A stretch of 64,000 nucleotides of DNA from Alphaproteobacteria bacterium (GTDB lineage: Bacteria; Pseudomonadota; Alphaproteobacteria; UBA8366; Aestuariispiraceae). The notes under the pieces were generated by a model. The model had not been told where the DNA came from, ran no database searches, and saw only the letters and a list, made by a program, of their open reading frames with translations. The DNA lies in contig JASJDC010000013.1 of NCBI GenBank assembly GCA_030065235.1, positions 1 to 64,000 on the forward strand. Direction: 5' to 3'. The translations under genes and the position numbers were made by a program. Of this stretch, positions 1-64,000 are shown in pieces; within the stretch, counting starts at the first letter, position 1, and every line of letters begins with the position of its first letter.

Positions 1-74
1 GCCGCGGTCATGCCCGCCTGATGCTCCTTCAGGATGCCGATAATCTGCTCTTCGCTGAAACGGGATCTCTTCAT
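1..74 (-). CDS. IS3-family transposase OrfA, N-terminal fragment cut by window edge
   Basis: The reverse strand from 74 reads MKRSRFSEEQIIGILKEH and continues QAGMTAA to the window edge. This is the characteristic N-terminus of the helix-turn-helix OrfA of IS3/IS407-type elements, which binds the terminal repeats. A GGAG-like ribosome binding site lies just upstream (minus-strand GAGGAGACAGACG before the ATG). Only about 25 codons are visible. OrfB, with the DDE catalytic domain, would lie to the left of the window. Whether the element is intact cannot be judged. Confidence 0.85.
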   Translation of the reverse strand, partial: MKRSRFSEEQIIGILKEHQAGMTA

Positions 75-139
75 CGTCTGTCTCCTCAATCAGAGAACAG
101 ACTAACTTCAAAACGGGGAGATTTCAGGGGAGCAGGTCA
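1..139 (-). mobile_element. IS3-family insertion sequence, 5' end only
   Basis: The minus strand carries the start of an IS3-family (IS407-like) orfA, an untranslated stretch of about 65 bases, and then a terminus reading TGACCTGCTCCCC on the minus strand at 139-127. The outermost TG/CA dinucleotide is typical of IS3-family inverted repeats. The rest of the element lies outside the window. The inner boundary at 139 is inferred from the terminal repeat; the other end and the target duplication are not visible. Confidence 0.7.
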
Positions 140-1060
140 CTCCTCCAAGCCGATCATCGCTTCCTCCAACCGCTGATCGATAAGGTCGAGGAAGAGGAGC
201 AGGTCAAATTCGGTTCTTTTCCGCGCTTCATGCACCATCATGTCTTTGATGTACTGTATCCGCACCATCGGGTGTGGATGACTTGTCGCCAGTTCCAGGT
301 CATAACGGGCGCCTCGAATATAGTTGAACAAAACAAACAGCGCGATGACCATGAATGATAGGAGCTGCGTGAACAGGTCTTTATCTTTATCAAACAGTAT
401 CTCGTGTTTCGTGAGACCTGATTTCTGCTTTGCCAGATCGTCGAGATAGTCCATCAGCAGGACGACCGCTACAGCGTCTGCGTCGTACTCCCAAGATTGG
501 TCGCGTTCCCTCTGATCCGTTGGACGGCTACCTACTGCAAACAATTCGCTGAATTCGGCGCGTCCGTAATAGTGCCGCGTCCCTTCTGCGTGTCCGGCGA
601 CCACATGCCCTAGTTCGTGGAGCGCGATGAAGGCGAGGCACATATCCGCGAATTTGGCGGATGCGATAAGACGCTCGTTGGTTAACGATACCCGCCATAC
701 GTCGCGGTCACCGAAGTCCTTCGGGTCGGTAATGAATTGAACGGTATCGTTCCTCGCGCCTACGGCTTCGTCTGAAGGCGTGAGCCACGGCATCACAGCA
801 GATTGCGCAAAGAAGCGGCCAAACAGCATCGCCGTCAGTAATGGAACCGAAGCGGAGATTTTAATCAGATACCGGCTTTGTCCGAGGCTGGCGGAAGCGT
901 TGAACACTGGGTCGTCAACAAAGATTGTCGAGACAGGTTTCTTGGCCTTGCCATACGCTTTCTGAACCGCGGCTCCGGCAACAGTGTTCACCTTCAGCAT
1001 GCGCTCGAAGACCGCTCGTACCTGTTCGTTCTCAATCCTACTGAAATCGAATGTCGCCAT
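137..1060 (-). CDS. M48-like zinc metallopeptidase, C-terminus fused to IS end
   Basis: A putative membrane-associated zinc endopeptidase of 307 aa from the ATG at 1060; a TTG 42 codons upstream is also open but less convincing. The zinc motif HELGHVVAGH lies near residue 148 and a WEYDADAVAV segment near residue 190 supplies the likely third ligand (glutamate) in the EXXXD style of M48-type gluzincins. A hydrophobic stretch around LLSFMVIALFVLF could be one membrane segment, followed by a SHPHPMVRIQYI motif like the HPP..RI motif of M48 enzymes. The stop codon TGA at 139-137 coincides with the first bases of the IS terminus, so the native C-terminus may have been replaced when the IS inserted. 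Substrate and role are unknown, and there are no obvious functional partners beside it. Confidence 0.6.
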   Translation of the reverse strand: MATFDFSRIENEQVRAVFERMLKVNTVAGAAVQKAYGKAKKPVSTIFVDDPVFNASASLGQSRYLIKISASVPLLTAMLFGRFFAQSAVMPWLTPSDEAVGARNDTVQFITDPKDFGDRDVWRVSLTNERLIASAKFADMCLAFIALHELGHVVAGHAEGTRHYYGRAEFSELFAVGSRPTDQRERDQSWEYDADAVAVVLLMDYLDDLAKQKSGLTKHEILFDKDKDLFTQLLSFMVIALFVLFNYIRGARYDLELATSHPHPMVRIQYIKDMMVHEARKRTEFDLLLFLDLIDQRLEEAMIGLEE

Positions 1061-1205
1061 ATGTACCTGCAAGGATGTGTGTCTTGGCACTTGGTCGTGC
1101 CGCCCGTGCCGGTCAACCAAAGAGAAAACGAACAAGGTTTGAGAAACGCGACTGGTGAGGTTGTCGTGAAGGTGACTTGCGGCCAAGCGCTTAAGACTCG
1201 CGCGT

Positions 1206-1421
1206 ATGAACGCCCTTCAACCATCCGCGTCCAAGCCTTCCCAGGAAGACAGGCTCGAACGATCCCTTAGAATCGCTGCGCGCGCTGTACAGAGATATGA
1301 GGGAACCGCCTTCGAGGCGGACGCCGTAGCTCTGTTCCTGCGGCTGGAACGGGTTCATCTTGATCGGCAAACCCTTACCGCTGCTAAGAGCCGAGCGCGG
1401 AGCCTCCTGGTTTCGGAATAG
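1206..1421 (+). CDS. Small hypothetical protein (71 aa)
   Basis: An ATG-initiated open frame, divergent from the metallopeptidase, encoding a charged, helix-prone protein with a regular R/L/A pattern (RLERSLRIAARAVQRYEG...LFLRLERVHLDRQTL). No family is recognised and there is no clear ribosome binding site upstream. It may be a real small regulator or a remnant. The amino-acid composition looks more protein-like than the competing frame on the opposite strand, but the evidence is weak. Confidence 0.3.
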   Translation: MNALQPSASKPSQEDRLERSLRIAARAVQRYEGTAFEADAVALFLRLERVHLDRQTLTAAKSRARSLLVSE

Positions 1422-1968
1422 CACTTTCCGCTTGGGTCATCGTTTCGAGACGGCGCATCATTTCCAATCTCTCAAAGTAGTTCTGCTCGTGACCATCGTT
1501 GGTCTGTTGGTCTCGTTAGGGGGACTTCGTTACCGCCTGAATTTTGGCAAACATTTTGGCAAACATTTTGGGAAACATGTTCAGAAAATCATCCCGGATT
1601 TCTCATTAAAAACAATTGCTTGCCCGGTTCTGATATCCTGGTACGGCGCACACCCGCTCCGCCATTGTTTGTCTCGCGCTTGTTTCGCTTCGCTCAACCG
1701 CTCCGACGGGGCGGCGAACCGTCGCCGGGCCGCGGTCGCGGCCTTGCGGAGAGTTCGAACTTCGTCTCTCACTTTCCGCCATGCCCTCATGTAGCGAAGC
1801 GATAGGGCGACACAAACAAGCCCCTTGCGGCTTGGCGTCGGGATGGTATGGACGCACTCCGTCTCTGTGCGAACGTATGTCTCGCGCTTGTTAGGCTGCG
1901 CCGGACAGCGACTTCAGTTTGCTCACGCGGGGTCAGCCCATTCAGAGGAAGGGGATGCATCCCATTGC
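1422..1968. other. 547-bp gap without a supportable gene
   Basis: No convincing coding frame, tRNA or known RNA is visible. It holds a 12-bp triplicated repeat (1541-1576), a repeated segment TGTCTCGCGCTTGTT near 1670 and again near 1879, and a perfect 12-bp palindrome GGGATGCATCCC at 1952-1963, just downstream of the mcr stop. The low-complexity, mixed-frame character suggests decayed sequence between the IS-flanked gene and the mcr/pcs operon. Confidence 0.5.
1541..1576. repeat. Three tandem copies of a 12-bp unit
   Basis: The unit ATTTTGGCAAAC occurs at 1541-1552 and 1553-1564, with a third copy carrying one C-to-G change at 1565-1576. It lies in non-coding sequence. The array is too short and unspaced to be CRISPR. 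It could be replication slippage or an iterated protein-binding site. Confidence 0.75.
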
Positions 1969-4900
1969 TTAAACGGTCATTGAGGTGCCGCGGTAGATCC
2001 GCGCCCGATATCGAGAATCCTGAGCATCCGGCAACGGCGCGCCGACCAGGAGAACGGCCCGTGCAAATCGTGACAACTCCTCCTGATGCTCTTCTTCGTC
2101 GCGCGGCTCCTCAGAACGAACACGGCGCGTCAGATTAATCTGGTTGGTCGGCACGTCATGAACAAGGCGTTCGTTCTCGACCGCAAGTGTGGCCGTGAAC
2201 GCGTGCAGCGTTGTCTTAACAAAGTTCGCCAGAGCGAATGCCGGCCCACTGGCGCCGTAGGGCACATCGGGCGTCACGAGAACGAGCTGACAATTGTCAT
2301 AGAGCGACGCCTTGCGCGAAACACGGAAATGATTTGTCAGGTTCTCCTCGACGACGGCGCCAAACTCCTCAGGCGTCAGAAGGTTTTCATTTTCGAATAA
2401 CCGGTCGGGCAACGGCTCCATCGGCATGGAAACCACGGTTGTCGGCTTAGGCCAGGATGTCAGCGCCCGGTCCATCGCGCCTTCGATATCGTCTCCGGCG
2501 GTTTCAACGTGAATAGCGTCGGTCGGACAGCCCTCCAACAGCGGGAGAACGGCCTCGCCCCCCTTCTTGGTCCGGGCGATAATGACGATGTGAGACACAC
2601 CACAATCGACAATCATAGTGCGCGCTGTCGCAGCGATATAGTCCGCGAGATGATCGCCGACAAACCACACCGTCTTCCCGCGCATCGCCTCCAGCCGGTC
2701 CGACTTCGGGCTCCCAAACATTTCACGCTCGGTCGTCGAGCGTTCGACACGAAGCCCGCCCGACGGCATGAAAGTCTCTCCGCTCACCGCACGGTCAGCA
2801 AGGAAGAATACGGTCGCTTGGGCGACGTCCGCTTCGGTCGGCATCGCGCCCAGATGCAATTGCGAGAGCACGCCCTTGCTGACCTTTTCCGCTTCCTTGT
2901 TCACCAAGTCATCGGGCAAGAAAGGCAGGTCTTCCGGCGGCGATGAAACCAGCCATTCGGCGTGCAGCGCTTCACCATCGGGGGCGTTGCGCAGATTTTC
3001 CGACTCCTGGAGATAGCCGCCGCGGCGTAGCCGTGAGAGAAGCCGTTGGGCAAGCGCCGGCGTCAGGAGGAATTGGTCCCAGGTACAGACGCCGTCGCCT
3101 TGTCGTGCGAATTCCAGCGCCAGCTGTCGCAACTCGTTCGGCGCCTGCGCGTCATGCGACAACACGCTGATGCTGTTGCGCGACAGACGGTCCAACACCT
3201 TGTCCACGGACGCGCCATCGCGCACCGCGCGAATGAGCGCGGCATAGGTGGCGTTCAGGCGCTTATTCTCGAGGATCAGCCGGGCTCGGCGTTTGAACAG
3301 CCCAGGGCGCCCGGCGCTGCCGGCCAGCCGGTCGCCCGCGACCGGCCCCGGCGCGATCGCGTTGCACTGAACCTCAGGCCCCAAAAACCGGGAAAACGCC
3401 TCGACCATCGCCCGTTGCCCCGCCTTCGACGCGGCGTAATCCGCGCGATTGGGATAGGCGACCGCGAGAAACTTCTCGCCGCCGAAATAGGACGACACGT
3501 TCAGGATGTAGCCGCTGCCCTGAGCCTTCATGCTTGGGACGGCTTCATGCATCAAAAGGTAGTTGGAGATCAAATTCGCGTTCAACGTGAAGCGCCAGGC
3601 GTCGAGATCCATATCGACGACCATGTCCTCGGCGCCGGCGACGCCCGCATTGTTGATCAGGTAGTCGACCTTCCCGAACTCCTCAATTGTTGCGGTGTAG
3701 GCCTTCCTCAAGGATGCAAAGTCACTGACGTCGACATCCGGGATGATTTTGACGCGCCGATCGACACTGGCCATCCCCATATCCAGAAGTTCGTCGACAA
3801 TCCGGGCGCGCGCCGCTTCTAATTCGCTGGAACGGCGGGCCACCATGACGACATTAGCGCCGGCCAGGGCGAGCAGCCGAGCGACCTGACCGCCGATCCC
3901 CGCCGATCCACCGGTAATGAAGGCGACCTTGCCCAAGTGAAGGCCGGAAATATTCTCCGCGGCCCCCATCATCGCCCGGCGTGCGCCGGTTCCCATGCCG
4001 ATACTGCTCGGCAACCGCAGATCGATTTCAGCGATCTCCTGATCCTTAAAGGCGATCCGGGTCGCATGTCCTGCGGCGAAGCGGGTGTTTTCCTCATCCT
4101 TGTTCGTGTATCGGATGATCTGATTGCCCCAGACCGGCAGTTTCTGCATGCCTTTGCCCACATTGACGCGCGACTCGTCGCGCCAAATCCGGATCAACTG
4201 CTCGACGCCAGCCGAGAGGACCTCGTTATAGGTCTCTTTCCCACCATCGGAGGTATTGGAGATATAGACGAACCGCGGGGCGCGGGTGAGGTCTTCCCGC
4301 CCCTTCCAGTATCGGCTCATCGTCCGGGAAACCGCCATGGCCCCGGTCAGTTCAACATCCATGAACTCGTTGACGGTGGCGTCGTCTGCGTCCAACAACG
4401 ACCCGACATAGTGATTCGGCGGCTTCACCGGCAGGATGAACGCGCTGGTGATCGGCCCATGCTCAGCCGAGTAGGCCTGGAGCAGTTCTTCCATCTTGCC
4501 GGGCTCGGTACGGTTGAGCCTCTCAACCTCAAGCCCCGGACCGATATTCTGAGCGCGAATTCTGGCGCGCGCCTGATCGACGTCGGCCTGGCGGGTCATG
4601 CCAAGCAGGACGCGTGCGCCGCAGTCGATTTGGATGGCGGCTATTTCAAGCGCGTCGCGCCAATCCTCGCCGGCGAGGATAAGCACGCACATGCCGGCGC
4701 CGTCGAAAGACCGCATGGAGGGACGCGTTAGGAAAGTCGAATGATCGTCCTTCCGCACAACCATGCCATGGGTGACATCGAGTTCAACGCCGTTTAATGC
4801 GCCCGAGTCCTGGCTTCCTAGAAACACGCACGCATTCGCAATGTCGATCGGCGTCGGCAGAGTGTCATCCCGCGGTCTTCCATCGACCGCGCGCTTCAGC

Positions 4901-5646
4901 GTCATCTTACCGAGAAAGAACTCCGCTGTTTCGCCATCCTTGTTGCCCTGCAACTCATCCATCGCGGCGAAGACGGTGCGAATGCGCTCACTTTCGATCG
5001 GACCGGGGAAGATGTTGTTCACGCGTATGCCGCGCTGACCAAGCTCGATGGCGAGCTGGCGAGAGAACGCATTGAGGGCGGCTTTCGGCACGACATAGGG
5101 GGCGCGCCCATAGTACTGTTCATGCGAAAAAATCGTTGAAACATTCACGATGGACGCGCCGACCGGCATATAGGGCGCCGCGAGACGCGCCGTATTCCAT
5201 GTTACGCCAAGGATGTTGCGCATCGCGTCCGGGACCGTTTCGGTGTCGCCGCAGGCCGCCATTTCCTCGCGGGTCAGCGGGACGTTTTCAATGGGCTGCT
5301 TCGGACCGGCGGACCCGGCGTTATTGACGAGAACATCGATCCGAACGAATTTCTCCGCCGCTTTCGCCAGGGCCTCCCGCACGCTATCCGGGTCGCCGCC
5401 GTCGAATATCGCCGTATGCACCTGCCCCGCCGGCGCGCCCGTATCCGCAAGCACCGCTTCGCGCGCCGCCTCCATACGCTCCTTCGAGCGGCCGGACATG
5501 ATTACGCGCGCGCCCTCCAGGACAAAGCGCCGTGTGATCACGCCGCCAAGATTTCCAGCCGCGCCTGTGATGAGGCAAGTCTGTCCGGCAAGCCGGCCTT
5601 TCTGATTGTTCTCGGCGGTTTCCGTCTCGGCTTTTTTGCCTGGCAT
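1969..5646 (-). CDS. mcr: Bifunctional malonyl-CoA reductase (3-hydroxypropionate pathway)
   Basis: Cytosolic NADPH-dependent enzyme reducing malonyl-CoA to malonate semialdehyde and then to 3-hydroxypropionate. At 1225 aa it matches the Chloroflexus aurantiacus enzyme (about 1220 aa), with the same double architecture of short-chain dehydrogenase halves. The N-terminal half (about 1-565) has the nucleotide motif TGAAGNLG near residue 27 and active-site YVVPK near 185, and corresponds to the semialdehyde reductase part. The C-terminal half (about 566-1225) has TGGSAGIGGQ near 580, NNAGVAGAEDM, NVSSYFGGEKF and YAASK near 735, and corresponds to the malonyl-CoA reductase part. Further matches include NVSTIFS, FPGPIESERIRTVF and the LTRRVRSEEPRDEEEHQEEL tail. 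A GGGGAG ribosome binding site precedes the ATG. It lies 54 bp behind pcs, so the two are almost certainly cotranscribed. Family assignment is from recalled sequence; activity is inferred. Confidence 0.95.
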   Translation of the reverse strand: MPGKKAETETAENNQKGRLAGQTCLITGAAGNLGGVITRRFVLEGARVIMSGRSKERMEAAREAVLADTGAPAGQVHTAIFDGGDPDSVREALAKAAEKFVRIDVLVNNAGSAGPKQPIENVPLTREEMAACGDTETVPDAMRNILGVTWNTARLAAPYMPVGASIVNVSTIFSHEQYYGRAPYVVPKAALNAFSRQLAIELGQRGIRVNNIFPGPIESERIRTVFAAMDELQGNKDGETAEFFLGKMTLKRAVDGRPRDDTLPTPIDIANACVFLGSQDSGALNGVELDVTHGMVVRKDDHSTFLTRPSMRSFDGAGMCVLILAGEDWRDALEIAAIQIDCGARVLLGMTRQADVDQARARIRAQNIGPGLEVERLNRTEPGKMEELLQAYSAEHGPITSAFILPVKPPNHYVGSLLDADDATVNEFMDVELTGAMAVSRTMSRYWKGREDLTRAPRFVYISNTSDGGKETYNEVLSAGVEQLIRIWRDESRVNVGKGMQKLPVWGNQIIRYTNKDEENTRFAAGHATRIAFKDQEIAEIDLRLPSSIGMGTGARRAMMGAAENISGLHLGKVAFITGGSAGIGGQVARLLALAGANVVMVARRSSELEAARARIVDELLDMGMASVDRRVKIIPDVDVSDFASLRKAYTATIEEFGKVDYLINNAGVAGAEDMVVDMDLDAWRFTLNANLISNYLLMHEAVPSMKAQGSGYILNVSSYFGGEKFLAVAYPNRADYAASKAGQRAMVEAFSRFLGPEVQCNAIAPGPVAGDRLAGSAGRPGLFKRRARLILENKRLNATYAALIRAVRDGASVDKVLDRLSRNSISVLSHDAQAPNELRQLALEFARQGDGVCTWDQFLLTPALAQRLLSRLRRGGYLQESENLRNAPDGEALHAEWLVSSPPEDLPFLPDDLVNKEAEKVSKGVLSQLHLGAMPTEADVAQATVFFLADRAVSGETFMPSGGLRVERSTTEREMFGSPKSDRLEAMRGKTVWFVGDHLADYIAATARTMIVDCGVSHIVIIARTKKGGEAVLPLLEGCPTDAIHVETAGDDIEGAMDRALTSWPKPTTVVSMPMEPLPDRLFENENLLTPEEFGAVVEENLTNHFRVSRKASLYDNCQLVLVTPDVPYGASGPAFALANFVKTTLHAFTATLAVENERLVHDVPTNQINLTRRVRSEEPRDEEEHQEELSRFARAVLLVGAPLPDAQDSRYRARIYRGTSMTV

Positions 5647-5700
5647 TGCCTCGTCTCCCCATTCTTGCGCCGCCCAAAAGCGCCTTGCACATCAACCTTC

Positions 5701-8700
5701 TTATGAAGAGCGACTCATCGACCAATATTCAAAGAGCTCGTCGCGCGTTCGCAGTCCCATGGCCGGCAAGGCGTGGTTCACGACATAAGTCGCCCCGGCG
5801 TGGGTATTGTCCCACATGGCTTGATGCGCGCGCGGCAGGTCTTGCCAAGGCACAACCGTGGGCTCCGTGACATCCAGCAATCCCGACGCGACCATGCGGT
5901 TCATCATGGTCACCTCGTATGCATTGCAGAGATGGGTGCCCAGGATACGCGCGGTCGGCATCAGGATACGCCGTTGGCGCGTCCAAACCTGGGGCGCATA
6001 GAAGGTATAGCGGCGCCCGGCCATGTTTTCGCAATAAACAACCCGTCCGCCATTCGGCCTGACGAGCGATGTTGAAACGCCAAGGGTGTCGACCGCCGCC
6101 CGTTCCAGGATAACATCCGGCGCCCCGCGCGGGTTGCCAGCGGATCGAAGGTAGCGGCCGACGGCGGCGCCGAACGGTTTCATCGTGAGTTGCTGATAGT
6201 CGCGGACGCCGCGTTTGAAGGTCTCGATATCGGTGCGCGCGTCCGGCAGTCGCGGCAGCGTCTCTGGCCATTCGAACTTATCGCCATCGCGCCGCTTCAA
6301 CCCTTCCAGGCTGACAATGCCTTCGACCGTGTCTTCCAGGCCCAAAGACTGTAGAAACTCGCGTTGACCATCCGTCGTCGTAACAACCACAACGCGCGCC
6401 TTGAACAGACGGGCGGCTTCGATCATTTCCATGCCGACAGGATCGGCGAGGTCCTCCGATCCGGGACCATAGTAGATGAGAACGCACTCCCCGCCGCGCA
6501 GCGCCGCGCGTTGCAGCGCTTCCCCTGGGCTGCAGTCACCCTCTTTTCCAACGAAGCTAAAATGATAGCCGGAAGAGGCGCCGTAAAACGCCAACGTTCC
6601 GCCTTCGGCCAACAGTTGGAAACTGCGCGGAAACGACCGTTCGCCGGCATGGCTGACGACAAAGTCGGCAAGCTGTCCGTTGTTGATCGCGCGATAACGG
6701 TCCAGCAGCGGCTCTCCGGCGGCCTCCCAAGCGGCGACATCGGCGGGATCGTCTGGGACCGGCGTATAGCATTCGGCGATATCCGCGTCCGTCCGGTTGA
6801 TCGCGCCGACCGCGCCTTGCGATTGCACGAAATCGACCCTTTCGGCGCTTGAGACGAGCCCCGTCACCGCCAGTCCCGACCGGACGCTGCTTTTCAAGGC
6901 GTCGAGACCGGTGCCGGTGGCGGCGCCTTCGACAAAGAGCGTTTTCCCGGGCTCAATCTGCAAGGTCGTGAACAGGCAGCGCGTAATCGTGCCAAGGTTC
7001 AGCGTGTATGCGCCCGCTTGTTCAAGTGTGAGACCGTCGGGCGGCCGATGCAATTGCGGGCCCTGCACCGTCAGGAACTGGGCGTGGCTGCCGGTTTCGG
7101 TCTCATAGCCCTGGATCGAGAACCCGGCGAACATCGGATCATGACCGGCTTCCGGGGCGAGCAGATCGCTGGTCCCGGAATAGATTGCGACCAGATCCCC
7201 GACCTTCAGCCGCCCTTCGGAGCGCAACTCACTGCCCAAGGCGGCGACAAGCGCCAGTCCCCCTGACCCGGTGATCTGAATATCCTCTTCATGATAGTCG
7301 AAGGGAGACACCGGGACGCCGGTGAGGGCCCAATTATCGTTGAAATTCACTTCCGAGGTCAGGACATAGACCAGCGCTTCATTGGCGGCAGGCTGCTTGA
7401 CGGGCGCGATCAGCTCCTGCTCATGCGTAATCGGCGGGCCAAACTGCGGCGCCCCCGTATCCGGGTCTTTGGCGACGCCGAAGGCGAACTGAGACGCGGG
7501 GATCGGCGTAACGCCCGGGTAGAAGGGCGCGCCCAAAGGCAAGAGGTCGCCGGACTCGAGCAGCGCGTCCCGCTTGGACGCGTAGTCCGCTACATCGTGA
7601 ACCGCGTTCCGCCGCACAGGCAACGGCGGGCTGCGCTTCTCCATAAACTGGTCGATCCCGGTCTTGCCGCCTTCCGGATCAATGACAGCCTCCGCAAAGC
7701 AATCGGCTTCGCGGATATAGCCGTTGTCGGCGCCTTCCTCCCAACCGGTGCGCACGGCGTCCAGCGCCCGCGCGGCGGCTTTGGCGCGCCCGGCCCATTC
7801 AAGTTGGCCCAAAATACGCTTGAGGAAGCCGTCTTCCAACACAGTGTCCAGATCGATCGGGCTGGGCTTCTCCCATTCCACTGTCATCGCATGCCGTGCG
7901 GCGAACGCTTGGCCAAGCGCGCTCGCTTCGCCAAGCGCTGCATAATCACGGACCATGGCATGCGCCTCCGCCAGCGCGTCATGCGCGCCTTCCGTGATCT
8001 GATCGATGGCGCCGATGGCGTATGCTTCATCCGCAGAGATCGACCGGCCGCCGAGGATCAGGTCGAGCGCGTCTCGCACACCTTCCGGCCCGCGCTTGGA
8101 CGCTAGCAAACGGGGCAGACGCTGAGTCCCGCCATAGCCCGGCAGCAAGCGTAGATTGATTTCCGGCTGGCCAAAGCGGGCGGTCGCTTCGGCGATGCGA
8201 TAGTGACAGGCGAGCGCGAATTCCATGCCGCCGCCCAGGGCGACGCCCTGGATCGCCGCGACGCACGGCTTCTGCATTGTCTCGATACGGCTGAAGGCCA
8301 GTTGCGCGTTGTTGGGCAGCGCCTTCGCTTCGGCGACCGTGTTCACCTCCTCGAGCAATTGCCTGATGTCGGCGCCCGCCACGAACGAGGAACCGCCGGC
8401 GCCAGTGAAGATCACCGCCGCGACATCGTCCTTCCGGGACAAGTGATCGACCACGATGCCAAGCTCATCCAGCGCCCGTTCGTTCAGCGCATTCACTGGT
8501 GGATTGGCGATCGTCACGGTGGCGACACGCCATCCGGGTTTGACCGTATTATACTGCACCAGGAAATACCGGTAACGCTGAAACAGCGCCTGTTCATCCG
8601 CCAGCTGCTGGCGATCGCGCCACTGACTGACGACCTGCGCCAGCTCGTCCAGGCTTTCGGGATTTCTTAAGGTCGATACATCGCCCAGGTCGTCGCCCGT

Positions 8701-11217
8701 GACGACCGCGCGAACCATGCGCCGCATATATTTACCGCTGCGGGTTTCGGGGAAAGCGGGGACCTCCAGGAAATCCGACGGGACCGCAACCGCCCCTTTT
8801 TCCGTGCGCACCAAATTGCCGAGCCGGTTCTCGTCCTCGCGCGTGATCTTTCGATCGGGCGCGCAGGTGATGAAGGCGATCGGCGTGACGCCCTTTTCGC
8901 GATGCGGCGCGCCGACAACGATGACATTGCCGACGGGCGAGTTCGGATTGAGCGTCTTGTCGCGCAGGATAGCGCCTTCGATTTCTTCGGTGCCGATCCG
9001 GTGGCCGGACACGTTGATCACGTCATCCGAGCGGCCGTGCAGCGAGAATGACTCATCTTCATGCCGGATGGCGAAGTCGCCCTGGGTGTAGGCCCAGACC
9101 CCGCGCCATCGCCGCCAGTAGGTGTCGGCGTAACGTTCGGCGTCTCCCCGCCACCCCGACGCGACCCGCACCCCTTTGCCCGTCTGTTCGATCTGAAATC
9201 CCTGGGTGTTTCCCCATATCGTGCGCGCCAGGTAGGGATAAGGCGCGGCGATGACGATCTCGCCCTTTTCGGCGGCGTCGGCGCGCCGCCAGGGTTTGCC
9301 GCCATCGCTTTCATCGCGCCGGGCTTGGACCACATCCGCCGCCATGGCGCCGTCCTTGTCTTCGACCCACACATCGCCGAAAATCCATGGCAGCGGATAA
9401 GTGTGCGCGTTCGCTTGCAGCGGAAAATCGCCATTGCCGTAGAAATGCGTCCAGACGATGCCGCCATGTTCCGTCGCCCAATAGCTGTTGATGTACCAGG
9501 GCGTCACATGCTCCATCGCAAAGGCCTGAACCGCGGGCGAGGTCGGCTCGGCGCAGAAGGTCGCGACTCGCAGCGACGACAGATCGTAGGATTTCACGTC
9601 CCGCAGGTTTTCCGGGTCCTGCATGATCGTCTTCAAGAAGGTCACCCCGGCCTTGAAGATCTTGACCTTGTAGCGCTCGATGATCGAAGCGAAGCGGCCC
9701 GCATGCGGAAAGACGGGCGACCCTTCGGAAATGATCGTTGTCACCCGCGTCAGCAGGGACGCCGCGATCAAATAGCTCTGGCCTGTAATCCAACCGGGAT
9801 CGGCGACGACATAGATGACATCGCCGGGCTGCGCGTCGAAGGAAATCGGCATGGTCGCCGAGACGCCTGCGCAATAGCCGCCATGCACATGCACGACGCC
9901 TTTCGGTTTGCCCGTCGATCCGGACGTATAGATGATGAAATTCGGATATTCCGCATCGACCGGCGTCGGGCGCGACGCCGCCCAGACGGCTCGGACGAAG
10001 TCACTGTCCGGCAGCGCCATCAGGGAATTTTCGTCTGTCACGGCGGAGCCGGCCGCACGGGCGGCCTGAAGCAGTTTTTCGCCCGCCGCGTCGGTCAGGT
10101 CGTGGCTCCAATGATCGCGCGCGTCGTTCCAGACCAGATCGGGCTGCGCGGTGTGGCGGACAACAATGACCGCGTCGATCCGCGGGGGCGCGGCGACAAG
10201 TTTTGACGCCAGTGTGATTCGGGCGTTCGCCGCCTGTTTCGCATCCAGCGCATCGGATTGCGGGAGGGACGCAATCGCCCGTCCAACGCCCCGCATAACG
10301 TCAGAGCGTTCCACCGTCACTTCATCCGCCAAGGACTGTGTCACCTCAGCGCGAACATGCTCGATTTGGGACGCCGACAGACCGAGCGCGTTGTCCGCCA
10401 GCGCTTCGCCCAATAGAGTCAGGGCGACGCCCACCGCGATGAAGTTATCAAGGGCCGGATCGGTGTAGCTCGTCTTGAAAGGAACGGCCTGGGCGTTTCG
10501 ATAGCTGCCATCCGCCGTGATGACGACGCGGGCGCCGGCGTCTGCGATCCTATCCGACAGGGTCTTGTCACTGAAACCGCCAAAGACCGGCGTATAGACG
10601 ATCCCCAGTCTCTTGGCCGCCTCGGTCCAGTAAATCTGCTCCGGGATGCTCGGCATATTGAGCGCGATACGGTCGCCGGGGCCGAGCCCGAGCGTCTGCA
10701 GGGCGATCGCGCATTTCGCGCTTTCCAGCAGCAGCTTTTTCCGAGGGATGGAATACCCGTCGACCGGCGCGCCGCGTCCGTCATTCTCGGACATGTTCCA
10801 GCGGTCGCCCTCGTAGATCAGGGCCGGCTCTTCGCCAAATCCATCTAAGACATGCCGATCAACCTCGTTGAACGCGGCGTTCGTCATGCCGCCGCGAAAC
10901 CAGGCGAACATCGGCGCATGGCTGTCATCCAGCGCGATGTCCCACGGATCGAAACTCTCTGGAAGGTCGAGGGACGCCGGCGCGCCCGTCACCGCATGCC
11001 AGCCGCGCCAACGCTCTTGCGCCGCGTCCCAGAAGGCCCAGACGCCGTCCTCGCCCTCCTCTTCAAGGAGCCAGCAAATCTGACGTTTCGCCAAGGCGCC
11101 ATGAAACGCCCCGGGGTCGGACGTACAGGCCGCCCGCATAGCCAGCCATGCTTCCCGATCTGTAATATCGTTCTGCACGGGTGTTGGCGCTGTGGCCAAG
11201 GTGCTCAAGGAAAACAC
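5701..11217 (-). CDS. pcs: Trifunctional propionyl-CoA synthase
   Basis: Converts 3-hydroxypropionate with ATP, CoA and NADPH into propionyl-CoA through 3-hydroxypropionyl-CoA and acryloyl-CoA inside one polypeptide. Its 1838 aa compare with about 1820 in Chloroflexus. Part 1 (about 1-880) is an acyl-CoA synthetase: IIYTSGSTGKPKGVV near residue 430 and the catalytic-lysine motif ETRSGKYMRR near 828. Part 2 (about 890-1190) is an enoyl-CoA hydratase: VAGADIRQLLEE near 950 and GVALGGGMEFALACHYR near 995. Part 3 (about 1330-1838) is an MDR-type enoyl-CoA reductase with EVNFNDNWALTGVPVSPF and the nucleotide loop EGAATGTGLDA near 1436. The start is taken as the GTG at 11217, because homology to family members extends upstream of the first internal ATG; no strong Shine-Dalgarno is visible. 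First gene of a pcs-mcr operon. Confidence 0.95.
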   Translation of the reverse strand: MFSLSTLATAPTPVQNDITDREAWLAMRAACTSDPGAFHGALAKRQICWLLEEEGEDGVWAFWDAAQERWRGWHAVTGAPASLDLPESFDPWDIALDDSHAPMFAWFRGGMTNAAFNEVDRHVLDGFGEEPALIYEGDRWNMSENDGRGAPVDGYSIPRKKLLLESAKCAIALQTLGLGPGDRIALNMPSIPEQIYWTEAAKRLGIVYTPVFGGFSDKTLSDRIADAGARVVITADGSYRNAQAVPFKTSYTDPALDNFIAVGVALTLLGEALADNALGLSASQIEHVRAEVTQSLADEVTVERSDVMRGVGRAIASLPQSDALDAKQAANARITLASKLVAAPPRIDAVIVVRHTAQPDLVWNDARDHWSHDLTDAAGEKLLQAARAAGSAVTDENSLMALPDSDFVRAVWAASRPTPVDAEYPNFIIYTSGSTGKPKGVVHVHGGYCAGVSATMPISFDAQPGDVIYVVADPGWITGQSYLIAASLLTRVTTIISEGSPVFPHAGRFASIIERYKVKIFKAGVTFLKTIMQDPENLRDVKSYDLSSLRVATFCAEPTSPAVQAFAMEHVTPWYINSYWATEHGGIVWTHFYGNGDFPLQANAHTYPLPWIFGDVWVEDKDGAMAADVVQARRDESDGGKPWRRADAAEKGEIVIAAPYPYLARTIWGNTQGFQIEQTGKGVRVASGWRGDAERYADTYWRRWRGVWAYTQGDFAIRHEDESFSLHGRSDDVINVSGHRIGTEEIEGAILRDKTLNPNSPVGNVIVVGAPHREKGVTPIAFITCAPDRKITREDENRLGNLVRTEKGAVAVPSDFLEVPAFPETRSGKYMRRMVRAVVTGDDLGDVSTLRNPESLDELAQVVSQWRDRQQLADEQALFQRYRYFLVQYNTVKPGWRVATVTIANPPVNALNERALDELGIVVDHLSRKDDVAAVIFTGAGGSSFVAGADIRQLLEEVNTVAEAKALPNNAQLAFSRIETMQKPCVAAIQGVALGGGMEFALACHYRIAEATARFGQPEINLRLLPGYGGTQRLPRLLASKRGPEGVRDALDLILGGRSISADEAYAIGAIDQITEGAHDALAEAHAMVRDYAALGEASALGQAFAARHAMTVEWEKPSPIDLDTVLEDGFLKRILGQLEWAGRAKAAARALDAVRTGWEEGADNGYIREADCFAEAVIDPEGGKTGIDQFMEKRSPPLPVRRNAVHDVADYASKRDALLESGDLLPLGAPFYPGVTPIPASQFAFGVAKDPDTGAPQFGPPITHEQELIAPVKQPAANEALVYVLTSEVNFNDNWALTGVPVSPFDYHEEDIQITGSGGLALVAALGSELRSEGRLKVGDLVAIYSGTSDLLAPEAGHDPMFAGFSIQGYETETGSHAQFLTVQGPQLHRPPDGLTLEQAGAYTLNLGTITRCLFTTLQIEPGKTLFVEGAATGTGLDALKSSVRSGLAVTGLVSSAERVDFVQSQGAVGAINRTDADIAECYTPVPDDPADVAAWEAAGEPLLDRYRAINNGQLADFVVSHAGERSFPRSFQLLAEGGTLAFYGASSGYHFSFVGKEGDCSPGEALQRAALRGGECVLIYYGPGSEDLADPVGMEMIEAARLFKARVVVVTTTDGQREFLQSLGLEDTVEGIVSLEGLKRRDGDKFEWPETLPRLPDARTDIETFKRGVRDYQQLTMKPFGAAVGRYLRSAGNPRGAPDVILERAAVDTLGVSTSLVRPNGGRVVYCENMAGRRYTFYAPQVWTRQRRILMPTARILGTHLCNAYEVTMMNRMVASGLLDVTEPTVVPWQDLPRAHQAMWDNTHAGATYVVNHALPAMGLRTRDELFEYWSMSRSS

Positions 11218-11525
11218 CGAATTCTATCGATACCGGCCAACAGCACTTAGGATGGACCTCCCCGATTGATCACTTTGGATCAAGTAAACAGCACGGTCGC
11301 CCCCATGGAAAATGACCTATCTCAATACCATTTCCCTGCAATGCAAATTTATGCGTCAGAATGATGAATTTCGCGCTGCGCATCGGTTCGCCTGACCGAC
11401 GCGTTGACTAACTTCCGCCCATACTCAGTCGTTCCCCAAGCGCTACACGAGGCCGCTTACCTCTGCCCAGGCTACTCGGCGCGGCGAACAATCTGGCGAG
11501 AGGCGAACCGCCCTGGAACGACCGT
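11218..11525. other. 308-bp pcs promoter region / gap
   Basis: No gene recognised. It separates pcs from a dehydrogenase transcribed in the same direction and should carry the pcs promoter. The only clear element is the inverted repeat at 11266-11283, described separately. The stretch 11290-11370 is AT-richer than its surroundings, as expected of a promoter. Confidence 0.5.
11266..11283. promoter_or_regulatory. Inverted repeat TTGATC-N6-GATCAA, candidate pcs operator
   Basis: Perfect 6-bp arms with a 6-bp spacer (ACTTTG), centred about 57 bp upstream of the pcs start codon. The half-site resembles FNR/FixK half-sites (TTGAT/ATCAA), but the 8-bp gap between those pentamers is wrong for FNR (4 bp). 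A different dimeric regulator is more likely. Confidence 0.4.
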
Positions 11526-12557
11526 CTAATTCGTATCGACCGGGCGCGAGCGCATCAGCGCTGCGGTTTCCCGTTCGGCGCGTTTGCACCGTTGCGGCGG
11601 CAAACCCCGATCCATCAACGCCATATCCTCCAGCACCATATCGCCCATGCGCTTGAACGCGACATCGAGAGCGCCAGCCCGATGGGCGGACCGCACGAAC
11701 CCATCGAGGGTTCGGACCGGATGGTCCAGCGGCAACGGTTCCTCGGGAAAGACATCGCTCGCCGCTGTGATATGACCGCGTGCGACAGCGTCGACCAGCG
11801 CGTCAAAATCGACGACATCGGCGCGGCTGAGCAGGATGAAGGACGCGCCGCGCCGCATGCGGGCGAATTCCTCGGCGCCGAGAAAACCGCGATTCTCGGT
11901 TGTGACCGCGGCGACGACAAAGACGAAATCGGAGCTCTCAAGGACCTCATCCTGACGGGCCGGGACGACCCCATGCTCCCGCAGGATCGAGGGCGGCAGC
12001 CAAGGGTCGCAAACTTTGACGGTGCAGCGGAACCCTGCAAGCAGACGGTTGAGCGCCCGGCCGAGATCGCCGAAGCCGATGATGCCGACATCGGCGCCGC
12101 TGATCAGCCGCGCCTCTCCGTTGCCCGCGCCGCCCCATTTCTCCCGCCCGGCGCGGAAGTCATTGTCGGCCGGCGTGATGCCGCGGGCCAGATCGAGTGC
12201 AAGGCCGAGACCGATCTCCGCAACCGGTACGGCAAAAACCGCGCCCGTCGTCAGCACATGAATGCCGCGCGCAAAGATCGTGTCATAGGGCATGTTGTCG
12301 AGCAGATTCGATTCCACATTCAGCACCGCGCGTAGCGCTGTCATGCGCGCTAGGGTTTCAGAACCGATCGGCGGTTGACCGAGCACGTAGCGCGCCGCCG
12401 CAAGCGTCTCAGCGTCGAGGCTCGCGACCGACGCGGCGTCTGTCTCGACTAGGGTGTAGCGCTCGCGCAACGCCGCCAGACGCTCCGGCGTGAAAATCAG
12501 GTCGAGACTGCGCGGCTCCGGCGCGCAGATGACAACCGGCTTGTTATTTTCGCTCAT
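11526..12557 (-). CDS. D-2-hydroxyacid dehydrogenase family oxidoreductase
   Basis: NAD-dependent cytosolic enzyme (343 aa) interconverting 2-oxo acids and D-2-hydroxyacids. The Rossmann motif GIIGFGDLGRALNRLL lies near residue 158. The family catalytic trio is recognisable: Arg in LLSRADVVDFDAL, Glu in DVFPEEPLPLDHP and His in RSAHRAGAL. A strong GGAGGT ribosome binding site lies 5 bp before the ATG. It diverges from lacI and a sugar-transport operon, and the shared intergenic region holds two LacI-type operators, so it is probably regulated with that operon. A role in oxidising or reducing a sugar-derived acid is plausible, but the substrate cannot be named from sequence. Confidence 0.85.
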   Translation of the reverse strand: MSENNKPVVICAPEPRSLDLIFTPERLAALRERYTLVETDAASVASLDAETLAAARYVLGQPPIGSETLARMTALRAVLNVESNLLDNMPYDTIFARGIHVLTTGAVFAVPVAEIGLGLALDLARGITPADNDFRAGREKWGGAGNGEARLISGADVGIIGFGDLGRALNRLLAGFRCTVKVCDPWLPPSILREHGVVPARQDEVLESSDFVFVVAAVTTENRGFLGAEEFARMRRGASFILLSRADVVDFDALVDAVARGHITAASDVFPEEPLPLDHPVRTLDGFVRSAHRAGALDVAFKRMGDMVLEDMALMDRGLPPQRCKRAERETAALMRSRPVDTN

Positions 12558-12581
12558 GATCCACCTCCGCGGCGCGAGAAA

Positions 12582-12614
12582 TAAATCGATTTACAGCATG
12601 CATAAACCGATTTA
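12582..12614. promoter_or_regulatory. Paired LacI-type operators in the divergent promoter
   Basis: TAAATCGATTTA (12582-12593) is a perfect 12-bp palindrome with the central CG step typical of LacI-family operators. TAAACCGATTTA (12603-12614) is a near-identical second copy with one mismatch. The centres are 21 bp apart, two helical turns, so both lie on the same DNA face between the dehydrogenase and lacI genes. The probable ligand-responsive repressor is the adjacent LacI protein. Confidence 0.75.
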
Positions 12615-12657
12615 GCGTTTTGGACTAGCCGATGAAAATCGTCAGTCAGGGGATCTT

Positions 12658-13725
12658 GTGCCAGGGAGAGACAAACAACGACGCGCCACAATCCATGACG
12701 TCGCGCGCATGGCGGGCGTCTCGGCGGCGACAGTCTCGAAAGTCCTCCGCGGCGTCGCCAGCGTTAAGCAGGAAAACGCCAAACGCGTCCATGACGCTGT
12801 GAAAAAGCTCGGCTATCGAATGGACCCGCTCGCGTCGGGCCTGCGCAACGAACAACGCCGGATTATCGGCGCGGTGGTCCCCGATCTTGAAAGCCCGTTT
12901 TTCGGCGCGTTGGCGACAGGTCTGGAAAAAGCGGCCGAAGAAGCCGGCTATGCGATGATCATCGCCAGTTCGCGCGAAAGCGAGGCCCGAGAGGCTGACC
13001 TGGTCGCGCGGATGAATGATTGGCGTGTCGCCGGCACGATCCTGACGCCGGTGCGGTCCGAGCGCGGCCTGGGCGCTGAGAGGCTTCACGCGCTTAATAT
13101 GAAAGCGGTTCTCGTGGACCGGGTGTCCGCCGATCGGCGCTTCGACACCGTCACCGCCGACAATTACGCCGCCTCGGCGTCAGTCGCCGATTTACTGCTC
13201 GGCGCCGGCCATTCCCGCATATTGCTGCATGGCGCAACCCGGATTTCCAAATCCGTGCGCACGCGCCTGCAAGGCTTTACCGAACGCGCCCGCGCCGTCG
13301 GATCGAAGGCGCGGATCGATACGCTCCTCTCCGAAGAGGACCCCGAGGCCCAGCGTGACGCAGTCTTCCGATATTTTGAGGGTCTGGATCCGGCGGAGCG
13401 GCCGAGCGCCGTCTTTTCTCTCTCGCAACATTCGACGCTTCTGGTTCTGTCCGAATTGCGCCGACGCGGCGTTCGCGTGCCCGCCGACATCGCGCTGATC
13501 GGATTTGACGACGCGGACTGGATGCAAACGACTTGGCCGTCGATTTCAGCCGTGGCGCAGCCGGTGGCCGCCATCGCCGAGCGCGCCGTCGCCGTGTTGC
13601 TGGCGCGTGTGGAGGGCGAGAATACCGGTTTCCCGGTCCAGCATCTGGAGCCCTGCACGCTGATTGCGCGGCAATCCACAGGGCCGGACCGCGTCCCGGC
13701 GATGAAAACCCAATTCGCAGAATAA
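12658..13725 (+). CDS. LacI-family transcriptional regulator
   Basis: 355-aa repressor with an N-terminal helix-turn-helix and hinge (TIHDVARMAGVSAATVSKVL near residues 11-30, then KLGYRMDPLASGLR) followed by a periplasmic-binding-protein-like effector domain (IIGAVVPDLESPFFGAL...; IALIGFDDADW). The start is GTG at 12658 behind AGGGGA. Gene order lacI-binding protein-permease-ATPase-epimerase implies it senses the transported sugar or a derivative. The operators 40-75 bp upstream suggest autoregulation and control of the divergent dehydrogenase. Confidence 0.93.
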   Translation: MPGRDKQRRATIHDVARMAGVSAATVSKVLRGVASVKQENAKRVHDAVKKLGYRMDPLASGLRNEQRRIIGAVVPDLESPFFGALATGLEKAAEEAGYAMIIASSRESEAREADLVARMNDWRVAGTILTPVRSERGLGAERLHALNMKAVLVDRVSADRRFDTVTADNYAASASVADLLLGAGHSRILLHGATRISKSVRTRLQGFTERARAVGSKARIDTLLSEEDPEAQRDAVFRYFEGLDPAERPSAVFSLSQHSTLLVLSELRRRGVRVPADIALIGFDDADWMQTTWPSISAVAQPVAAIAERAVAVLLARVEGENTGFPVQHLEPCTLIARQSTGPDRVPAMKTQFAE

Positions 13726-13761
13726 GAACCGATTTTATCAGTCAGAACAGAGGAGGAAATC

Positions 13762-14739
13762 ATGTCTAGACTGAAGAACACTCTGACGATCGGCGCGGCG
13801 GCGGTCGCCGCGTCCCTTGCCGTCACACCGGCCCTGGCGGACGGCGAGTACGGCGTCTTGATGAAGACGCTGGCCAATCCGTTCTGGGGCGCGATGGGCC
13901 AAGGCGTCGAGGACGGGGCGAAAGAGGCCGGGGTCGCCTACTATCTGCAAGCGGTCGAGAGCGACCAGGCGGCCGAAAGCCAGCTCAATGTCTGCAACAC
14001 CATGCTGGAACGCAGCCCGGTCGCGATGATCACGGCGGCGATCAACTCGACCAACCTGTTGCCCTGCCTGAAGAAGGCGCGTGAATCCGGGATCGCAGTG
14101 GTCGACCTGGACGGCAATCTGGATCCGGCGATTCTTGAGGCCGAAGGGGTCGACATCACCTTTTCGATCGGCTCGGATAATGTGCTGGCCGGCGCGCAGG
14201 GCGCAGAGTTCATGGTCGATCGGCTCGGCGCCGACGCAACCGGTCCCGTGCTTGTGATCGAAGGCCTCTCGGGCAACATCACCGGCGAAAAACGCGCGCG
14301 CGGTTTTGCGGACCGGCTCGGAGAACTGGCGCCCGGGTTGGAAGTGGTTGCGTCGCTGCCGGGTGATTGGGACCGGGGCAAGGCCGCCAACATCACCAAC
14401 GACATTCTCACCCGCAACCCGAACCTGGTCGGTATTTTCGCCGCCAATGACGGCATGGCGCTTGGGGCCGTGGAAAGCGTTTTCGCCGCCGGCAAAGGCG
14501 GCGACGTCGTGATTGTCGGCGTTGACGGCAACTCCGATGCGGTCAAATCGATCAAGGACGGCCGCCTGACCGCTTCGGTTGCGCAACTGCCCTATCTGGT
14601 CGGCAAGCAAGCCGTCGAGAATGTGAAGATCGCCGCCGAAGGCGGATCGGTGGAGCAACAGATCATCGTCCCGACCTTGGTTCTGACCAAGGATGTGATG
14701 GATGCGGGAACCGAACCGTTGCTTGAATTTGTGAAGTAG
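13762..14739 (+). CDS. Sugar ABC transporter substrate-binding protein (RbsB/AlsB type)
   Basis: 325-aa periplasmic protein with a Sec signal peptide cleaving near ALA-DGEYG (residues 1-26). Hallmarks of the ribose/allose-binding cluster are MKTLANPFWGAMGQGVEDGA, a D-loop region VDLDGNLD, GNITGEKRARGF and FAANDGMALGAVE, ending with VGVDGNSDAVKSI. Very good ribosome binding site (GAGGAGGAAATC before the ATG). First structural gene of the operon, followed by an intrinsic terminator-like hairpin that would raise its transcript level over the membrane components. The precise sugar is not readable; the downstream 3-epimerase hints at a ketohexose or rare sugar such as allose, allulose or tagatose. 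Confidence 0.9.
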   Translation: MSRLKNTLTIGAAAVAASLAVTPALADGEYGVLMKTLANPFWGAMGQGVEDGAKEAGVAYYLQAVESDQAAESQLNVCNTMLERSPVAMITAAINSTNLLPCLKKARESGIAVVDLDGNLDPAILEAEGVDITFSIGSDNVLAGAQGAEFMVDRLGADATGPVLVIEGLSGNITGEKRARGFADRLGELAPGLEVVASLPGDWDRGKAANITNDILTRNPNLVGIFAANDGMALGAVESVFAAGKGGDVVIVGVDGNSDAVKSIKDGRLTASVAQLPYLVGKQAVENVKIAAEGGSVEQQIIVPTLVLTKDVMDAGTEPLLEFVK

Positions 14740-14754
14740 AAGCCGATCCTTCGT

Positions 14755-14789
14755 CCGGCGGGGCCACTGGGTCCCGCCGGATTTTATTT
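14755..14789 (+). terminator. Intraoperonic intrinsic terminator/attenuator
   Basis: Perfect 8-bp stem CCGGCGGG / CCCGCCGG (14755-14762 with 14773-14780), extendable inward, followed by ATTTTATTTG. It lies between the binding-protein and permease genes, where partial termination would favour binding-protein synthesis. Confidence 0.75.
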
Positions 14790-14820
14790 GCGCAGGCCCG
14801 CCATCGGCGGAGAGAGCCCG

Positions 14821-15828
14821 ATGACATCCATCGAACCCAAATCGACAGCGCCGAAACCCAGCCTTTGGGCCCGGGCGCAGCTTGGCTCGATCGAGCAACT
14901 GCATATCCGCCTCGAAAGCCTGATCGTCCTTTTTGTGCTTGGCGCGACCATGGCGATCCTCTCGCCGTTCTTCCTGTCAGTCAGCAATTTCATGAATATC
15001 TTGCTGGCGACCTCGACGATTGGGGTTCTGGCCATCGCCGCCACCTTCGTCTTGAGTTCCGGCGGTCTCGATCTGTCGCTTGGCTCCGTGTTGGGCCTGT
15101 CCGGCGTGGTCGGCGCCGCCGTCGCTGTGAAGCTGGGCGCGCCGACGCCGATCGCGGTCGCAGCCTGCATCGGCGCCGGGGCGGCGGCCGGCTTCGTCAA
15201 TGGGCTAATCATCACGCGCGCATTCGTGCCGGCATTCATCGTCACCCTGGGCATGCTCGGGATCGCGCGCGGTCTGGCGCTGGTCTTGTCGGACGGCAGG
15301 GTGATTTACGGCCTGCCGCAAACGATGGTCTATCTCGGCCAAGGCCGCCCTTTCGGAATTCCGATGCCGGTGATCATCTTCATCGCCACCGCCATCGTCA
15401 CGCATATCCTGCTGGCCTATACGCGCTATGGCCGGCATACGCTGGCCATCGGCGATAATGAGAACGCGGCGCGCACGGCCGGCATCAATGTCGAGTGGCA
15501 TCGCTTGTCGCTCTACACCCTATCGGGCGCGCTCGCGGGGCTCGCCGGCCTGCTGTTCGCAACACGGATCAATTCGGGCGACCCGACGGCCGGCATCACC
15601 TATGAGCTAACCGCGATCACCGCTGCGATCATCGGCGGCACTAATCTGTTCGGCGGCCGCGGCTCGATCCTCGGCACCATGATCGGCGCGTTGATCATGG
15701 GGGTCTTGCAAAACGGCCTGAACCTTTTGGCGGTGCAGAGCTATTATCAGCAGATGGCCATCGGGTCCGTCCTGGTGCTGGCGGTCTTTATCGACCAATG
15801 GCAGGTGCGCAAGGAGAGCCGGGTATGA
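14821..15828 (+). CDS. Sugar ABC transporter permease (RbsC type)
   Basis: 335-aa inner-membrane permease from the ATG at 14821, which has GGAGAG upstream; a TTG 11 codons earlier is open but unlikely. Several hydrophobic helices are visible (LIVLFVLGATMAILSPFF; ILLATSTIGVLAIAATFVL; AACIGAGAAAGFVNGLI). The family-typical segments SSGGLDLSLGSVLGLSG and GDNENAARTAGINV are present, as is the C-terminal GGRGSILGTMIGALIMGVLQNGLNLL. Its stop overlaps the ATPase start (ATGA at 15825-15828), indicating translational coupling. A single permease with a single short ATPase is compatible with a homodimeric importer. Confidence 0.9.
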   Translation: MTSIEPKSTAPKPSLWARAQLGSIEQLHIRLESLIVLFVLGATMAILSPFFLSVSNFMNILLATSTIGVLAIAATFVLSSGGLDLSLGSVLGLSGVVGAAVAVKLGAPTPIAVAACIGAGAAAGFVNGLIITRAFVPAFIVTLGMLGIARGLALVLSDGRVIYGLPQTMVYLGQGRPFGIPMPVIIFIATAIVTHILLAYTRYGRHTLAIGDNENAARTAGINVEWHRLSLYTLSGALAGLAGLLFATRINSGDPTAGITYELTAITAAIIGGTNLFGGRGSILGTMIGALIMGVLQNGLNLLAVQSYYQQMAIGSVLVLAVFIDQWQVRKESRV

Positions 15829-16595
15829 GCCTGCTTGAGATCGAAGGCGTCTCCAAGAGTTTCGGTCCGGTCAATGTACTGCATGGGGTCGACCTGACGG
15901 TCGATCGCGGTGAGGTCGTCGGGTTGGTCGGCGATAACGGCGCGGGCAAATCCACGCTTATGAAGCTGGTCACGGGCATGTATACGGCCGACGCCGGCGC
16001 CATCAGCCTCGACGGAACACCGATCCTCGGCCTCCCGCCTGGCGAGCGACGGCGGATGGGGATCGAAATGATCTATCAGGACCTCGCCCTCGCCCGTCAG
16101 CAGGATGTCGCGGCCAACATCTTCCTGGGGCGGGAGCCGACCCGGTCGATCCTGGGGATGCGGTTCGTCGATCGCGCGGCGATGAAGCGCGACGCGCAGG
16201 CGATGATCGACCGGCTGGGCGCCCGGCTCCCGGCGATCAACCGTCCGGTCGGCTCGTTCTCCGGCGGCCAACAGCAATCGGTGGCGATCGCCCGCGCGCT
16301 AACCTTCGAACCGAAGATCGTGATCATGGACGAACCCACCGCCGCTCTGGCTGTGCGCGAGGTTCAGGGCGTGCTCGACCTGATTCGACAACTCAAGGCG
16401 GATGGGATCGGGGTGATCCTGATCTCGCACCGGCTGAACGACGTGCTGTCGGTGACCGATCGGATCGTGGTGCTGAATCACGGCCGGGCGGCGGCCAACC
16501 TGACCACCACAAACACGGACATGGCCGAGGTCGTCTCCGCCATTGTCGGCGGCGGCGACATGGCCGAGGCCGCAGCCCATGAAGCGAGGGGATAA
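15825..16595 (+). CDS. Sugar ABC transporter ATP-binding protein (single-domain)
   Basis: 256-aa ATPase from the ATG at 15825, overlapping the permease stop. Walker A is GDNGAGKSTLMK, signature FSGGQQQSVAIARAL, Walker B KIVIMDEPTAAL, H-loop LISHRLND. Ribose-type importers of this class (RbsA) usually carry two fused ATPase domains of about 500 aa. Here only one domain is present, as in the single-domain branch of this family, so it presumably works as a homodimer. The tail NTDMAEVVSAIVGG is typical of the family. Confidence 0.9.
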   Translation: MSLLEIEGVSKSFGPVNVLHGVDLTVDRGEVVGLVGDNGAGKSTLMKLVTGMYTADAGAISLDGTPILGLPPGERRRMGIEMIYQDLALARQQDVAANIFLGREPTRSILGMRFVDRAAMKRDAQAMIDRLGARLPAINRPVGSFSGGQQQSVAIARALTFEPKIVIMDEPTAALAVREVQGVLDLIRQLKADGIGVILISHRLNDVLSVTDRIVVLNHGRAAANLTTTNTDMAEVVSAIVGGGDMAEAAAHEARG

Positions 16596-16601
16596 AAGAC
16601 C

Positions 16602-17456
16602 ATGGCCAAGCTTGGACTGCACACATTCGCCGCCGCGCCGAAATGGGATATAGCCACCATGCGCGCCTTGCTGCCGAAACTGAAGGCGCACAAAGTCCGC
16701 GCGCTCGAAATCCCCCTGCTCGACCCCGCCGAGATCGATGTCGACGAAACCCGCGCCTTCTGCGAGGAAACGCAGATCGAACCCGTCTGCTCTCTGGGGC
16801 TGCCGCGCGAGATCGATGTCGTCGCCGATCCGGACGCGGGCCTCGCTTTTCTTGAGCCAGCTTTCAAGGTGGCCCAGGAAGTCGGCGCCTTCGCGCTGTG
16901 CGGCGTCACCTATGGCGCGATCGGCAAGACGTCCGGCGCGCCGCGCACCCAGGCCGAGTTCGACGGGACTGCGCGCTTCATCGCCCGCGCCGCCGCGCGC
17001 GCCAAGGACTTCGGCTTGAAACTGGGGATCGAGCCCTGCAACCGCTACGAGACGCATATCATGAATACCGGGGCCGACGGCCGAGCCTATTGCGAAGCGG
17101 CGGGCGCCGACAATCTGCTCATCCATCTCGACACCTATCACATGAATATCGAGGAGGCGTCCTTCGCCCAAGGCATCCGCGATTGCGGCGAATTCCTCGG
17201 CTATATCCATCTTTCAGAAGGCAATCGCGGCGTCCCCGGCGCCGGCACGCTGGCTTGGGCGGAGATTTACGAGACGCTGGTCGAGGTCGGTTTCGATGGG
17301 ATCACGACCTTGGAGAGCATGAACCACGTTCATCCGGCGATCGCGGCCGCGCTGGCGATCTGGCGACCAGTCGCAGCGAATCCGGACGATGTGATCGATG
17401 TCGGCCTCCCCTATCTTCATCGCACCGCGGAGGCCGCCGGCTTCCGGTATGAGTGA
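16602..17456 (+). CDS. Sugar-phosphate isomerase/epimerase-like enzyme, tagatose/allulose 3-epimerase type
   Basis: 284-aa TIM-barrel protein of the AP-endonuclease-2 superfamily. Metal and substrate motifs resemble D-tagatose/D-psicose 3-epimerases: KLGIEPCNRYETHIMNT near residue 145, HLDTYHMNIEE near 178, the HLSEGNRGVPG loop near 205 and TLESM near 231. The two conserved glutamates and the Asp and His ligands are present. It directly follows the ATPase gene (6-bp gap), so the imported sugar is probably a substrate or close relative. No sugar kinase is encoded in the operon, so phosphorylation would have to occur elsewhere or the sugar be oxidised first. Confidence 0.82.
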   Translation: MAKLGLHTFAAAPKWDIATMRALLPKLKAHKVRALEIPLLDPAEIDVDETRAFCEETQIEPVCSLGLPREIDVVADPDAGLAFLEPAFKVAQEVGAFALCGVTYGAIGKTSGAPRTQAEFDGTARFIARAAARAKDFGLKLGIEPCNRYETHIMNTGADGRAYCEAAGADNLLIHLDTYHMNIEEASFAQGIRDCGEFLGYIHLSEGNRGVPGAGTLAWAEIYETLVEVGFDGITTLESMNHVHPAIAAALAIWRPVAANPDDVIDVGLPYLHRTAEAAGFRYE

Positions 17457-17484
17457 GGCCGACGGGCGCGGTAAGCTTGGCATG

Positions 17485-18882
17485 TCAGGCCGTTCGAACC
17501 TCGCGCATCGGCATGACATTCCTCTTCGTTTCTCTGGGAATGTCGGCGAAGATGATGGCTGGGGCTAAGTCTTTGCTTTGCTGACAAACGCCCTTTAAGT
17601 CCGATAGCGGAACATCGAGCTTTCTCTGGCCGGAACGTCCGGCGCGGCTGACAATCGTGATCGACGCGCTTGGCGCCAAGCCGGCATCCAGCAAAGCCGT
17701 TTCGATCCGCGCGGCCGCGCCGACCCCCATGTAGAAGGCTGCAGCGGCGCCCGGTTTCAGACAGCGGCCCAACTCTGCTGGCGCGGCGCCGTCTGCGCGT
17801 TGCGCCGTCGCCAGCACGATCGCGTCGGTTTCTCCCCGTCTGGAAAGCGGCCGGCCGATCGCCGCCGCCGCGGCGCTGGCGGCCGTGACGCCCGGCACCA
17901 GTTCATAGGACAATCCGGCCTGTTTGAGCGCTGAAATCTCCTCATCCGCGCGGCCGAAGACGCCCGGATCGCCGCATTTCAGACGGACGACCCGCATGCC
18001 CTTCTTGGCCGCCGACACGATCAGTCCATTGATGCGATCTTGAGGCCATGCATGGGCCCCCGGCCTTTTTCCGACATAGACGCGCTCGCAATCGCGTCGC
18101 GCCAGTTCGAGGATCTCAGGGTCCACCAAACGGTCGTAGAAGATAATATCCGCTTCTTGCAGCCGTTGGACGCCGCGCATGGTGATCAAGTCGGCCCCGC
18201 CAGGCCCGGCGCCGACCAGGCTGACCGGCGCGCTTTCCTCTTGCGGGAGGACGCCTTCATTTTCGATCGCCATATTGATCTCGCGAAACGCCTCGCGCTC
18301 TCTGCCGGCGGCGAATAGGGCGCGCGGGCTCCCGCCATAGGCCCAAGCCCAGAACGCACGGCGCCGGTCCGCCGGGATCATCGCTTTCACGCGCCCGCGC
18401 AACCGACCGCAGAACGCCGCCAGATCGCCGATGCGCGGCTCGAGCATCGCCTCGATCGCGGTCTTGGTCATCCGCGCCAAGAGCGGGGCCGCGCCTTCCG
18501 TCCCAATCGCGACGACCAAAGGCTGGCGATCGACAATCGACGGCGTATAGGCGAGCGACATATCCGGCTGGTCGACCACATTGACGAGGGCGCCCGACGC
18601 ACGCGCGATCTCGGATACCGCGGCGTCGGCGCCAGGGCAGCCGGTCGCGACGAAAGCGATCGCGCAATTGTCGAAAAAATCTGAATCGATGGCGCTGCTG
18701 CGGCCGGCGACACGGCCCTGTTGGACCAGCGCTTCGATTTCCGGCGTGATCGTATCAGCAGCGACCTCGATATCGGCTTCGGTCTTTAGGGCCAGCCGTA
18801 ACTTCTGCGCGGCGCTTTCACCGCCGCCGACAATGACGATACGGCGGCCTTCAGTCTTCACGAACATGGGAAAGTTTTTCAT
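17485..18882 (-). CDS. cysG: Siroheme synthase (dehydrogenase/ferrochelatase + uroporphyrinogen methyltransferase)
   Basis: 465-aa trifunctional enzyme making siroheme, the prosthetic group of NirB. The N-terminal half (about 1-205) is the precorrin-2 dehydrogenase/sirohydrochlorin ferrochelatase: FPMFVKTEGRRIVIVGGG, NVVDQPDMSLAYTPSIVDRQ and VVAIGTEGAAPLLARM. The C-terminal half (about 215-450) is the SAM-dependent uroporphyrinogen III methyltransferase: VSLVGAGPGGADLITMRG, YVGKRPGAHAWPQDRIN, VRLKCGDPGVFGRADEE and VPGVTAASAAAA. Last gene of the nitrate cluster, 23 bp behind the TrpD2-like gene, so cofactor supply is coexpressed with nitrite reductase. It faces the epimerase gene convergently with only 28 bp between stops. 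Confidence 0.94.
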   Translation of the reverse strand: MKNFPMFVKTEGRRIVIVGGGESAAQKLRLALKTEADIEVAADTITPEIEALVQQGRVAGRSSAIDSDFFDNCAIAFVATGCPGADAAVSEIARASGALVNVVDQPDMSLAYTPSIVDRQPLVVAIGTEGAAPLLARMTKTAIEAMLEPRIGDLAAFCGRLRGRVKAMIPADRRRAFWAWAYGGSPRALFAAGREREAFREINMAIENEGVLPQEESAPVSLVGAGPGGADLITMRGVQRLQEADIIFYDRLVDPEILELARRDCERVYVGKRPGAHAWPQDRINGLIVSAAKKGMRVVRLKCGDPGVFGRADEEISALKQAGLSYELVPGVTAASAAAAAIGRPLSRRGETDAIVLATAQRADGAAPAELGRCLKPGAAAAFYMGVGAAARIETALLDAGLAPSASITIVSRAGRSGQRKLDVPLSDLKGVCQQSKDLAPAIIFADIPRETKRNVMPMREVRTA

Positions 18883-18905
18883 GGCTGTCTTGTCTCCATC
18901 TTCGG

Positions 18906-19889
18906 TTAAGCCGCCAACTCGGCGTGCCGGCGCCGCCAGAGGTCATCCGCCAAGGTCTGTGCGCTTGGTATGTCAGGCGCTTGGCCCGCCGCGACGAATG
19001 CGGCCGCCGCCGTCCCTGTGACAACCGATTGCGCAAACTCGGATTCCAGGCTCCCTTCCCAAAGAGCGGTCAGATCCAACGGGTTGGGTTCCTCTTCCGC
19101 CAACCGTCGCGCCTCAGCCTCCAAAGGCGGCAAATCCAACTCGAACGGCTTAGCTTTCCGCAATCCGAACATGCGCACGGTCTTTGACGGATGGCGTTCG
19201 AATTCGCCGCCGCCGCCTTTGATCACCCCAAGATTCGGCTGCCCGAGCCGGGCCGTGGCGTCTTGTTGCAGCGTCCGATAACTTGGATGGAACACCCCTT
19301 GAACCGTCGTCTCAGCGCGCGTCGGGTTGTGAACGCGCAACACCGTGTTGACGCACGAGCGGAGGCCCAAGACTTGCCGCAGTCTTAGGACGTCCAAAAA
19401 GGCCGGCGCGATCGCTTCCACCGGCGCATAGACAAGGCCCTCTGATCGGATCGCAGCGCACGCTTCGTCTGGGTTCTTTGCGACAGAAACGCCCAACGCC
19501 TCGACCGCGCTGCGAACGTCCGCAGCCTCACGCTGGTGCGAATTCCAGCCATGTAAGAAGACCGGCAGCCCGGCCGCGGCGACGAGCTTGGCGGACAGCA
19601 AGAACCATGGCAGGCCGCGCGTCCGGCCCGCCGCGTAACTTGGCCAATCGACGGCGGCGGGAACCGCGTCCCAACCCGGCGCAAAGCGCCGGGCCGCATC
19701 GACGAAACCCGCGATCTCGTCTGCGTTCTCCCCCCGATAGCGCATCAACATCAGCAGCGCACCGACGGCTTCGGGCGCCGCCTCGCCGCGCAGAATTTGA
19801 AGAAACGCGTCCGCCGCCTCGTCTCGGGTGAGATGACGCGCCTTAGATGGGCCCCGACCAAGGGCGTGGACATAGTCGGAAAAACTCAT
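18906..19889 (-). CDS. TrpD2/YbiB-like glycosyltransferase-fold protein
   Basis: 327-aa protein with the fold of anthranilate phosphoribosyltransferase-like (TrpD2/YbiB) proteins: LTRDEAADAFLQILRGEAAPEAVGALL near residue 20 and RYRGENADEIAGFVDAARR. The start is set at the ATG at 19889 because it overlaps the nasA stop (ATGA), pointing to translational coupling; the frame is open further upstream inside nasA. Homologues of this type recur in proteobacterial nitrate-assimilation operons, but their function there is not established to my knowledge. It is not a TrpD for tryptophan synthesis by context. Confidence 0.75.
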   Translation of the reverse strand: MSFSDYVHALGRGPSKARHLTRDEAADAFLQILRGEAAPEAVGALLMLMRYRGENADEIAGFVDAARRFAPGWDAVPAAVDWPSYAAGRTRGLPWFLLSAKLVAAAGLPVFLHGWNSHQREAADVRSAVEALGVSVAKNPDEACAAIRSEGLVYAPVEAIAPAFLDVLRLRQVLGLRSCVNTVLRVHNPTRAETTVQGVFHPSYRTLQQDATARLGQPNLGVIKGGGGEFERHPSKTVRMFGLRKAKPFELDLPPLEAEARRLAEEEPNPLDLTALWEGSLESEFAQSVVTGTAAAAFVAAGQAPDIPSAQTLADDLWRRRHAELAA

Positions 19890-22516
19890 TCCGCTACGGC
19901 CTTCAACCGCGTCTCCGCCAACAGCGCTCGGATTTCCGGACGGCATGAGCCGCAATTGGTTCCAGCGCCTATCGCCGCGCCGACCGCATCGACATCGCTC
20001 AGCCCTTTCGACAGAATGGCGTCGGTAATGGTGTTGCAGCCGACCCCAAAACAACTGCAGACCAGGGCGCCGCCGTCCGGAACATCGGCTGCGGCCCGCC
20101 CGGCCAGCAGTTCAAATCCGACCGATGAGCTTGCGAATGCGCGGACCAAATGCGCCCGCGCGACCGCGACGGGCTGGGCGGCGGCGAAGAGCAGCCCCGT
20201 GACCTTCCCGTCCTTGATCGCCGCGAGACGAAACACTTTGGCGCTGGGATCTTCGAAGATCGCCGTTTCTACGTCGCCGCCGAACAGCGCCGCGCTCCAC
20301 GAAACCCAATCCGCAGGCGCGCGCGTATCGGCGAGTTCTATCTGCCAACCGCCCTCGATCCGGGCTTTCGCCCAATAGTCCGTCTGCGGCGTGGCGTCTT
20401 CGCGCAACAGGGCGTATCCATACCATTGCGCTTGAAAGGGCCGTACAGTGATGAACGAGGATTTCAGAGCCGGCTGACCGGAATATGGATCGACCGCCGC
20501 CTCTATCAGCGGTCCGACGCGCCCTTGTGACGCGGTCTCCGCCGTCCAGTGCATTGGCGCGAAGATTGTCCCCGCTTCAACCCGATCCGTCACCAAGACC
20601 CGCGCGATCATGGCACCGGTCGCGGTTTCAAGTCGCGCGAGCTCTGCGGGACCAACACCGATGCGCGCGGCGTCCGACGGATGAATCTCAAGATAGGGCT
20701 CGGCCATATGGCGCCCGAGCCGCGGCGATTTCCCAGTCCGGGTCATCGTATGCCAATGGTCCCGCACGCGGCCGGTGATCAGACGGTGCTCGAAGATCGG
20801 ACGGGCCCGTGAATCCGATGTCGATAGAGCGATCATTCTCGCCTTGCCGTCCGGGTGATGGAATCGACCATCGGAAAACAGACGTTCAGAAGGGCCTGCG
20901 TCCGTAATCGGCCAGCGCTGCGGCGCGAGCCCGTCATAGTCATTCGGCGACAAGGTCGCCAAACCGGTAATATCGAAATCCAGCCCCCTGTCGCGCGCCA
21001 AGGCCGACATGGCCGCGTGTTCGCGGAAAATCTGGTCCGGCGCGGAATAGGCGAATTCCTGCTCCCACCCCATGGCGCGCGCAACGTCGCAGATGATGCG
21101 CCAATCGGGACGCGTCTTCGTCGGCGCAGGCAGGAAGGCGCGTTGTCGGCTGATGGTTCGGTCCGAGTTGGTGACGGTTCCGGCCTTTTCGCCCCAGCCC
21201 TGCGCGGGCAAGAGCACATCCGCAAGAACCGCCGTATCGGTATTGGCCATGATGTCGGAGACAACGACGAACGGACAGGTCGCGATCGCATCAGCGACGG
21301 AGTCCGCTTCCGGCATGCTGACGGCGGGATTGGTCGACAACACCCAGAGCGCCTTGATCTGTCCGGACTTGCATGCGCGAAACAGATCGACGGCCTTTAG
21401 ACCCGGCCTGTCGGCGACGGTGGGCGATCCCCAGAACTGCTGGACCGCGTCGCGGTGCTCGGCGTCCCCAAGCTCCAAATGCTCGGCCAGCATGGTCGCA
21501 AGCCCGCCGACCTCACGACCGCCCATAGCGTTCGGCTGGCCGGTGACTGAAAAAGGACCGGCGCCGGGTTTGCCGATACGGCCCGTCGCCAAATGCGCGT
21601 TGATGATGGCGTTCACCTTGTCCACGCCGTCGACCGCTTGGTTGACGCCCTGGCTGAACACCGTGACGACCCGCTCGGTTCCGATCCAATCGGCGTAAAA
21701 ACGTTCAAGCTCTGTGCGACCCAACCCGGTTTCAGCGGCCACGCGCGCTAGATCATAGGGCTGGCCCGCCTCGGTCGCGGCCTCGAATCCGGTGACATGC
21801 GCAGCCACATAGGCGCGATCCACAGCGCCCTGACGTTCGATCTGATGGAGCAACCCGTTGAACAGCGCCACGTCGCCGCCCGACGCGATCCGTAGATCAT
21901 AGTCGGCAAGGTCGGATGTCGCCGTGCGGCGTGGATCGATATTGACGACCTTAAGCGTCGGCCGCGCTCGTTTGGCGGCTTCGATCCTTTGGAAGAGCAC
22001 GGGATGGCACCATGCCAGGTTCGAGCCGACCAGAATAACGAGGTCGGCAAGCTCCAAATCTTCATAGACGCCCGGCACGGTGTCCGTACCGAAAGCGCGC
22101 TTATGCCCGACAACGGTCGAGGCCATGCAAAGCCGGGAGTTTGTATCGATATTGGCGGAGCCGATGAAACCTTTCATCAGCTTGTTCAGGACATAGTAGT
22201 CTTCGGTCAGAAGCTGACCCGATCCGTAGAAAGCGATGCTGTCTGGACCATAAGTCTCCAAAGCGTCTCGAAACCGCGCCGCGACTTCGCCGATCGCATC
22301 TTCCCATGACGCGGGCTTCCCGCGGACCATCGGCGACAAGAGCCGGCCATCGAGATCGACGGTCTGGCCCAGCGCCGAGCCTTTCGAACACAGACGCCCG
22401 AAATTGGCGGGGTGATCCGGATCGCCCTTCACCGTCACCGACCCGTCCGCTTGCCGCATCGCGAGAACGCCACAGCCGACACCGCAATAGGGACAGGTTG
22501 TGCGGACCGTTGTCAC
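19886..22516 (-). CDS. nasA: Assimilatory nitrate reductase catalytic subunit
   Basis: Cytoplasmic molybdenum (bis-MGD) enzyme reducing nitrate to nitrite, 876 aa. The N-terminal [4Fe-4S] motif is TCPYCGVGCGVLA with a distal Cys in RLCSKGSALG. Molybdopterin oxidoreductase segments follow: SGQLLTEDYYVLNKLMKG, NIDTNSRLCMAS, VGSNLAWCHPVLFQR and GKPGAGPFSVTGQPNAMGGREVGG. A BFD-like [2Fe-2S] domain closes the protein (LVCSCFGVGCNTI ... TNCGSCRPEI), so electrons can enter at the C-terminus. The start codon is GTG, 17 bp after nirD. No separate NasC flavoprotein is seen in the cluster. Confidence 0.95.
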   Translation of the reverse strand: MTTVRTTCPYCGVGCGVLAMRQADGSVTVKGDPDHPANFGRLCSKGSALGQTVDLDGRLLSPMVRGKPASWEDAIGEVAARFRDALETYGPDSIAFYGSGQLLTEDYYVLNKLMKGFIGSANIDTNSRLCMASTVVGHKRAFGTDTVPGVYEDLELADLVILVGSNLAWCHPVLFQRIEAAKRARPTLKVVNIDPRRTATSDLADYDLRIASGGDVALFNGLLHQIERQGAVDRAYVAAHVTGFEAATEAGQPYDLARVAAETGLGRTELERFYADWIGTERVVTVFSQGVNQAVDGVDKVNAIINAHLATGRIGKPGAGPFSVTGQPNAMGGREVGGLATMLAEHLELGDAEHRDAVQQFWGSPTVADRPGLKAVDLFRACKSGQIKALWVLSTNPAVSMPEADSVADAIATCPFVVVSDIMANTDTAVLADVLLPAQGWGEKAGTVTNSDRTISRQRAFLPAPTKTRPDWRIICDVARAMGWEQEFAYSAPDQIFREHAAMSALARDRGLDFDITGLATLSPNDYDGLAPQRWPITDAGPSERLFSDGRFHHPDGKARMIALSTSDSRARPIFEHRLITGRVRDHWHTMTRTGKSPRLGRHMAEPYLEIHPSDAARIGVGPAELARLETATGAMIARVLVTDRVEAGTIFAPMHWTAETASQGRVGPLIEAAVDPYSGQPALKSSFITVRPFQAQWYGYALLREDATPQTDYWAKARIEGGWQIELADTRAPADWVSWSAALFGGDVETAIFEDPSAKVFRLAAIKDGKVTGLLFAAAQPVAVARAHLVRAFASSSVGFELLAGRAAADVPDGGALVCSCFGVGCNTITDAILSKGLSDVDAVGAAIGAGTNCGSCRPEIRALLAETRLKAVAE

Positions 22517-22533
22517 AGCTTGGGGCCGTTTGA

Positions 22534-22899
22534 CTACGCGGCGGATAAGACGGATGCGGAACGCAAAACGCGCCCGGTATCAAGGAACAGGGCCCCGTTC
22601 TCTACCTTGACCGGGAAGGTGCGCACCGACCCTTCGTCGGCGCCCTGCGCTTGACCGGTTTCGAATGAGATCACCCAGTTATGCAGCGGGCAGGTCACTG
22701 CATCGCCATGAACGATGCCGTCGCTGAGCGGCCCGTTCTTGTGCGGACAGCGATCCTCCAAAGCATAGACCGCGTCCTCGAAGGTTCGGAAGACGGCCAC
22801 GCACCCGGCATCCGTCTTCACCACGCGCGCGCCGCGCTTGGGGATATCCTCGAGACGGCCGATTTCGACCCAACGGTTCAAAGGCGTCACTTGATCCAT
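22534..22899 (-). CDS. nirD: Nitrite reductase (NADH) small subunit, Rieske-like
   Basis: 121-aa protein with a Rieske-type fold that pairs with NirB. The sequence retains DRCPHKNGPLSDGIVHGDAVTCPLHNWVISFETG, including the CPH and CPLHN positions of a Rieske [2Fe-2S] site; many NirD proteins lack these, so cluster binding is possible. The start is the ATG at 22899, 5 bp after nirB, chosen over the longer upstream frame that would overlap nirB. It supports the siroheme nitrite reductase that converts nitrite to ammonium. Confidence 0.92.
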   Translation of the reverse strand: MDQVTPLNRWVEIGRLEDIPKRGARVVKTDAGCVAVFRTFEDAVYALEDRCPHKNGPLSDGIVHGDAVTCPLHNWVISFETGQAQGADEGSVRTFPVKVENGALFLDTGRVLRSASVLSAA

Positions 22900-22904
22900 C
22901 GCGG

Positions 22905-25346
22905 TCACTCCGCCGCCTGCAAGGTGAGGTCCGCCAAGGGTCTGAATTGGCGGCTCTGTTGTTCTTCCGCGCGCTCCGCCCAAGGGTCGGTCTGATAGAT
23001 CGATTGCGAGAAGTCGAACCGGGCGACCAAGGCCAGTCGCTCCTCCAGGTCATCGACCACGCGTGCGCGGACCCAATCCATGCCAACTTTCTCGACCCAG
23101 CGATACGGGCGATCGAGATACTTGGCGTTTTCGCGATAGAGTTGCGTAAAGGCGACGATCAGGTCGATCGCCTCGTCTTCCGTCTCTGTTTTCGCCAGCG
23201 GCTGGGTTTGCTTCAAATCCATCCCGGCGGCGCCGGCGACGCTGACTTCGTAGCCGGAATCGACACAGATGACGCCGATATCTTTGCAGGTGGCTTCCGC
23301 GCAGTTCCGCGGACACCCGGACACCGCCATCTTCACCTTATGCGGCGTCCACGAGCCCCACATGCGCTTCTCGATCTTGATACCGAGGCCGGTCGAATCC
23401 TGAGTGCCAAAGCGGCAATGGTCAGTCCCGACACAGGTTTTGACCGTACGCAAGCCTTTGGCGTAGGCATGCCCTGATACAAGACCCGCATCATTGAGTT
23501 CGCGCCAGACCTCCGGCAGGTCTTCTTTCTTGACGCCGAGCAGATCGATCCGTTGCCCGCCCGTGACCTTGACCGTGGGAACGTCGAAGCGCTCAGCGAC
23601 ATCGGCGATCGCCCGCAACTCTTTGGGGTTGGTGATGCCGCCCCACATGCGGGGCACGACTGAGAAGGTGCCGTCCTTTTGTATGTTGGCGTGGTTGCGT
23701 TCGTTCACGAAGCGGCTTTGCGGATCGTCGCGGTAGGCGTCCGGGAAGTCCGAAAGCAAGTAGTAGTTCAGAGCCGGTCGGCAGATATGGCAGCCGCAGG
23801 AGGTCTTCCAACCGCATTCCTGCATCGCGCCGGCCATCGAGGTGATTTTGCCCGCCTTGATGATGCGGCGGACATCTTCATGGGTTAAATCGGTGCAGCC
23901 GCACACGGGTTTTGCAGCGGGAGCGGCGTAGGCGTCGCCCATTGTGACGGCGAGCAGCTGCTCGACCAACCCCGTGCATGTGCCGCAGGAGCTGGAGGCT
24001 TTCGTACCGCCGCGCACCGCGTCCAAGTCGCCCGCCCCGCTTTGTATCGATTGAACGATCGTACCTTTGCAGACGCCGTTGCAGCCGCAGATTTCCGCAT
24101 CATCCGGCAATGCTGCAACGGCCGCCATAGGGTCCACAGGGGCGCCCCCTGCGAAGCTGGGCCCGAAGATCACGGTTTCGCGCATCTCGGCGATGTCGGT
24201 CTTGTCCTTCAGCAAGCCGAAAAACCACGCGCCGTCTTGCGTATCGCCATAGAGGACGACGCCGACGATTTTGTTTTCTTCGATGACCAGCCGTTTGTAG
24301 ACGCCGCGGGTCGGATCGCGCAGCACGATTTCCTCGCGACCTTCGCCCTCGGCGAAATCGCCGGCCGAGAACAAATCGACACCCGTGACCTTCAATTTGG
24401 TTGACGTGACCGAGCCCGTATAGGCCGCGTCATGCCCCGCCAGCGTCTGCGCGGCAACTTTCGCCATATCATAGAGCGGCGCGACCAGGCCGTAGCAGAG
24501 ACCGCGATGCTCGACGCATTCCCCAACGGCGAGAACACTCTCGTCGGAACTGACCATGGCGTCGTCGACATGAACGCCGCGTCCGCACATCAGGCCGGAG
24601 GAAGAGGCCAATCCCGTTGACGGCCGTATCCCAACGGCCATAACGACGATGTCCGCTTCGTATTCGGTCCCGTCGTCCAGACGCACCGCCTCCACCTTAT
24701 CCGAGCCAACAATCTCATGCGTGTTGGCCCGGGTATGGACGTGAATGCCGCGTCCCTTCAGTTCCTTTTCGAGCAAATACCCTGCGGCTGCATCCAACTG
24801 ACGTTCCATCAGATGGCCCATCAAGTGCAGCACGGTCACGTCCATGCCGCGCATCTTGAGGCCCGCCGCCGCTTCCAGTCCGAGCAAGCCGCCGCCGATG
24901 ACCACCGCCTTTGCGCCGGGCTTCGCCGCCGCTCCGATCATCGCATTGGTGTCATCCAGATCGCGATAGGTCAGCACCCCGGGCAAGTCATGGCCTGGCG
25001 CCGGAATAATGAAAGGGTCCGATCCGGTCGCGAGCAGCAGCTTGTCGTACGGCGTTTCGCCGGCGTCCGAGAAGACGACTTTTTTGTCTCGGTCGATGCC
25101 GGTCACCCGCTCGCCGAAGCGGCAGGTCACTCCATGGGCTGAATACCAATCGGCGTCGTGGGTGATGATCTCCTCATACGTCTTTTCTCCGGACAGAACC
25201 GGCGACAGCATGATGCGGTTGTAGTTCCCGCGCGGCTCGGCCCCGAAAAGCGTCACGCTGTAGCGACCCGGCGCGGCCTCGAAGAGTTCCTCCAGAACGC
25301 GGCCTGACGCCATGCCCGCGCCGATGACGACGAGTTTCTCGCTCAT
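22905..25346 (-). CDS. nirB: NADH-dependent assimilatory nitrite reductase large subunit
   Basis: 813-aa siroheme enzyme reducing nitrite to ammonium with NAD(P)H. Order of domains: FAD/NAD(P)H oxidoreductase (VVIGAGMASGRVLEEL at the N-terminus, KAVVIGGGLLGLEAAAGL near residue 145), BFD-like [2Fe-2S] domains (EICGCNGVCKGTIVQSI ... SSCGTCTGLV; VCGCTDLTHEDV ... CGCHICRP), a ferredoxin-like half-domain, then the 4Fe-4S/siroheme domain with TCVGTDHCRFGTQDS and SGCPRNCAEATCKDIG providing the four cysteines. A GGAGG site lies before the ATG, 1 bp after the ATPase stop, so expression is coupled to nitrate uptake. Confidence 0.96.
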   Translation of the reverse strand: MSEKLVVIGAGMASGRVLEELFEAAPGRYSVTLFGAEPRGNYNRIMLSPVLSGEKTYEEIITHDADWYSAHGVTCRFGERVTGIDRDKKVVFSDAGETPYDKLLLATGSDPFIIPAPGHDLPGVLTYRDLDDTNAMIGAAAKPGAKAVVIGGGLLGLEAAAGLKMRGMDVTVLHLMGHLMERQLDAAAGYLLEKELKGRGIHVHTRANTHEIVGSDKVEAVRLDDGTEYEADIVVMAVGIRPSTGLASSSGLMCGRGVHVDDAMVSSDESVLAVGECVEHRGLCYGLVAPLYDMAKVAAQTLAGHDAAYTGSVTSTKLKVTGVDLFSAGDFAEGEGREEIVLRDPTRGVYKRLVIEENKIVGVVLYGDTQDGAWFFGLLKDKTDIAEMRETVIFGPSFAGGAPVDPMAAVAALPDDAEICGCNGVCKGTIVQSIQSGAGDLDAVRGGTKASSSCGTCTGLVEQLLAVTMGDAYAAPAAKPVCGCTDLTHEDVRRIIKAGKITSMAGAMQECGWKTSCGCHICRPALNYYLLSDFPDAYRDDPQSRFVNERNHANIQKDGTFSVVPRMWGGITNPKELRAIADVAERFDVPTVKVTGGQRIDLLGVKKEDLPEVWRELNDAGLVSGHAYAKGLRTVKTCVGTDHCRFGTQDSTGLGIKIEKRMWGSWTPHKVKMAVSGCPRNCAEATCKDIGVICVDSGYEVSVAGAAGMDLKQTQPLAKTETEDEAIDLIVAFTQLYRENAKYLDRPYRWVEKVGMDWVRARVVDDLEERLALVARFDFSQSIYQTDPWAERAEEQQSRQFRPLADLTLQAAE

Positions 25347-25347
25347 G

Positions 25348-27021
25348 TCACGCCGCCTCCTGCTTTTTTACAGAGCCGTGCTCGTACTCCTCCAAGAAGG
25401 TCAGCAACTCGTTGCGATAGGCGTAGTAGTCCGGATGTTCCAAGAGGTTCTTACGGGTGCGCGGACGCGGTAAATCCACATTCATGATCTTACCGATCCG
25501 CGCCCGCGGTCCGTTGGTCATCATGACGACCCGATCGGCGAGCAGGATCGCCTCGTCGACATCATGCGTGACGCAGATCGCCGTTACTTTCGTTCGCGAC
25601 CATACCTCCATCAGCACTTCCTGCAGTTCCCAACGGGTCAAGCTGTCCAACATGCCGAACGGCTCATCAAGCAGGAGCAGCTTGGGAGATAGCGCGAAAG
25701 CACGCGCGATCCCGACGCGCTGCTTCATCCCGTTCGACAGTTCAGACGCCGGCTTGTCCATCGCGTCAGCCAAACCGACCCGCTCCAGGTAGTATTCAAC
25801 GACATCCTGCCTCTCTTGCTGAGACGCTTTCGGATAGACGCGGTCGACGCCGACAGCGACATTCTCCATCGCCGTGAGCCAAGGGAATAGGCTGGGCGCC
25901 TGAAACACGACGGCGCGTTCCGGATCGGCTTCGACGACCTGACTGCCGTCCAAGATGATCCCGCCTTTGGAGATCGGATTGAGACCCGCCGCCATTGTGA
26001 GCACCGTCGACTTGCCGCATCCGGAATGCCCGATCAGAGAAATAAACTCGCCGTTCTGAACCTTCAGGTCGAAGTCTTCGACCACGGTCAGAGGCCCTTT
26101 GGGCGTGGGATATATCTTGTGCAGCGCCGAGAATTCGAGATATCGATCCGACCTCAACGTCTTGGCCGCCTCCGCATAGGCCGCCGGCGTTCCATGGATC
26201 GGCGTAACGGCGGGCAGAGTGCGCACGCCTTCAATCTTCGCCGCGATGCCGACATCCATCAGATATTTGGTGACCTTGGCGCGGATGGCGCGGAAGACGG
26301 GATCGTGGTTCATCGCGGTGCGATCGCGCGGACGCGGCAGATTGACGTCAAATTGCTCACCCAAAGAGCCGTTGGGGTTGAGCGCGACGATGCGATCGGC
26401 CAAAAGGATCGCCTCGTCCACGTCGTTCGTGATCAGGACCACGGTCTTTCGGTCCGCCTCCCAGATCCGCTCGATTTCGTCTTGCAGATTGGCGCGCGTC
26501 AGAGCGTCGAGCGCGGATAACGGCTCGTCCATCAGAAGTACTTCGGGGCTCATCGCCAAGGCTCTCGCAACCGCAACCCGCTGGCGCATGCCGCCGGACA
26601 ATTCGGCCGGTCGGCGGTCCGTGGCGTGCGAGAGCCCCACCATGTCGATATAGCGATCGACGATCTCGCGCCGCTCGGACGCCGATTTTTTGGGGAAAAC
26701 GGAGTCCACCGCCAGCGCGATATTCCCGCGCACCGTCAACCACGGCATCAGCGAGTAGGATTGAAAGACCAAGCCGCGCTCCGGACCCGGCCCGGTGATC
26801 GGTTCGCCCTTGAACAGTGCTTCGCCGGTATCGGGCGTCACCAATCCGGACATCAAATTGATCAAGGTCGACTTGCCGGTGCCGGAGAAACCGAGCACCG
26901 CGACGAATTCACCAGCTTTGACCGACAGGCTGATATCCTTCAGCACATCTTCCCGCACATCGCCGTCGCCAAAGCCTTTATTGCAGGCCCGCAACTCCAG
27001 GATCGGAGGAGAGACTTCCAT
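25348..27021 (-). CDS. Nitrate ABC transporter, two fused ATPase domains (NrtC/NrtD-like)
   Basis: 557-aa cytoplasmic protein holding both ATPases of the importer in one chain. Domain 1 (about 1-270): Walker [10 protein letters not shown], signature [15 protein letters not shown], Walker [13 protein letters not shown], but [10 protein letters not shown] in place of ITHD, so the H-loop histidine is asparagine. Domain 2 (about 290-557): Walker [10 protein letters not shown], signature [15 protein letters not shown] with Asn replacing a signature glycine, Walker [13 protein letters not shown], and a normal H-loop [10 protein letters not shown]. The deviations are complementary, so one of the two composite ATP sites should be better than the other. 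No C-terminal nitrate-sensing NrtA-like domain (as on cyanobacterial NrtC) is present. A GGGAGG site precedes the ATG, 15 bp after nrtB. Confidence 0.93.
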
Positions 27022-27036
27022 AACGCACCCTCCCCT

Positions 27037-28122
27037 TTAGCGATTGTTGGTGTGTGTGAGCAGCGTTTGGATCGTGTACATCAGACGGTCCAGCAGGAAC
27101 CCGATGACGCCGATCGTAAACACAGCGACCATAATCTTCGCCAGGCTCTGCGAGCTGCCGTTCTGAAACTCGTCCCAGACGAATTTGCCGAGGCCCGGGT
27201 TCTGCGCCAGCATTTCAGCGGCGATCAAAACCATCCAACCCACACCCAAACTGAGGCGCAGGCCTGTGAAGATCAGCGGCTGGGCCGAGGGCAGAACCAG
27301 CTTCGTGATTTTCGACCATGTGGTCATTTTCAGGACACGGGAAACGTTCACCAAATCCTTGTCGATGCTCGCCACGCCATGCGCGGTGTTGATCAGCGTC
27401 GGCCAGAGCGAGCAAAGCGTCACCGTAATCGCCGAATTCAGGAATGACTTCGAGAACATGCCGTCATTGGTGACGTAGACGGCCGAGATCACCATTGTGA
27501 CGATCGGCAGCCACGCCAAGGGCGACACGGGTTTGAAGACCTGGATCAGCGGGTTTAACGCGGCGTTTGCGGTCGGCGAGAGGCCGCAGATGATCCCGAT
27601 CGGCACCGCGACGACCGTCGCCAATAAAAAGCCGAAAAACACGGTCAGGATCGAGGTCCAGATCTTATCATAGTAGCTGGGCGCGCCGGTATATTCGCGC
27701 CATTTGACCCGGTCCTCACGACCGGCCTCAACGAGTTTCGCGTTGCGATCTTCTTGGCGCTGATGGAAGGCGGCTTCGCTCTCCGCCCTCTTCACCGCGT
27801 CTTCATGTAGGGAGACCGCTTGCTCCCAAACCTGAACCGGTCCCGGAATAGCGCCGAGCGAGGTTTGGACCGTCGGCGCCAATTGCGCCCAGATCACAAG
27901 AAAAGCGAGAATTGCGAGAAGCGGCACGCCAAGCAAACGGCCGAACTCCTTGAACTGCGCGCGCGGACTGCCCCCTGCCGCCGCCCGTAGCAACGGCGTT
28001 ATCCAGGCGAGGCCGATCACCTTAAGATAGGTATCCGCCGTGTTGATGCCTGCATGCAGCTTGGCCTTGCGGGCTTCGCGGTCGCCGCTCGCCGGCCCAT
28101 CGCTGTCAGTGACTACGCTCAT
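27037..28122 (-). CDS. nrtB: Nitrate ABC transporter permease
   Basis: 361-aa inner-membrane permease for nitrate/nitrite import. Hydrophobic helices include LLAILAFLVIWAQLA near residue 72 and VFFGFLLATVVAVPIGIICGLS near 163. The typical NrtB/SsuC segment VFKPVSPLAWLPIVTMVISAVY and the ATPase-contact region RVLKMTTWSKITKLVLPSAQP (EAA loop) are present. The insert between the first helices (KRAESEAAFHQRQEDRNAKL) is charged and probably periplasmic. Its ribosome binding site is GGAG. It is separated from nrtA by a hairpin-containing spacer. Confidence 0.93.
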   Translation of the reverse strand: MSVVTDSDGPASGDREARKAKLHAGINTADTYLKVIGLAWITPLLRAAAGGSPRAQFKEFGRLLGVPLLAILAFLVIWAQLAPTVQTSLGAIPGPVQVWEQAVSLHEDAVKRAESEAAFHQRQEDRNAKLVEAGREDRVKWREYTGAPSYYDKIWTSILTVFFGFLLATVVAVPIGIICGLSPTANAALNPLIQVFKPVSPLAWLPIVTMVISAVYVTNDGMFSKSFLNSAITVTLCSLWPTLINTAHGVASIDKDLVNVSRVLKMTTWSKITKLVLPSAQPLIFTGLRLSLGVGWMVLIAAEMLAQNPGLGKFVWDEFQNGSSQSLAKIMVAVFTIGVIGFLLDRLMYTIQTLLTHTNNR

Positions 28123-28162
28123 CGCAATAGCTCCGTGAAGTAAGAGATGTTTGGAGAAGGCC

Positions 28163-28194
28163 GGGCTTGGCGGCGTATAGGAACCGCCAAGCCC
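28163..28194 (-). terminator. Hairpin between nrtA and nrtB
   Basis: Perfect 11-bp stem GGGCTTGGCGG / CCGCCAAGCCC with a 10-nt loop, downstream of the nrtA stop. There is no strong U-tract, so it is more likely an mRNA-stabilising or partial-attenuation element than a full terminator. Confidence 0.6.
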
Positions 28195-28230
28195 GCGCCT
28201 CGTTCGCCAGGGCGATCGGCTATTCGACGA

Positions 28231-29598
28231 TTATCCGCCGACGACGCCTTGCGCCGAAACCGTATCGGCGCCTTTCAGTCCGATCGGAAACTGCTCAAGA
28301 TACGCGTTCGGCTGTTTCCCGTTGAACGTGATGTCGTCGATGAATTCGGTCTGCGGGGCGCGATAGCCGTCGGTGTCCCAGGGGAAATCGGCTTCCTGGA
28401 CGTACCCTTCTTCCACCAGCAGCCGGGCGGCTTTCAGGTAGATGTCCGGGCGATAGACTTTGCGCGCGACCTCGTCGTACCAGCTATCCGGTTTCGCTTC
28501 GGCGATCTGGCCCCAGCGGCGCATCTGCGTCAGATACCAGACCGCATCGGAATAGTAGGGATAAGTAGCAAAATACCGGAAGAAGACGTTGAAGTCCGGG
28601 ATATCGCGCTTGTCGCCTTTCTCGAACTCGAACGTGCCGGTCATCGAGTTGGCGATGACATCATAGTCGGCCCCGACATATTCGGAACGAGACAGAATCT
28701 CGACCGCCTCGGGGCGGTTGGCGTTGTTGTTTTCGTCCAACCATTGGGCGGCGCGAATAAGCGCCTTCGTCAGCGCCAGGGTGGTGTTCGGATTTTCTTC
28801 AGCGAATTTCGCGGTGATTCCGAACACTTTCTCCGGATTGTTTTTCCAGATTTGGTAGTCGGTGATGACCGGAACGCCGATCCCTTTGAAAACGGCTTGC
28901 TGGTTCCAGGGCTCGCCCACGCAATAGCCGTGGATGGTCCCGGCCTCAAGCGTCGCCGGCATTTGCGGCGGCGGCGTGACGCTGAGCAGAACATCCGCGT
29001 CGATCTGGCCGGTGATATTCTCTTCGCTGTAATAGCCGGGCTTCAAGCCGCCGGCGGCGAGCCAATAGCGCAGCTCGTAATTGTGGGTCGAGACCGGAAA
29101 CACCATGCCCATCTTGAAGGCCTCGCCGCGGTCTTGGAACGCTTCCACGACGGGCTTCAACGCCGAAGCGGAAATCGGGTGAACCGGCTTGCCGTCTTCA
29201 TGCGGGATATTCTGCTTCATCATCTCCCAGACTTCGTTGGAGACGGTGATGCCGTTGCCGTTCAAGTCCATGGAGAACGGGGTGATGATATGGGCTTCCG
29301 TGCCGAAGCCGATCGTCGCCGCCAGCGGTTGACCCGCCAACATGTGTGCGCCGTCCAACTGGCCGTCAATCACGCCGTCCAGCAGCACTTTCCAGTTCGC
29401 TTGCGGCTCCAACGTGACGAAAAGCCCTTCGTCTTCGAAGTACCCCTTTTCATAGGCGACCGCCAACGGGGCCATATCCGTCAGTTTGATGAAACCGAAT
29501 TTTAGTTCGTCTTTCTCCAGGTCCAGGAACTCGGCATGCGCGGCCGTAGAAACCAAACCGAGAGCGAGACCTGCAACCAGGCTCTTGAAGTTCGTCAT
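28231..29598 (-). CDS. nrtA: Nitrate-binding periplasmic protein
   Basis: 455-aa substrate-binding protein of the nitrate importer. Signal peptide [22 protein letters not shown] with cleavage near AHA-EFLD; no lipobox is visible, so it is probably soluble in the periplasm. NrtA/NasF features include [40 protein letters not shown] and [17 protein letters not shown]. The start is set at the ATG at 29598, with AAGGAG at good distance; a GTG immediately before it is possible. Expression is likely controlled by the attenuator in its 5' leader through NasT. Confidence 0.94.
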
Positions 29599-29656
29599 CA
29601 CAACTCCTTCGCTCGGCCCGTTCGAGCGTGTCGTCGGGCCCTTGAAAAAAAATGAA

Positions 29657-29739
29657 ACAAAAAAACCGCTCAGCAGGGCGGGCGACTCGTGTCGCGTCTG
29701 CTAGAGCGGCTTTGCTCATTTCTCTCCGCATGGAGAGAA
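29657..29739 (-). promoter_or_regulatory. NasT-responsive two-hairpin attenuator leader of nrtA
   Basis: In the transcript sense, hairpin 1 is UUCUCUCC-AUGC-GGAGAGAA (29739-29720), followed by a long hairpin CCGCUC(U)AGCAG ... CUGCUGAGCGG (29709-29666) with an inner GCGAC-ACGA-GUCGC arm and a run of seven U (29665-29659). The second is a textbook intrinsic terminator, about 60 nt before the nrtA start. Both apical loops read C-A-pyrimidine-G-N-G if the closing pair is counted. The dual-hairpin plus terminator layout is that of leaders bound by ANTAR antiterminators such as NasR/NasT, and nasS-nasT lie immediately upstream. Confidence 0.75.
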
Positions 29740-29775
29740 TATTTAGGGCCGGACGCCTTTGCCCGGAGTGACGGG

Positions 29776-29803
29776 ACAATACCATTGTGCGACGCAACAT
29801 CAA
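29776..29803 (-). promoter_or_regulatory. Candidate sigma-70-like promoter of nrtA
   Basis: On the minus strand TTGATG (29803-29798) and TATTGT (29781-29776) are separated by 16 bp. Initiation a few bases downstream would give a leader of about 165 nt containing both hairpins of the attenuator. Other hexamer choices are possible. Confidence 0.35.
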
Positions 29804-29894
29804 GAGGTTTTTTTGAGCGGCGCAACCGGGGCGCAGAATCCGACGCTTTGCGGCGCCGGTTTAAACCGGGACGCTTGCGTCGCCGGCGCGGCCC

Positions 29895-31067
29895 TTAGAC
29901 GGTCGGGTCAAAGACGTTTCCGTCGAAGAAACGATCCGGGCCAAGGTGCATTTCTCCTTGCACGGCGGCGACGGCGATGCGTTCCGACAGGCCGCCTTCC
30001 AGCTTCTCCGAAGCGCTCGGCAAGGCGGCCCCAAGCCCTTTCATGTGATCGCGATACAAGTCCGCTCTAAAGCAAGTTCGCGCGACCGAGAGCGCGTCCC
30101 CGCGATCGGCCCCGAGGCGCGTCGCCAATCGAACGGCGATCCAGGCGGCCTGGCTGCGCCAGGGAAATGTCGCGGCGCAGTCAAAGAACTCGATCAATCC
30201 GGGTACTGTTCGAACCAAGCCCGACCGATCAACCACAACGGATTGCCCCAACGTCCGCTCCACAGCTTCCGGCGCGATGTTCAAATAGGGTTCGGAGGCG
30301 ACGATTTCCGCCGCCGCCATCTGATGCGACGGATCCACAAGCCATTTCGCCGCGCGCCAAACACTCCGCATCAGGGCGGCGGTCGCCTCCACTTCGCGCT
30401 CCGCCCAGCCGCGCCGGACCGACAGGACCTTCTCAGGCGCGAATCGCCATATCGCACAGCCCGGCAACACCAGCTCTGCGACTCCCCGTTGCGCCGCAAG
30501 GGACCCCCAGGGTTCGCCGACACAAAACGCGTCGATCTCGCCCGCCGCAATCGCGTCCGCCATCAAGGGCGGCGGCACCGTACGCACGTTCAACTGCTGC
30601 GGCGCTTGCAGGCCCAATGCGCCCAGCCAGTAGTAAAGCAGCTCCGCATGCATCGAGAACGGAAACGGCACCCCGACCGTCAATGGCAGTTGCGCCTGAG
30701 AAATCAGCGCCTTTCCGACCGCATTTGCATCGGTGAGGTCGGCTTCCAGACCGGCGTCCCGCATTTTTTGTGCGAGCGCCGGCGACACCCCAATCACCGT
30801 TCCATTTATCGAGAGTATAGAAAGCGCGTCCAAGGGCGCTGGCATTCCGCCGAGTCCCATCGACATCGCCAGGGGCACCGGGGCGAGCAAATGGGCCGCG
30901 TCCAGACGCCCCATCACCAGCTTGTCGCGCAGCGAAGACCAAGAAGGCTCCTTATGAAGGGCGAGTTCGATCCCCTCCTCCGTCGCGAAGCCCAATTCAC
31001 GCGCGATGACGAGCGGCGCGCTGTCAACGAGCGGTATGAAGCCGCAATCGATTCGTCGCAGGCTCAT
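29895..31067 (-). CDS. nasS: Nitrate sensor NasS (NrtA-like, cytoplasmic)
   Basis: 390-aa protein resembling NrtA (LRRIDCGFIPLVDSAPLVIARELGFATEEG; SLRDKLVMGRLDAAHLLAPVPLAMSMGLGG; IDAFCVGEPWGSLAAQRG) but with no signal peptide, as expected of the cytoplasmic sensor NasS. In characterised systems NasS sequesters NasT until nitrate or nitrite binds. Its ATG overlaps the nasT stop (ATGA at 31064-31067), consistent with stoichiometric coupled synthesis. The nrtA attenuator follows downstream. Confidence 0.92.
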   Translation of the reverse strand: MSLRRIDCGFIPLVDSAPLVIARELGFATEEGIELALHKEPSWSSLRDKLVMGRLDAAHLLAPVPLAMSMGLGGMPAPLDALSILSINGTVIGVSPALAQKMRDAGLEADLTDANAVGKALISQAQLPLTVGVPFPFSMHAELLYYWLGALGLQAPQQLNVRTVPPPLMADAIAAGEIDAFCVGEPWGSLAAQRGVAELVLPGCAIWRFAPEKVLSVRRGWAEREVEATAALMRSVWRAAKWLVDPSHQMAAAEIVASEPYLNIAPEAVERTLGQSVVVDRSGLVRTVPGLIEFFDCAATFPWRSQAAWIAVRLATRLGADRGDALSVARTCFRADLYRDHMKGLGAALPSASEKLEGGLSERIAVAAVQGEMHLGPDRFFDGNVFDPTV

Positions 31068-31660
31068 TTCAGCAAATCCGCCGCCGTGACGAGGGCCTCA
31101 GCGACTTCGGACATCTTTTTCCCTTGGTCCATGGCCGTTTTGCGCAGCAGCGCGTAGGCCTCTTCTTCCGATAAACCGCGGGCTGACATCACCAGCCCTT
31201 TCGCCCGGTCGATCAGCTTCCGCTCCGCCAAAGCCGCTTTCGTCGCGTCGAGTTCCTTGCGAATCCGGCTGAACATCTGAAATCGGGCGATCGCCGCGTC
31301 GATGACCGGCTTGATCCGGTCTTTCTGAAGTCCGGCGACCACGTAAGCGCTGACGCCCGCCTCAATCGCCGATTTAGTCAACTCGTCGTCGCTTCGATCC
31401 ACGAATATGGCGACCGGCCGCTCCATAGGGGTCGATGCATGCGCCAACCCTTCCAGAATATCCCGGCTTGGGTTCTCAAGATCGACAAGAACCAGGTCCG
31501 GATTGAAAGCGGCGACTTGGCGCGCGAGCCCCGTAACATCGCCGATGACTGAGAGTTCGAAATCACCCGCCTCGCGCAAACCGTCGACAATCATCGTCGC
31601 CCGGTCGCGATCCGGTTCAACGACAGCGATCTTCAGAAGCGTTGGCGAAGACGGCGACAT
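31064..31660 (-). CDS. nasT: ANTAR-domain transcription antiterminator NasT
   Basis: 198 aa from the ATG at 31660 (a GTG five codons upstream is also possible). The N-terminal receiver-like domain (LKIAVVEPDRDRATMIVDGLRE; PDLVLVDLENPSRDILEGLA) is followed by a coiled linker and a C-terminal ANTAR RNA-binding domain: ALAERKLIDRAKGLVMSARG, then SEEEAYALLRKTAMDQGKK. It should bind the nrtA leader and prevent termination when released by NasS. The receiver lacks an obvious normal phosphorylation set, as is usual for NasT. Confidence 0.93.
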   Translation of the reverse strand: MSPSSPTLLKIAVVEPDRDRATMIVDGLREAGDFELSVIGDVTGLARQVAAFNPDLVLVDLENPSRDILEGLAHASTPMERPVAIFVDRSDDELTKSAIEAGVSAYVVAGLQKDRIKPVIDAAIARFQMFSRIRKELDATKAALAERKLIDRAKGLVMSARGLSEEEAYALLRKTAMDQGKKMSEVAEALVTAADLLK

Positions 31661-31720
31661 GAACGCATGCTGCACCGCACAATAGGCGAACGCAATAGGT
31701 TCCGTGTTTGGACTCAGTCC

Positions 31721-32335
31721 CTAGGAATTAGGCCGGTACCCGAAACCGGGCATGATCTCATCCATCTGGAACAGGGGGTGTCCATTGTCCTTGCGGCGGA
31801 TCTTTCCCTCGATCAGGAGCGTGGCGTAGCCGTGGACCAGGCTCCACAACATCCATTCGGTGCGCAACGGGCCGCCAGGGGCGCCGGCCTTGTCCCAATC
31901 GAGCCCGTCAGCCACGCCCCGCAACACACCATAGCTCTCCGACGACGCGCGCTTTAGGTCCGGGTCGTCTGAGTCGTACAGGGTGCTCGAGAACATAAGC
32001 TTGAAGAGTTCCGGATTCTCGAGCGCAAATCTCAGATATCCATTGCATGCCGCATCACGACGCGCCTCCCCAGGCGGGTGATCTTCAACCCCGCGCAACA
32101 TCTCGGCAGCGTGGCGCTGAAAGCCAACTGTTGCGATCGCGGTCAGCAGCCCGCGCAATCCGTCAAAATGGTTTTTGGGCGCTGTGTGGCTAACCCCAAC
32201 ACGCGCGGCGATCGAACGAAGGGATAAGGATTCCAAACCCTTCTCCTCAAGTTCAGCAAGTCCCGCTTCAACGAGAGCCGTCTTTAGATCGCCGTGATGA
32301 TAATTTTTTCTGTTTTGTTTCAAATTGTTAAGCAC
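31721..32335 (-). CDS. TetR-family transcriptional regulator
   Basis: 204-aa regulator with an N-terminal helix-turn-helix (HHGDLKTALVEAGLAELEEKG ... SLRSIAARVGVSHTAPKNHF) and an all-helical ligand domain including a TetR_C_13-like segment (ENPELFKLMFSSTL). The start is GTG at 32335 with GGAG very close; the TTG four codons in is an alternative. Divergent from the MDR oxidoreductase gene with about 150 bp of AT-rich sequence between, so it probably represses that gene and itself. No clear palindromic operator was found by eye. Confidence 0.88.
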   Translation of the reverse strand: MLNNLKQNRKNYHHGDLKTALVEAGLAELEEKGLESLSLRSIAARVGVSHTAPKNHFDGLRGLLTAIATVGFQRHAAEMLRGVEDHPPGEARRDAACNGYLRFALENPELFKLMFSSTLYDSDDPDLKRASSESYGVLRGVADGLDWDKAGAPGGPLRTEWMLWSLVHGYATLLIEGKIRRKDNGHPLFQMDEIMPGFGYRPNS

Positions 32336-32488
32336 TCCATATTTCCAATGTAAATTTTTTTGTTGGACTTCGCAAGGGGTCGCCTGTAAATATCTCCAGC
32401 GGAAACATTTAGCAGTGATATCGCGCCAACTCTCCCTTCTCTCTCACAGCGCACGCCAACACATCACGCCACAACCAAGGAGTATGAA

Positions 32489-33577
32489 ATGTCCATCGAC
32501 ACCCTTCCCGAGATGATGAACGCCCTTATTGTCCCGGCCCCCGGCGCGCCGCTCGAACTTCGAAGGATTCCCACGCCCAGCCCAGGTCCTGGCGAAGTCT
32601 TAGTTCGTGTGGCGGCGTCCCCGATCAATCCGTCGGATCTCTTGATGATGCGCGGCGACTACGGTCAGAAACGACCATTTCCTTTTGTTCCCGGTCTAGA
32701 AGGGTCAGGCCGTGTGGTCGCTTCGGGCGGCGGGTTCCTGGGCCGGTCCATCAAGGGAAAACTCGTCGCCTGCGCTCCGGAACGGGACGGGCTCTGGCAG
32801 GAATACGCCGTTGTATCCGCCAAGCGCTGCGTGCCCTTACCGTCGACGATATCCGCCGGGCCTGGCGCGATGAGCTTCGTCAACCCGCTGACTGCGATCG
32901 CGTTCGTGGAGGAAGCCGCGCGCGCCGGCCGCCGGTCCGCGGTCTCAACCGCCGCCGGGGGAGCGCTCGGCCGGATGATCCGGGCGCGCGGAAAAGAAAA
33001 AGGCGTGACAATCATCAACGTTGTCCGCCGCTCAGAGCAGGCGGCGACGCTGCGCGAGGAAGGCGTTCAGCACGTGTTGGCGACAGATATGGACAATTTC
33101 GACGCCGCGCTCGGCGAACGATGCGCGCAGCTTGATTGTCGGCTGGCCTTCGACGCCGTGGGAGGCGAGATGACGTCCCGGCTGGCCGAAGCGCTGCGAC
33201 CCGACGGTGAGATCCTGATTTATGGCGGCTTGTCCGACGAAAAGCCCGCCATCGACCCTGCGACGATCATCTTTAAGGGGCTTTCAGTCCGCGGGTTCTG
33301 GCTGACGCAATGGTCGGCCGAAAAGAGCTTTCTGCGCCAGGTCATGCTGACGCGGGAAATCCACGCCGCGCTCCAAGGCGGTTTCGCCGAAACCCGCGTC
33401 GCGCAGGTCGTACCCTTGATAGAAGGCGCGTCGGCGCCGAGGCTCTACGCCGAGAACATGAGCCTGGGTAAGGTGCTGATTTCGACAGACACGGAGGAAC
33501 TGGGCCTCGCCGACGTACCGACGGGGCCGACGAAAACGTCAAAAGACTTGCTGTTCAGCGCGGCCGCGGCCGCCTAA
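32489..33577 (+). CDS. MDR-family oxidoreductase, quinone oxidoreductase/enoyl reductase type
   Basis: 362-aa cytosolic NADPH-dependent medium-chain reductase. It has the GroES-like N-terminus (GPGEVLVRVAASPINPSDLLMMRG ... VPGLEGSGRVV) and a Rossmann domain. Catalytic and structural zinc cysteines are absent, so it belongs to the zinc-free quinone-oxidoreductase/MECR branch. AAGGAG lies 6 bp before the ATG. Presumably controlled by the divergent TetR regulator. Its stop codon overlaps the stop of the convergent cyclase gene (33574-33577). The substrate is unknown. Confidence 0.85.
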   Translation: MSIDTLPEMMNALIVPAPGAPLELRRIPTPSPGPGEVLVRVAASPINPSDLLMMRGDYGQKRPFPFVPGLEGSGRVVASGGGFLGRSIKGKLVACAPERDGLWQEYAVVSAKRCVPLPSTISAGPGAMSFVNPLTAIAFVEEAARAGRRSAVSTAAGGALGRMIRARGKEKGVTIINVVRRSEQAATLREEGVQHVLATDMDNFDAALGERCAQLDCRLAFDAVGGEMTSRLAEALRPDGEILIYGGLSDEKPAIDPATIIFKGLSVRGFWLTQWSAEKSFLRQVMLTREIHAALQGGFAETRVAQVVPLIEGASAPRLYAENMSLGKVLISTDTEELGLADVPTGPTKTSKDLLFSAAAAA

Positions 33578-34749
33578 TCACGTTTAGGAGCGTAGATTTG
33601 GACTGGTCTTGTGACGTTCTTGAGCGCGTGCTCGCCGAGGTCGCGCCAGTCGCGGTCCAGCAGACCCGCGAAGCGGTCAGAGACCAGGATCGGCTCGTCG
33701 AGGTCGCGGGACAGTCCTTCGATCCGCGCGGTTTCGTTCGCGGCCGAACCGATTACCGTAAACTCCAAGCGATCCGGAGTGCCGATATTGCCGTAGAGCA
33801 CCGACCCGACATGCAGACCGAATCCGCATCGAAAGACGGGCTCTCCCCGTGCGCGCCGCGCCGCGTTCGCCTCTTCCATGCGCGCGAGCGCCAGGGTCGC
33901 CCCGCTCATCGCCGCCTCACAGGCTTTGGCGGGGCCGCCGAAGGCGTTGAAGGGGAAAATCGCCAGGAACGCGTCGCCGATAAAGCGCAAGATCTCACCA
34001 CCCGCCGCCTGAACCGGCTGGGCCGTCAGGCTGTAGAACGCGTTCAACTCCTGCAGGAACCGCTCGCCGCCATACTGCTCGGCCAGCCGCACCGAACCGC
34101 GCAGGTCGCAGAAACAGACGACCGCCTCAATCGTATCACTGTCGCCGAGGTGATGCCGCCCGGCCAAGATCCGCGCGCCGGCGCCAGGTCCGACATAGGT
34201 GTTCAGCAGGCTCTCCATCGTGTGGCGCAGGGTGCAAATCTCGGCCATCCGTGCAATCGGCGCCTGAAGCGAGAGCAGTACCGCAATGTCGGCTTCACTG
34301 AAACCGCCCGGCTCGAAGCAAGTCCAGGTTACGGCCTGGCGCTCGCCGCCGATGAATGGAATCGGATAGGTCAAATAGTCGGTGGCGCCCTCCTCCGCCA
34401 ATTCCTTCAACAGGCCGAATTCCTCGATCCCTTCGCCGTCGCAAAGCCGCCGACGGATCGTTTCGCCGCGCTCAAAGACCGTGTAAACGGCGCTTGAAAG
34501 GAAACGTTCTTCCGCCCGCGTCTGTTCGGGCACCGTTGTCAGCGTGACGCCCTCCCCCTTGCGCCAAAGAAAGGTGCGTCCCATCAGGGTCGGGTGTTGG
34601 GAACGCAGGAGGATCGCGAAACGCCCGACCGGAACGCCATCCGCCAGCAGCCGTTCGGCGACCGCCTCGACGAACGCGTCCGCGTCGCTGACGTCGAGAT
34701 CTTCAGAGATCCAACGTGCTGGGGACTTGTCGCTCTCAGGCGCGCCCAT
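33574..34749 (-). CDS. Class III adenylate/guanylate cyclase
   Basis: 391-aa cytoplasmic nucleotidyl cyclase. The N-terminal half (about 1-200) is a sensor-like region with no transmembrane helices. The C-terminal catalytic domain has the two metal aspartates in VVCFCDLRGSVRL (near residue 215) and RFIGDAFLAIFP (near 259), the GFGLHVGSVLYGNIG segment, and EFTVIGSAANETARIE, which carries the transition-state Asn/Arg pattern. The start is the ATG at 34749, whose A is also the last base of the upstream cytidylyltransferase stop (TGATG), implying translational coupling. It probably makes cAMP, though nucleotide choice was not resolved. Confidence 0.87.
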   Translation of the reverse strand: MGAPESDKSPARWISEDLDVSDADAFVEAVAERLLADGVPVGRFAILLRSQHPTLMGRTFLWRKGEGVTLTTVPEQTRAEERFLSSAVYTVFERGETIRRRLCDGEGIEEFGLLKELAEEGATDYLTYPIPFIGGERQAVTWTCFEPGGFSEADIAVLLSLQAPIARMAEICTLRHTMESLLNTYVGPGAGARILAGRHHLGDSDTIEAVVCFCDLRGSVRLAEQYGGERFLQELNAFYSLTAQPVQAAGGEILRFIGDAFLAIFPFNAFGGPAKACEAAMSGATLALARMEEANAARRARGEPVFRCGFGLHVGSVLYGNIGTPDRLEFTVIGSAANETARIEGLSRDLDEPILVSDRFAGLLDRDWRDLGEHALKNVTRPVQIYAPKRD

Positions 34750-35513
34750 CACTTCGCACTGCTATCTGCATGTGTCTTTTGTAAGACATAACGATTTATT
34801 TCAGCAATATCCGGCCGGGCTTCTAGCGTCGCGACGATCTCCTGCGCCGTGGCGCGGAAAAGGTCAGAGCCCATCGCTTGATACAGCGCGGCTATCAGGT
34901 CGAGGTCGCGCTGCTCATCGACACACAACCGAAACTGCGCGGCGTCGATCGGCGGTAGATATAGGATCGGGTGAATTCGATCCGCCTGTCGATAGAGAAA
35001 CGGCGTGACATGTTCGCGGTCATACGGGTCCGACGCCTCGCGGCCAGCCTGTTGTAGCGCTTGGTTGGTGAAAATTTCGACATCAAAACCGCGCGGCGCA
35101 TGGGTCAAAGAGATAGCGCCGATGTGCTGGTCCGAGCGGCGCTGAAGGAATGTCTCGACGAGCGCGTCGTAGAGCATGGGATCGATCAACGGACAATCCG
35201 CTGTTGTTCGGGTGACAATCTCAGTCTTGTAGTGTGCGGCACACTCGGCGAAGCGATCCAGAACATTCTCTTCGGATCCCCGAAACACGGCGACACCGCG
35301 TGCCGCTAAATGCTCTGCGAGCGGATCGTCCGCGGGATTGGTGCTAGTGGCGACGACCAGTTGATCGACTGATGTGGCCATAGCGAGCCTATCGATGTGC
35401 CAGTCGATAAGCGGCCGCCCGCCAACCGAGGCCATCACCTTTCCAGGCAGTCGGCTTGATCCCATTCGGGCTTGAACAATAGCGAGGGTAGATTGGCGCG
35501 ACTTCGGGGTCAT
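34749..35513 (-). CDS. SpsF-like cytidylyltransferase / NTP-transferase
   Basis: 254-aa nucleotide-sugar transferase-like protein of the SpsF/acylneuraminate cytidylyltransferase group: AIVQARMGSSRLPGKVM near residue 12, then GRPLIDWHIDRL, the ATSTNPADDPLA segment, and TADCPLIDP near 107. It likely activates a sugar with CTP for surface-glycan synthesis. GGAAGG lies upstream of the ATG. It begins a two-gene coupled unit with the cyclase and follows the GDP-mannose epimerase gene by 31 bp, so it belongs to the glycan island. Confidence 0.82.
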   Translation of the reverse strand: MTPKSRQSTLAIVQARMGSSRLPGKVMASVGGRPLIDWHIDRLAMATSVDQLVVATSTNPADDPLAEHLAARGVAVFRGSEENVLDRFAECAAHYKTEIVTRTTADCPLIDPMLYDALVETFLQRRSDQHIGAISLTHAPRGFDVEIFTNQALQQAGREASDPYDREHVTPFLYRQADRIHPILYLPPIDAAQFRLCVDEQRDLDLIAALYQAMGSDLFRATAQEIVATLEARPDIAEINRYVLQKTHADSSAK

Positions 35514-35544
35514 TGCGCGCCCTTCCAGAAAGGTCCAGAACCGA

Positions 35545-36600
35545 TCAAGCGGTTTGCGCCGAGCGCGGGCGCTCTAGATCTTCAGCCCCGCCGAACGTCG
35601 TCGCCGGCCGACTGACTTCGTCGGAGACCCACTCGAACGTCTTTCTCAACCCGTCCTCAAGCGCGATCTCAGGGTTCCAGCCAAGACGCGAGCGAACCAT
35701 CCGATTGTCGCTGTTGCGGCCGCGCACCCCCATTGGCGCGTCGAGCTTATACTGGCGCACCAACTTTGTCCCAGCGATGGACTCCACGATGTCTACCAGT
35801 CCGTTGATGGAGACCATCCGCTCGCTCCCGATATTGAGAGGCTCAGATACATCAGACCCCATTAGGGTCAGCGTGCCCTCGATGGCGTCATCGATGTAGA
35901 GGAACGACCGCGTTTGTTCACCATCCCCCCAAACCTCAATTGTTCGGTCGCCAGCAACTAGGGCAGTAGCGACCTTCCGGCAAATCGCTGCGGGCGCCTT
36001 TTCCCGCCCCCCTTTGAAAGCGCCGTTGGGACCATAAACGTTGTGGAACCGTGCAATGCGCGTCTGGAGTCCGAAGTCTTCCATAAAATGCCGGCACATT
36101 CGTTCGCTAAATAGTTTCTCCCAGCCGTAACCGTCTTCGGGTTCGGCCGGATACGCATCTTCTTCCCGCAAGCCAATACTCGCCGGCTTGTCCTGCTTAC
36201 TGGCCGCATAGACGCATGCAGAAGAGGCGAAAAAGAAACGTTTGACTCTCAGCTCTTGAGAAGCCTGCAACAAGTGCGTGTTAATCAACACCGACAACAT
36301 ACAAAGAGCCTTGTTATTCTCAATAAAGCCCATGCCTCCCATATCAGCGGCAAAGTTAAAGACTATAGAAGCGTCATTGAGCGCGCGTCGGCATAAATCA
36401 ATTTCTTTTAAGTCCAAGACCATATTGTCGACATCCGCAAACACCTGGCGCCATTCGCAGAGCGGTTTAACGTCAACAGAGCGCAGATTTGTGAAACCAA
36501 GCGCGCGCAGCCGCGCCACCAGGTGTCCACCGATAAACCCACCACCGCCCGCTACTACAATCGTACCGAGCGATCCGTCTTTCTCAAATCCATACGTCAA
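35545..36600 (-). CDS. GDP-mannose 3,5-epimerase-like NAD-dependent epimerase
   Basis: 351-aa extended SDR enzyme. Beyond the general motifs (VVAGGGGFIGGHLVARL; YGWEKLFSE as YxxxK), long stretches match GDP-mannose 3,5-epimerases of plants: NFAADMGGMGFIENN, RFFFASSACVYAASKQ, RFHNVYGPNGAFKGGREKAP and MGVRGRNSDN near the C-terminus. This suggests production of GDP-L-galactose or GDP-L-gulose from GDP-mannose. The start is TTG at 36600 with AGAGGA at seven bases. It heads the minus-strand unit epimerase-cytidylyltransferase-cyclase. Confidence 0.88.
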   Translation of the reverse strand: MTYGFEKDGSLGTIVVAGGGGFIGGHLVARLRALGFTNLRSVDVKPLCEWRQVFADVDNMVLDLKEIDLCRRALNDASIVFNFAADMGGMGFIENNKALCMLSVLINTHLLQASQELRVKRFFFASSACVYAASKQDKPASIGLREEDAYPAEPEDGYGWEKLFSERMCRHFMEDFGLQTRIARFHNVYGPNGAFKGGREKAPAAICRKVATALVAGDRTIEVWGDGEQTRSFLYIDDAIEGTLTLMGSDVSEPLNIGSERMVSINGLVDIVESIAGTKLVRQYKLDAPMGVRGRNSDNRMVRSRLGWNPEIALEDGLRKTFEWVSDEVSRPATTFGGAEDLERPRSAQTA

Positions 36601-36691
36601 CCTGTATTCCTCTCATGCGCTTCCCAATTGGCTCATGGTCTAGGCCGAATTGATAGAGACGGCGATTTCCTAAGAGCCGCGACCGTACAGA

Positions 36692-38077
36692 TCATCCAGC
36701 AAAATCAATGCCTAACTTGAAATCCATACTGTCCAAACGCTCTTTAACGTTTCGCCATTCTGTGGTTGCAATAACAACGAAAGGACGAGGTATAGAGTCT
36801 ATCCTCGGCACAAGCGATTCAGTGGATACGACCTGCCTACCAAGCAGCGATCCGTTTACATTTTTATTCTCTGACTCGACTATTGAATACTGATCGAACC
36901 CTCGCCGCCCTAGCAACCGGATCAGACGTCGAGCGAAACCGCCTCCCCCCCATAGAACCAACGGGCGATTATCCACCAAGACCTTCTGCTCCAGAAAAGA
37001 GATCAATGGTGTCGCCATCAAATCCTCTATTGCGTTCAGCCGTGTAGTTTGCGGGGCTTCGGCCTGAAGCGCCAGTCGCGCTGTCGCCAAGACAGCTTCA
37101 CCACTAATCGTCTCTAATGATGCGGGGTTCAGGGAATAGTAGCGATCCGACATCTGCAAGCAAATCTGAAAAGCCCCCAAGATATCTGGCAGACCCTCAT
37201 CTCCTTTAGTCAATGCATCTTCAACAAAACGCGCCGTCAAAGCTAATCTTCGCGCAATGCCAACGCTACGCGCCTGCACCGAAGCGGATCGGAACTGCTG
37301 TTTCGGTAAAACTTGTTCGCCATCCCAAAAATGCGTCCGCGCAACATCTAGTCCCATGCGTTTCTCGTCCGCTAGAATGATGTTGCGAGCAGTCGCATCA
37401 CCAGCCCAAACCGCGTCCCATCCGCCCGTCCCATGATAACTGTGAAACTGGTGAACAAGGAAACCTGCAGCGCTTAGGTCCACAACGGGCGCTTCGCGCG
37501 CCCTAGCCTTCCACAATAGCCAATTGTCCCAAGCGGTCCGCCCAATAGAAAAGTCCGGCACATTGTCGAATAGCCCCTTGGAGAACGCGAACAGATCGAT
37601 TGCCTCGAGGCCATCCCAGGCGCCGTCTTCAGAGACCCGCTGTTCCACCATACTTAAAAAGTCCGAATCGGGTGCGTTGACCAGTCCATTTGCGGCAATT
37701 GTCATGCGCTGCGCCGTAAGAAGAAAATGGTTCTCTTGGCTCATATCGCTCATGATCTTGGCCGCGCCATCGATCGCCATGGACATGGCTAGCGTCAAAA
37801 TAATGTCAGCATTCAGGTAAACATAGACCTGCTCGTCTCGAAACTGCTGCGCGGCGGCGAACACATCGCTGACAAGAGGCACTCCGTCATCATCACATTT
37901 CAGCTCGGGCTGATGATGAAACCCGAATCGGCGAGCAGCCTCCGCAACGCCAGGATCATTCCCAAGAACGAGAACCGGGAGATCAAGCAGCCGCCATGAT
38001 CGAAAGGCGTTAAGCTGCAACTCGTTGGCATGGCCGTAAAAAGCCTTCGGCGCGGTAAAAAACAGAAGCCCCGTCAT
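36692..38077 (-). CDS. Glycosyltransferase-like protein with C-terminal Rossmann-type module
   Basis: 461-aa protein of no family I can name exactly. The N-terminal part (about 1-250) resembles a GT-A-like transferase: TAPKAFYGHANELQLNAFRSW, VLGNDPGV, and EQVYVYLNADIIL containing a possible DXD-like acidic site. The C-terminal part (about 365-461) reads RPLVLWGGGGFARRLIRLL, then RPFVVIATTEWRNV, a nucleotide-binding-like fold also found at the end of the protein at 48898-50724. It sits at a divergent promoter opposite the UDP-sugar dehydrogenase gene. A role in surface-glycan assembly is inferred from context. Confidence 0.55.
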   Translation of the reverse strand: MTGLLFFTAPKAFYGHANELQLNAFRSWRLLDLPVLVLGNDPGVAEAARRFGFHHQPELKCDDDGVPLVSDVFAAAQQFRDEQVYVYLNADIILTLAMSMAIDGAAKIMSDMSQENHFLLTAQRMTIAANGLVNAPDSDFLSMVEQRVSEDGAWDGLEAIDLFAFSKGLFDNVPDFSIGRTAWDNWLLWKARAREAPVVDLSAAGFLVHQFHSYHGTGGWDAVWAGDATARNIILADEKRMGLDVARTHFWDGEQVLPKQQFRSASVQARSVGIARRLALTARFVEDALTKGDEGLPDILGAFQICLQMSDRYYSLNPASLETISGEAVLATARLALQAEAPQTTRLNAIEDLMATPLISFLEQKVLVDNRPLVLWGGGGFARRLIRLLGRRGFDQYSIVESENKNVNGSLLGRQVVSTESLVPRIDSIPRPFVVIATTEWRNVKERLDSMDFKLGIDFAG

Positions 38078-38234
38078 ACCCTATTTACCAACACTCGAAC
38101 TCTCGATACTATATTAGCACGTTACACCATTACGTCATAGGGATACCCGCTCCCTTTGTCTATGCGGGCGCGACCAAGCGGCGCCCCTCCGACATTCCCA
38201 CCCGATCAAATCAGACCGCCGAAAGAGTTAACAC

Positions 38235-39584
38235 ATGAGTGCTGTCAGCGTCATTGGTATGGGCAAATTGGGCGCTCCACTTGCGGCCGTACTCGCGGCT
38301 GCTGGACACGAGGTGCTGGGGTTCGATTCCTCGGCGGTCGTTCGAAAAACGGTCACGGAAGGTCGCGCCCCAGTTCACGAGACCGGACTTCAAGACCTGA
38401 TCACACAGAATCGATCGCGAATAACCATGGTCGAGCGCGCCGAAGATGCAGTGGTTGGTAGTATTGCATCTTTTGTTGTCGTCCCAACGCCCAGCGGCCC
38501 CGACGGCGGCTTCATATGCAAATACGTTCGCGAAGCGTGCGAAACTATCGGCGCCGCCCTACACAAAACCGCCAAGCCTCACCTGGTCGTTATTTGTAGC
38601 ACAGTCATGCCGCAAGCGATGGATCTGGAAATCGCGCCAGCGCTTGCCAAAGCAGCAGAAATGGAAATCGGGGGAACTTTAAAGCTTTGCTACAATCCAG
38701 AATTTATTGCTCTTGGATCTGTGATCCATGACATGCGCAACCCGGACATGGTGTTGATCGGGGAATCGGACAAGGCGGCTGGAGACGCCCTACTGGAAAT
38801 TCTTTCTCTCTGTTGGGAGAATAAGCCATATGTGCATCGCATGTCTTTCACCAATGCAGAACTATCAAAAGTAGCTGTCAACGCCTTTGTAACGATGAAG
38901 ATTTCATTCGCAAACGTACTCGGCGAAATGTGTGAAGCGTTACCTGGCGGCGACGTAGACGCCGTAAGCGCGGCGATCGGCGCCGATAGCCGAATCGGCA
39001 GAAAATATCTCTCCAGTGGATTGGGTTACGGTGGGCCCTGCTTTCCTCGAGACAACCGTGCGTTCGACCGCGTCGCGCAATCAATGACGGGAAGCCCAAC
39101 GCTGGCCTCGCGGGTCGATGAAATCAACGATCGTCAGGCAACGAGGCACACATGCGCCATACTCAAAGAGACCCAACCTGGCGACACCATTCTCATTTTA
39201 GGTCTCTCTTACAAACCAGGCGCAGCTGTCATAGAGGCCTCTCAAGCCATTTCCATTGCACAGTCGCTACGAAGGTCCGACCGCACTGTGTTTGTGTACG
39301 ACGATTTGGTTAGCGGCGGATCGGGCGCGATCGCTCCCCATGAACTCGACGACCTGAACTGTGTCCAAGATCTTCGCAAAGCTTGCCTATCAGCGCGGGC
39401 AATCGTTCTGGCGTTGGCGGATAAAACCCTGGCCGACCGTTGCGCAAGCTACTTGGCGGAACGGCGGGAAAAGGTGCATGTTTTCGACTTCTGGCGGCTT
39501 CTATCAACTTGCGCGACCTTAGGCGCAGTGGATTATCATGGCGGAGGCTTAGGCCAGGCGCATCAGGCAAGAGCCGTAAGTTAA
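38235..39584 (+). CDS. UDP-glucose/GDP-mannose dehydrogenase family protein
   Basis: 449-aa NAD-dependent enzyme oxidising a nucleotide sugar at C6 to a uronate. N-terminal Rossmann motif VSVIGMGKLGAPLAAVL; family markers VVVPTPSGPDGGF, CYNPEFIALGSVIHD, ELSKVAVNAFVTMKISFAN with the conserved lysine, and the catalytic cysteine in YGGPCFPRDN near residue 269. The C-terminal nucleotide-sugar domain begins at ILILGLSYKPGA. It should provide a nucleotide-uronate for the glycan island. The surrounding DNA looks less GC-rich than the flanking metabolic genes. Confidence 0.9.
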   Translation: MSAVSVIGMGKLGAPLAAVLAAAGHEVLGFDSSAVVRKTVTEGRAPVHETGLQDLITQNRSRITMVERAEDAVVGSIASFVVVPTPSGPDGGFICKYVREACETIGAALHKTAKPHLVVICSTVMPQAMDLEIAPALAKAAEMEIGGTLKLCYNPEFIALGSVIHDMRNPDMVLIGESDKAAGDALLEILSLCWENKPYVHRMSFTNAELSKVAVNAFVTMKISFANVLGEMCEALPGGDVDAVSAAIGADSRIGRKYLSSGLGYGGPCFPRDNRAFDRVAQSMTGSPTLASRVDEINDRQATRHTCAILKETQPGDTILILGLSYKPGAAVIEASQAISIAQSLRRSDRTVFVYDDLVSGGSGAIAPHELDDLNCVQDLRKACLSARAIVLALADKTLADRCASYLAERREKVHVFDFWRLLSTCATLGAVDYHGGGLGQAHQARAVS

Positions 39585-39676
39585 GGAACTCGAGCCGCTG
39601 CGACGCCGAAGCTCTTGGAGTTGGGCGTCGGCCCGCTGGAAGACGATGTGATGCACTCAGCGGTGAGCGCATCAGG

Positions 39677-40717
39677 TCATGCGAGCCCCTCGTTCGACTT
39701 GGACCGTAATTGACGATCGAACCGGCTCTGGAACTCGTCATATGACAAATCCATCTGATATACAGATTTCATCAAGGTGGCCGCCAATTCTTGCGGATCG
39801 ACCCCGGCCTGTTCGCGGATTCTGTCGGCGAACAGTGTCAGTATCTCAACCGCGCAATCCTCCATGTGAAAAATCTCCAATAAGGCGCATAGTTTCAGAA
39901 GCGCAGCCGCGCTGTACTCGTGCTCGACATGATCCTCATAGCCAGGAGCGGCCACATCGCGGACAAAGAGGGCGTCACACCACACCGCTTGACCGCGCTC
40001 CGTGGCGGCAGGGAAATCGTCAATTATGTAGCGTCTAGGAAGATCCGCACGCGAATAACGCCACACGTCAATATCGAATAGGGAAAAGCCGCGAGGCCGC
40101 AGGAAAAGATCGACATTAGTAAATAGATTGTACCGAGCGTTTGCATGCCCATGGAAATTGCATTCGACAAACAGCGCCAATACGCCAGAATCGATCGTTT
40201 CGCTCGCGCCTTGAAGCACCTCCATATCATGACCGTCCGTATCAATCTTGATGAAGTCGACGCGATCGACGCCATTCTCCTCGCAGAATGCATCGATCGT
40301 CAGATCTCGCTCGGCTTCCTGCACCTCATCGCCTCGATTGTAGAGTTCCTTGCGATAATCGGTCTGCGTAACATCGTAATGGCGCTGAGCGCTCGATCGC
40401 GCAAATGGATTCACATAAGGCGCAACCTCGATCTCGGCGCCGACAGGAAACCCATTCTTCTCGCCATCTTTGCCGGCGCCCATGCGCGCCGCATGGTAAC
40501 TCACGCGGTCCGAACTCAGACTGTTCAGACGCGCGACCTCAGCCAATAGAATATCGAACCCCCAAGCGCGAAAGGACGGTTGGAATACATCCCAGAAATT
40601 CGCGATACCACCAGATGCGCCCACGTCGATCAATGTCGCGGGATCGGCCTCAAGCGCCGGTAGATGAGCGATCTGCGGCGCCAGAACCGGACGCCCCTTC
40701 GGCTGATGCAATGGCAT
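39677..40717 (-). CDS. FkbM-family SAM-dependent methyltransferase
   Basis: 346-aa methyltransferase-like protein from the ATG at 40717. SAM-binding motif LIDVGASGGIANFWDVF near residue 28; FkbM hallmarks DRVDFIKIDTDGHDMEVLQGA and LFVECNFHGH. FkbM enzymes typically O-methylate sugars on surface or secreted glycans. The C-terminal about 90 residues (SAAALLKLCALLEIF...) form an additional helical region. Convergent with the UDP-sugar dehydrogenase gene, divergent from the Maf gene. Confidence 0.88.
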   Translation of the reverse strand: MPLHQPKGRPVLAPQIAHLPALEADPATLIDVGASGGIANFWDVFQPSFRAWGFDILLAEVARLNSLSSDRVSYHAARMGAGKDGEKNGFPVGAEIEVAPYVNPFARSSAQRHYDVTQTDYRKELYNRGDEVQEAERDLTIDAFCEENGVDRVDFIKIDTDGHDMEVLQGASETIDSGVLALFVECNFHGHANARYNLFTNVDLFLRPRGFSLFDIDVWRYSRADLPRRYIIDDFPAATERGQAVWCDALFVRDVAAPGYEDHVEHEYSAAALLKLCALLEIFHMEDCAVEILTLFADRIREQAGVDPQELAATLMKSVYQMDLSYDEFQSRFDRQLRSKSNEGLA

Positions 40718-40869
40718 ATTGGTTGAAAACTCCAATAGAATCGCTGTTAAGATCAAGCTCCCAGGCAACCGACCCGTCCGCCAACACCCTGTTTCTTTTC
40801 AAGGCTATGCGGTATGGAAATGGCGCCAATCGGGTTTCGCCGCCAGGGATGGATTGAGCCGTCAGGGTT

Positions 40870-43761
40870 ATGTTTTCACCGGCATTGTACAAGAGGAATG
40901 TCGCATTCCTGGACGATCATTTTCGGCCGGCGCTGCGTCAAGCCCTGGTCGCTCCATCGGAAGCAGGCCAGCCCTTTCAGACGATACAGGTAACACGCGC
41001 CGGCGAGCCCGGCGACATAAACGTCGTCGACGCCTCCGGCAATCGACTGTATCCCGACCCAGGGGCCCACACAGCGGCGCGCCAACTGGTTGCGGAATTT
41101 GCGGCGAGGCCGACCCGCGTGCATTTTCCGGACGTGCTTCCGCTCCACGACGAAAAGCTGACCAGCGTTATAAGCCGTTCTCTTTTTCGTCTCGATCCGT
41201 CAGAAACAGTTACAGCCAAGCCGCCGGACCACCATGCTATTGTTATGTTCGGGCTCGGAATGGGAATTGAACTGGAGCATTTGCAGCGTTCATCGCCAAG
41301 CCGACACATTGTAATCATCGAACCAATCATCGAACTTCTGGAGCTTTCCTTCGGAGTCTTGGATTGGCGGGCGATCGGCACAGCGCACAAACATGTCGAT
41401 CCACGGTTTCATTTCATCGTCGGCGGCGAAGCTGACATCTCCGCCCAGGCCGCCATCGAAACTCTGCGTGAAACCGTTTTTCCGGTGCTTGAAGGGACAC
41501 TGCTTTTCGCCAATCGGTTCCACCCGATGGCGAATGAACTGGCGTCGGCGTTTGAAAAAAGATCGAGACTGCTTGTCGCCTACAATGGTTGGCTTGAGGA
41601 CGAACTGCAGCATGTTAAAAACCACTGCGCCGCGCTGAACCAGAAGGTCACCTATTTGGCCTCTGCGAAACGCAGCGACGAGGAATCCATCGCACCACCA
41701 GCGCTGATTGTCGGTAGCGGCCCTTCCCTCGACGGTCTCATTCCTTTCATCAAGGAGAAACGCGATCACCTTCTCGTCATGAGTTGCGGCTCTGCGCTGC
41801 GCGTTCTACTTACGCACGGTATTACACCCCATATCCACTGCGAACTTGAAAATGTCTCCCCTGTCGCCTCGGTCATTCAGCTAACGGCTCGGGAGTTCGA
41901 CCTCTCCGATATTACATTGTTTGCGTCCACGACGGTTGTTTCGGGCGTAGCCGACCCATTCAAACATGTGGTCTATTTTTTACGGGACGGTCTAGCGTCA
42001 ATCGGCGCTTTATCGGTACAAGCCCATCAATTCCTGGGTTCAGGCCATTCAGTGACGAATTCCGCAGTAGCGCTGGCCCACGCCATGGGTTGCCGGCGGC
42101 TCTTGTTGGCGGGCGTCGATTTCGGCGCACCGGCTGTCGCCGATGGTGCGGCGCAGAGCCATGCAACGGGAACCTTCTATAACGATGACGCGGTTACCGC
42201 TGGATCACTGGACAAGAAACTTGAAAACCTCCTTTGGCGCGGCGCGGCCTCAGCCAATATGATCTTACGGACAGAGGGGAATTTCGGCGGTTTCGTCAAA
42301 ACCAACGAAACCATGTTGCACATGAAGACCGGCCTGGAGTCTTTGCTGCTTTCGCTGCATTCGCCCAAAGACGCAGCGGGACAGCGGCCGTTTCAGGTGT
42401 TGAACCTTGGCTCCGGCGCGATGGTAGCAGGCGCAAAGCCCACCCGGGCGGATGAGATTTCCTTTTCCTTGGAATCCAATCTCGGCTCGGCGTATTTGTC
42501 GCGAGCCCTAGAGCAATTCGCCGTCGCCGACGAGGCGAATGCGTTTCGACAGGAGTCAAAAAAGGCGGTGTCTGCTTTGGCCTTGGCGTTTCTTGAACTA
42601 TGCCATCTGCTCGAAACAGCAATAACAGGTGATTGGAAAGACGAAGCAATGGACAACGACGCCGCTTTGGTCGCTGTATTGCTTCGATGCGAGACCGTAT
42701 TCGCTGAGACCGAAAAACAGGCTGTAGGCGTGTCAGCCGCCGGGATGCTAAAAGGAAGTTTCTACAAGGCAGCACATCAGATCCGTCATACTCTTTGCGT
42801 CGCCGCAATTGGTCGAATAGATGAAGCCCGCAGCCTGTTCGTCGCGTTTCTGCGTCGGGCGGTCTATCGAATGTGTGCTCTTTTACTCGATACCACCCCT
42901 GACACCCTTGAAAATTTGCGATGTGCGCCAGACGGCGAGCGTGCGTTCCGATGGTTGAAAGCTCTCCGAGATTTAGTCCGTACGGAAGCCGCAAGCCATC
43001 TCGAATTAGAAGTGCTCGACGAACTGGCGCTTCAGGAATTTGTCGCGGTCTTGAAGTCGCTGGGAAAAGAACATTTAGTCGAGCAGGTCTTCGAATCCTT
43101 GGCCCGACGTTTTCCGAACGAGGAAAACCTGACTCGCTGGGCTGTTCACATTTTTGAGGTCGACCTGGAGTCAGACGATCTATCGTTGCTTCAGGCGGAC
43201 CCCACCACAAATCCGTTCCTGATCGTTGCAGATCGGTTGTCGCAGGTCGATCCTAAAACGGCGCGAGCTCTTGAACTGCTGGGGATCGCAGCCTTCAGTC
43301 AGCGCAAGTTCGAGCGTGCGCGCCAGTGTTTCGAACAAGCGGGATTGGCGGAGGGCGACGTAGCGCGATTCACCCAACCACAAGCCGCTTCAACCTTATT
43401 GGCAGGCGATCCCAACCAAGCGCTTGCGCTATATCGCTCAGTGGAATCAAGTTTGAAGGACGTCTATCCAATCGCTTTCTTCGGACTAGCAGCCTATGCG
43501 GTTGGAGACGATCCGACCGCGCTGGAGCAATGGGAGAATGGGAAGGCGTTGGCAGGGCGCTCCTCAGTTATCGATCTGTTTGTACAAGCCGCTCTTGAAC
43601 GCCAACGGCCTGACGAGAAAACGTACAGTTTAGCGCCGACAGGGCCATTCGTTCCGTCGGACGGAGAGACCGCCGCGCGCACTCTCTTTTTCCAGGAATG
43701 CTTCCAAATAGCCTGGGTCTTGCGGGAGCAACGTCTCGCCAACACGAATACGCAACCTTGA
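40870..43761 (+). CDS. Maf/DUF115 motility accessory factor-like glycosyltransferase
   Basis: 963-aa protein of the DUF115/Maf family, whose characterised members transfer nonulosonic acids to flagellin. The central region has PALIVGSGPSLDGLIPFIKE near residue 278, then LTHGITPHIHCELEN and GHSVTNSAVALAHAMGCRRLLLAGVDF near 395. An N-terminal segment HAIVMFGLGMGIELEHL is a second glycine-rich site typical of larger Maf proteins. The C-terminal 400 residues are helical and repeat-like (ERARQCFEQAGLAEGD), suggesting TPR-type repeats. No flagellin gene or nonulosonate-synthesis gene is present nearby, so the acceptor and sugar are unknown. Confidence 0.83.
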   Translation: MFSPALYKRNVAFLDDHFRPALRQALVAPSEAGQPFQTIQVTRAGEPGDINVVDASGNRLYPDPGAHTAARQLVAEFAARPTRVHFPDVLPLHDEKLTSVISRSLFRLDPSETVTAKPPDHHAIVMFGLGMGIELEHLQRSSPSRHIVIIEPIIELLELSFGVLDWRAIGTAHKHVDPRFHFIVGGEADISAQAAIETLRETVFPVLEGTLLFANRFHPMANELASAFEKRSRLLVAYNGWLEDELQHVKNHCAALNQKVTYLASAKRSDEESIAPPALIVGSGPSLDGLIPFIKEKRDHLLVMSCGSALRVLLTHGITPHIHCELENVSPVASVIQLTAREFDLSDITLFASTTVVSGVADPFKHVVYFLRDGLASIGALSVQAHQFLGSGHSVTNSAVALAHAMGCRRLLLAGVDFGAPAVADGAAQSHATGTFYNDDAVTAGSLDKKLENLLWRGAASANMILRTEGNFGGFVKTNETMLHMKTGLESLLLSLHSPKDAAGQRPFQVLNLGSGAMVAGAKPTRADEISFSLESNLGSAYLSRALEQFAVADEANAFRQESKKAVSALALAFLELCHLLETAITGDWKDEAMDNDAALVAVLLRCETVFAETEKQAVGVSAAGMLKGSFYKAAHQIRHTLCVAAIGRIDEARSLFVAFLRRAVYRMCALLLDTTPDTLENLRCAPDGERAFRWLKALRDLVRTEAASHLELEVLDELALQEFVAVLKSLGKEHLVEQVFESLARRFPNEENLTRWAVHIFEVDLESDDLSLLQADPTTNPFLIVADRLSQVDPKTARALELLGIAAFSQRKFERARQCFEQAGLAEGDVARFTQPQAASTLLAGDPNQALALYRSVESSLKDVYPIAFFGLAAYAVGDDPTALEQWENGKALAGRSSVIDLFVQAALERQRPDEKTYSLAPTGPFVPSDGETAARTLFFQECFQIAWVLREQRLANTNTQP

Positions 43762-44355
43762 AAACGATTGTATGATCTTGTGGAGGCTCTTAGTGACGGT
43801 TGCTTCCCGTTGAAAATGCACCCCTGAAAAAAAATCGACCCCATATCGAAATATGAAAGGCACAACCAACAGCCATTCGCCTGATGACGGACCTTTATGC
43901 CGGCAAAACAGCGGGCGCGGCTCTCTGATTGACCTCCTTGTCTCAACATTTCGATCCATTCTCAATCCTGATCGACCTCAGAGGCGACACGGACACCGCC
44001 TGCGCCTAGCGCAATTGACAGCGATTTAGAAGAACAGACCTTGGCGCTCAGAATTCGTCCTCGGTCGCGCGCTTAGACCATAACTACCCGTTTTCCTGAA
44101 GCCCCGGCGCTATATGGTGATTGTCCGTTATCCGTTGGATCAGGCGCTCGCTGACCAACGCTATGAAGGTTATTGTTTTTCATTAGGGCGGCAAGAACAG
44201 CCAGAAATGATCGAACGCTTGCTTCGCCGCGTTCGATAGTGAAGCGCCAACGCGATAGTGTTTTCGGTCGGTGATTTCCTCACCAGATTTCAGCCCTAAA
44301 AGACTTGATTTCCGCCAATCAAAATGCCTCTACCAGCAATACCGCGGTTGGGGCG
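43762..44355. other. 594-bp gap with one possible short ORF
   Basis: No full gene recognised between the Maf and B12-radical SAM genes, which converge. The composition is mixed. A 41-codon frame at 44114-44239 is the only protein-like stretch. The remainder shows no RNA gene, terminator with a clear U-tract, or repeat that I can support. It may be the scar of a lost gene. Confidence 0.45.
44114..44239 (+). pseudogene. Possible C-terminal remnant or small protein (41 aa)
   Basis: The frame ATG-VIVRYPLDQALADQRYEG, continuing YCFSLGRQEQPEMIERLLRRVR to a TAG, is unusually protein-like for an intergenic region. No ribosome binding site is evident, and an in-frame stop lies shortly upstream. It could be the tail of a decayed gene or a real small protein. 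The family is not recognised. Confidence 0.25.
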
Positions 44356-45744
44356 TTAAACAAACGCATCGGTCCAGAATGAACCGTTCTCACGAGGAAC
44401 CCAACTATACGCCGCATCCTGAGCTTCCGCGAAGAGCTTCCGAAACCTCGACTCCTCAACGTCGCTGAAGGATTTCATCTGGTTTACTTCGCTGATCCAG
44501 CGCCATTCGGCCGGGTCATCATGAGTGATCCTTCCCTTAGCTCGCAGACTATCGTAGTCCGGTGTTCCCGGAAGCGGGACATACCAATTCACGCCAATAC
44601 TGGGCGCTTTAATGGTCTTGATCATCTCAATCGTGCTGCGCATCTCGGATTCGGTCTCCCCAGGATATCCAAAAATGAAGCTCGCGTTATACGGGAACCG
44701 CATATCTCTGTGCATTTCTGCTGCACGGTAGCTGGATTCCAACTTCATGCCCTTAACCATCAGGTCTAGAACCCGCTGGCTTCCAGACTCCATACCATAA
44801 AAGAGGTATCGACAACCGCTCCGCCACATCAATTCTAGAAGCGGACGCGTTACTTGGTTCGGACGGATATTCGCGTACCATTCCATCTGATCAGAAAGAC
44901 CGCTGCGGATCATGCCCTCGCTGAATTCTTCGATGAGACGCCTGTTGTTGCCGATTGTGCTGTCTGTGAAATAGACGCCGCGAATACCGAACTCGTTCAA
45001 CAAGTATTTTGCATTTTCCAGTAGATATTCCGCTGAATAGAACCGTGTGGGAGAAAGAGCGTAGTAGGCGCAAAAGGCGCATTTGTAGACGCACCCCCGA
45101 CCCATAATCATATCTATACTAGTCGTCGAGCGAACCTTGAGACGAATATAAGTTGGATGCGCGTAGAATTTGTAATCAACGAAACTCCAGTCAGCAAAAG
45201 GCAGATCATCGAGGCTTTTGATCGATTGACCGTGTCTGGTCGTCGGATTGGACGTCGTATAGGCGCCAGGCACGTCATCCGGGCGTTCGCCATTTGCCAA
45301 CCGGATCAGGCCAATATCCGCTTCACCCAAGAAAGATATGTCGAAGCCTAGATTTTCAATCGTGTCTGCCGACGCGGTCGTAGCATGAATTCCGCCGGCG
45401 ATGAATGTGCACGCAATCGAAGCGATTTCGCATGTCTTCCGCGCTTCGGCGACCAACCGCCGGACCTCGAACCAGTGAATAGAGAAAAAACTTACGCCCA
45501 GCATATCCGGACGAAAATCGACGATCTTGGTCCGGAATTCTTCCAACAAACGGTCTAGGTCGCCTTTATGCAAGATCAGATCCCGATGCAGGTCGACAAC
45601 CAGCACCTCGTGTCCGGCCCGCCGCAGGTTTGTGGCAAGCAGAATCAGCGAATACGGGCCATTCCTCCACTCATTCCATAAATCATAGTCATCCCGACCT
45701 TCATCATGATATAGCCAGGGTTGAGTGAGAAGGACGCGCGCCAT
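44356..45744 (-). CDS. B12-binding-domain radical SAM protein
   Basis: 462-aa protein. An N-terminal cobalamin-binding-type domain (ARVLLTQPWLYHDEG; GPYSLILLATNLRRAGHEVLVVDL) precedes a radical SAM core with the cluster motif GCVYKCAFCAYY (Cys218, Cys222, Cys225). Further core motifs are GVYFTDSTIGNN, YLFYGMESGSQRVLDLMVKG and FIFGYPGETESEM. Such enzymes often methylate unactivated carbons or rearrange side chains, consuming SAM. Transcribed divergently from a second radical SAM gene, with an inverted repeat between them. The substrate is unknown; the context suggests a glycan or peptide modification. Confidence 0.88.
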   Translation of the reverse strand: MARVLLTQPWLYHDEGRDDYDLWNEWRNGPYSLILLATNLRRAGHEVLVVDLHRDLILHKGDLDRLLEEFRTKIVDFRPDMLGVSFFSIHWFEVRRLVAEARKTCEIASIACTFIAGGIHATTASADTIENLGFDISFLGEADIGLIRLANGERPDDVPGAYTTSNPTTRHGQSIKSLDDLPFADWSFVDYKFYAHPTYIRLKVRSTTSIDMIMGRGCVYKCAFCAYYALSPTRFYSAEYLLENAKYLLNEFGIRGVYFTDSTIGNNRRLIEEFSEGMIRSGLSDQMEWYANIRPNQVTRPLLELMWRSGCRYLFYGMESGSQRVLDLMVKGMKLESSYRAAEMHRDMRFPYNASFIFGYPGETESEMRSTIEMIKTIKAPSIGVNWYVPLPGTPDYDSLRAKGRITHDDPAEWRWISEVNQMKSFSDVEESRFRKLFAEAQDAAYSWVPRENGSFWTDAFV

Positions 45745-45842
45745 TTACACCACCTATCAGGAATGAGCCGATCTGCGACATCAATCGGTAATAAATTTTC
45801 CCAGTCCTTATCCGCCAATCAATTTTCACGCCACGAAAGAGA

Positions 45843-45862
45843 CGGATCAGCATAATGATCCG
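45843..45862. promoter_or_regulatory. Inverted repeat in divergent radical SAM promoter region
   Basis: CGGATCA-GCATAA-TGATCCG: perfect 7-bp arms with a 6-bp spacer, in the 286-bp non-coding region between the two divergent radical SAM genes. It could be an operator for both or a short hairpin. No regulator gene is nearby. The rest of this region shows no gene I would support. Confidence 0.4.
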
Positions 45863-46030
45863 AATTCGGAGCATCGGTCTAGGCCGCCCAGGGTCGATTA
45901 TGGATCAAGCAACGATACTACGGGCAAATCATGAGTTTCCCTACAGTTTCGATTCATCATATGTTTCAAGAATTTCGCAGTACTTCACCGTCGCTCATTT
46001 TCGTCTTAGCCGTCGCATCGGAGAACGAAC

Positions 46031-47629
46031 GTGCCCCTTAAAGGTGAATGCAACGCACCTTGGTTTGAATTGAACATCCTGCCGCAGGACGATCAGGTTG
46101 CGACATGCTGCTTCTATACCGGTCAAACCGACGGTTGGACAAATCCCGCCCTGCCGTTGGACAAAATATGGAATAGCGAGTCAATTCGCAGGATCCGACG
46201 GATAAACAACGGCTCCGGGGATGTCCCAGAGAAAACAGGGTGTTCGAACTGCTATTATTTCGACCGCCGTCCGCCTGACGCGTTCTATTGCGCTGAGATA
46301 TTTCAAGACACCGCCCTTCTCGCGACGCAGGCGCAACGAGAAAACCACAAACTCGCGATGCAGGAGTACCAAGCGGGTGTGGAACGGGTGACCGCGACGC
46401 CGCTTCGCTTCTACTTCAACTTCGGCTTCACCTGCAATCTTAGTTGCGCGCAATGCCACCAAGTACCGCGCCGGGACATAGAGGCCCGCAAGACAATTGA
46501 CGCTGACGGCGTCCTCGGCTGGCGTTCCGCCTTTCAGCGCGCAATGGATGTTTTGGTTATTGGAGGTGAGCCGTTCGCCCTGCCCGAGGCGCTCAAGTTC
46601 ATCAGAGGGTTCATCAACGATCCGGGACTAGAGGCGACGCAACTCACGATCCTTACAAACGGATCCCTGCTTCACAAACATATGGCCCTACTAAAACAAA
46701 AAGATCGCCTTTCACTCGGGATAAGCCTGGACGGTTTTGCGGGCAGTTATGAACGCATTCGATTGGGAGGAGATTGGAAGCAGCTGAAAAGTAATATTGA
46801 AGAATGCGCCGCGCACGCGCGGGCGGCCGACAATCATTGGAAGATCACGATCGCCGCCAGTCTGATGGCGACCGGGCTTCCCGACCTCCCCGCCATGGCG
46901 CATTGGATGGTACAGAATGACTTGGATGTAACGTTTTTTGAGATCATTTCGGCGCCGGGGGTCGAGCGGGTCGCATCACGGGAGAATTTTCTCAGCAATC
47001 CTAACATCCTATCGTCGATCCCTTCATGGGAGCGCTATTTTGATCAGGCTGAAATGATCTTCCGAAATGCACAACGGCGAAAGGACCTGGATATGCTCAG
47101 GTTCTTTCACGAACGAGCGCGCAGCACTCTAGACGCAAAGCATTCGGCCGCCGCGCATTATACAAGGAACCACGCTGAAGTGAGGTGGATTCCTGTCGCC
47201 GCCTTGCCCGCGGCCCCTATGGAGGGCGGCTTACGTCTGTATAGCCGTGACAAAACAGCGCTTGCAATCGTAGACAGTTCGGCGGAGCGGGAACCGCAGT
47301 TGATACCGTCTCACCCATACGATCATCTCTATTCCCAATTCTATAGCGCCCTTCGCGGACGGGACGACGGTTATGGATTGCTTCGGATCGACATTGATTG
47401 GGGAGAGACTTCAGCCAGGGCGGCGGATCGACGCGCCTATCTGGGGGTTGAAGACCAAACGCATGGCGCCCTATTTGCGACAAACCAGTCACGATACGAA
47501 CACGGTCGCGAAACGCTTTTTTTCGATTTATCAGACGGCATCGAGAAATTCAGGATCATCTTGAACGGCGAGCCACACAAGAGAAACCGCCTACCACAAA
47601 CAATCGAATTGGCGCTGGGAGCGCCTTAA
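46031..47629 (+). CDS. Radical SAM protein with N-terminal SPASM/twitch domain
   Basis: 532-aa protein starting at GTG 46031, with GGAGA seven bases upstream. A SPASM/twitch-like iron-sulphur domain sits first: Cys7 before APWFELNI, Cys26-Cys27 in QVATCCFYTG, the IWNSESIRRIRR motif, and Cys71-x2-Cys74. The radical SAM core follows with CNLSCAQCH (Cys135, Cys139, Cys142), VIGGEPFALPEALKFI and ILTNGSLL. The C-terminal about 130 residues are extra and unidentified. It shares architecture with the protein encoded convergently at 47747-48826. Likely acts on a peptide or glycan, but no precursor peptide gene is recognised. Confidence 0.83.
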   Translation: MPLKGECNAPWFELNILPQDDQVATCCFYTGQTDGWTNPALPLDKIWNSESIRRIRRINNGSGDVPEKTGCSNCYYFDRRPPDAFYCAEIFQDTALLATQAQRENHKLAMQEYQAGVERVTATPLRFYFNFGFTCNLSCAQCHQVPRRDIEARKTIDADGVLGWRSAFQRAMDVLVIGGEPFALPEALKFIRGFINDPGLEATQLTILTNGSLLHKHMALLKQKDRLSLGISLDGFAGSYERIRLGGDWKQLKSNIEECAAHARAADNHWKITIAASLMATGLPDLPAMAHWMVQNDLDVTFFEIISAPGVERVASRENFLSNPNILSSIPSWERYFDQAEMIFRNAQRRKDLDMLRFFHERARSTLDAKHSAAAHYTRNHAEVRWIPVAALPAAPMEGGLRLYSRDKTALAIVDSSAEREPQLIPSHPYDHLYSQFYSALRGRDDGYGLLRIDIDWGETSARAADRRAYLGVEDQTHGALFATNQSRYEHGRETLFFDLSDGIEKFRIILNGEPHKRNRLPQTIELALGAP

Positions 47630-47746
47630 AGCCTCGAAGCTCTCTCATCAGTTCAACGAACTGCCAAGGTGCGGCGACAAGGCGGCCGGAGGCAAATGGA
47701 GGGGCCAAAACCAGGGGTCAGGCCTAGATTCGGGCCATGTCGACCT

Positions 47747-48826
47747 TCACGTCAGGCGCCCAAGCGGCGTCAATGCTTGCGACCTGGCTTGTTGGTGAAA
47801 GAACGCCAATTGATCGGCCGCGGCCCACCACCCTTTCCTTCGCAATATTTCAACGCTATTGCAGAAGATCTCCTCCCATTCAGGCAGACGCGCCACCAAG
47901 TCCGAATCTGGAACAATCCGCTCTTCACGGGCTTCGTCAGTCAGATTGATAACGGGAACAAAATGAATGCTGAAATCATGCTCGGCGCACCAAGCGACCA
48001 GTCGATCCAGCTCCGGCAATCCGGACCGCATCAAGACGCAGGCGACGTGAACCTTCCATTGAGTCAATCCTCGCTTTTCCGCATGCGCCTTGAAAGCGAG
48101 AAGGTTGTCGGCGACGCGTCGCCACGAAGAACGGCGCCGGATAGCTTCATAAGACTCTCCAAACGAGTCGAGACTCACAGTCAGCACCAGATTCTCAAAC
48201 CCCGCCAACCGGTCAATGAACCGATTCAGAAGATAGGCATTCGTGTAAATATCGACCATCAGGCCTCGGGCGTCAGCGTTGGCTGACAGCCGGTCGATAA
48301 ACCGCGTCGCGTCTGGAATAAGAAACGGCTCCCCCCCAATGATGTGCAACTCAGAGGCGTTCCGAATCAAGGCGGTGTCCTCGAACACCAAATCAGGCGA
48401 AAGCCCGCGCCTGTCTCCATCGATAAACCGGGTAGGGTGATCGCACATTTTACAGCGCAGATTACAGGAAAGGCCAAATTGCAGATAGTATTTGACCGGG
48501 AGATTGTCGACAATCGTAACTCCCGCAGCGTGATTGGCCATCGCGGCGCGCCAATTGTTGCGCCGCTCTGACGTCAAACCGTCTGGGATGTTCGTGAACA
48601 TAGGAACGGCGTTGTGGGCGACATAGCCGCATCCATCGCAATCTGAACCATCAGCACGCCCGCTGGCGATCAACGCGCGCGTTTCCCTGAAATAATCCGA
48701 GTTCCACATATCTCTTATGGATCCGCCGACCGACATCCCTTTCGGCAGGTAGCAACAGAAACGCGCCTGCGACTCGTGGGTGATTTGCATTTCAAACCAA
48801 GGTTGGCTGCAGGCGCGAAATTCCAC
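47747..48826 (-). CDS. Radical SAM protein with N-terminal SPASM/twitch domain (paralogue)
   Basis: 359-aa protein starting at GTG 48826 behind AAGGACG. N-terminal auxiliary domain: Cys6 before SQPWFEMQI, Cys24-Cys25 in RFCCYLPKG, MWNSDYFRETR, and Cys63-x2-Cys66. The radical SAM core has CNLRCKMCD (Cys121, Cys125, Cys128), then ELHIIGGEPFLIPDATRFI, VDIYTNAYLLN and LTVSLDSFGESYEAIRR. The whole protein aligns with the first about 370 residues of the neighbour at 46031-47629 but lacks its C-terminal extension. The two genes converge. Confidence 0.87.
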   Translation of the reverse strand: MEFRACSQPWFEMQITHESQARFCCYLPKGMSVGGSIRDMWNSDYFRETRALIASGRADGSDCDGCGYVAHNAVPMFTNIPDGLTSERRNNWRAAMANHAAGVTIVDNLPVKYYLQFGLSCNLRCKMCDHPTRFIDGDRRGLSPDLVFEDTALIRNASELHIIGGEPFLIPDATRFIDRLSANADARGLMVDIYTNAYLLNRFIDRLAGFENLVLTVSLDSFGESYEAIRRRSSWRRVADNLLAFKAHAEKRGLTQWKVHVACVLMRSGLPELDRLVAWCAEHDFSIHFVPVINLTDEAREERIVPDSDLVARLPEWEEIFCNSVEILRRKGWWAAADQLAFFHQQARSQALTPLGRLT

Positions 48827-48897
48827 GACGGAACGTCCTTTACAAAATGGTCCGACTAGTGGTGGTCCGAAGGAATTATATTGACATCATGGCCTCG

Positions 48898-50724
48898 CTA
48901 GGCTGGCACAATAAAATCCGCCCCGGGTTCAGCGCCAAACTCAATGAGCTGATCACGAATATCATCAGCAAAGGACGACGCGATAATAATAAATGGTCGC
49001 ACAATCGTTGAATCGGAACAAGACAAGGCGGATTGAACGAAATCTACTGGTTTCACCGGATATCCTGAGGCGACGCCATTGTCATCCTGCGCAAGACCGT
49101 CAATAAAGTAATCCGCCTCCACGCCGAACTCGGCCAGTCCGGCGGCAATCGTCTCACCGAATTTCCCGGCGCCCCAAATCGCAAGCGGCCGTTGGCGGCC
49201 CCGCCGAGTCGCCCGGCGCTCTTGGACCTCTGACACGGTGTGTCGAAGACAGGTCTTGAAAACCTCGAGCCTCAGCCGAGCCTGTCTGGTCTCGTTTGTC
49301 TCTTCAAAGGGATTGTAGCGACGACCGGGGTTTGAGCTCCGTGATACTTCTCGCTCGTGATGAATTGAAACACCGACGCGCTCTCCAAGGCTTCGGCATA
49401 CAACCTCCGTCGGCATTTCAAACTCTCCTAGTCCCCATTCAATGTCGTTGAACAAAATCGCTGCCTCGCACACCCGCATGAGATGAGCAAAGAACAGCAA
49501 CTCCAGGAACCGCAGTGTAGGCAGGCCGCGGCTCTTAAGAGACTCCCGGAACTCACCGTCCCTTTCAGCTTCTGGAGACCACCCGTCCAGATGGTCGATG
49601 TGAAAGTGCATTGCCTCGGGAGCTAGGCGTACTTCCCGAAACCCGGCGAAATGAAGCTGATAGGATGCTAGCGAATCCAGGTGAAATGAATACCCGTCGA
49701 ACTCGGGATAGCCCCGGATGGATCGCCAAGCATTGCGATGCGCGAGTTGAAAGTCACCACACGCATTGAGATGCAATTCAGGCAGACAGCGGGTCCGTGG
49801 TTCCGCTGTAGCCCCGCCTTGAAGTGGTGAGCGAAAAGGAGCAACGCTGCCGGACGCCAAGTTTAGCCGTCGCGTATGATCTTCCGCCGCGTCCAAGACG
49901 TCCTCTACGGATGGGAAGTCCAAAACGCCCGGATCAAGGTCCCATCGATCAGATCGATAGAAACGGTCGGGTTTCAAAAACGCCTCTTCCCCCGATTTCA
50001 ATAGAATCGCGGTTAACGCGTCGGAAAACAGGATATCGACATTTGTCGCTAGTATGTACTCTCCCGCCGCGCGCCGGATGCCAACATTCTTGCCAATCAT
50101 TTGATAGAGCGGCAGTCGCGATGCATGCAGATAGCGGTTGTGGATTTCGTTGGGAACGCGGACAAGGCGGATCGTCAGATTTTTGGCCATGGTCGGAAAG
50201 TCCAACGCCTCAGCCAAAGTGACTCGATCCCCTGGCGGGTTCCATTCCACCAGCACCAATTCAACCGGTGCAGTCCCGCGCGCGCATGCGCGAACGAGAG
50301 CGTCGACAAAGGCTTGATTTCGTTCCAACATCCGCGCGCCGTGATCATCGTTGCGGCTGACAGCGACCACGCTCAACCAGGGACGCGCGGCATTCGCCTC
50401 GGTATCCGACCCTCGCTTGGCGTTCTGCGCTGTCCCAGGAACGAGGGACAAACGCCCGGGGGCGCCGGGCGCGAGCATTTTGTCGAATGGCGCGCCCAAT
50501 TTTTTCATTTGCTTGTCCAACGCCCTCATCCGTGCGCGGGCCGCGTCGGACAACGAGCCGATGTCGTTCAGCAATGGGCGGCCCAGAAGGTTCGGCGGCG
50601 CTTCGGCCGCCATCATTAGGAATGGCAATATTTCAGGGTCAGCTCCGAAGCGGTCGCTGACATACCGGGCCTCTGGGCGGCGATAGTCGATCGGATGAGT
50701 GAAGAAGTCAGGCCGTTCAATCAT
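48898..50724 (-). CDS. Glycosyltransferase-like protein with C-terminal Rossmann-type module
   Basis: 608-aa protein from the ATG at 50724. The central transferase-like part (about residues 100-400) has LSVVAVSRNDDHGARMLERN, VELVLVEWNPP, and NVGIRRAAGEYILATNVDILFS, a GT-A-style substrate and metal region. A C-terminal module (about 515-608) begins RPLAIWGAGKFGETIAAGLA and continues RPFIIIASSFADDIRDQL, matching the end of the protein at 36692-38077. An earlier frame extension is possible but lacks a better start. Surface-glycan assembly is inferred from context. Confidence 0.6.
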   Translation of the reverse strand: MIERPDFFTHPIDYRRPEARYVSDRFGADPEILPFLMMAAEAPPNLLGRPLLNDIGSLSDAARARMRALDKQMKKLGAPFDKMLAPGAPGRLSLVPGTAQNAKRGSDTEANAARPWLSVVAVSRNDDHGARMLERNQAFVDALVRACARGTAPVELVLVEWNPPGDRVTLAEALDFPTMAKNLTIRLVRVPNEIHNRYLHASRLPLYQMIGKNVGIRRAAGEYILATNVDILFSDALTAILLKSGEEAFLKPDRFYRSDRWDLDPGVLDFPSVEDVLDAAEDHTRRLNLASGSVAPFRSPLQGGATAEPRTRCLPELHLNACGDFQLAHRNAWRSIRGYPEFDGYSFHLDSLASYQLHFAGFREVRLAPEAMHFHIDHLDGWSPEAERDGEFRESLKSRGLPTLRFLELLFFAHLMRVCEAAILFNDIEWGLGEFEMPTEVVCRSLGERVGVSIHHEREVSRSSNPGRRYNPFEETNETRQARLRLEVFKTCLRHTVSEVQERRATRRGRQRPLAIWGAGKFGETIAAGLAEFGVEADYFIDGLAQDDNGVASGYPVKPVDFVQSALSCSDSTIVRPFIIIASSFADDIRDQLIEFGAEPGADFIVPA

Positions 50725-50858
50725 TCCGCGACCGATGCGAGGCTTCGCGCCAGACCCGATACGGCGCGCTTGCGCCAACGGGCGGGTTCTGCGATGCCAT
50801 GCGCTCCCGAAGTCTTATCAATGCGCCAACTGGCGACAGCACGTACGCTACGGAAATC

Positions 50859-51614
50859 ATGCCTGATTCATCAACGTCAATCACTTGGGAATCCTTACGC
50901 GACAAATGGCGCGTGGTGCCAAACTCGCCAATGGGCCGTGTGGAGGGGCAAGAGTTGATCTCCTTGAGCGACGCGAAACTCCGCGATGTCTGGGAGCGCA
51001 TGCAATGGGAAAACGTAAGAGCCCCAGAGGCCATGACGGAACGAGGCTGGTATCATATTCTCTATCGGGAATTCCTTTCCGGAAAACGTATTCTCGACAT
51101 CGGCTCCGGCCTCGCCATTTCCGGGCTGACATTCATGCAGGACTGTCCGGGCAGCACATTCGTCTTCGCTGATATCGTTGAGACCAATCTCGAGATCGTC
51201 AAGAGGATTTCCGATATTCTCGGGCTTCAAAACAGGGCGTCGTTTCACCTGATCGAAGACGCGGCGTCTGTTGGGAAACTGCCAGGACCGTTCGACGTCG
51301 TGATGGGCCTTGGCTCGCTTCACAACGCGCCAGCTCACATCATGGAGCCGGAGTTGAAAGCACTGAAAGCTCAACTGAAACCAGGAGGGCGTTGGCTGCA
51401 ACTCGCCTATCCGGAACACCGCTGGCGGCGTGACGGCTCCCCATCCTTCACCGAATGGGGAATAATGACCGACGGGCCCAACACGCCATGGTGCGAATGG
51501 GTCAGCATGGACAGTCTTCTATCGATGCTCGGCGCAGACGATTTCGACCCTGTACTCTACTACGAGTGGCACAATCGGGAATTCAATTGGCTTGACCTTA
51601 AAAAGCGCGGCTAG
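50859..51614 (+). CDS. Class I SAM-dependent methyltransferase
   Basis: 251 aa from the ATG at 50859; an ATG 20 codons upstream would also work but overlaps less conserved-looking sequence. Methyltransferase motif I is ILDIGSGLAISGLTF near residue 77, followed by TFVFADIVETNLEIVKRI and the post-II motif FDVVMGLGSLHNAPAH; KALKAQLKPGGRWLQLAYPEH is typical of motif III. Adjacent and in the same direction as the following glycosyltransferase, divergent from the glycosyltransferase-like gene. Substrate presumably an island product. Confidence 0.82.
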   Translation: MPDSSTSITWESLRDKWRVVPNSPMGRVEGQELISLSDAKLRDVWERMQWENVRAPEAMTERGWYHILYREFLSGKRILDIGSGLAISGLTFMQDCPGSTFVFADIVETNLEIVKRISDILGLQNRASFHLIEDAASVGKLPGPFDVVMGLGSLHNAPAHIMEPELKALKAQLKPGGRWLQLAYPEHRWRRDGSPSFTEWGIMTDGPNTPWCEWVSMDSLLSMLGADDFDPVLYYEWHNREFNWLDLKKRG

Positions 51615-51668
51615 CACCGGGAGCCTGGATCTGGTCCGCACCTACCTTTCACCCAAAGACGGTTAGGC

Positions 51669-52814
51669 TTGTCTTACCAAATCGCAATCATTGCACGAAA
51701 TGCAGCGGCGACGATTGGACGGGCCATCGGATCGATTCGCGAAGCGGAACCGCCGCGCTTACTCGTGATCGATGACGCCAGCACAGATCAGACAGCGGAA
51801 GTCGCGCGCAACGCCGCACAACAAAATGGGGTAGACCTAACTGTTGTACGAAGGAATGAAAGCCGCGGAGTCGGAGTTGCACGCCAAACCGCAATAGACG
51901 CCGTGACCGCGCCCATCGGCGTTTGGTTGGACGCGGACGATATGGTGGCGCCGAACCGCTTCTCCGATCTCGTCGAGCGGATTGAACGAACAGGCGCGGA
52001 CTACGCATTTGACGGGGTCCTGATGCAGGGAGCGGGAAACGGCCTAAAGGAAATGCCGCCTCCGCCATTCCTAACAGAACATAGCGGCGCGTTCTTGCTG
52101 GAACGCAATTGGGCGCCTGCGCTGACCGGCGCATTCCGCGCTGAAACAGCCAGACGGATTGGCTATCTATCGGACCTGCGATCTGGCGAGGATCATAATC
52201 ACCTGTGCCGCGCTCTATTGGCCGGCGCACAGATCGACTGGTCCAGCGATTGTTCGTATATCTACACAGATCAGCAAGGATCAGCATCGCGCGCCCTGGA
52301 CCTAGTCGAAGAGAACAACCAGCGCCATTTCGGCAGTCTTTCGCAGGCCAGCATTTCGGCCTTCCTGAGCGCGCAGGGATTAACGCGAGAGGAACGCGCC
52401 TGGATTCAAGCGCTCGTCGACCTACAGGCGGGCCGAGCCGACGCCGCCCTTGATCGCTTGCGCCTCAACCCTCAAACACGCTCTACTGAGAAAAGGTGGG
52501 GCCAGACCTACCGAAGACTGTTTCTATTCGCGCGCGCCTCGTGTCATCTCATCGCCGGACGGCCTCAGCCCGCGGCCGAAATCCTGTCCGCCCTCAACAG
52601 AGGCGAAACGGACGCTGCAACACTGAACAACCTCGGCGTCGCTCGCCGACTTCAATTGGACGAGGCCGGCGCCCAGCGCCTGTTTCGAGAAGCATTGCAG
52701 CTAAAGCCGCACTATCACGATGCGGCGCGAAACCTAGCATCCAATGCAGAGCGAAAAGTCACTCTCTTGCCTTTACGGACGTCACCTGTTCGCGATTGGT
52801 ACGAAAGCGCCTGA
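51669..52814 (+). CDS. Family 2 glycosyltransferase with TPR-like C-terminus
   Basis: 381-aa protein starting at TTG 51669 (MSYQIAIIARN). The N-terminal GT-A domain (about 1-230) carries LLVIDDASTDQTAEVAR, NESRGVGVARQTAIDA and the DXD-like metal site GVWLDADDMVAPNR near residue 84. The C-terminal about 130 residues contain TPR-like helices (AATLNNLGVARRLQLDEAGAQRLFREALQLKP). It follows the methyltransferase by 54 bp and forms the right end of the glycan island; beyond it the transport genes begin. Confidence 0.87.
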   Translation: MSYQIAIIARNAAATIGRAIGSIREAEPPRLLVIDDASTDQTAEVARNAAQQNGVDLTVVRRNESRGVGVARQTAIDAVTAPIGVWLDADDMVAPNRFSDLVERIERTGADYAFDGVLMQGAGNGLKEMPPPPFLTEHSGAFLLERNWAPALTGAFRAETARRIGYLSDLRSGEDHNHLCRALLAGAQIDWSSDCSYIYTDQQGSASRALDLVEENNQRHFGSLSQASISAFLSAQGLTREERAWIQALVDLQAGRADAALDRLRLNPQTRSTEKRWGQTYRRLFLFARASCHLIAGRPQPAAEILSALNRGETDAATLNNLGVARRLQLDEAGAQRLFREALQLKPHYHDAARNLASNAERKVTLLPLRTSPVRDWYESA

Positions 52815-53058
52815 TTTCGCTGCCATGCAGAAAATCCAAATCGCCTCTTCGACGCGCTGAACGCCGTTGACGGGTGATAGACGGGCGCACATAGTCGCAT
52901 TGAACGCTTCACCGGCGTTCTCCAAAAAGGGTGAGCAACGCGCGGCAAGCACGGTGTCCGTCCGCAGATCAATTCCGACCGGCGCGGCGCGTTTTTCGTT
53001 GAAGGACACCGCATGACAGGAAATGCGGGATCGCCGCAGCAACATGGGAGTTACCACA

Positions 53059-54039
53059 ATGCAAGCGAAGACATTTCTGAAGGGCGCCTTTGCGGCGGCC
53101 GCCTTTACCGTTATCGGCGCGACGGGCGCCGCCGCCCAGCAGCAGTTTATTTCGATCGGCACGGGCGGGGTGACCGGGGTCTACTATCCGACCGGCGGCG
53201 CGATCTGCCGATTGGTGAACAAAGACCGCAAAGAGCATGGCATCCGCTGTTCGGTCGAATCGACTGGCGGCTCGGTCTACAATATCAACACGATCCGCGC
53301 GGGCGAATTGGAATTCGGCGTGGCCCAGTCGGACTGGCAGTTCCACGCGTACAACGGCTCGGGCCGCGATAGCTTCATCGACGCGGGTCCGTTCGAGAAC
53401 CTGCGCGCGGTCTTCTCGGTCCATCCGGAGCCGATCAGCCTGGTGACGCGCAAGGACGCCAATATCAAGACGATCGCGGATCTGGAAGGCAAACGGGTCA
53501 ATATCGGCAACCCCGGCTCCGGCACCGAAGCGACCTGGAACGTGGTCTGGGGCGCGATGGGCAAGAGCAACGACGACTTGGCCCTGGCCTCGCAGTTGAA
53601 ATCGTCGGAAACGCCCGGCGCGCTCTGCGATAACAAAATCGACGCCTTCTTCTGGGCGGTTGGCAACCCGGCGGCTTTGAACACCGAAGCCGCGACGACC
53701 TGTGACGTCACCTTCGCCGCGGTCACCGGTCCCGCGATCGACAAGCTGGTCGCGGATAACTCCTTCTATTCGAAGACCACCATCCCCGGCGGCATGTATG
53801 CCGGCAATCCGGATGACATTCCGACCTTCGGCGTCGGGGCCACCTTCGTCACCTCGGCCGACGTGCCGGAAGAAGTGGTCTATGTCGTCGCCAAGGCGGT
53901 GATGAGCAACTTGGAGGATTTCAAGAAGCTGCATCCGGCCTTCGCCCATCTAAAAGCGGAGACGATGATCACAAACGGTCTGTCGGCGCCGCTTCATGAT
54001 GGGGCGGCCCGCGCCTACAAAGAACTTGGTCTGATGTAA
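53059..54039 (+). CDS. TAXI-family TRAP transporter solute-binding protein
   Basis: 326-aa periplasmic binding protein from the ATG at 53059, with GGGAG upstream; two earlier frames with ATG give an implausible charged leader. The signal peptide is cut near AAA-QQQF. TAXI hallmarks are [25 protein letters not shown] and [30 protein letters not shown]. Followed by a perfect intrinsic terminator and then the fused permease gene. TAXI ligands studied elsewhere include glutamate/glutamine and dicarboxylates; the ligand here is unknown. Confidence 0.92.
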
Positions 54040-54051
54040 GGCTCGATGGGA

Positions 54052-54090
54052 GGGCGGTCGATCGAAACGGATCGGCCGCCCTTTCTCTTT
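54052..54090 (+). terminator. Intrinsic terminator between TRAP binding protein and permease
   Basis: Perfect 12-bp stem GGGCGGTCGATC / GATCGGCCGCCC counting one T-G pair, loop GAAACG, tail TTTCTCTTT. Strong enough for substantial termination, leaving reduced read-through into the permease gene. Confidence 0.85.
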
Positions 54091-54154
54091 GCGAATGAAT
54101 AACGATCCCCGGTCGGGCCAGGGTCCGCACCGGCGGCGGTTTAGGGGATGACCG

Positions 54155-56770
54155 TTGAGCGAGAGCGCAGGCGCGAGAACGACGGCTGATGTCGATCTGG
54201 ACGAACTCGTCGCCGCAAGCGACACCGGCGCGCGAAATCCAGGCGGCGGCCTTGGCGTCTTCATCGCCACACTGGCCTTCACCTGGTCGGTCTATCAGAT
54301 CTACATCGCCTCCAACATTCCCTTCCTTCTGGTCGAACTGACCGGCATTCGGCTCTTCGTTGAGATTCTGCCTTTTGCGCGACAGTTCCACCTGGCCTTC
54401 GCCCTTTTCCTAGCCGCCATGGCCTATCCGCTCTTCAGCGGGTCCTCGCGTCAGACCGTACCCTGGTACGATTGGCTGCTCGCCTTCCTGGGCGCCGGCG
54501 CCTGTCTTTACATGTTCGTAAACTTCGCAGAACTGGCGGAACGCGCCGGACTGCCGACCCAGATGGACCTGATCGTCGCGACCACAGGCATGGTCGTGAT
54601 GATGATCGCCACCTATCGCGCTTTAGGTTTCCCGCTGCTGATCGTCGCCGCTGTATTTCTGACTTATGTGTTTTTCGGCGATCAGCCCTTCATACCCGAA
54701 GTGGTGCAGTGGAAGGGCGCGTCCTATGGCAAGGCGCTGTGGCATTTCTGGCTGCAGGAGGAAGGGGTGTTCGGCGCGGCGATCGGGGTCGCCACCTCGA
54801 TGGTTTTTCTGTTCGTCCTGTTCGGGTCGCTGCTGGACCGGGCGGGGGCCGGAAACTGGTTCATCAAGATCGCGTTCGCCCTGATGGGCCATCTGCGCGG
54901 CGGACCGGCCAAGGCGGCGGTCGTGTCGTCGGCCATGACCGGGCTGATCTCCGGCTCCTCGATCGCCAACACGGTCACGACAGGCACCTTCACCATTCCG
55001 CTGATGAAGCGCGTCGGGTTCAGCGGCGAGAAAGCCGGCGCCACGGAAGTCGCCTCATCCGTGAACGGTCAGATCATGCCGCCGGTCATGGGCGCCGCCG
55101 CCTTCCTGATGGTCGAATATGTTGGGATTTCCTATCTCGAGGTCGTCAAACACGCCTTCTTGCCGGCCGCGATTTCCTACATCGCGCTGCTCTATATCGT
55201 CCATCTCGAAGCGCTGAAGGCCGGGATGACGGGACTGCCGCGGCGCGGTCCGATGCAGACGATCATGCGCAAGCTGATCGGCGTCTTGACCGGGTTCCTC
55301 GGCGTCGCCGCCCTCGCCGCCGCGATGTATTACGGTTTAGGCTGGACCAAAGAGGCCTTTGGCGACGCCACCATCATCGCCGTGGCGGTCCTGTTCTGCG
55401 TGGCCTATGTCGCACTGGTCGCGCTCGCGGCGCGTTATCCGGAGCTTGAACTTGACGACCCGAATGCGCCGCTGACGGAGCTGCCGGAAGCGGGACCGAC
55501 GGCGAAGGCCGGGTATTACTATCTGCTGCCGATCATCGCCTTGATCTGGTGCCTGATGGTTGAGCGGCTGTCGCCCAGCCTCAGCGCCTTCTGGGCGACG
55601 CTGGCGATGATCTTCATCATGTTCACCCAGCATCCGATCAAAGCCTTCTTCCGCAAGACCGGCGATATGGCGGGCGAATGGAAGCGCGGCGTGTTGGATT
55701 TCCGCGACGGCATGATCGCCGGCGCCCGGAACATGATCGGGATTTCTGTGGCGACCGGCGCGGCGGGCATCGTCGTCGGCACGATTTCGCTGACGGGCGC
55801 GCACCAGGTCGTCGGCGATTTCATTGAGTTCCTCTCGGGCGGCAGCCTGATCGCCATGCTGTTCCTGGTTGCGATTTTCAGCCTGATCCTGGGCATGGGC
55901 CTGCCGACGACGGCGAACTACATCGTCGTCTCCTCGCTGATGGCCTTCGTGATCGTCGATGTCGGGGCTCAAAACGGCCTGATCGTGCCACTGATCGCGG
56001 TGCATCTGTTCGTCTTCTATTTTGGCATCATGGCGGATGTGACGCCGCCGGTCGGCCTGGCCAGTTTCGCGGCGGCGGCGATTTCCGGCGGCGATCCGAT
56101 CAAGACCGGGGTGACGGCCTTCTACTATTCGCTGCGCACCGTCGCCCTGCCCTTCCTGTTCATCTTCAACACCGATCTGCTGCTGATCGATGTCGGGCTG
56201 GTGGGCGGCGTCCTGATCTTCATTAAGGCGACGATCGCCATGTTGATCTTCGCCGCCGCGACGCAGGGCTATTTCTTCGCCAAATCCCGGTTCTGGGAGT
56301 CGCTGGTCCTGTTGCTGGTGGCCTTCACCCTGTTCCGACCCGGCTTCTGGCTTGATCAAGTGTCCGAGCCCTATGAGCCGCTGCCGCCGGCGCAGATCTT
56401 CGAAGCCGCCCAGTCGGTTCCTGAAGACGGGACGCTGCGGCTTGTCTTCGAGTATGAGGATTTCGACACCGGCGACATCGAGCAACGCACCGTCCTCGTC
56501 CCGCTCGGGCCGGCGGGCGACGGCGAGTCGCGGCTGCGCGACAATGCCGGGATCGAACTGCTGCCGAACGACGACGGCCAATGGGTCGTCGACAATGTCG
56601 GGTTCGGCTCCTGGGCCGAGAAGGAGCGGATCGATTTCGACTGGGTGGTGCTCTCGGTCGAACGCGAGGCGGACCGGGTCGCAAAGGAAATCTTCTATAT
56701 CCCCGCGATCGCGTTGCTATTGCTGGTGATCATGCTGCAACGCCGCCGCACCGACGTGCCGCCCTTCTAA
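54155..56770 (+). CDS. TRAP transporter fused permease (4TM/12TM) with DUF3394-like tail
   Basis: 871-aa inner-membrane protein combining the small (DctQ-like) and large (DctM-like) TRAP subunits, as is usual for TAXI systems. Starts at TTG 54155 with AGGGGA six bases upstream; an ATG seven bases earlier is out of frame. Signature regions include GSSIANTVTTGTFTIPLMKR, ASSVNGQIMPPVMGAAAFLM, LGMGLPTTANYIVVSSLM and FYFGIMADVTPPVGLASFAA. The last about 150 residues form a soluble DUF3394-like domain (LVFEYEDFDTGDIEQRTVLV) followed by a final membrane helix and a basic tail. Sodium-coupled uptake is expected from the family. Confidence 0.93.
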   Translation: MSESAGARTTADVDLDELVAASDTGARNPGGGLGVFIATLAFTWSVYQIYIASNIPFLLVELTGIRLFVEILPFARQFHLAFALFLAAMAYPLFSGSSRQTVPWYDWLLAFLGAGACLYMFVNFAELAERAGLPTQMDLIVATTGMVVMMIATYRALGFPLLIVAAVFLTYVFFGDQPFIPEVVQWKGASYGKALWHFWLQEEGVFGAAIGVATSMVFLFVLFGSLLDRAGAGNWFIKIAFALMGHLRGGPAKAAVVSSAMTGLISGSSIANTVTTGTFTIPLMKRVGFSGEKAGATEVASSVNGQIMPPVMGAAAFLMVEYVGISYLEVVKHAFLPAAISYIALLYIVHLEALKAGMTGLPRRGPMQTIMRKLIGVLTGFLGVAALAAAMYYGLGWTKEAFGDATIIAVAVLFCVAYVALVALAARYPELELDDPNAPLTELPEAGPTAKAGYYYLLPIIALIWCLMVERLSPSLSAFWATLAMIFIMFTQHPIKAFFRKTGDMAGEWKRGVLDFRDGMIAGARNMIGISVATGAAGIVVGTISLTGAHQVVGDFIEFLSGGSLIAMLFLVAIFSLILGMGLPTTANYIVVSSLMAFVIVDVGAQNGLIVPLIAVHLFVFYFGIMADVTPPVGLASFAAAAISGGDPIKTGVTAFYYSLRTVALPFLFIFNTDLLLIDVGLVGGVLIFIKATIAMLIFAAATQGYFFAKSRFWESLVLLLVAFTLFRPGFWLDQVSEPYEPLPPAQIFEAAQSVPEDGTLRLVFEYEDFDTGDIEQRTVLVPLGPAGDGESRLRDNAGIELLPNDDGQWVVDNVGFGSWAEKERIDFDWVVLSVEREADRVAKEIFYIPAIALLLLVIMLQRRRTDVPPF

Positions 56771-56783
56771 CCGGACGGGCGGT

Positions 56784-57653
56784 CTATCCGTTCCAAAGGA
56801 CCTCGGCGACGCCTTTGACGCCGGCTTCGAGCGCGAAGAGCGCGCCGGCGTGCGGTTGCTGGGCGAGCGCCTCGTCCGTCTGTCCTTTGCGCGCCGAGGT
56901 GATGTAGAGCGTGTCGAGCGCCGAGCCGCCGAACATGCAGGAGGTCGGGCAGGCCGTGGGAATTTCGATCACCCGGTCCTCGCTTCCGTCCGGCGCATAG
57001 CGCACCACCCGCCAGCCGTTCCACTGCGCGTTCCAGAGAAAGCCCTCAGCGTCGATACAGGATCCGTCCGGATAACGGTCGGTTCCTTTCAGGGAGACGA
57101 AGTCCTCACGCGCGCCAAGCGTTCCCGTCGCGCCGTCCCAGGGAAAACGCCAAATCGTCTGGGCCATGCTGTCGGCGTGGTAGAACGAAGCGCCGTCGGG
57201 CGACCAGGCGAAGGTGTTGGTGATGCCGATCCCATCGAGATGCTTGGTCAACACGCCGTCGCCGCTGAAACTGTAGAGCGCGCCCGTGACGTTCTCCTCG
57301 GCATTGTCCATTGAGCCGATCCAGAACCGGCCTTGCGGATCGACCTTGCCGTCATTCGGCCGGTTGCCGGGCGTGTCCGCCTCGAAATCGGCGAGCTTGG
57401 TCAGTGCGCCCGTCGTCAGGTCGTAACGGTGGAACCCGCCGACACAGGCCAGGATCAGGTCGCCTTGGCGCGTCGGCGACGCCGCCGTCGTCACCAGAGG
57501 CAGATCGTAGGTCTCGAGATCGCCGCTTTCAGGCTCCAGCCGGAAGAGCTTCTGGCTCAAGATGTCGAGCCAGAACAAGCGCTGGCTCGCCGGATCCCAG
57601 AGCGGCCCCTCGCCCAGCATATTTGCGCCATCGACCACGACGGTCAAATCCAT
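56784..57653 (-). CDS. SMP-30/gluconolactonase-like protein
   Basis: 289-aa six-bladed beta-propeller from the ATG at 57653, with GGGAGG upstream. Metal-binding residues of the family are in place: Glu in MLGEGPLWDP near residue 14, Asn in NRPNDGKVDPQGRFWIG, Asn in NTFAWSPDG and Asp in YPDGSCIDAEGFLW near 195. Such enzymes hydrolyse sugar lactones. Last gene of the ABC transporter operon, 37 bp after the DUF2160 gene, and only 13 bp from the convergent TRAP permease. Suggests that an imported polyol or sugar acid passes through a lactone, but the substrate is not determinable. Confidence 0.87.
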   Translation of the reverse strand: MDLTVVVDGANMLGEGPLWDPASQRLFWLDILSQKLFRLEPESGDLETYDLPLVTTAASPTRQGDLILACVGGFHRYDLTTGALTKLADFEADTPGNRPNDGKVDPQGRFWIGSMDNAEENVTGALYSFSGDGVLTKHLDGIGITNTFAWSPDGASFYHADSMAQTIWRFPWDGATGTLGAREDFVSLKGTDRYPDGSCIDAEGFLWNAQWNGWRVVRYAPDGSEDRVIEIPTACPTSCMFGGSALDTLYITSARKGQTDEALAQQPHAGALFALEAGVKGVAEVLWNG

Positions 57654-57690
57654 CCCCAACCTCCCGATCACGCTGAAGCGCGGGCCCGGA

Positions 57691-57978
57691 TCAGACCCAG
57701 CGGAATACGATGATCGCGTATATGACCGAAACGACCGTCGCAATCCAGAGCATATCGCCGATTAGGCCGAGCCAGGCGAGATGGATATAAGCGCTGCCCA
57801 ACAGCGAGATGAACAACCGATCGCCGCGAGTCGTTTCGAGCGTGAGGATGCCGCGCCGGGGACCGCCGCCGGGCCGCTTATACTCCCAGACGCTCATCGC
57901 GATCAGACAGGCCAGGATGAAGGCGAAGAACAGCGCGGTCTGCCACGTCCACGCCATCCACTGCAATTCCGTGATCAT
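57691..57978 (-). CDS. DUF2160 small membrane protein
   Basis: 95-aa predicted inner-membrane protein with about three hydrophobic helices (TALFFAFILACLIAMSVW; LFISLLGSAYIHLAWLGLIG; MLWIATVVSVIYAIIVF) and a short basic loop YKRPGGGPRRG. DUF2160 proteins are regularly encoded within GlpSTPQV-type glycerol transporter operons; their function is unknown. Lies 12 bp after the glpQ-like permease gene. Confidence 0.85.
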   Translation of the reverse strand: MITELQWMAWTWQTALFFAFILACLIAMSVWEYKRPGGGPRRGILTLETTRGDRLFISLLGSAYIHLAWLGLIGDMLWIATVVSVIYAIIVFRWV

Positions 57979-57990
57979 GCCGCCCCCCTT

Positions 57991-58791
57991 TTAGACACGA
58001 CCCAGGGCGAAGCCCTTGGCGATGTAGTTCCGCACGAAATAGATCACGATCGCGCCCGGGATGATGGTGAGACAACCCGCCGCCGCAAGCAGCCCCAACT
58101 CATAACCGGCGCTTGAGGCGGTCTTTGTCATGGTCGCGACAATCGGTTTGGCGTCGACCGCCGTCAGGGTCTTGGCCAGCAGCATCTCGACCCAGGAGAA
58201 CATGAAGCAGAAGAAGGCCGCGACCCCGATGCCCGAGGTGATGTTGGGCACGAAAATCTTGAAGAAGAAACGCGGGAAGGAATAGCCGTCGACATAGGCG
58301 GTCTCGTCCAACTCGCGCGGCACGCCGGACATGAAGCCCTCCAGAATCCAGACGGCCAGCGGAATGTTGAACAGGCAATGCGCAAGAGCCACTGCGATAT
58401 GGGTGTCGAACAGGCCGACCGCCGAATAGAGCTGAAAGAAGGGCAACGCGAAGACCGCCGGCGGCGCCATCCGGTTGGTCAACAGCCAGAAGAACAGATG
58501 TTTGTCGCCGGCGAACCGATAGCGCGAGAAGGCGTAGGCCGCCGGCAGGGCCGCGCAGATCGAGATCACCGTGTTGATCGTGACATAGAGGATTGAGTTG
58601 ATATAGCCCCAATACCAACTCGGGTCGGTGAAGATCGTCCGGTAATTCTCCAACGTGAATTGCTGCGGAAACAGGGTGAAGCCGCCGAGAATTTCGTTCG
58701 TGGTTTTGAACGACATCGAGAACAGCCAATAGATCGGCAGCAGAAGGAACAGAATATAGATCGCCGGAACGAAGCGCGCATAGCGTGTCAT
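57991..58791 (-). CDS. glpQ: ABC transporter permease, GlpQ-like (MalG type)
   Basis: 266-aa inner-membrane permease with helices at YILFLLLPIYWLFSMSF, LYVTINTVISICAALPAAYAF, FFCFMFSWVEMLL and LLAAAGCLTIIPGAIVIYFV. The ATPase-contact EAA motif is present (ELDETAYVDGYSFPRFFFKIFVP region near residue 160). Works with the GlpP-like permease upstream (15-bp gap) as the membrane pore of a sugar/polyol importer. Gene symbol by analogy with the rhizobial glycerol importer; substrate not proven. Confidence 0.85.
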   Translation of the reverse strand: MTRYARFVPAIYILFLLLPIYWLFSMSFKTTNEILGGFTLFPQQFTLENYRTIFTDPSWYWGYINSILYVTINTVISICAALPAAYAFSRYRFAGDKHLFFWLLTNRMAPPAVFALPFFQLYSAVGLFDTHIAVALAHCLFNIPLAVWILEGFMSGVPRELDETAYVDGYSFPRFFFKIFVPNITSGIGVAAFFCFMFSWVEMLLAKTLTAVDAKPIVATMTKTASSAGYELGLLAAAGCLTIIPGAIVIYFVRNYIAKGFALGRV

Positions 58792-58806
58792 GATCGAGCG
58801 CCTCTC

Positions 58807-59673
58807 CTACGCGTTATCGTGTCGGGTCATGACCGTGTAGAACAGCCATGACACGAGGAGCGTGATCAGGAAATAGATCAGCGACATGGCCGCCGCTGGC
58901 CCAAGATCAAACTGACCCAGCGCGATCTTCACCAGATCGATCGACAGGAGCGTCGTCGAATTGCCCGGCCCGCCGCCAGTCAGAATCAACGGTTCCGTAT
59001 AGACCATGAAACTGTCCATAAAGCGCAGCAGAATGGCGATGGTCAGGACCCGCTTCATCTTCGGCAGTTGAATATGCCGGAAGATCGCCCAGGGCCGGGC
59101 GCCGTCGATCTTTGCCGCCTGATAATAGGCGTCTGGGATCGATGTCAGCCCGGCATAGGCCAGCAGCGCGACCAGCGAGGTCCAATGCCAGACATCCATC
59201 GCGATCAGCGTCATCCAGGCCGACAGCGGCTGCTGGGTCATATTGTAGTTAAAGCCGAGCCAGTTGAGCGTGTAGCCGAGCATGCCGATGTCCGGCAGCG
59301 CGAAAATGTTCCACATCGAGCCGACCACATTCCACGGAATCAGCAGCGGCAGCGCCATTAGGACAAGGCAGACCGACACCCAGACGCCTTTTTTGGGCAT
59401 GGTCAGGGCGATGATCACACCAAGCGGAATCTGGATAGCCAAAATGATCCCGGTGAAGAGCAACTGACGGCCTAGAGCGGCGTGAAACCGTTCCGATCTC
59501 AGGATATCCTCGAACCAGCCGACGCCATGCCAGAAGAACAGGTTGTTCCCAAAAGTCTCCTGAAACGCGTAGTTCACGACCGTCATCAAGGGCACCAGGG
59601 CGTTAAACGCCACCAGCAGCACCACCGGCAGGACGAAGAACCAGGCGCCCAGATTGTCAGGTTTCGTCACCAT
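58807..59673 (-). CDS. glpP: ABC transporter permease, GlpP-like (MalF type)
   Basis: 288-aa inner-membrane permease. Helices at AWFFVLPVVLLVAFNALVPL, LLFTGIILAIQIPLGVIIAL, VCLVLMALPLLIPWNVVG and the last AMSLIYFLITLLVSWLFYTV. The coupling-loop EAA motif reads YYQAAKIDGARPWAIFRHIQLP. The ATG lies 5 bp after the GlpT-like ATPase stop, with GGAGGG upstream. Partner of the GlpQ-like permease. Confidence 0.86.
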   Translation of the reverse strand: MVTKPDNLGAWFFVLPVVLLVAFNALVPLMTVVNYAFQETFGNNLFFWHGVGWFEDILRSERFHAALGRQLLFTGIILAIQIPLGVIIALTMPKKGVWVSVCLVLMALPLLIPWNVVGSMWNIFALPDIGMLGYTLNWLGFNYNMTQQPLSAWMTLIAMDVWHWTSLVALLAYAGLTSIPDAYYQAAKIDGARPWAIFRHIQLPKMKRVLTIAILLRFMDSFMVYTEPLILTGGGPGNSTTLLSIDLVKIALGQFDLGPAAAMSLIYFLITLLVSWLFYTVMTRHDNA

Positions 59674-59678
59674 CGGCC

Positions 59679-60752
59679 TCAGCCCTCCCGCACCAGCCAG
59701 CCATCCGCATAGACCCCGGTCTTCTCGGGATCGAAGGCCAGATGCGCCACGCCTTCGGGGATCGCCTGCCCTTCCCGCGCCAGAACGTTGATGCGCGCAT
59801 CCCCTGCCCGCGCCTCGGCGACCCGGTAGCGCCCGGCGTCAACGACGCGCGTGACCTCAACCGGGACGCCCGCCTCCGCAAAAGAGATGAACTCCGGCCG
59901 CACGCCGATCTCCAACCGATCCGCGCCTGACGGCGCGTGCGCCGCGCCCTTCGCATCGACCCGGACGCCGTTGAAAAAGGCGCCGCCGTCGCGGACCTCG
60001 CAGGGCAGAACATTCATACCGGGCGAGCCGATGAAATGGCCGACGAATGTATGCGCCGGCGCCTCGAACAGTTCGATCGGCGTGCCGATCTGAACCACCT
60101 CGCCTTCCTGCATCACCACCACTTGATCGGCGAAGGTCAGCGCCTCGGTTTGATCGTGGGTGACATAGATCATCGTCGCCCGCACCCGGTAATGCAGCTC
60201 CTTCAGTTTTGAGCGCAGTTTCCATTTCAGATGCGGGTCGATGACGGTCAGCGGTTCGTCGAACATGATGACATTGACGTCGTCGCGCACCAGACCGCGC
60301 CCCATAGAGAGTTTTTGTTTGGAGTCCGACGGCAGGCCCGAAGCGCGGGCGCCGAGCATGTCGCTCATCTCGAGCATCTCGGCGATTTCGCGCACGCGCG
60401 CGTCGACATGGCCCGCATCAACGCCGCGATTCCGCAGCGGGAAGGCCAGATTATCGTAAACGCTCATCGTGTCGTAGATCACTGGGAACTGGAATACCTG
60501 GGCGATGTTGCGCTGATCCGGCGGCAGATGGGTCACGTCCGCATCATCGAACAGGATGCGCCCCTCCGACGGCGCAACCAGACCGGAAATGATGTTCAAC
60601 AGCGTGCTCTTGCCGCAGCCGGACGGTCCCAGCAGCGCATAGGCGCCGCCATCCTGCCATTCCAAGTCAAGATGCTTGAGCGCGTAATCCTCCGGCCCTT
60701 GCGGGTTGGGCATATAGCTGTGCCGAATATGATCGAGTGTGATGCGCGCCAT
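59679..60752 (-). CDS. glpT: ABC transporter ATPase, GlpT-like, degenerate signature motif
   Basis: 357-aa ATPase of the MalK/UgpC group with a C-terminal TOBE-type domain. Walker A LLGPSGCGKSTLLN, Q-loop VFQFPVIYDTM, Walker B VIMFDEPLTVID and H-loop IYVTHDQTEAL are canonical. The signature motif, normally LSGGQ, reads LPSDSKQKLSMGRGL. It pairs with the neighbouring GlpS-like ATPase, whose signature is normal but whose H-loop His is missing, so the two sites of the heterodimer should be unequal. 9-bp gap to glpS. Confidence 0.88.
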   Translation of the reverse strand: MARITLDHIRHSYMPNPQGPEDYALKHLDLEWQDGGAYALLGPSGCGKSTLLNIISGLVAPSEGRILFDDADVTHLPPDQRNIAQVFQFPVIYDTMSVYDNLAFPLRNRGVDAGHVDARVREIAEMLEMSDMLGARASGLPSDSKQKLSMGRGLVRDDVNVIMFDEPLTVIDPHLKWKLRSKLKELHYRVRATMIYVTHDQTEALTFADQVVVMQEGEVVQIGTPIELFEAPAHTFVGHFIGSPGMNVLPCEVRDGGAFFNGVRVDAKGAAHAPSGADRLEIGVRPEFISFAEAGVPVEVTRVVDAGRYRVAEARAGDARINVLAREGQAIPEGVAHLAFDPEKTGVYADGWLVREG

Positions 60753-60761
60753 GACCCCGCC

Positions 60762-61871
60762 CTATCCGTTCACGCGACGCCCGTCGGGTGTGAAATACAG
60801 ACACCCTGAGACATCTAGGAAAAATTCATGGGCCTCGCCGACATTGTACGGATGGACGCCATGGCTCTGCGACACCCAGACATCGGTGTCGGCGGCGGCG
60901 CTGGCGCTATGCCCAGAGCCGGCGGCCACACCCATCTCGAAATGCGCGATGCTTTCGGAGCCGGAAAGCTCCGTGATCAGGACCTGGCCGGAGATCGAGA
61001 CGTCGCCCTCGGTCATTCGGCGCGGCGAGACATAGTGCGGGCGTACGGCGACAATATAATCACCGTCAGGCGCCGATGCGATCTCCCCCGCCGCGTTCCA
61101 GGAGGCCAGATTGCGCAACGCGATCCGGTCGCCGGACTTGGTGACCTTGGCGGTGTTGATGGGAGGATCGGAGAAGACACGCGCCGTCTCCAGGTCTTGC
61201 GGGTTTCGATAGAGCTCCGCCGTTTCACCGAACTGCGTCACGCGGCCCGCCGAGATCGTCGCCGTGTGGCCGCCCAATAACAGCGCTTCCGACGGTTCGG
61301 ACGTGGCGTAAAGCACGATCGAGCCGCGATCCGACAGCAGGCGCGGCAGTTCCTCGCGCAACTCCTCACGCAGCTTATAATCAAGATTGGCCAGCGGCTC
61401 GTCCAACAGCACGATATCGCTGTCCTTGACCAGGGCGCGCGCCAGGGCGGTGCGCTGCTGCTGGCCGCCGGAAAGTTCACCTGGGCGCCGTTTCAAATAG
61501 GGGCCCAGCCGCAGCAGATCCGCCGCCTGCTTCACGCGCTTCTCGACTTCAGGCCCGACCACGCCGCCGACGCGCAGGGGCGAGGCAATATTCTCAAAAA
61601 CCGTCAGATGTGGGTAATTGACGAAGAATTGGTGGACCAGACTGACCTGCCGCTTCTGCGTCGGGAGCGGCGTCAGGTTCTTGTGGTTGAGCCAGATTTC
61701 GCCTGTTGTTGGTCTGTCCAGAGCCGCGATCAGCTTGATCAGCGTCGTCTTGCCCGCGTTGGTCTCGCCCAAAAGGACATTGAACCCTTCCGGTGCGAAA
61801 CGGACCGAGGTTTCATGCAAATGCATCTCGGCGCCGGATCGTTTGGTCAGGTCTTTTAAGACAAGGGTCAT
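60762..61871 (-). CDS. glpS: ABC transporter ATPase, GlpS-like, H-loop His replaced
   Basis: 369-aa ATPase with C-terminal TOBE-type domain. Walker A is LLGETNAGKTTLIK, unusual in GETNAGKT but with the essential GK(T); Q-loop LVHQFFVNYPHL; signature LSGGQQQRTALARAL canonical; Walker B IVLLDEPLANLD. The H-loop reads VLYATSEPSEAL, with Ser where VTHDQ has His. First ATPase gene of the operon, separated from the binding-protein gene by a hairpin-bearing spacer. The pairing with a DUF2160 gene and GlpT-like partner marks it as the GlpS type. Confidence 0.88.
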   Translation of the reverse strand: MTLVLKDLTKRSGAEMHLHETSVRFAPEGFNVLLGETNAGKTTLIKLIAALDRPTTGEIWLNHKNLTPLPTQKRQVSLVHQFFVNYPHLTVFENIASPLRVGGVVGPEVEKRVKQAADLLRLGPYLKRRPGELSGGQQQRTALARALVKDSDIVLLDEPLANLDYKLREELREELPRLLSDRGSIVLYATSEPSEALLLGGHTATISAGRVTQFGETAELYRNPQDLETARVFSDPPINTAKVTKSGDRIALRNLASWNAAGEIASAPDGDYIVAVRPHYVSPRRMTEGDVSISGQVLITELSGSESIAHFEMGVAAGSGHSASAAADTDVWVSQSHGVHPYNVGEAHEFFLDVSGCLYFTPDGRRVNG

Positions 61872-61931
61872 CTATCTCGCCCGTGGACGGCGCCCAGGCA
61901 GAGCGCTCGAAACAAGGAAACAAATCGTTCG

Positions 61932-61975
61932 GTGAGAAAGGCGACTGTCCGGGACGTCATGCCCCGAACAGCCGC
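61932..61975 (-). terminator. Hairpin/attenuator between binding protein and ATPase genes
   Basis: Minus-strand stem GCGGCTGTTCGGG / CCCGGACAGTCGC, 13 pairs including two G-U, loop 9 nt, then CTTTCTCAC. It lies downstream of the glpV-like stop; partial termination would set binding protein above membrane components. Confidence 0.75.
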
Positions 61976-62008
61976 TTTCTCTATGCCGCTACGCCGGCCC
62001 AGGCTTGG

Positions 62009-63745
<1,737 letters not shown>

Positions 63746-63781
63746 ATTATTCCTCCCATCAGGATAGGATTTGCTGTGGAG

Positions 63782-63796
63782 AGTGATTATGTCACT
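63782..63796. promoter_or_regulatory. Inverted repeat AGTGA-N5-TCACT in divergent promoter
   Basis: Perfect 5-bp arms around TTATG in the 185-bp spacer between the binding-protein gene and the DeoR-type regulator gene. Candidate operator for that regulator or a CRP-like site of unusual spacing. The spacer also contains ATGATCAT and a run of AT-rich sequence suited to a promoter. Confidence 0.3.
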
Positions 63797-63930
63797 TCTG
63801 TTATCCTTATGATCATCACGGATACTCGAAAGCGCGTCAACAGCGCACTTTCGGAATTTTCGTTTTTGTGTTGTTTTCAGGACGCGCCGCGCGATCCGGC
63901 GGCGAACGATGGACTTTGAACCCCGATCTC

Positions 63931-64000
63931 ATGATCCTCACCCCGCGCCAGAACGATATTTTAGACGTCGCACGGCGGAAAGGCCGGGTGATGGTGGACG
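63931..64000 (+). CDS. DeoR/GlpR-family transcriptional regulator, N-terminus cut by window edge
   Basis: The frame from the ATG at 63931 reads MILTPRQNDILDVARRKGRV and continues MVD, the standard start of DeoR-type helix-turn-helix regulators (GlpR, AgaR). No upstream in-frame ATG is available; a TTG five codons earlier is open. Divergent from the importer operon, which it likely represses in response to a phosphorylated sugar such as glycerol-3-phosphate. Only 23 codons are visible. Confidence 0.82.
   Translation, partial: MILTPRQNDILDVARRKGRVMVD

What the first reader, a model, noticed from the sequence alone, without database searches (positions are those of the whole stretch)
1969..11217. 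Chloroflexus-type mcr and pcs as a two-gene operon in a proteobacterium
The window encodes full-length propionyl-CoA synthase and bifunctional malonyl-CoA reductase back to back, 54 bp apart, with all catalytic signatures intact. These are hallmark enzymes of the 3-hydroxypropionate bi-cycle, best known from green non-sulfur bacteria; homologues in a few marine proteobacteria are known, but their physiological role is unresolved. Fusion lengths are fully conserved, which argues for use and not decay. The remaining bi-cycle enzymes are not in this window.
Basis: partly seen in the sequence, partly recalled or inferred. Interest (0 to 1): 0.85.

Follow-up and report, generated by a model that had tools for sequence, protein, structure and literature searches.

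The report
CO2-assimilation gene pair in aerobic phototroph
This bacterium carries two intact giant enzymes that turn acetyl-CoA-derived malonyl-CoA into propionyl-CoA; the pair is already known from light-using aerobic bacteria, and here it again sits in a genome that also encodes a photosynthetic reaction centre.

Summary
The window holds intact genes for propionyl-CoA synthase (pcs, 11217-5701) and bifunctional malonyl-CoA reductase (mcr, 5646-1969), 54 bp apart, with the catalytic residues in place. The pair is not rare: pcs stands directly before mcr in 74 of 81 loci; six others lack upstream DNA and one (L070) is a real exception. It is a new member of a known kind, best known from Erythrobacter-type aerobic phototrophs.

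New here is the context. In 159 genomes of the Sphingomonas ursincola family all 14 mcr carriers encode a type II reaction centre, against 18 of 145 others. The window's own genome has one too. It also has methylmalonyl-CoA mutase and isocitrate lyase; no RuBisCO, crotonyl-CoA carboxylase/reductase or mesaconyl-CoA C1:C4 transferase was found, so a closed bi-cycle is not shown. Best reading: an open, light-assisted route from acetyl-CoA to succinyl-CoA that takes up CO2 and NADPH. Against it: the two closest mcr relatives (L070, L077) come from MAGs in which no reaction centre was found, and no PpsR-type control site was found. In passing, two Azospirillaceae-labelled MAGs appear to hold nearly the whole bi-cycle gene set.

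The parts
5701..11217 (-). pcs: propionyl-CoA synthase, 1838 aa trifunctional fusion (3-HP:CoA ligase, 3-HP-CoA dehydratase, acryloyl-CoA reductase)
   Evidence: phmmer to 6eqo 3068 bits over 18-1837; Pfam AMP-binding, ECH_1, ADH_zinc_N in order; K829, E999, E1019 conserved
1969..5646 (-). mcr: bifunctional malonyl-CoA reductase, 1225 aa, two SDR halves
   Evidence: phmmer to 8hi4/8hjw about 1100 bits full length and 6k8s 1006 bits; Pfam adh_short in two stretches; both S-Y-K sets the same in 71 of 71 rows
5647..5700 (-). 54-bp pcs-mcr spacer with a purine-rich ribosome-binding-like stretch before the mcr ATG
   Evidence: sequence printed; same gene order in relatives

Best explanation
An intact pcs-mcr operon of the kind found in aerobic anoxygenic phototrophs. 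MCR reduces malonyl-CoA with 2 NADPH to 3-hydroxypropionate. PCS activates this with ATP, dehydrates it and reduces it with NADPH to propionyl-CoA. With the usual acetyl-CoA and propionyl-CoA carboxylases (not searched for here) and methylmalonyl-CoA mutase (found), acetyl-CoA plus 2 bicarbonate becomes succinyl-CoA. In this genome, with a reaction centre but no RuBisCO or crotonyl-CoA carboxylase/reductase found, the route most likely works as an open co-assimilation pathway that replenishes C4 acids and uses surplus reducing power when light supplies ATP. Shown: genes, residues, co-occurrence. Inferred: flux, direction, link to light.
For: Full-length enzymes with residues in place. Reaction centre in own genome: two Photo_RC proteins with nitrogenase-like bch reductase subunits beside them. 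All 14 mcr carriers of a 159-genome family sample have Photo_RC over the cut-off, against 18 of 145 others (Fisher p about 1e-11 by genome; by genus 7 of 7 against 12 of 82, p about 7e-6; no phylogenetic correction). 46 of 50 named carriers have it (50 picked by me of the 80 loci). Methylmalonyl-CoA mutase present; no RuBisCO match; Ccr in 0 of 80 at E<=1e-100. A Porphyrobacter study reports 3-HP bicycle genes up by day (PMC10674011, passages).
Against: No flux or expression data for this organism. The two closest mcr relatives, L070 and L077 (about 80%, partial or split), lie in MAGs with no Photo_RC match. No PpsR-like site before pcs in the window and none enriched in relatives: 3 of 64 against 2.3 expected. 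The association was measured in another family; in the own family it is 2 of 2 against 4 of 12 (p 0.16). Isocitrate lyase is present, so C4 acids can also be replenished otherwise. Some carriers have RuBisCO: 5 of 50 rows over 200 bits.
Confidence: 0.62

Rival explanations
1. The organism uses the pair mainly to take up 3-hydroxypropionate or related C3 acids, with PCS as the working enzyme and MCR supplying or draining 3-HP as a side role.
For: PCS alone converts 3-HP to propionyl-CoA (established for the family; recalled). Methylmalonyl-CoA mutase is present to use the product. The nearby D-2-hydroxyacid dehydrogenase and LacI-type regulator (11526-13725) would allow substrate control. The two closest mcr relatives lie in MAGs without a reaction-centre match.
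Against: mcr stays with pcs: 74 of 81 loci have pcs directly upstream, six others lack upstream DNA. No third neighbour is shared with the window among the 40 largest clusters. The link to reaction-centre genes is not expected for simple 3-HP uptake.
Confidence: 0.16
2. A complete autotrophic 3-hydroxypropionate bi-cycle, the second half filled by enzymes elsewhere in the genome.
For: Own genome has an Mch homologue (427 bits to 4e3e, 399 to 8hgn) next to a malyl-CoA-lyase-like gene on contig C8, and 14 kb away a MaoC / acyl-CoA dehydrogenase / CoA-transferase III / CitE-like cluster.
Against: No Mct orthologue at E<=1e-40; the own CoA transferase scores 66 bits to 8apq but 241 to a formyl-CoA transferase. 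The lyase is distant from the L075 lyase (26%). Mch-like two-domain genes also occur in own-family genomes without mcr.
Confidence: 0.08
3. A replacement for the glyoxylate shunt or ethylmalonyl-CoA pathway during growth on acetate.
For: Ccr was found in none of 80 genomes at E<=1e-100, own included (at most 20 candidates a genome were scored).
Against: The own genome matches isocitrate lyase over both halves of the model in one 446-aa frame (G000:C2:484851-486089); 13 of the 14 own-family genomes match about as strongly, own included, G005 only weakly.
Confidence: 0.06
4. A transferred operon kept by chance, without present function.
For: Patchy distribution: mcr in 2 of 43 genomes of the order; pcs in 2 of 398 of the phylum sample. 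Broken copies exist in relatives (L070, L095).
Against: 9.2 kb open in both genes, residues in place, GC3 0.74-0.75 like several neighbours, and a 76-78% identical copy in a second genus of the family with the same order.
Confidence: 0.05

Closest known systems
pcs-mcr operon of Erythrobacter sp. NAP1 and other aerobic anoxygenic phototrophs
   Same: Same two genes and order; NAP1 locus L084: MCR 66%, PCS 73% identical; NAP1 PCS ligase domain was used in PMC11599936 (passages); reaction centre in the genome
   Different: Different flanking genes and another family. Among full-length rows the nearest is MAG bin.17 (L028, 76-77%); the partial or split MCRs of L070 and L077 are closer, about 80%
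Chloroflexus 3-hydroxypropionate bi-cycle
   Same: Both hallmark enzymes, as full-length bifunctional and trifunctional fusions (that Chloroflexus has them is recalled)
   Different: No Mct orthologue found in the own genome; MCR C-terminal half closer to 6k8s than to the other solved halves
Burkholderiales 3HP bi-cycle gene run (L075; complete sets in MAGs of this order are reported in PMC9802188, section 7 read)
   Same: pcs-mcr in the same order, MCR 57%
   Different: There the pair sits in a longer run: CoA transferase III, HpcH/HpaI lyase, MaoC hydratase, pcs, mcr, fused biotin-dependent carboxylase; here the pair stands alone

Membership tests
Bifunctional malonyl-CoA reductase (MCR) | Two tandem SDR halves, about 1220 aa, each with Ser-Tyr-Lys | tested here: met
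Propionyl-CoA synthase (PCS) | Ligase, hydratase and reductase domains fused in about 1800-1850 aa with ligase Lys and hydratase Glu pair | tested here: met
Both enzymes | NADPH-dependent activity on malonyl-CoA / 3-hydroxypropionate | not testable with these tools
   needs purified protein
pcs-mcr operon of aerobic anoxygenic phototrophs | pcs directly upstream of mcr, same strand | tested here: met
   73 of 81 loci, 74 with the weaker L087 match; six others without upstream DNA, L070 an exception
pcs-mcr operon of aerobic anoxygenic phototrophs | Host genome encodes a type II reaction centre and bacteriochlorophyll genes | tested here: met
   two Photo_RC proteins and nitrogenase-like bch reductase subunits in own genome
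Complete 3-hydroxypropionate bi-cycle | Mesaconyl-CoA C1:C4 transferase (Mct) | tested here: not met
   no match at E<=1e-40 in own genome; the query (L075) finds Mct in other genomes, one of them checked at 545 bits to 8apq
Complete 3-hydroxypropionate bi-cycle | Mesaconyl-C1-CoA hydratase (Mch) and malyl-CoA lyase | tested here: inconclusive
   Mch homologue clear; adjacent lyase only distantly related
Complete 3-hydroxypropionate bi-cycle | Mesaconyl-C4-CoA hydratase, malate CoA-transferase, acetyl-/propionyl-CoA carboxylases | not tested
   no genome searches left (12 of 12 used)
Ethylmalonyl-CoA pathway | Crotonyl-CoA carboxylase/reductase | tested here: not met
   0 of 80 genomes at E<=1e-100, at most 20 candidates scored a genome; control Caulobacter vibrioides found

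The most novel reading that the evidence does not exclude
The pair is a mobile two-gene CO2 co-assimilation module selected by aerobic phototrophs, and in this genome it is completed by a non-orthologous second half (the Mch/lyase-like pair plus the MaoC / CoA-transferase III / CitE-like cluster 14 kb away on contig C8). That would be a variant bi-cycle without classical Mct in a bacterium in which no RuBisCO was found.
Probability: 0.08. Interest if true: 0.78.

Novelty: new member of a known kind. Interest (0 to 1): 0.4.

Why it matters
A 2025 review states that no true aerobic anoxygenic phototroph grows autotrophically by fixing CO2 (PMC12654162, one passage). If an intact malonyl-CoA-to-propionyl-CoA route occurs mainly in phototrophs, as the family sample here suggests, it points to light-assisted CO2 co-assimilation that RuBisCO surveys miss. 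It also gives a direct test: delete mcr or the reaction centre and follow 13C-bicarbonate.

Tried and rejected
PpsR-type control of the operon (TGT-N12-ACA, recalled motif, in 380 bp around the pcs start): 3 of 64 relatives against 2.3 expected, none in the window. A first count, 5 of 68, included two wrongly cut rows (L037, L091) and the duplicate loci L012/L014, and was replaced.

Glyoxylate-shunt replacement: rejected for the own genome (isocitrate lyase present). In Sphingomonadales that call cannot be read as absence, because its E<=1e-20 limit cuts through weak matches (about 7e-21) to frames of about 550 aa.

RuBisCO as an alternative to mcr: no exclusion seen. Matches over 200 bits in 5 of 50 mcr-carrier rows and 1 of 30 other rows; weaker matches in 3 further carrier rows. 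At least one genome is in that list twice (L026 and G571).

Mesaconyl-CoA hydratase by PF19315 alone: too broad, it hits single MaoC proteins in many genomes; only two-domain proteins were followed.

Recent transfer by composition: operon GC3 is like several neighbours, so no sign. Conserved third gene: none shared with the window among the 40 largest clusters; a GGDEF/EAL gene and others recur in up to 22 loci.

Rows dropped from trees and residue counts: 24 entries too short or fragmented, listed (10 MCR, 14 PCS), leaving 71 and 67; among them are L070 and L077, the closest MCR relatives. L012 and L014 were left out as duplicates of L027 and L028. Of nine PCS positions counted, K1442 varies (29 K, 38 R) and H1523 has one gap (L095); no role was assigned to these two beforehand.

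First motif counts for YxxxK (28 and 55 of 71) used too strict a pattern; the column count replaces them. The genus test counted one genus below the Photo_RC cut-off; one search replaces it.

Full report
What is there. Two long frames lie on the minus strand, 11217-5701 (1838 aa, GTG start) and 5646-1969 (1225 aa, ATG), 54 bp apart. Pfam gives AMP-binding, ECH_1 and ADH_zinc_N in order on the first and two short-chain dehydrogenase stretches on the second. Against solved structures the first matches 6eqo (1850 aa; Erythrobacter NAP1 propionyl-CoA synthase, origin recalled) over its whole length at 3068 bits. The second matches full-length bifunctional malonyl-CoA reductases 8hi4 and 8hjw at about 1100 bits; its C-terminal half matches 6k8s (recalled as proteobacterial) at 1006 bits, against at most 692 bits for the other solved halves. 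The window is the first 64 kb of contig C9 of a 4.18 Mb genome; mcr ends 2 kb from the contig end.

Intactness. In an alignment of 71 MCR rows the two Ser-Tyr-Lys sets (170/184/188 and 719/737/741) and R223/R773 are invariant. In 67 PCS rows K437, E583, K829, D950 and E1019 are invariant; E999 and R1007 are so but for one X; H1523 has one gap; K1442 is K in 29 and R in 38. Residue roles are assigned from general knowledge of these families. Short or broken rows had been left out.

Relatives. One scan of named genomes found 90 relatives and kept the best 80, all Pseudomonadota by title: mostly Sphingomonadales (Erythrobacter, Porphyrobacter, Blastomonas, Sphingomonas), with Azospirillaceae- and Rhodospirillaceae-labelled MAGs, Maricaulaceae, Caulobacteraceae, one Phyllobacteriaceae and some Burkholderiales. 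The two peptide patterns used need not reach Chloroflexota, so their absence means nothing. In 73 of 81 loci (window included) pcs lies directly before mcr on the same strand; L087 adds a pcs end found at a looser limit. Six of the remaining seven begin at a contig edge (L040, L069, L077, L089, L093, L094). L070 is a true exception: 3.8 kb upstream without pcs, and its mcr is split in two frames. L095 shows a pcs running into a shortened mcr. No other gene is shared with the window among the 40 largest clusters.

Trees. The rows are all from Pseudomonadota. MCR and PCS each pair the window with MAG bin.17 (L028, which is G007 of the same family) with full support. In the MCR tree MAG IP29b_bin.162 and two Azospirillaceae-labelled MAGs come next (support 86), then the Erythrobacter NAP1 pair (support 80); the other Erythrobacter and Porphyrobacter, apart from L092, lie in a different part. 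Transfer between lineages is the simplest reading, but duplication and loss are not excluded. L070 and L077, too broken for the tree, have the MCR most like the window's, about 80%. MCR and PCS path lengths agree (Spearman 0.91 over 65 shared rows): the genes travel together. These are quick trees with flagged long branches.

Phototrophy. The own genome has two Photo_RC proteins (pufL and pufM by pairing) with three nitrogenase-like reductase subunits beside them, one with a protochlorophyllide-reductase domain. In the 159-genome sample 32 have Photo_RC over the cut-off; all 14 mcr carriers are among them, against 18 of 145 others. By genus it is 7 of 7 against 12 of 82. Fisher p is about 1e-11 and 7e-6, without phylogenetic correction. 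Of 50 named carriers (50 of the 80 loci, picked by me for spread and for isolates, because the tool takes 50) 46 have Photo_RC, two of them only as fragments. The four without are MAGs (L032, L034, L070, L077), and two of these are the window's closest MCR kin; their completeness was not shown. In the own family both carriers have it, as do 4 of 12 others, which is not significant.

Rest of the pathway in the own genome. Methylmalonyl-CoA mutase is present and so is isocitrate lyase. No RuBisCO match and no crotonyl-CoA carboxylase/reductase at E<=1e-100 (20 of 33 candidates scored) was found. An Mch homologue (427 bits to 4e3e, 399 bits to 8hgn) lies next to a malyl-CoA-lyase-like gene on contig C8. 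Mct is not found at E<=1e-40. A MaoC / acyl-CoA dehydrogenase / CoA-transferase III / CitE-like cluster 14 kb away resembles C5-dicarboxylate catabolism (comparison recalled); its CoA transferase scores 66 bits to 8apq but 241 bits to a formyl-CoA transferase. So the bi-cycle is not shown to close. Carboxylases, malate CoA-transferase and mesaconyl-C4-CoA hydratase were not searched for.

Mechanism. From established chemistry (recalled): acetyl-CoA is carboxylated to malonyl-CoA, MCR makes 3-hydroxypropionate with 2 NADPH, PCS makes propionyl-CoA with ATP and NADPH, and a second carboxylation plus mutase gives succinyl-CoA. Two bicarbonates enter and three NADPH are consumed per acetyl-CoA. 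In a phototroph without RuBisCO this would supply C4 acids and remove reducing power. This flux is inferred. No PpsR-like control site supports direct co-regulation with photosynthesis genes.

Known work. PMC10674011 (passages) states that Porphyrobacter ULC335, like NAP1, has key 3-HP bicycle enzymes that could allow CO2 co-assimilation, with bicycle genes up by day. PMC9802188 (section 7 read) reports bi-cycle sets above its completeness threshold in Burkholderiales MAGs, all genes in two Gemmatimonadota MAGs, and cites hallmark enzymes in Alpha- and Gammaproteobacteria. PMC6593406 (passages) describes the reverse case: a partial bi-cycle without mcr and pcs. Hence the pair is known; this is a new member in another order than Sphingomonadales (kinship given as same class only). 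Searches of the held open-access library listed no paper that I could see stating the carrier/reaction-centre count; most hits were seen only as listings, and most subscription papers are not held.

By-product. Two Azospirillaceae-labelled MAGs (L018/G586, L019/G587) hold mct, mch, two mcl-like genes and a 290-295 aa protein in the place expected for mesaconyl-C4-CoA hydratase on one contig, and pcs-mcr, mutase and Photo_RC on others. The 290-aa protein has only a weak dehydratase-region match and the 295-aa one none. Mct of L125 scores 545 bits to 8apq. Malate CoA-transferase and carboxylases were not looked for. Both bins show several Photo_RC sets and G586 also has RuBisCO, so mixed bins are possible.

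Noticed in passing
L125 (G587, MAG PL25a_bin.129) 4396-11953; L126 (G586, MAG PL23b_bin.89) 217-7833: Glyoxylate-salvage half of the 3HP bi-cycle (mct, a 290-295 aa protein in the meh place with weak or no Pfam match, mch, two divergent mcl-like genes) in two Azospirillaceae-labelled MAGs that also have pcs-mcr, mutase and reaction-centre genes. Bins may be mixed.
   Followed up: partly
L075 95-19357: Burkholderiales MAG with CoA transferase, lyase, hydratase, pcs, mcr and a 1857-aa fused biotin carboxylase/carrier/carboxyltransferase in one run; the carboxylase is 84-88% identical in L074, L078 and L094.
   Followed up: partly
L095 5483-12584: Erythrobacter MAG MO_005.B18: pcs stops at about residue 1515 and runs straight into mcr from about residue 254, with a further gap in mcr; deletion or assembly error.
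   Followed up: no
L070 3832-7525: mcr about 80-82% identical to the window's, but split over two frames, without pcs upstream and in a MAG without a reaction-centre match.
   Followed up: partly
G000 contig C8, about 84.9-87.1 kb and 100.7-105.6 kb (L110, L111): Mch homologue beside a malyl-CoA-lyase-like gene; 14 kb away a thiolase-like / MaoC / acyl-CoA dehydrogenase / CoA-transferase III / CitE-like cluster.
   Followed up: partly
window 17485-31067: Likely assimilatory nitrate/nitrite region: sirohaem synthase, molybdopterin oxidoreductase, nitrite/sulphite reductase-type protein, ABC transport genes and an NMT1-like binding protein.
   Followed up: no
window 28147-47629: Stretch with lower GC3 (0.55-0.61 in the six genes measured, against 0.73-0.83 in the other eight), partly surface-glycan-type genes such as a Maf-type glycosyltransferase, cytidylyltransferase and UDP-sugar dehydrogenase.
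   Followed up: no
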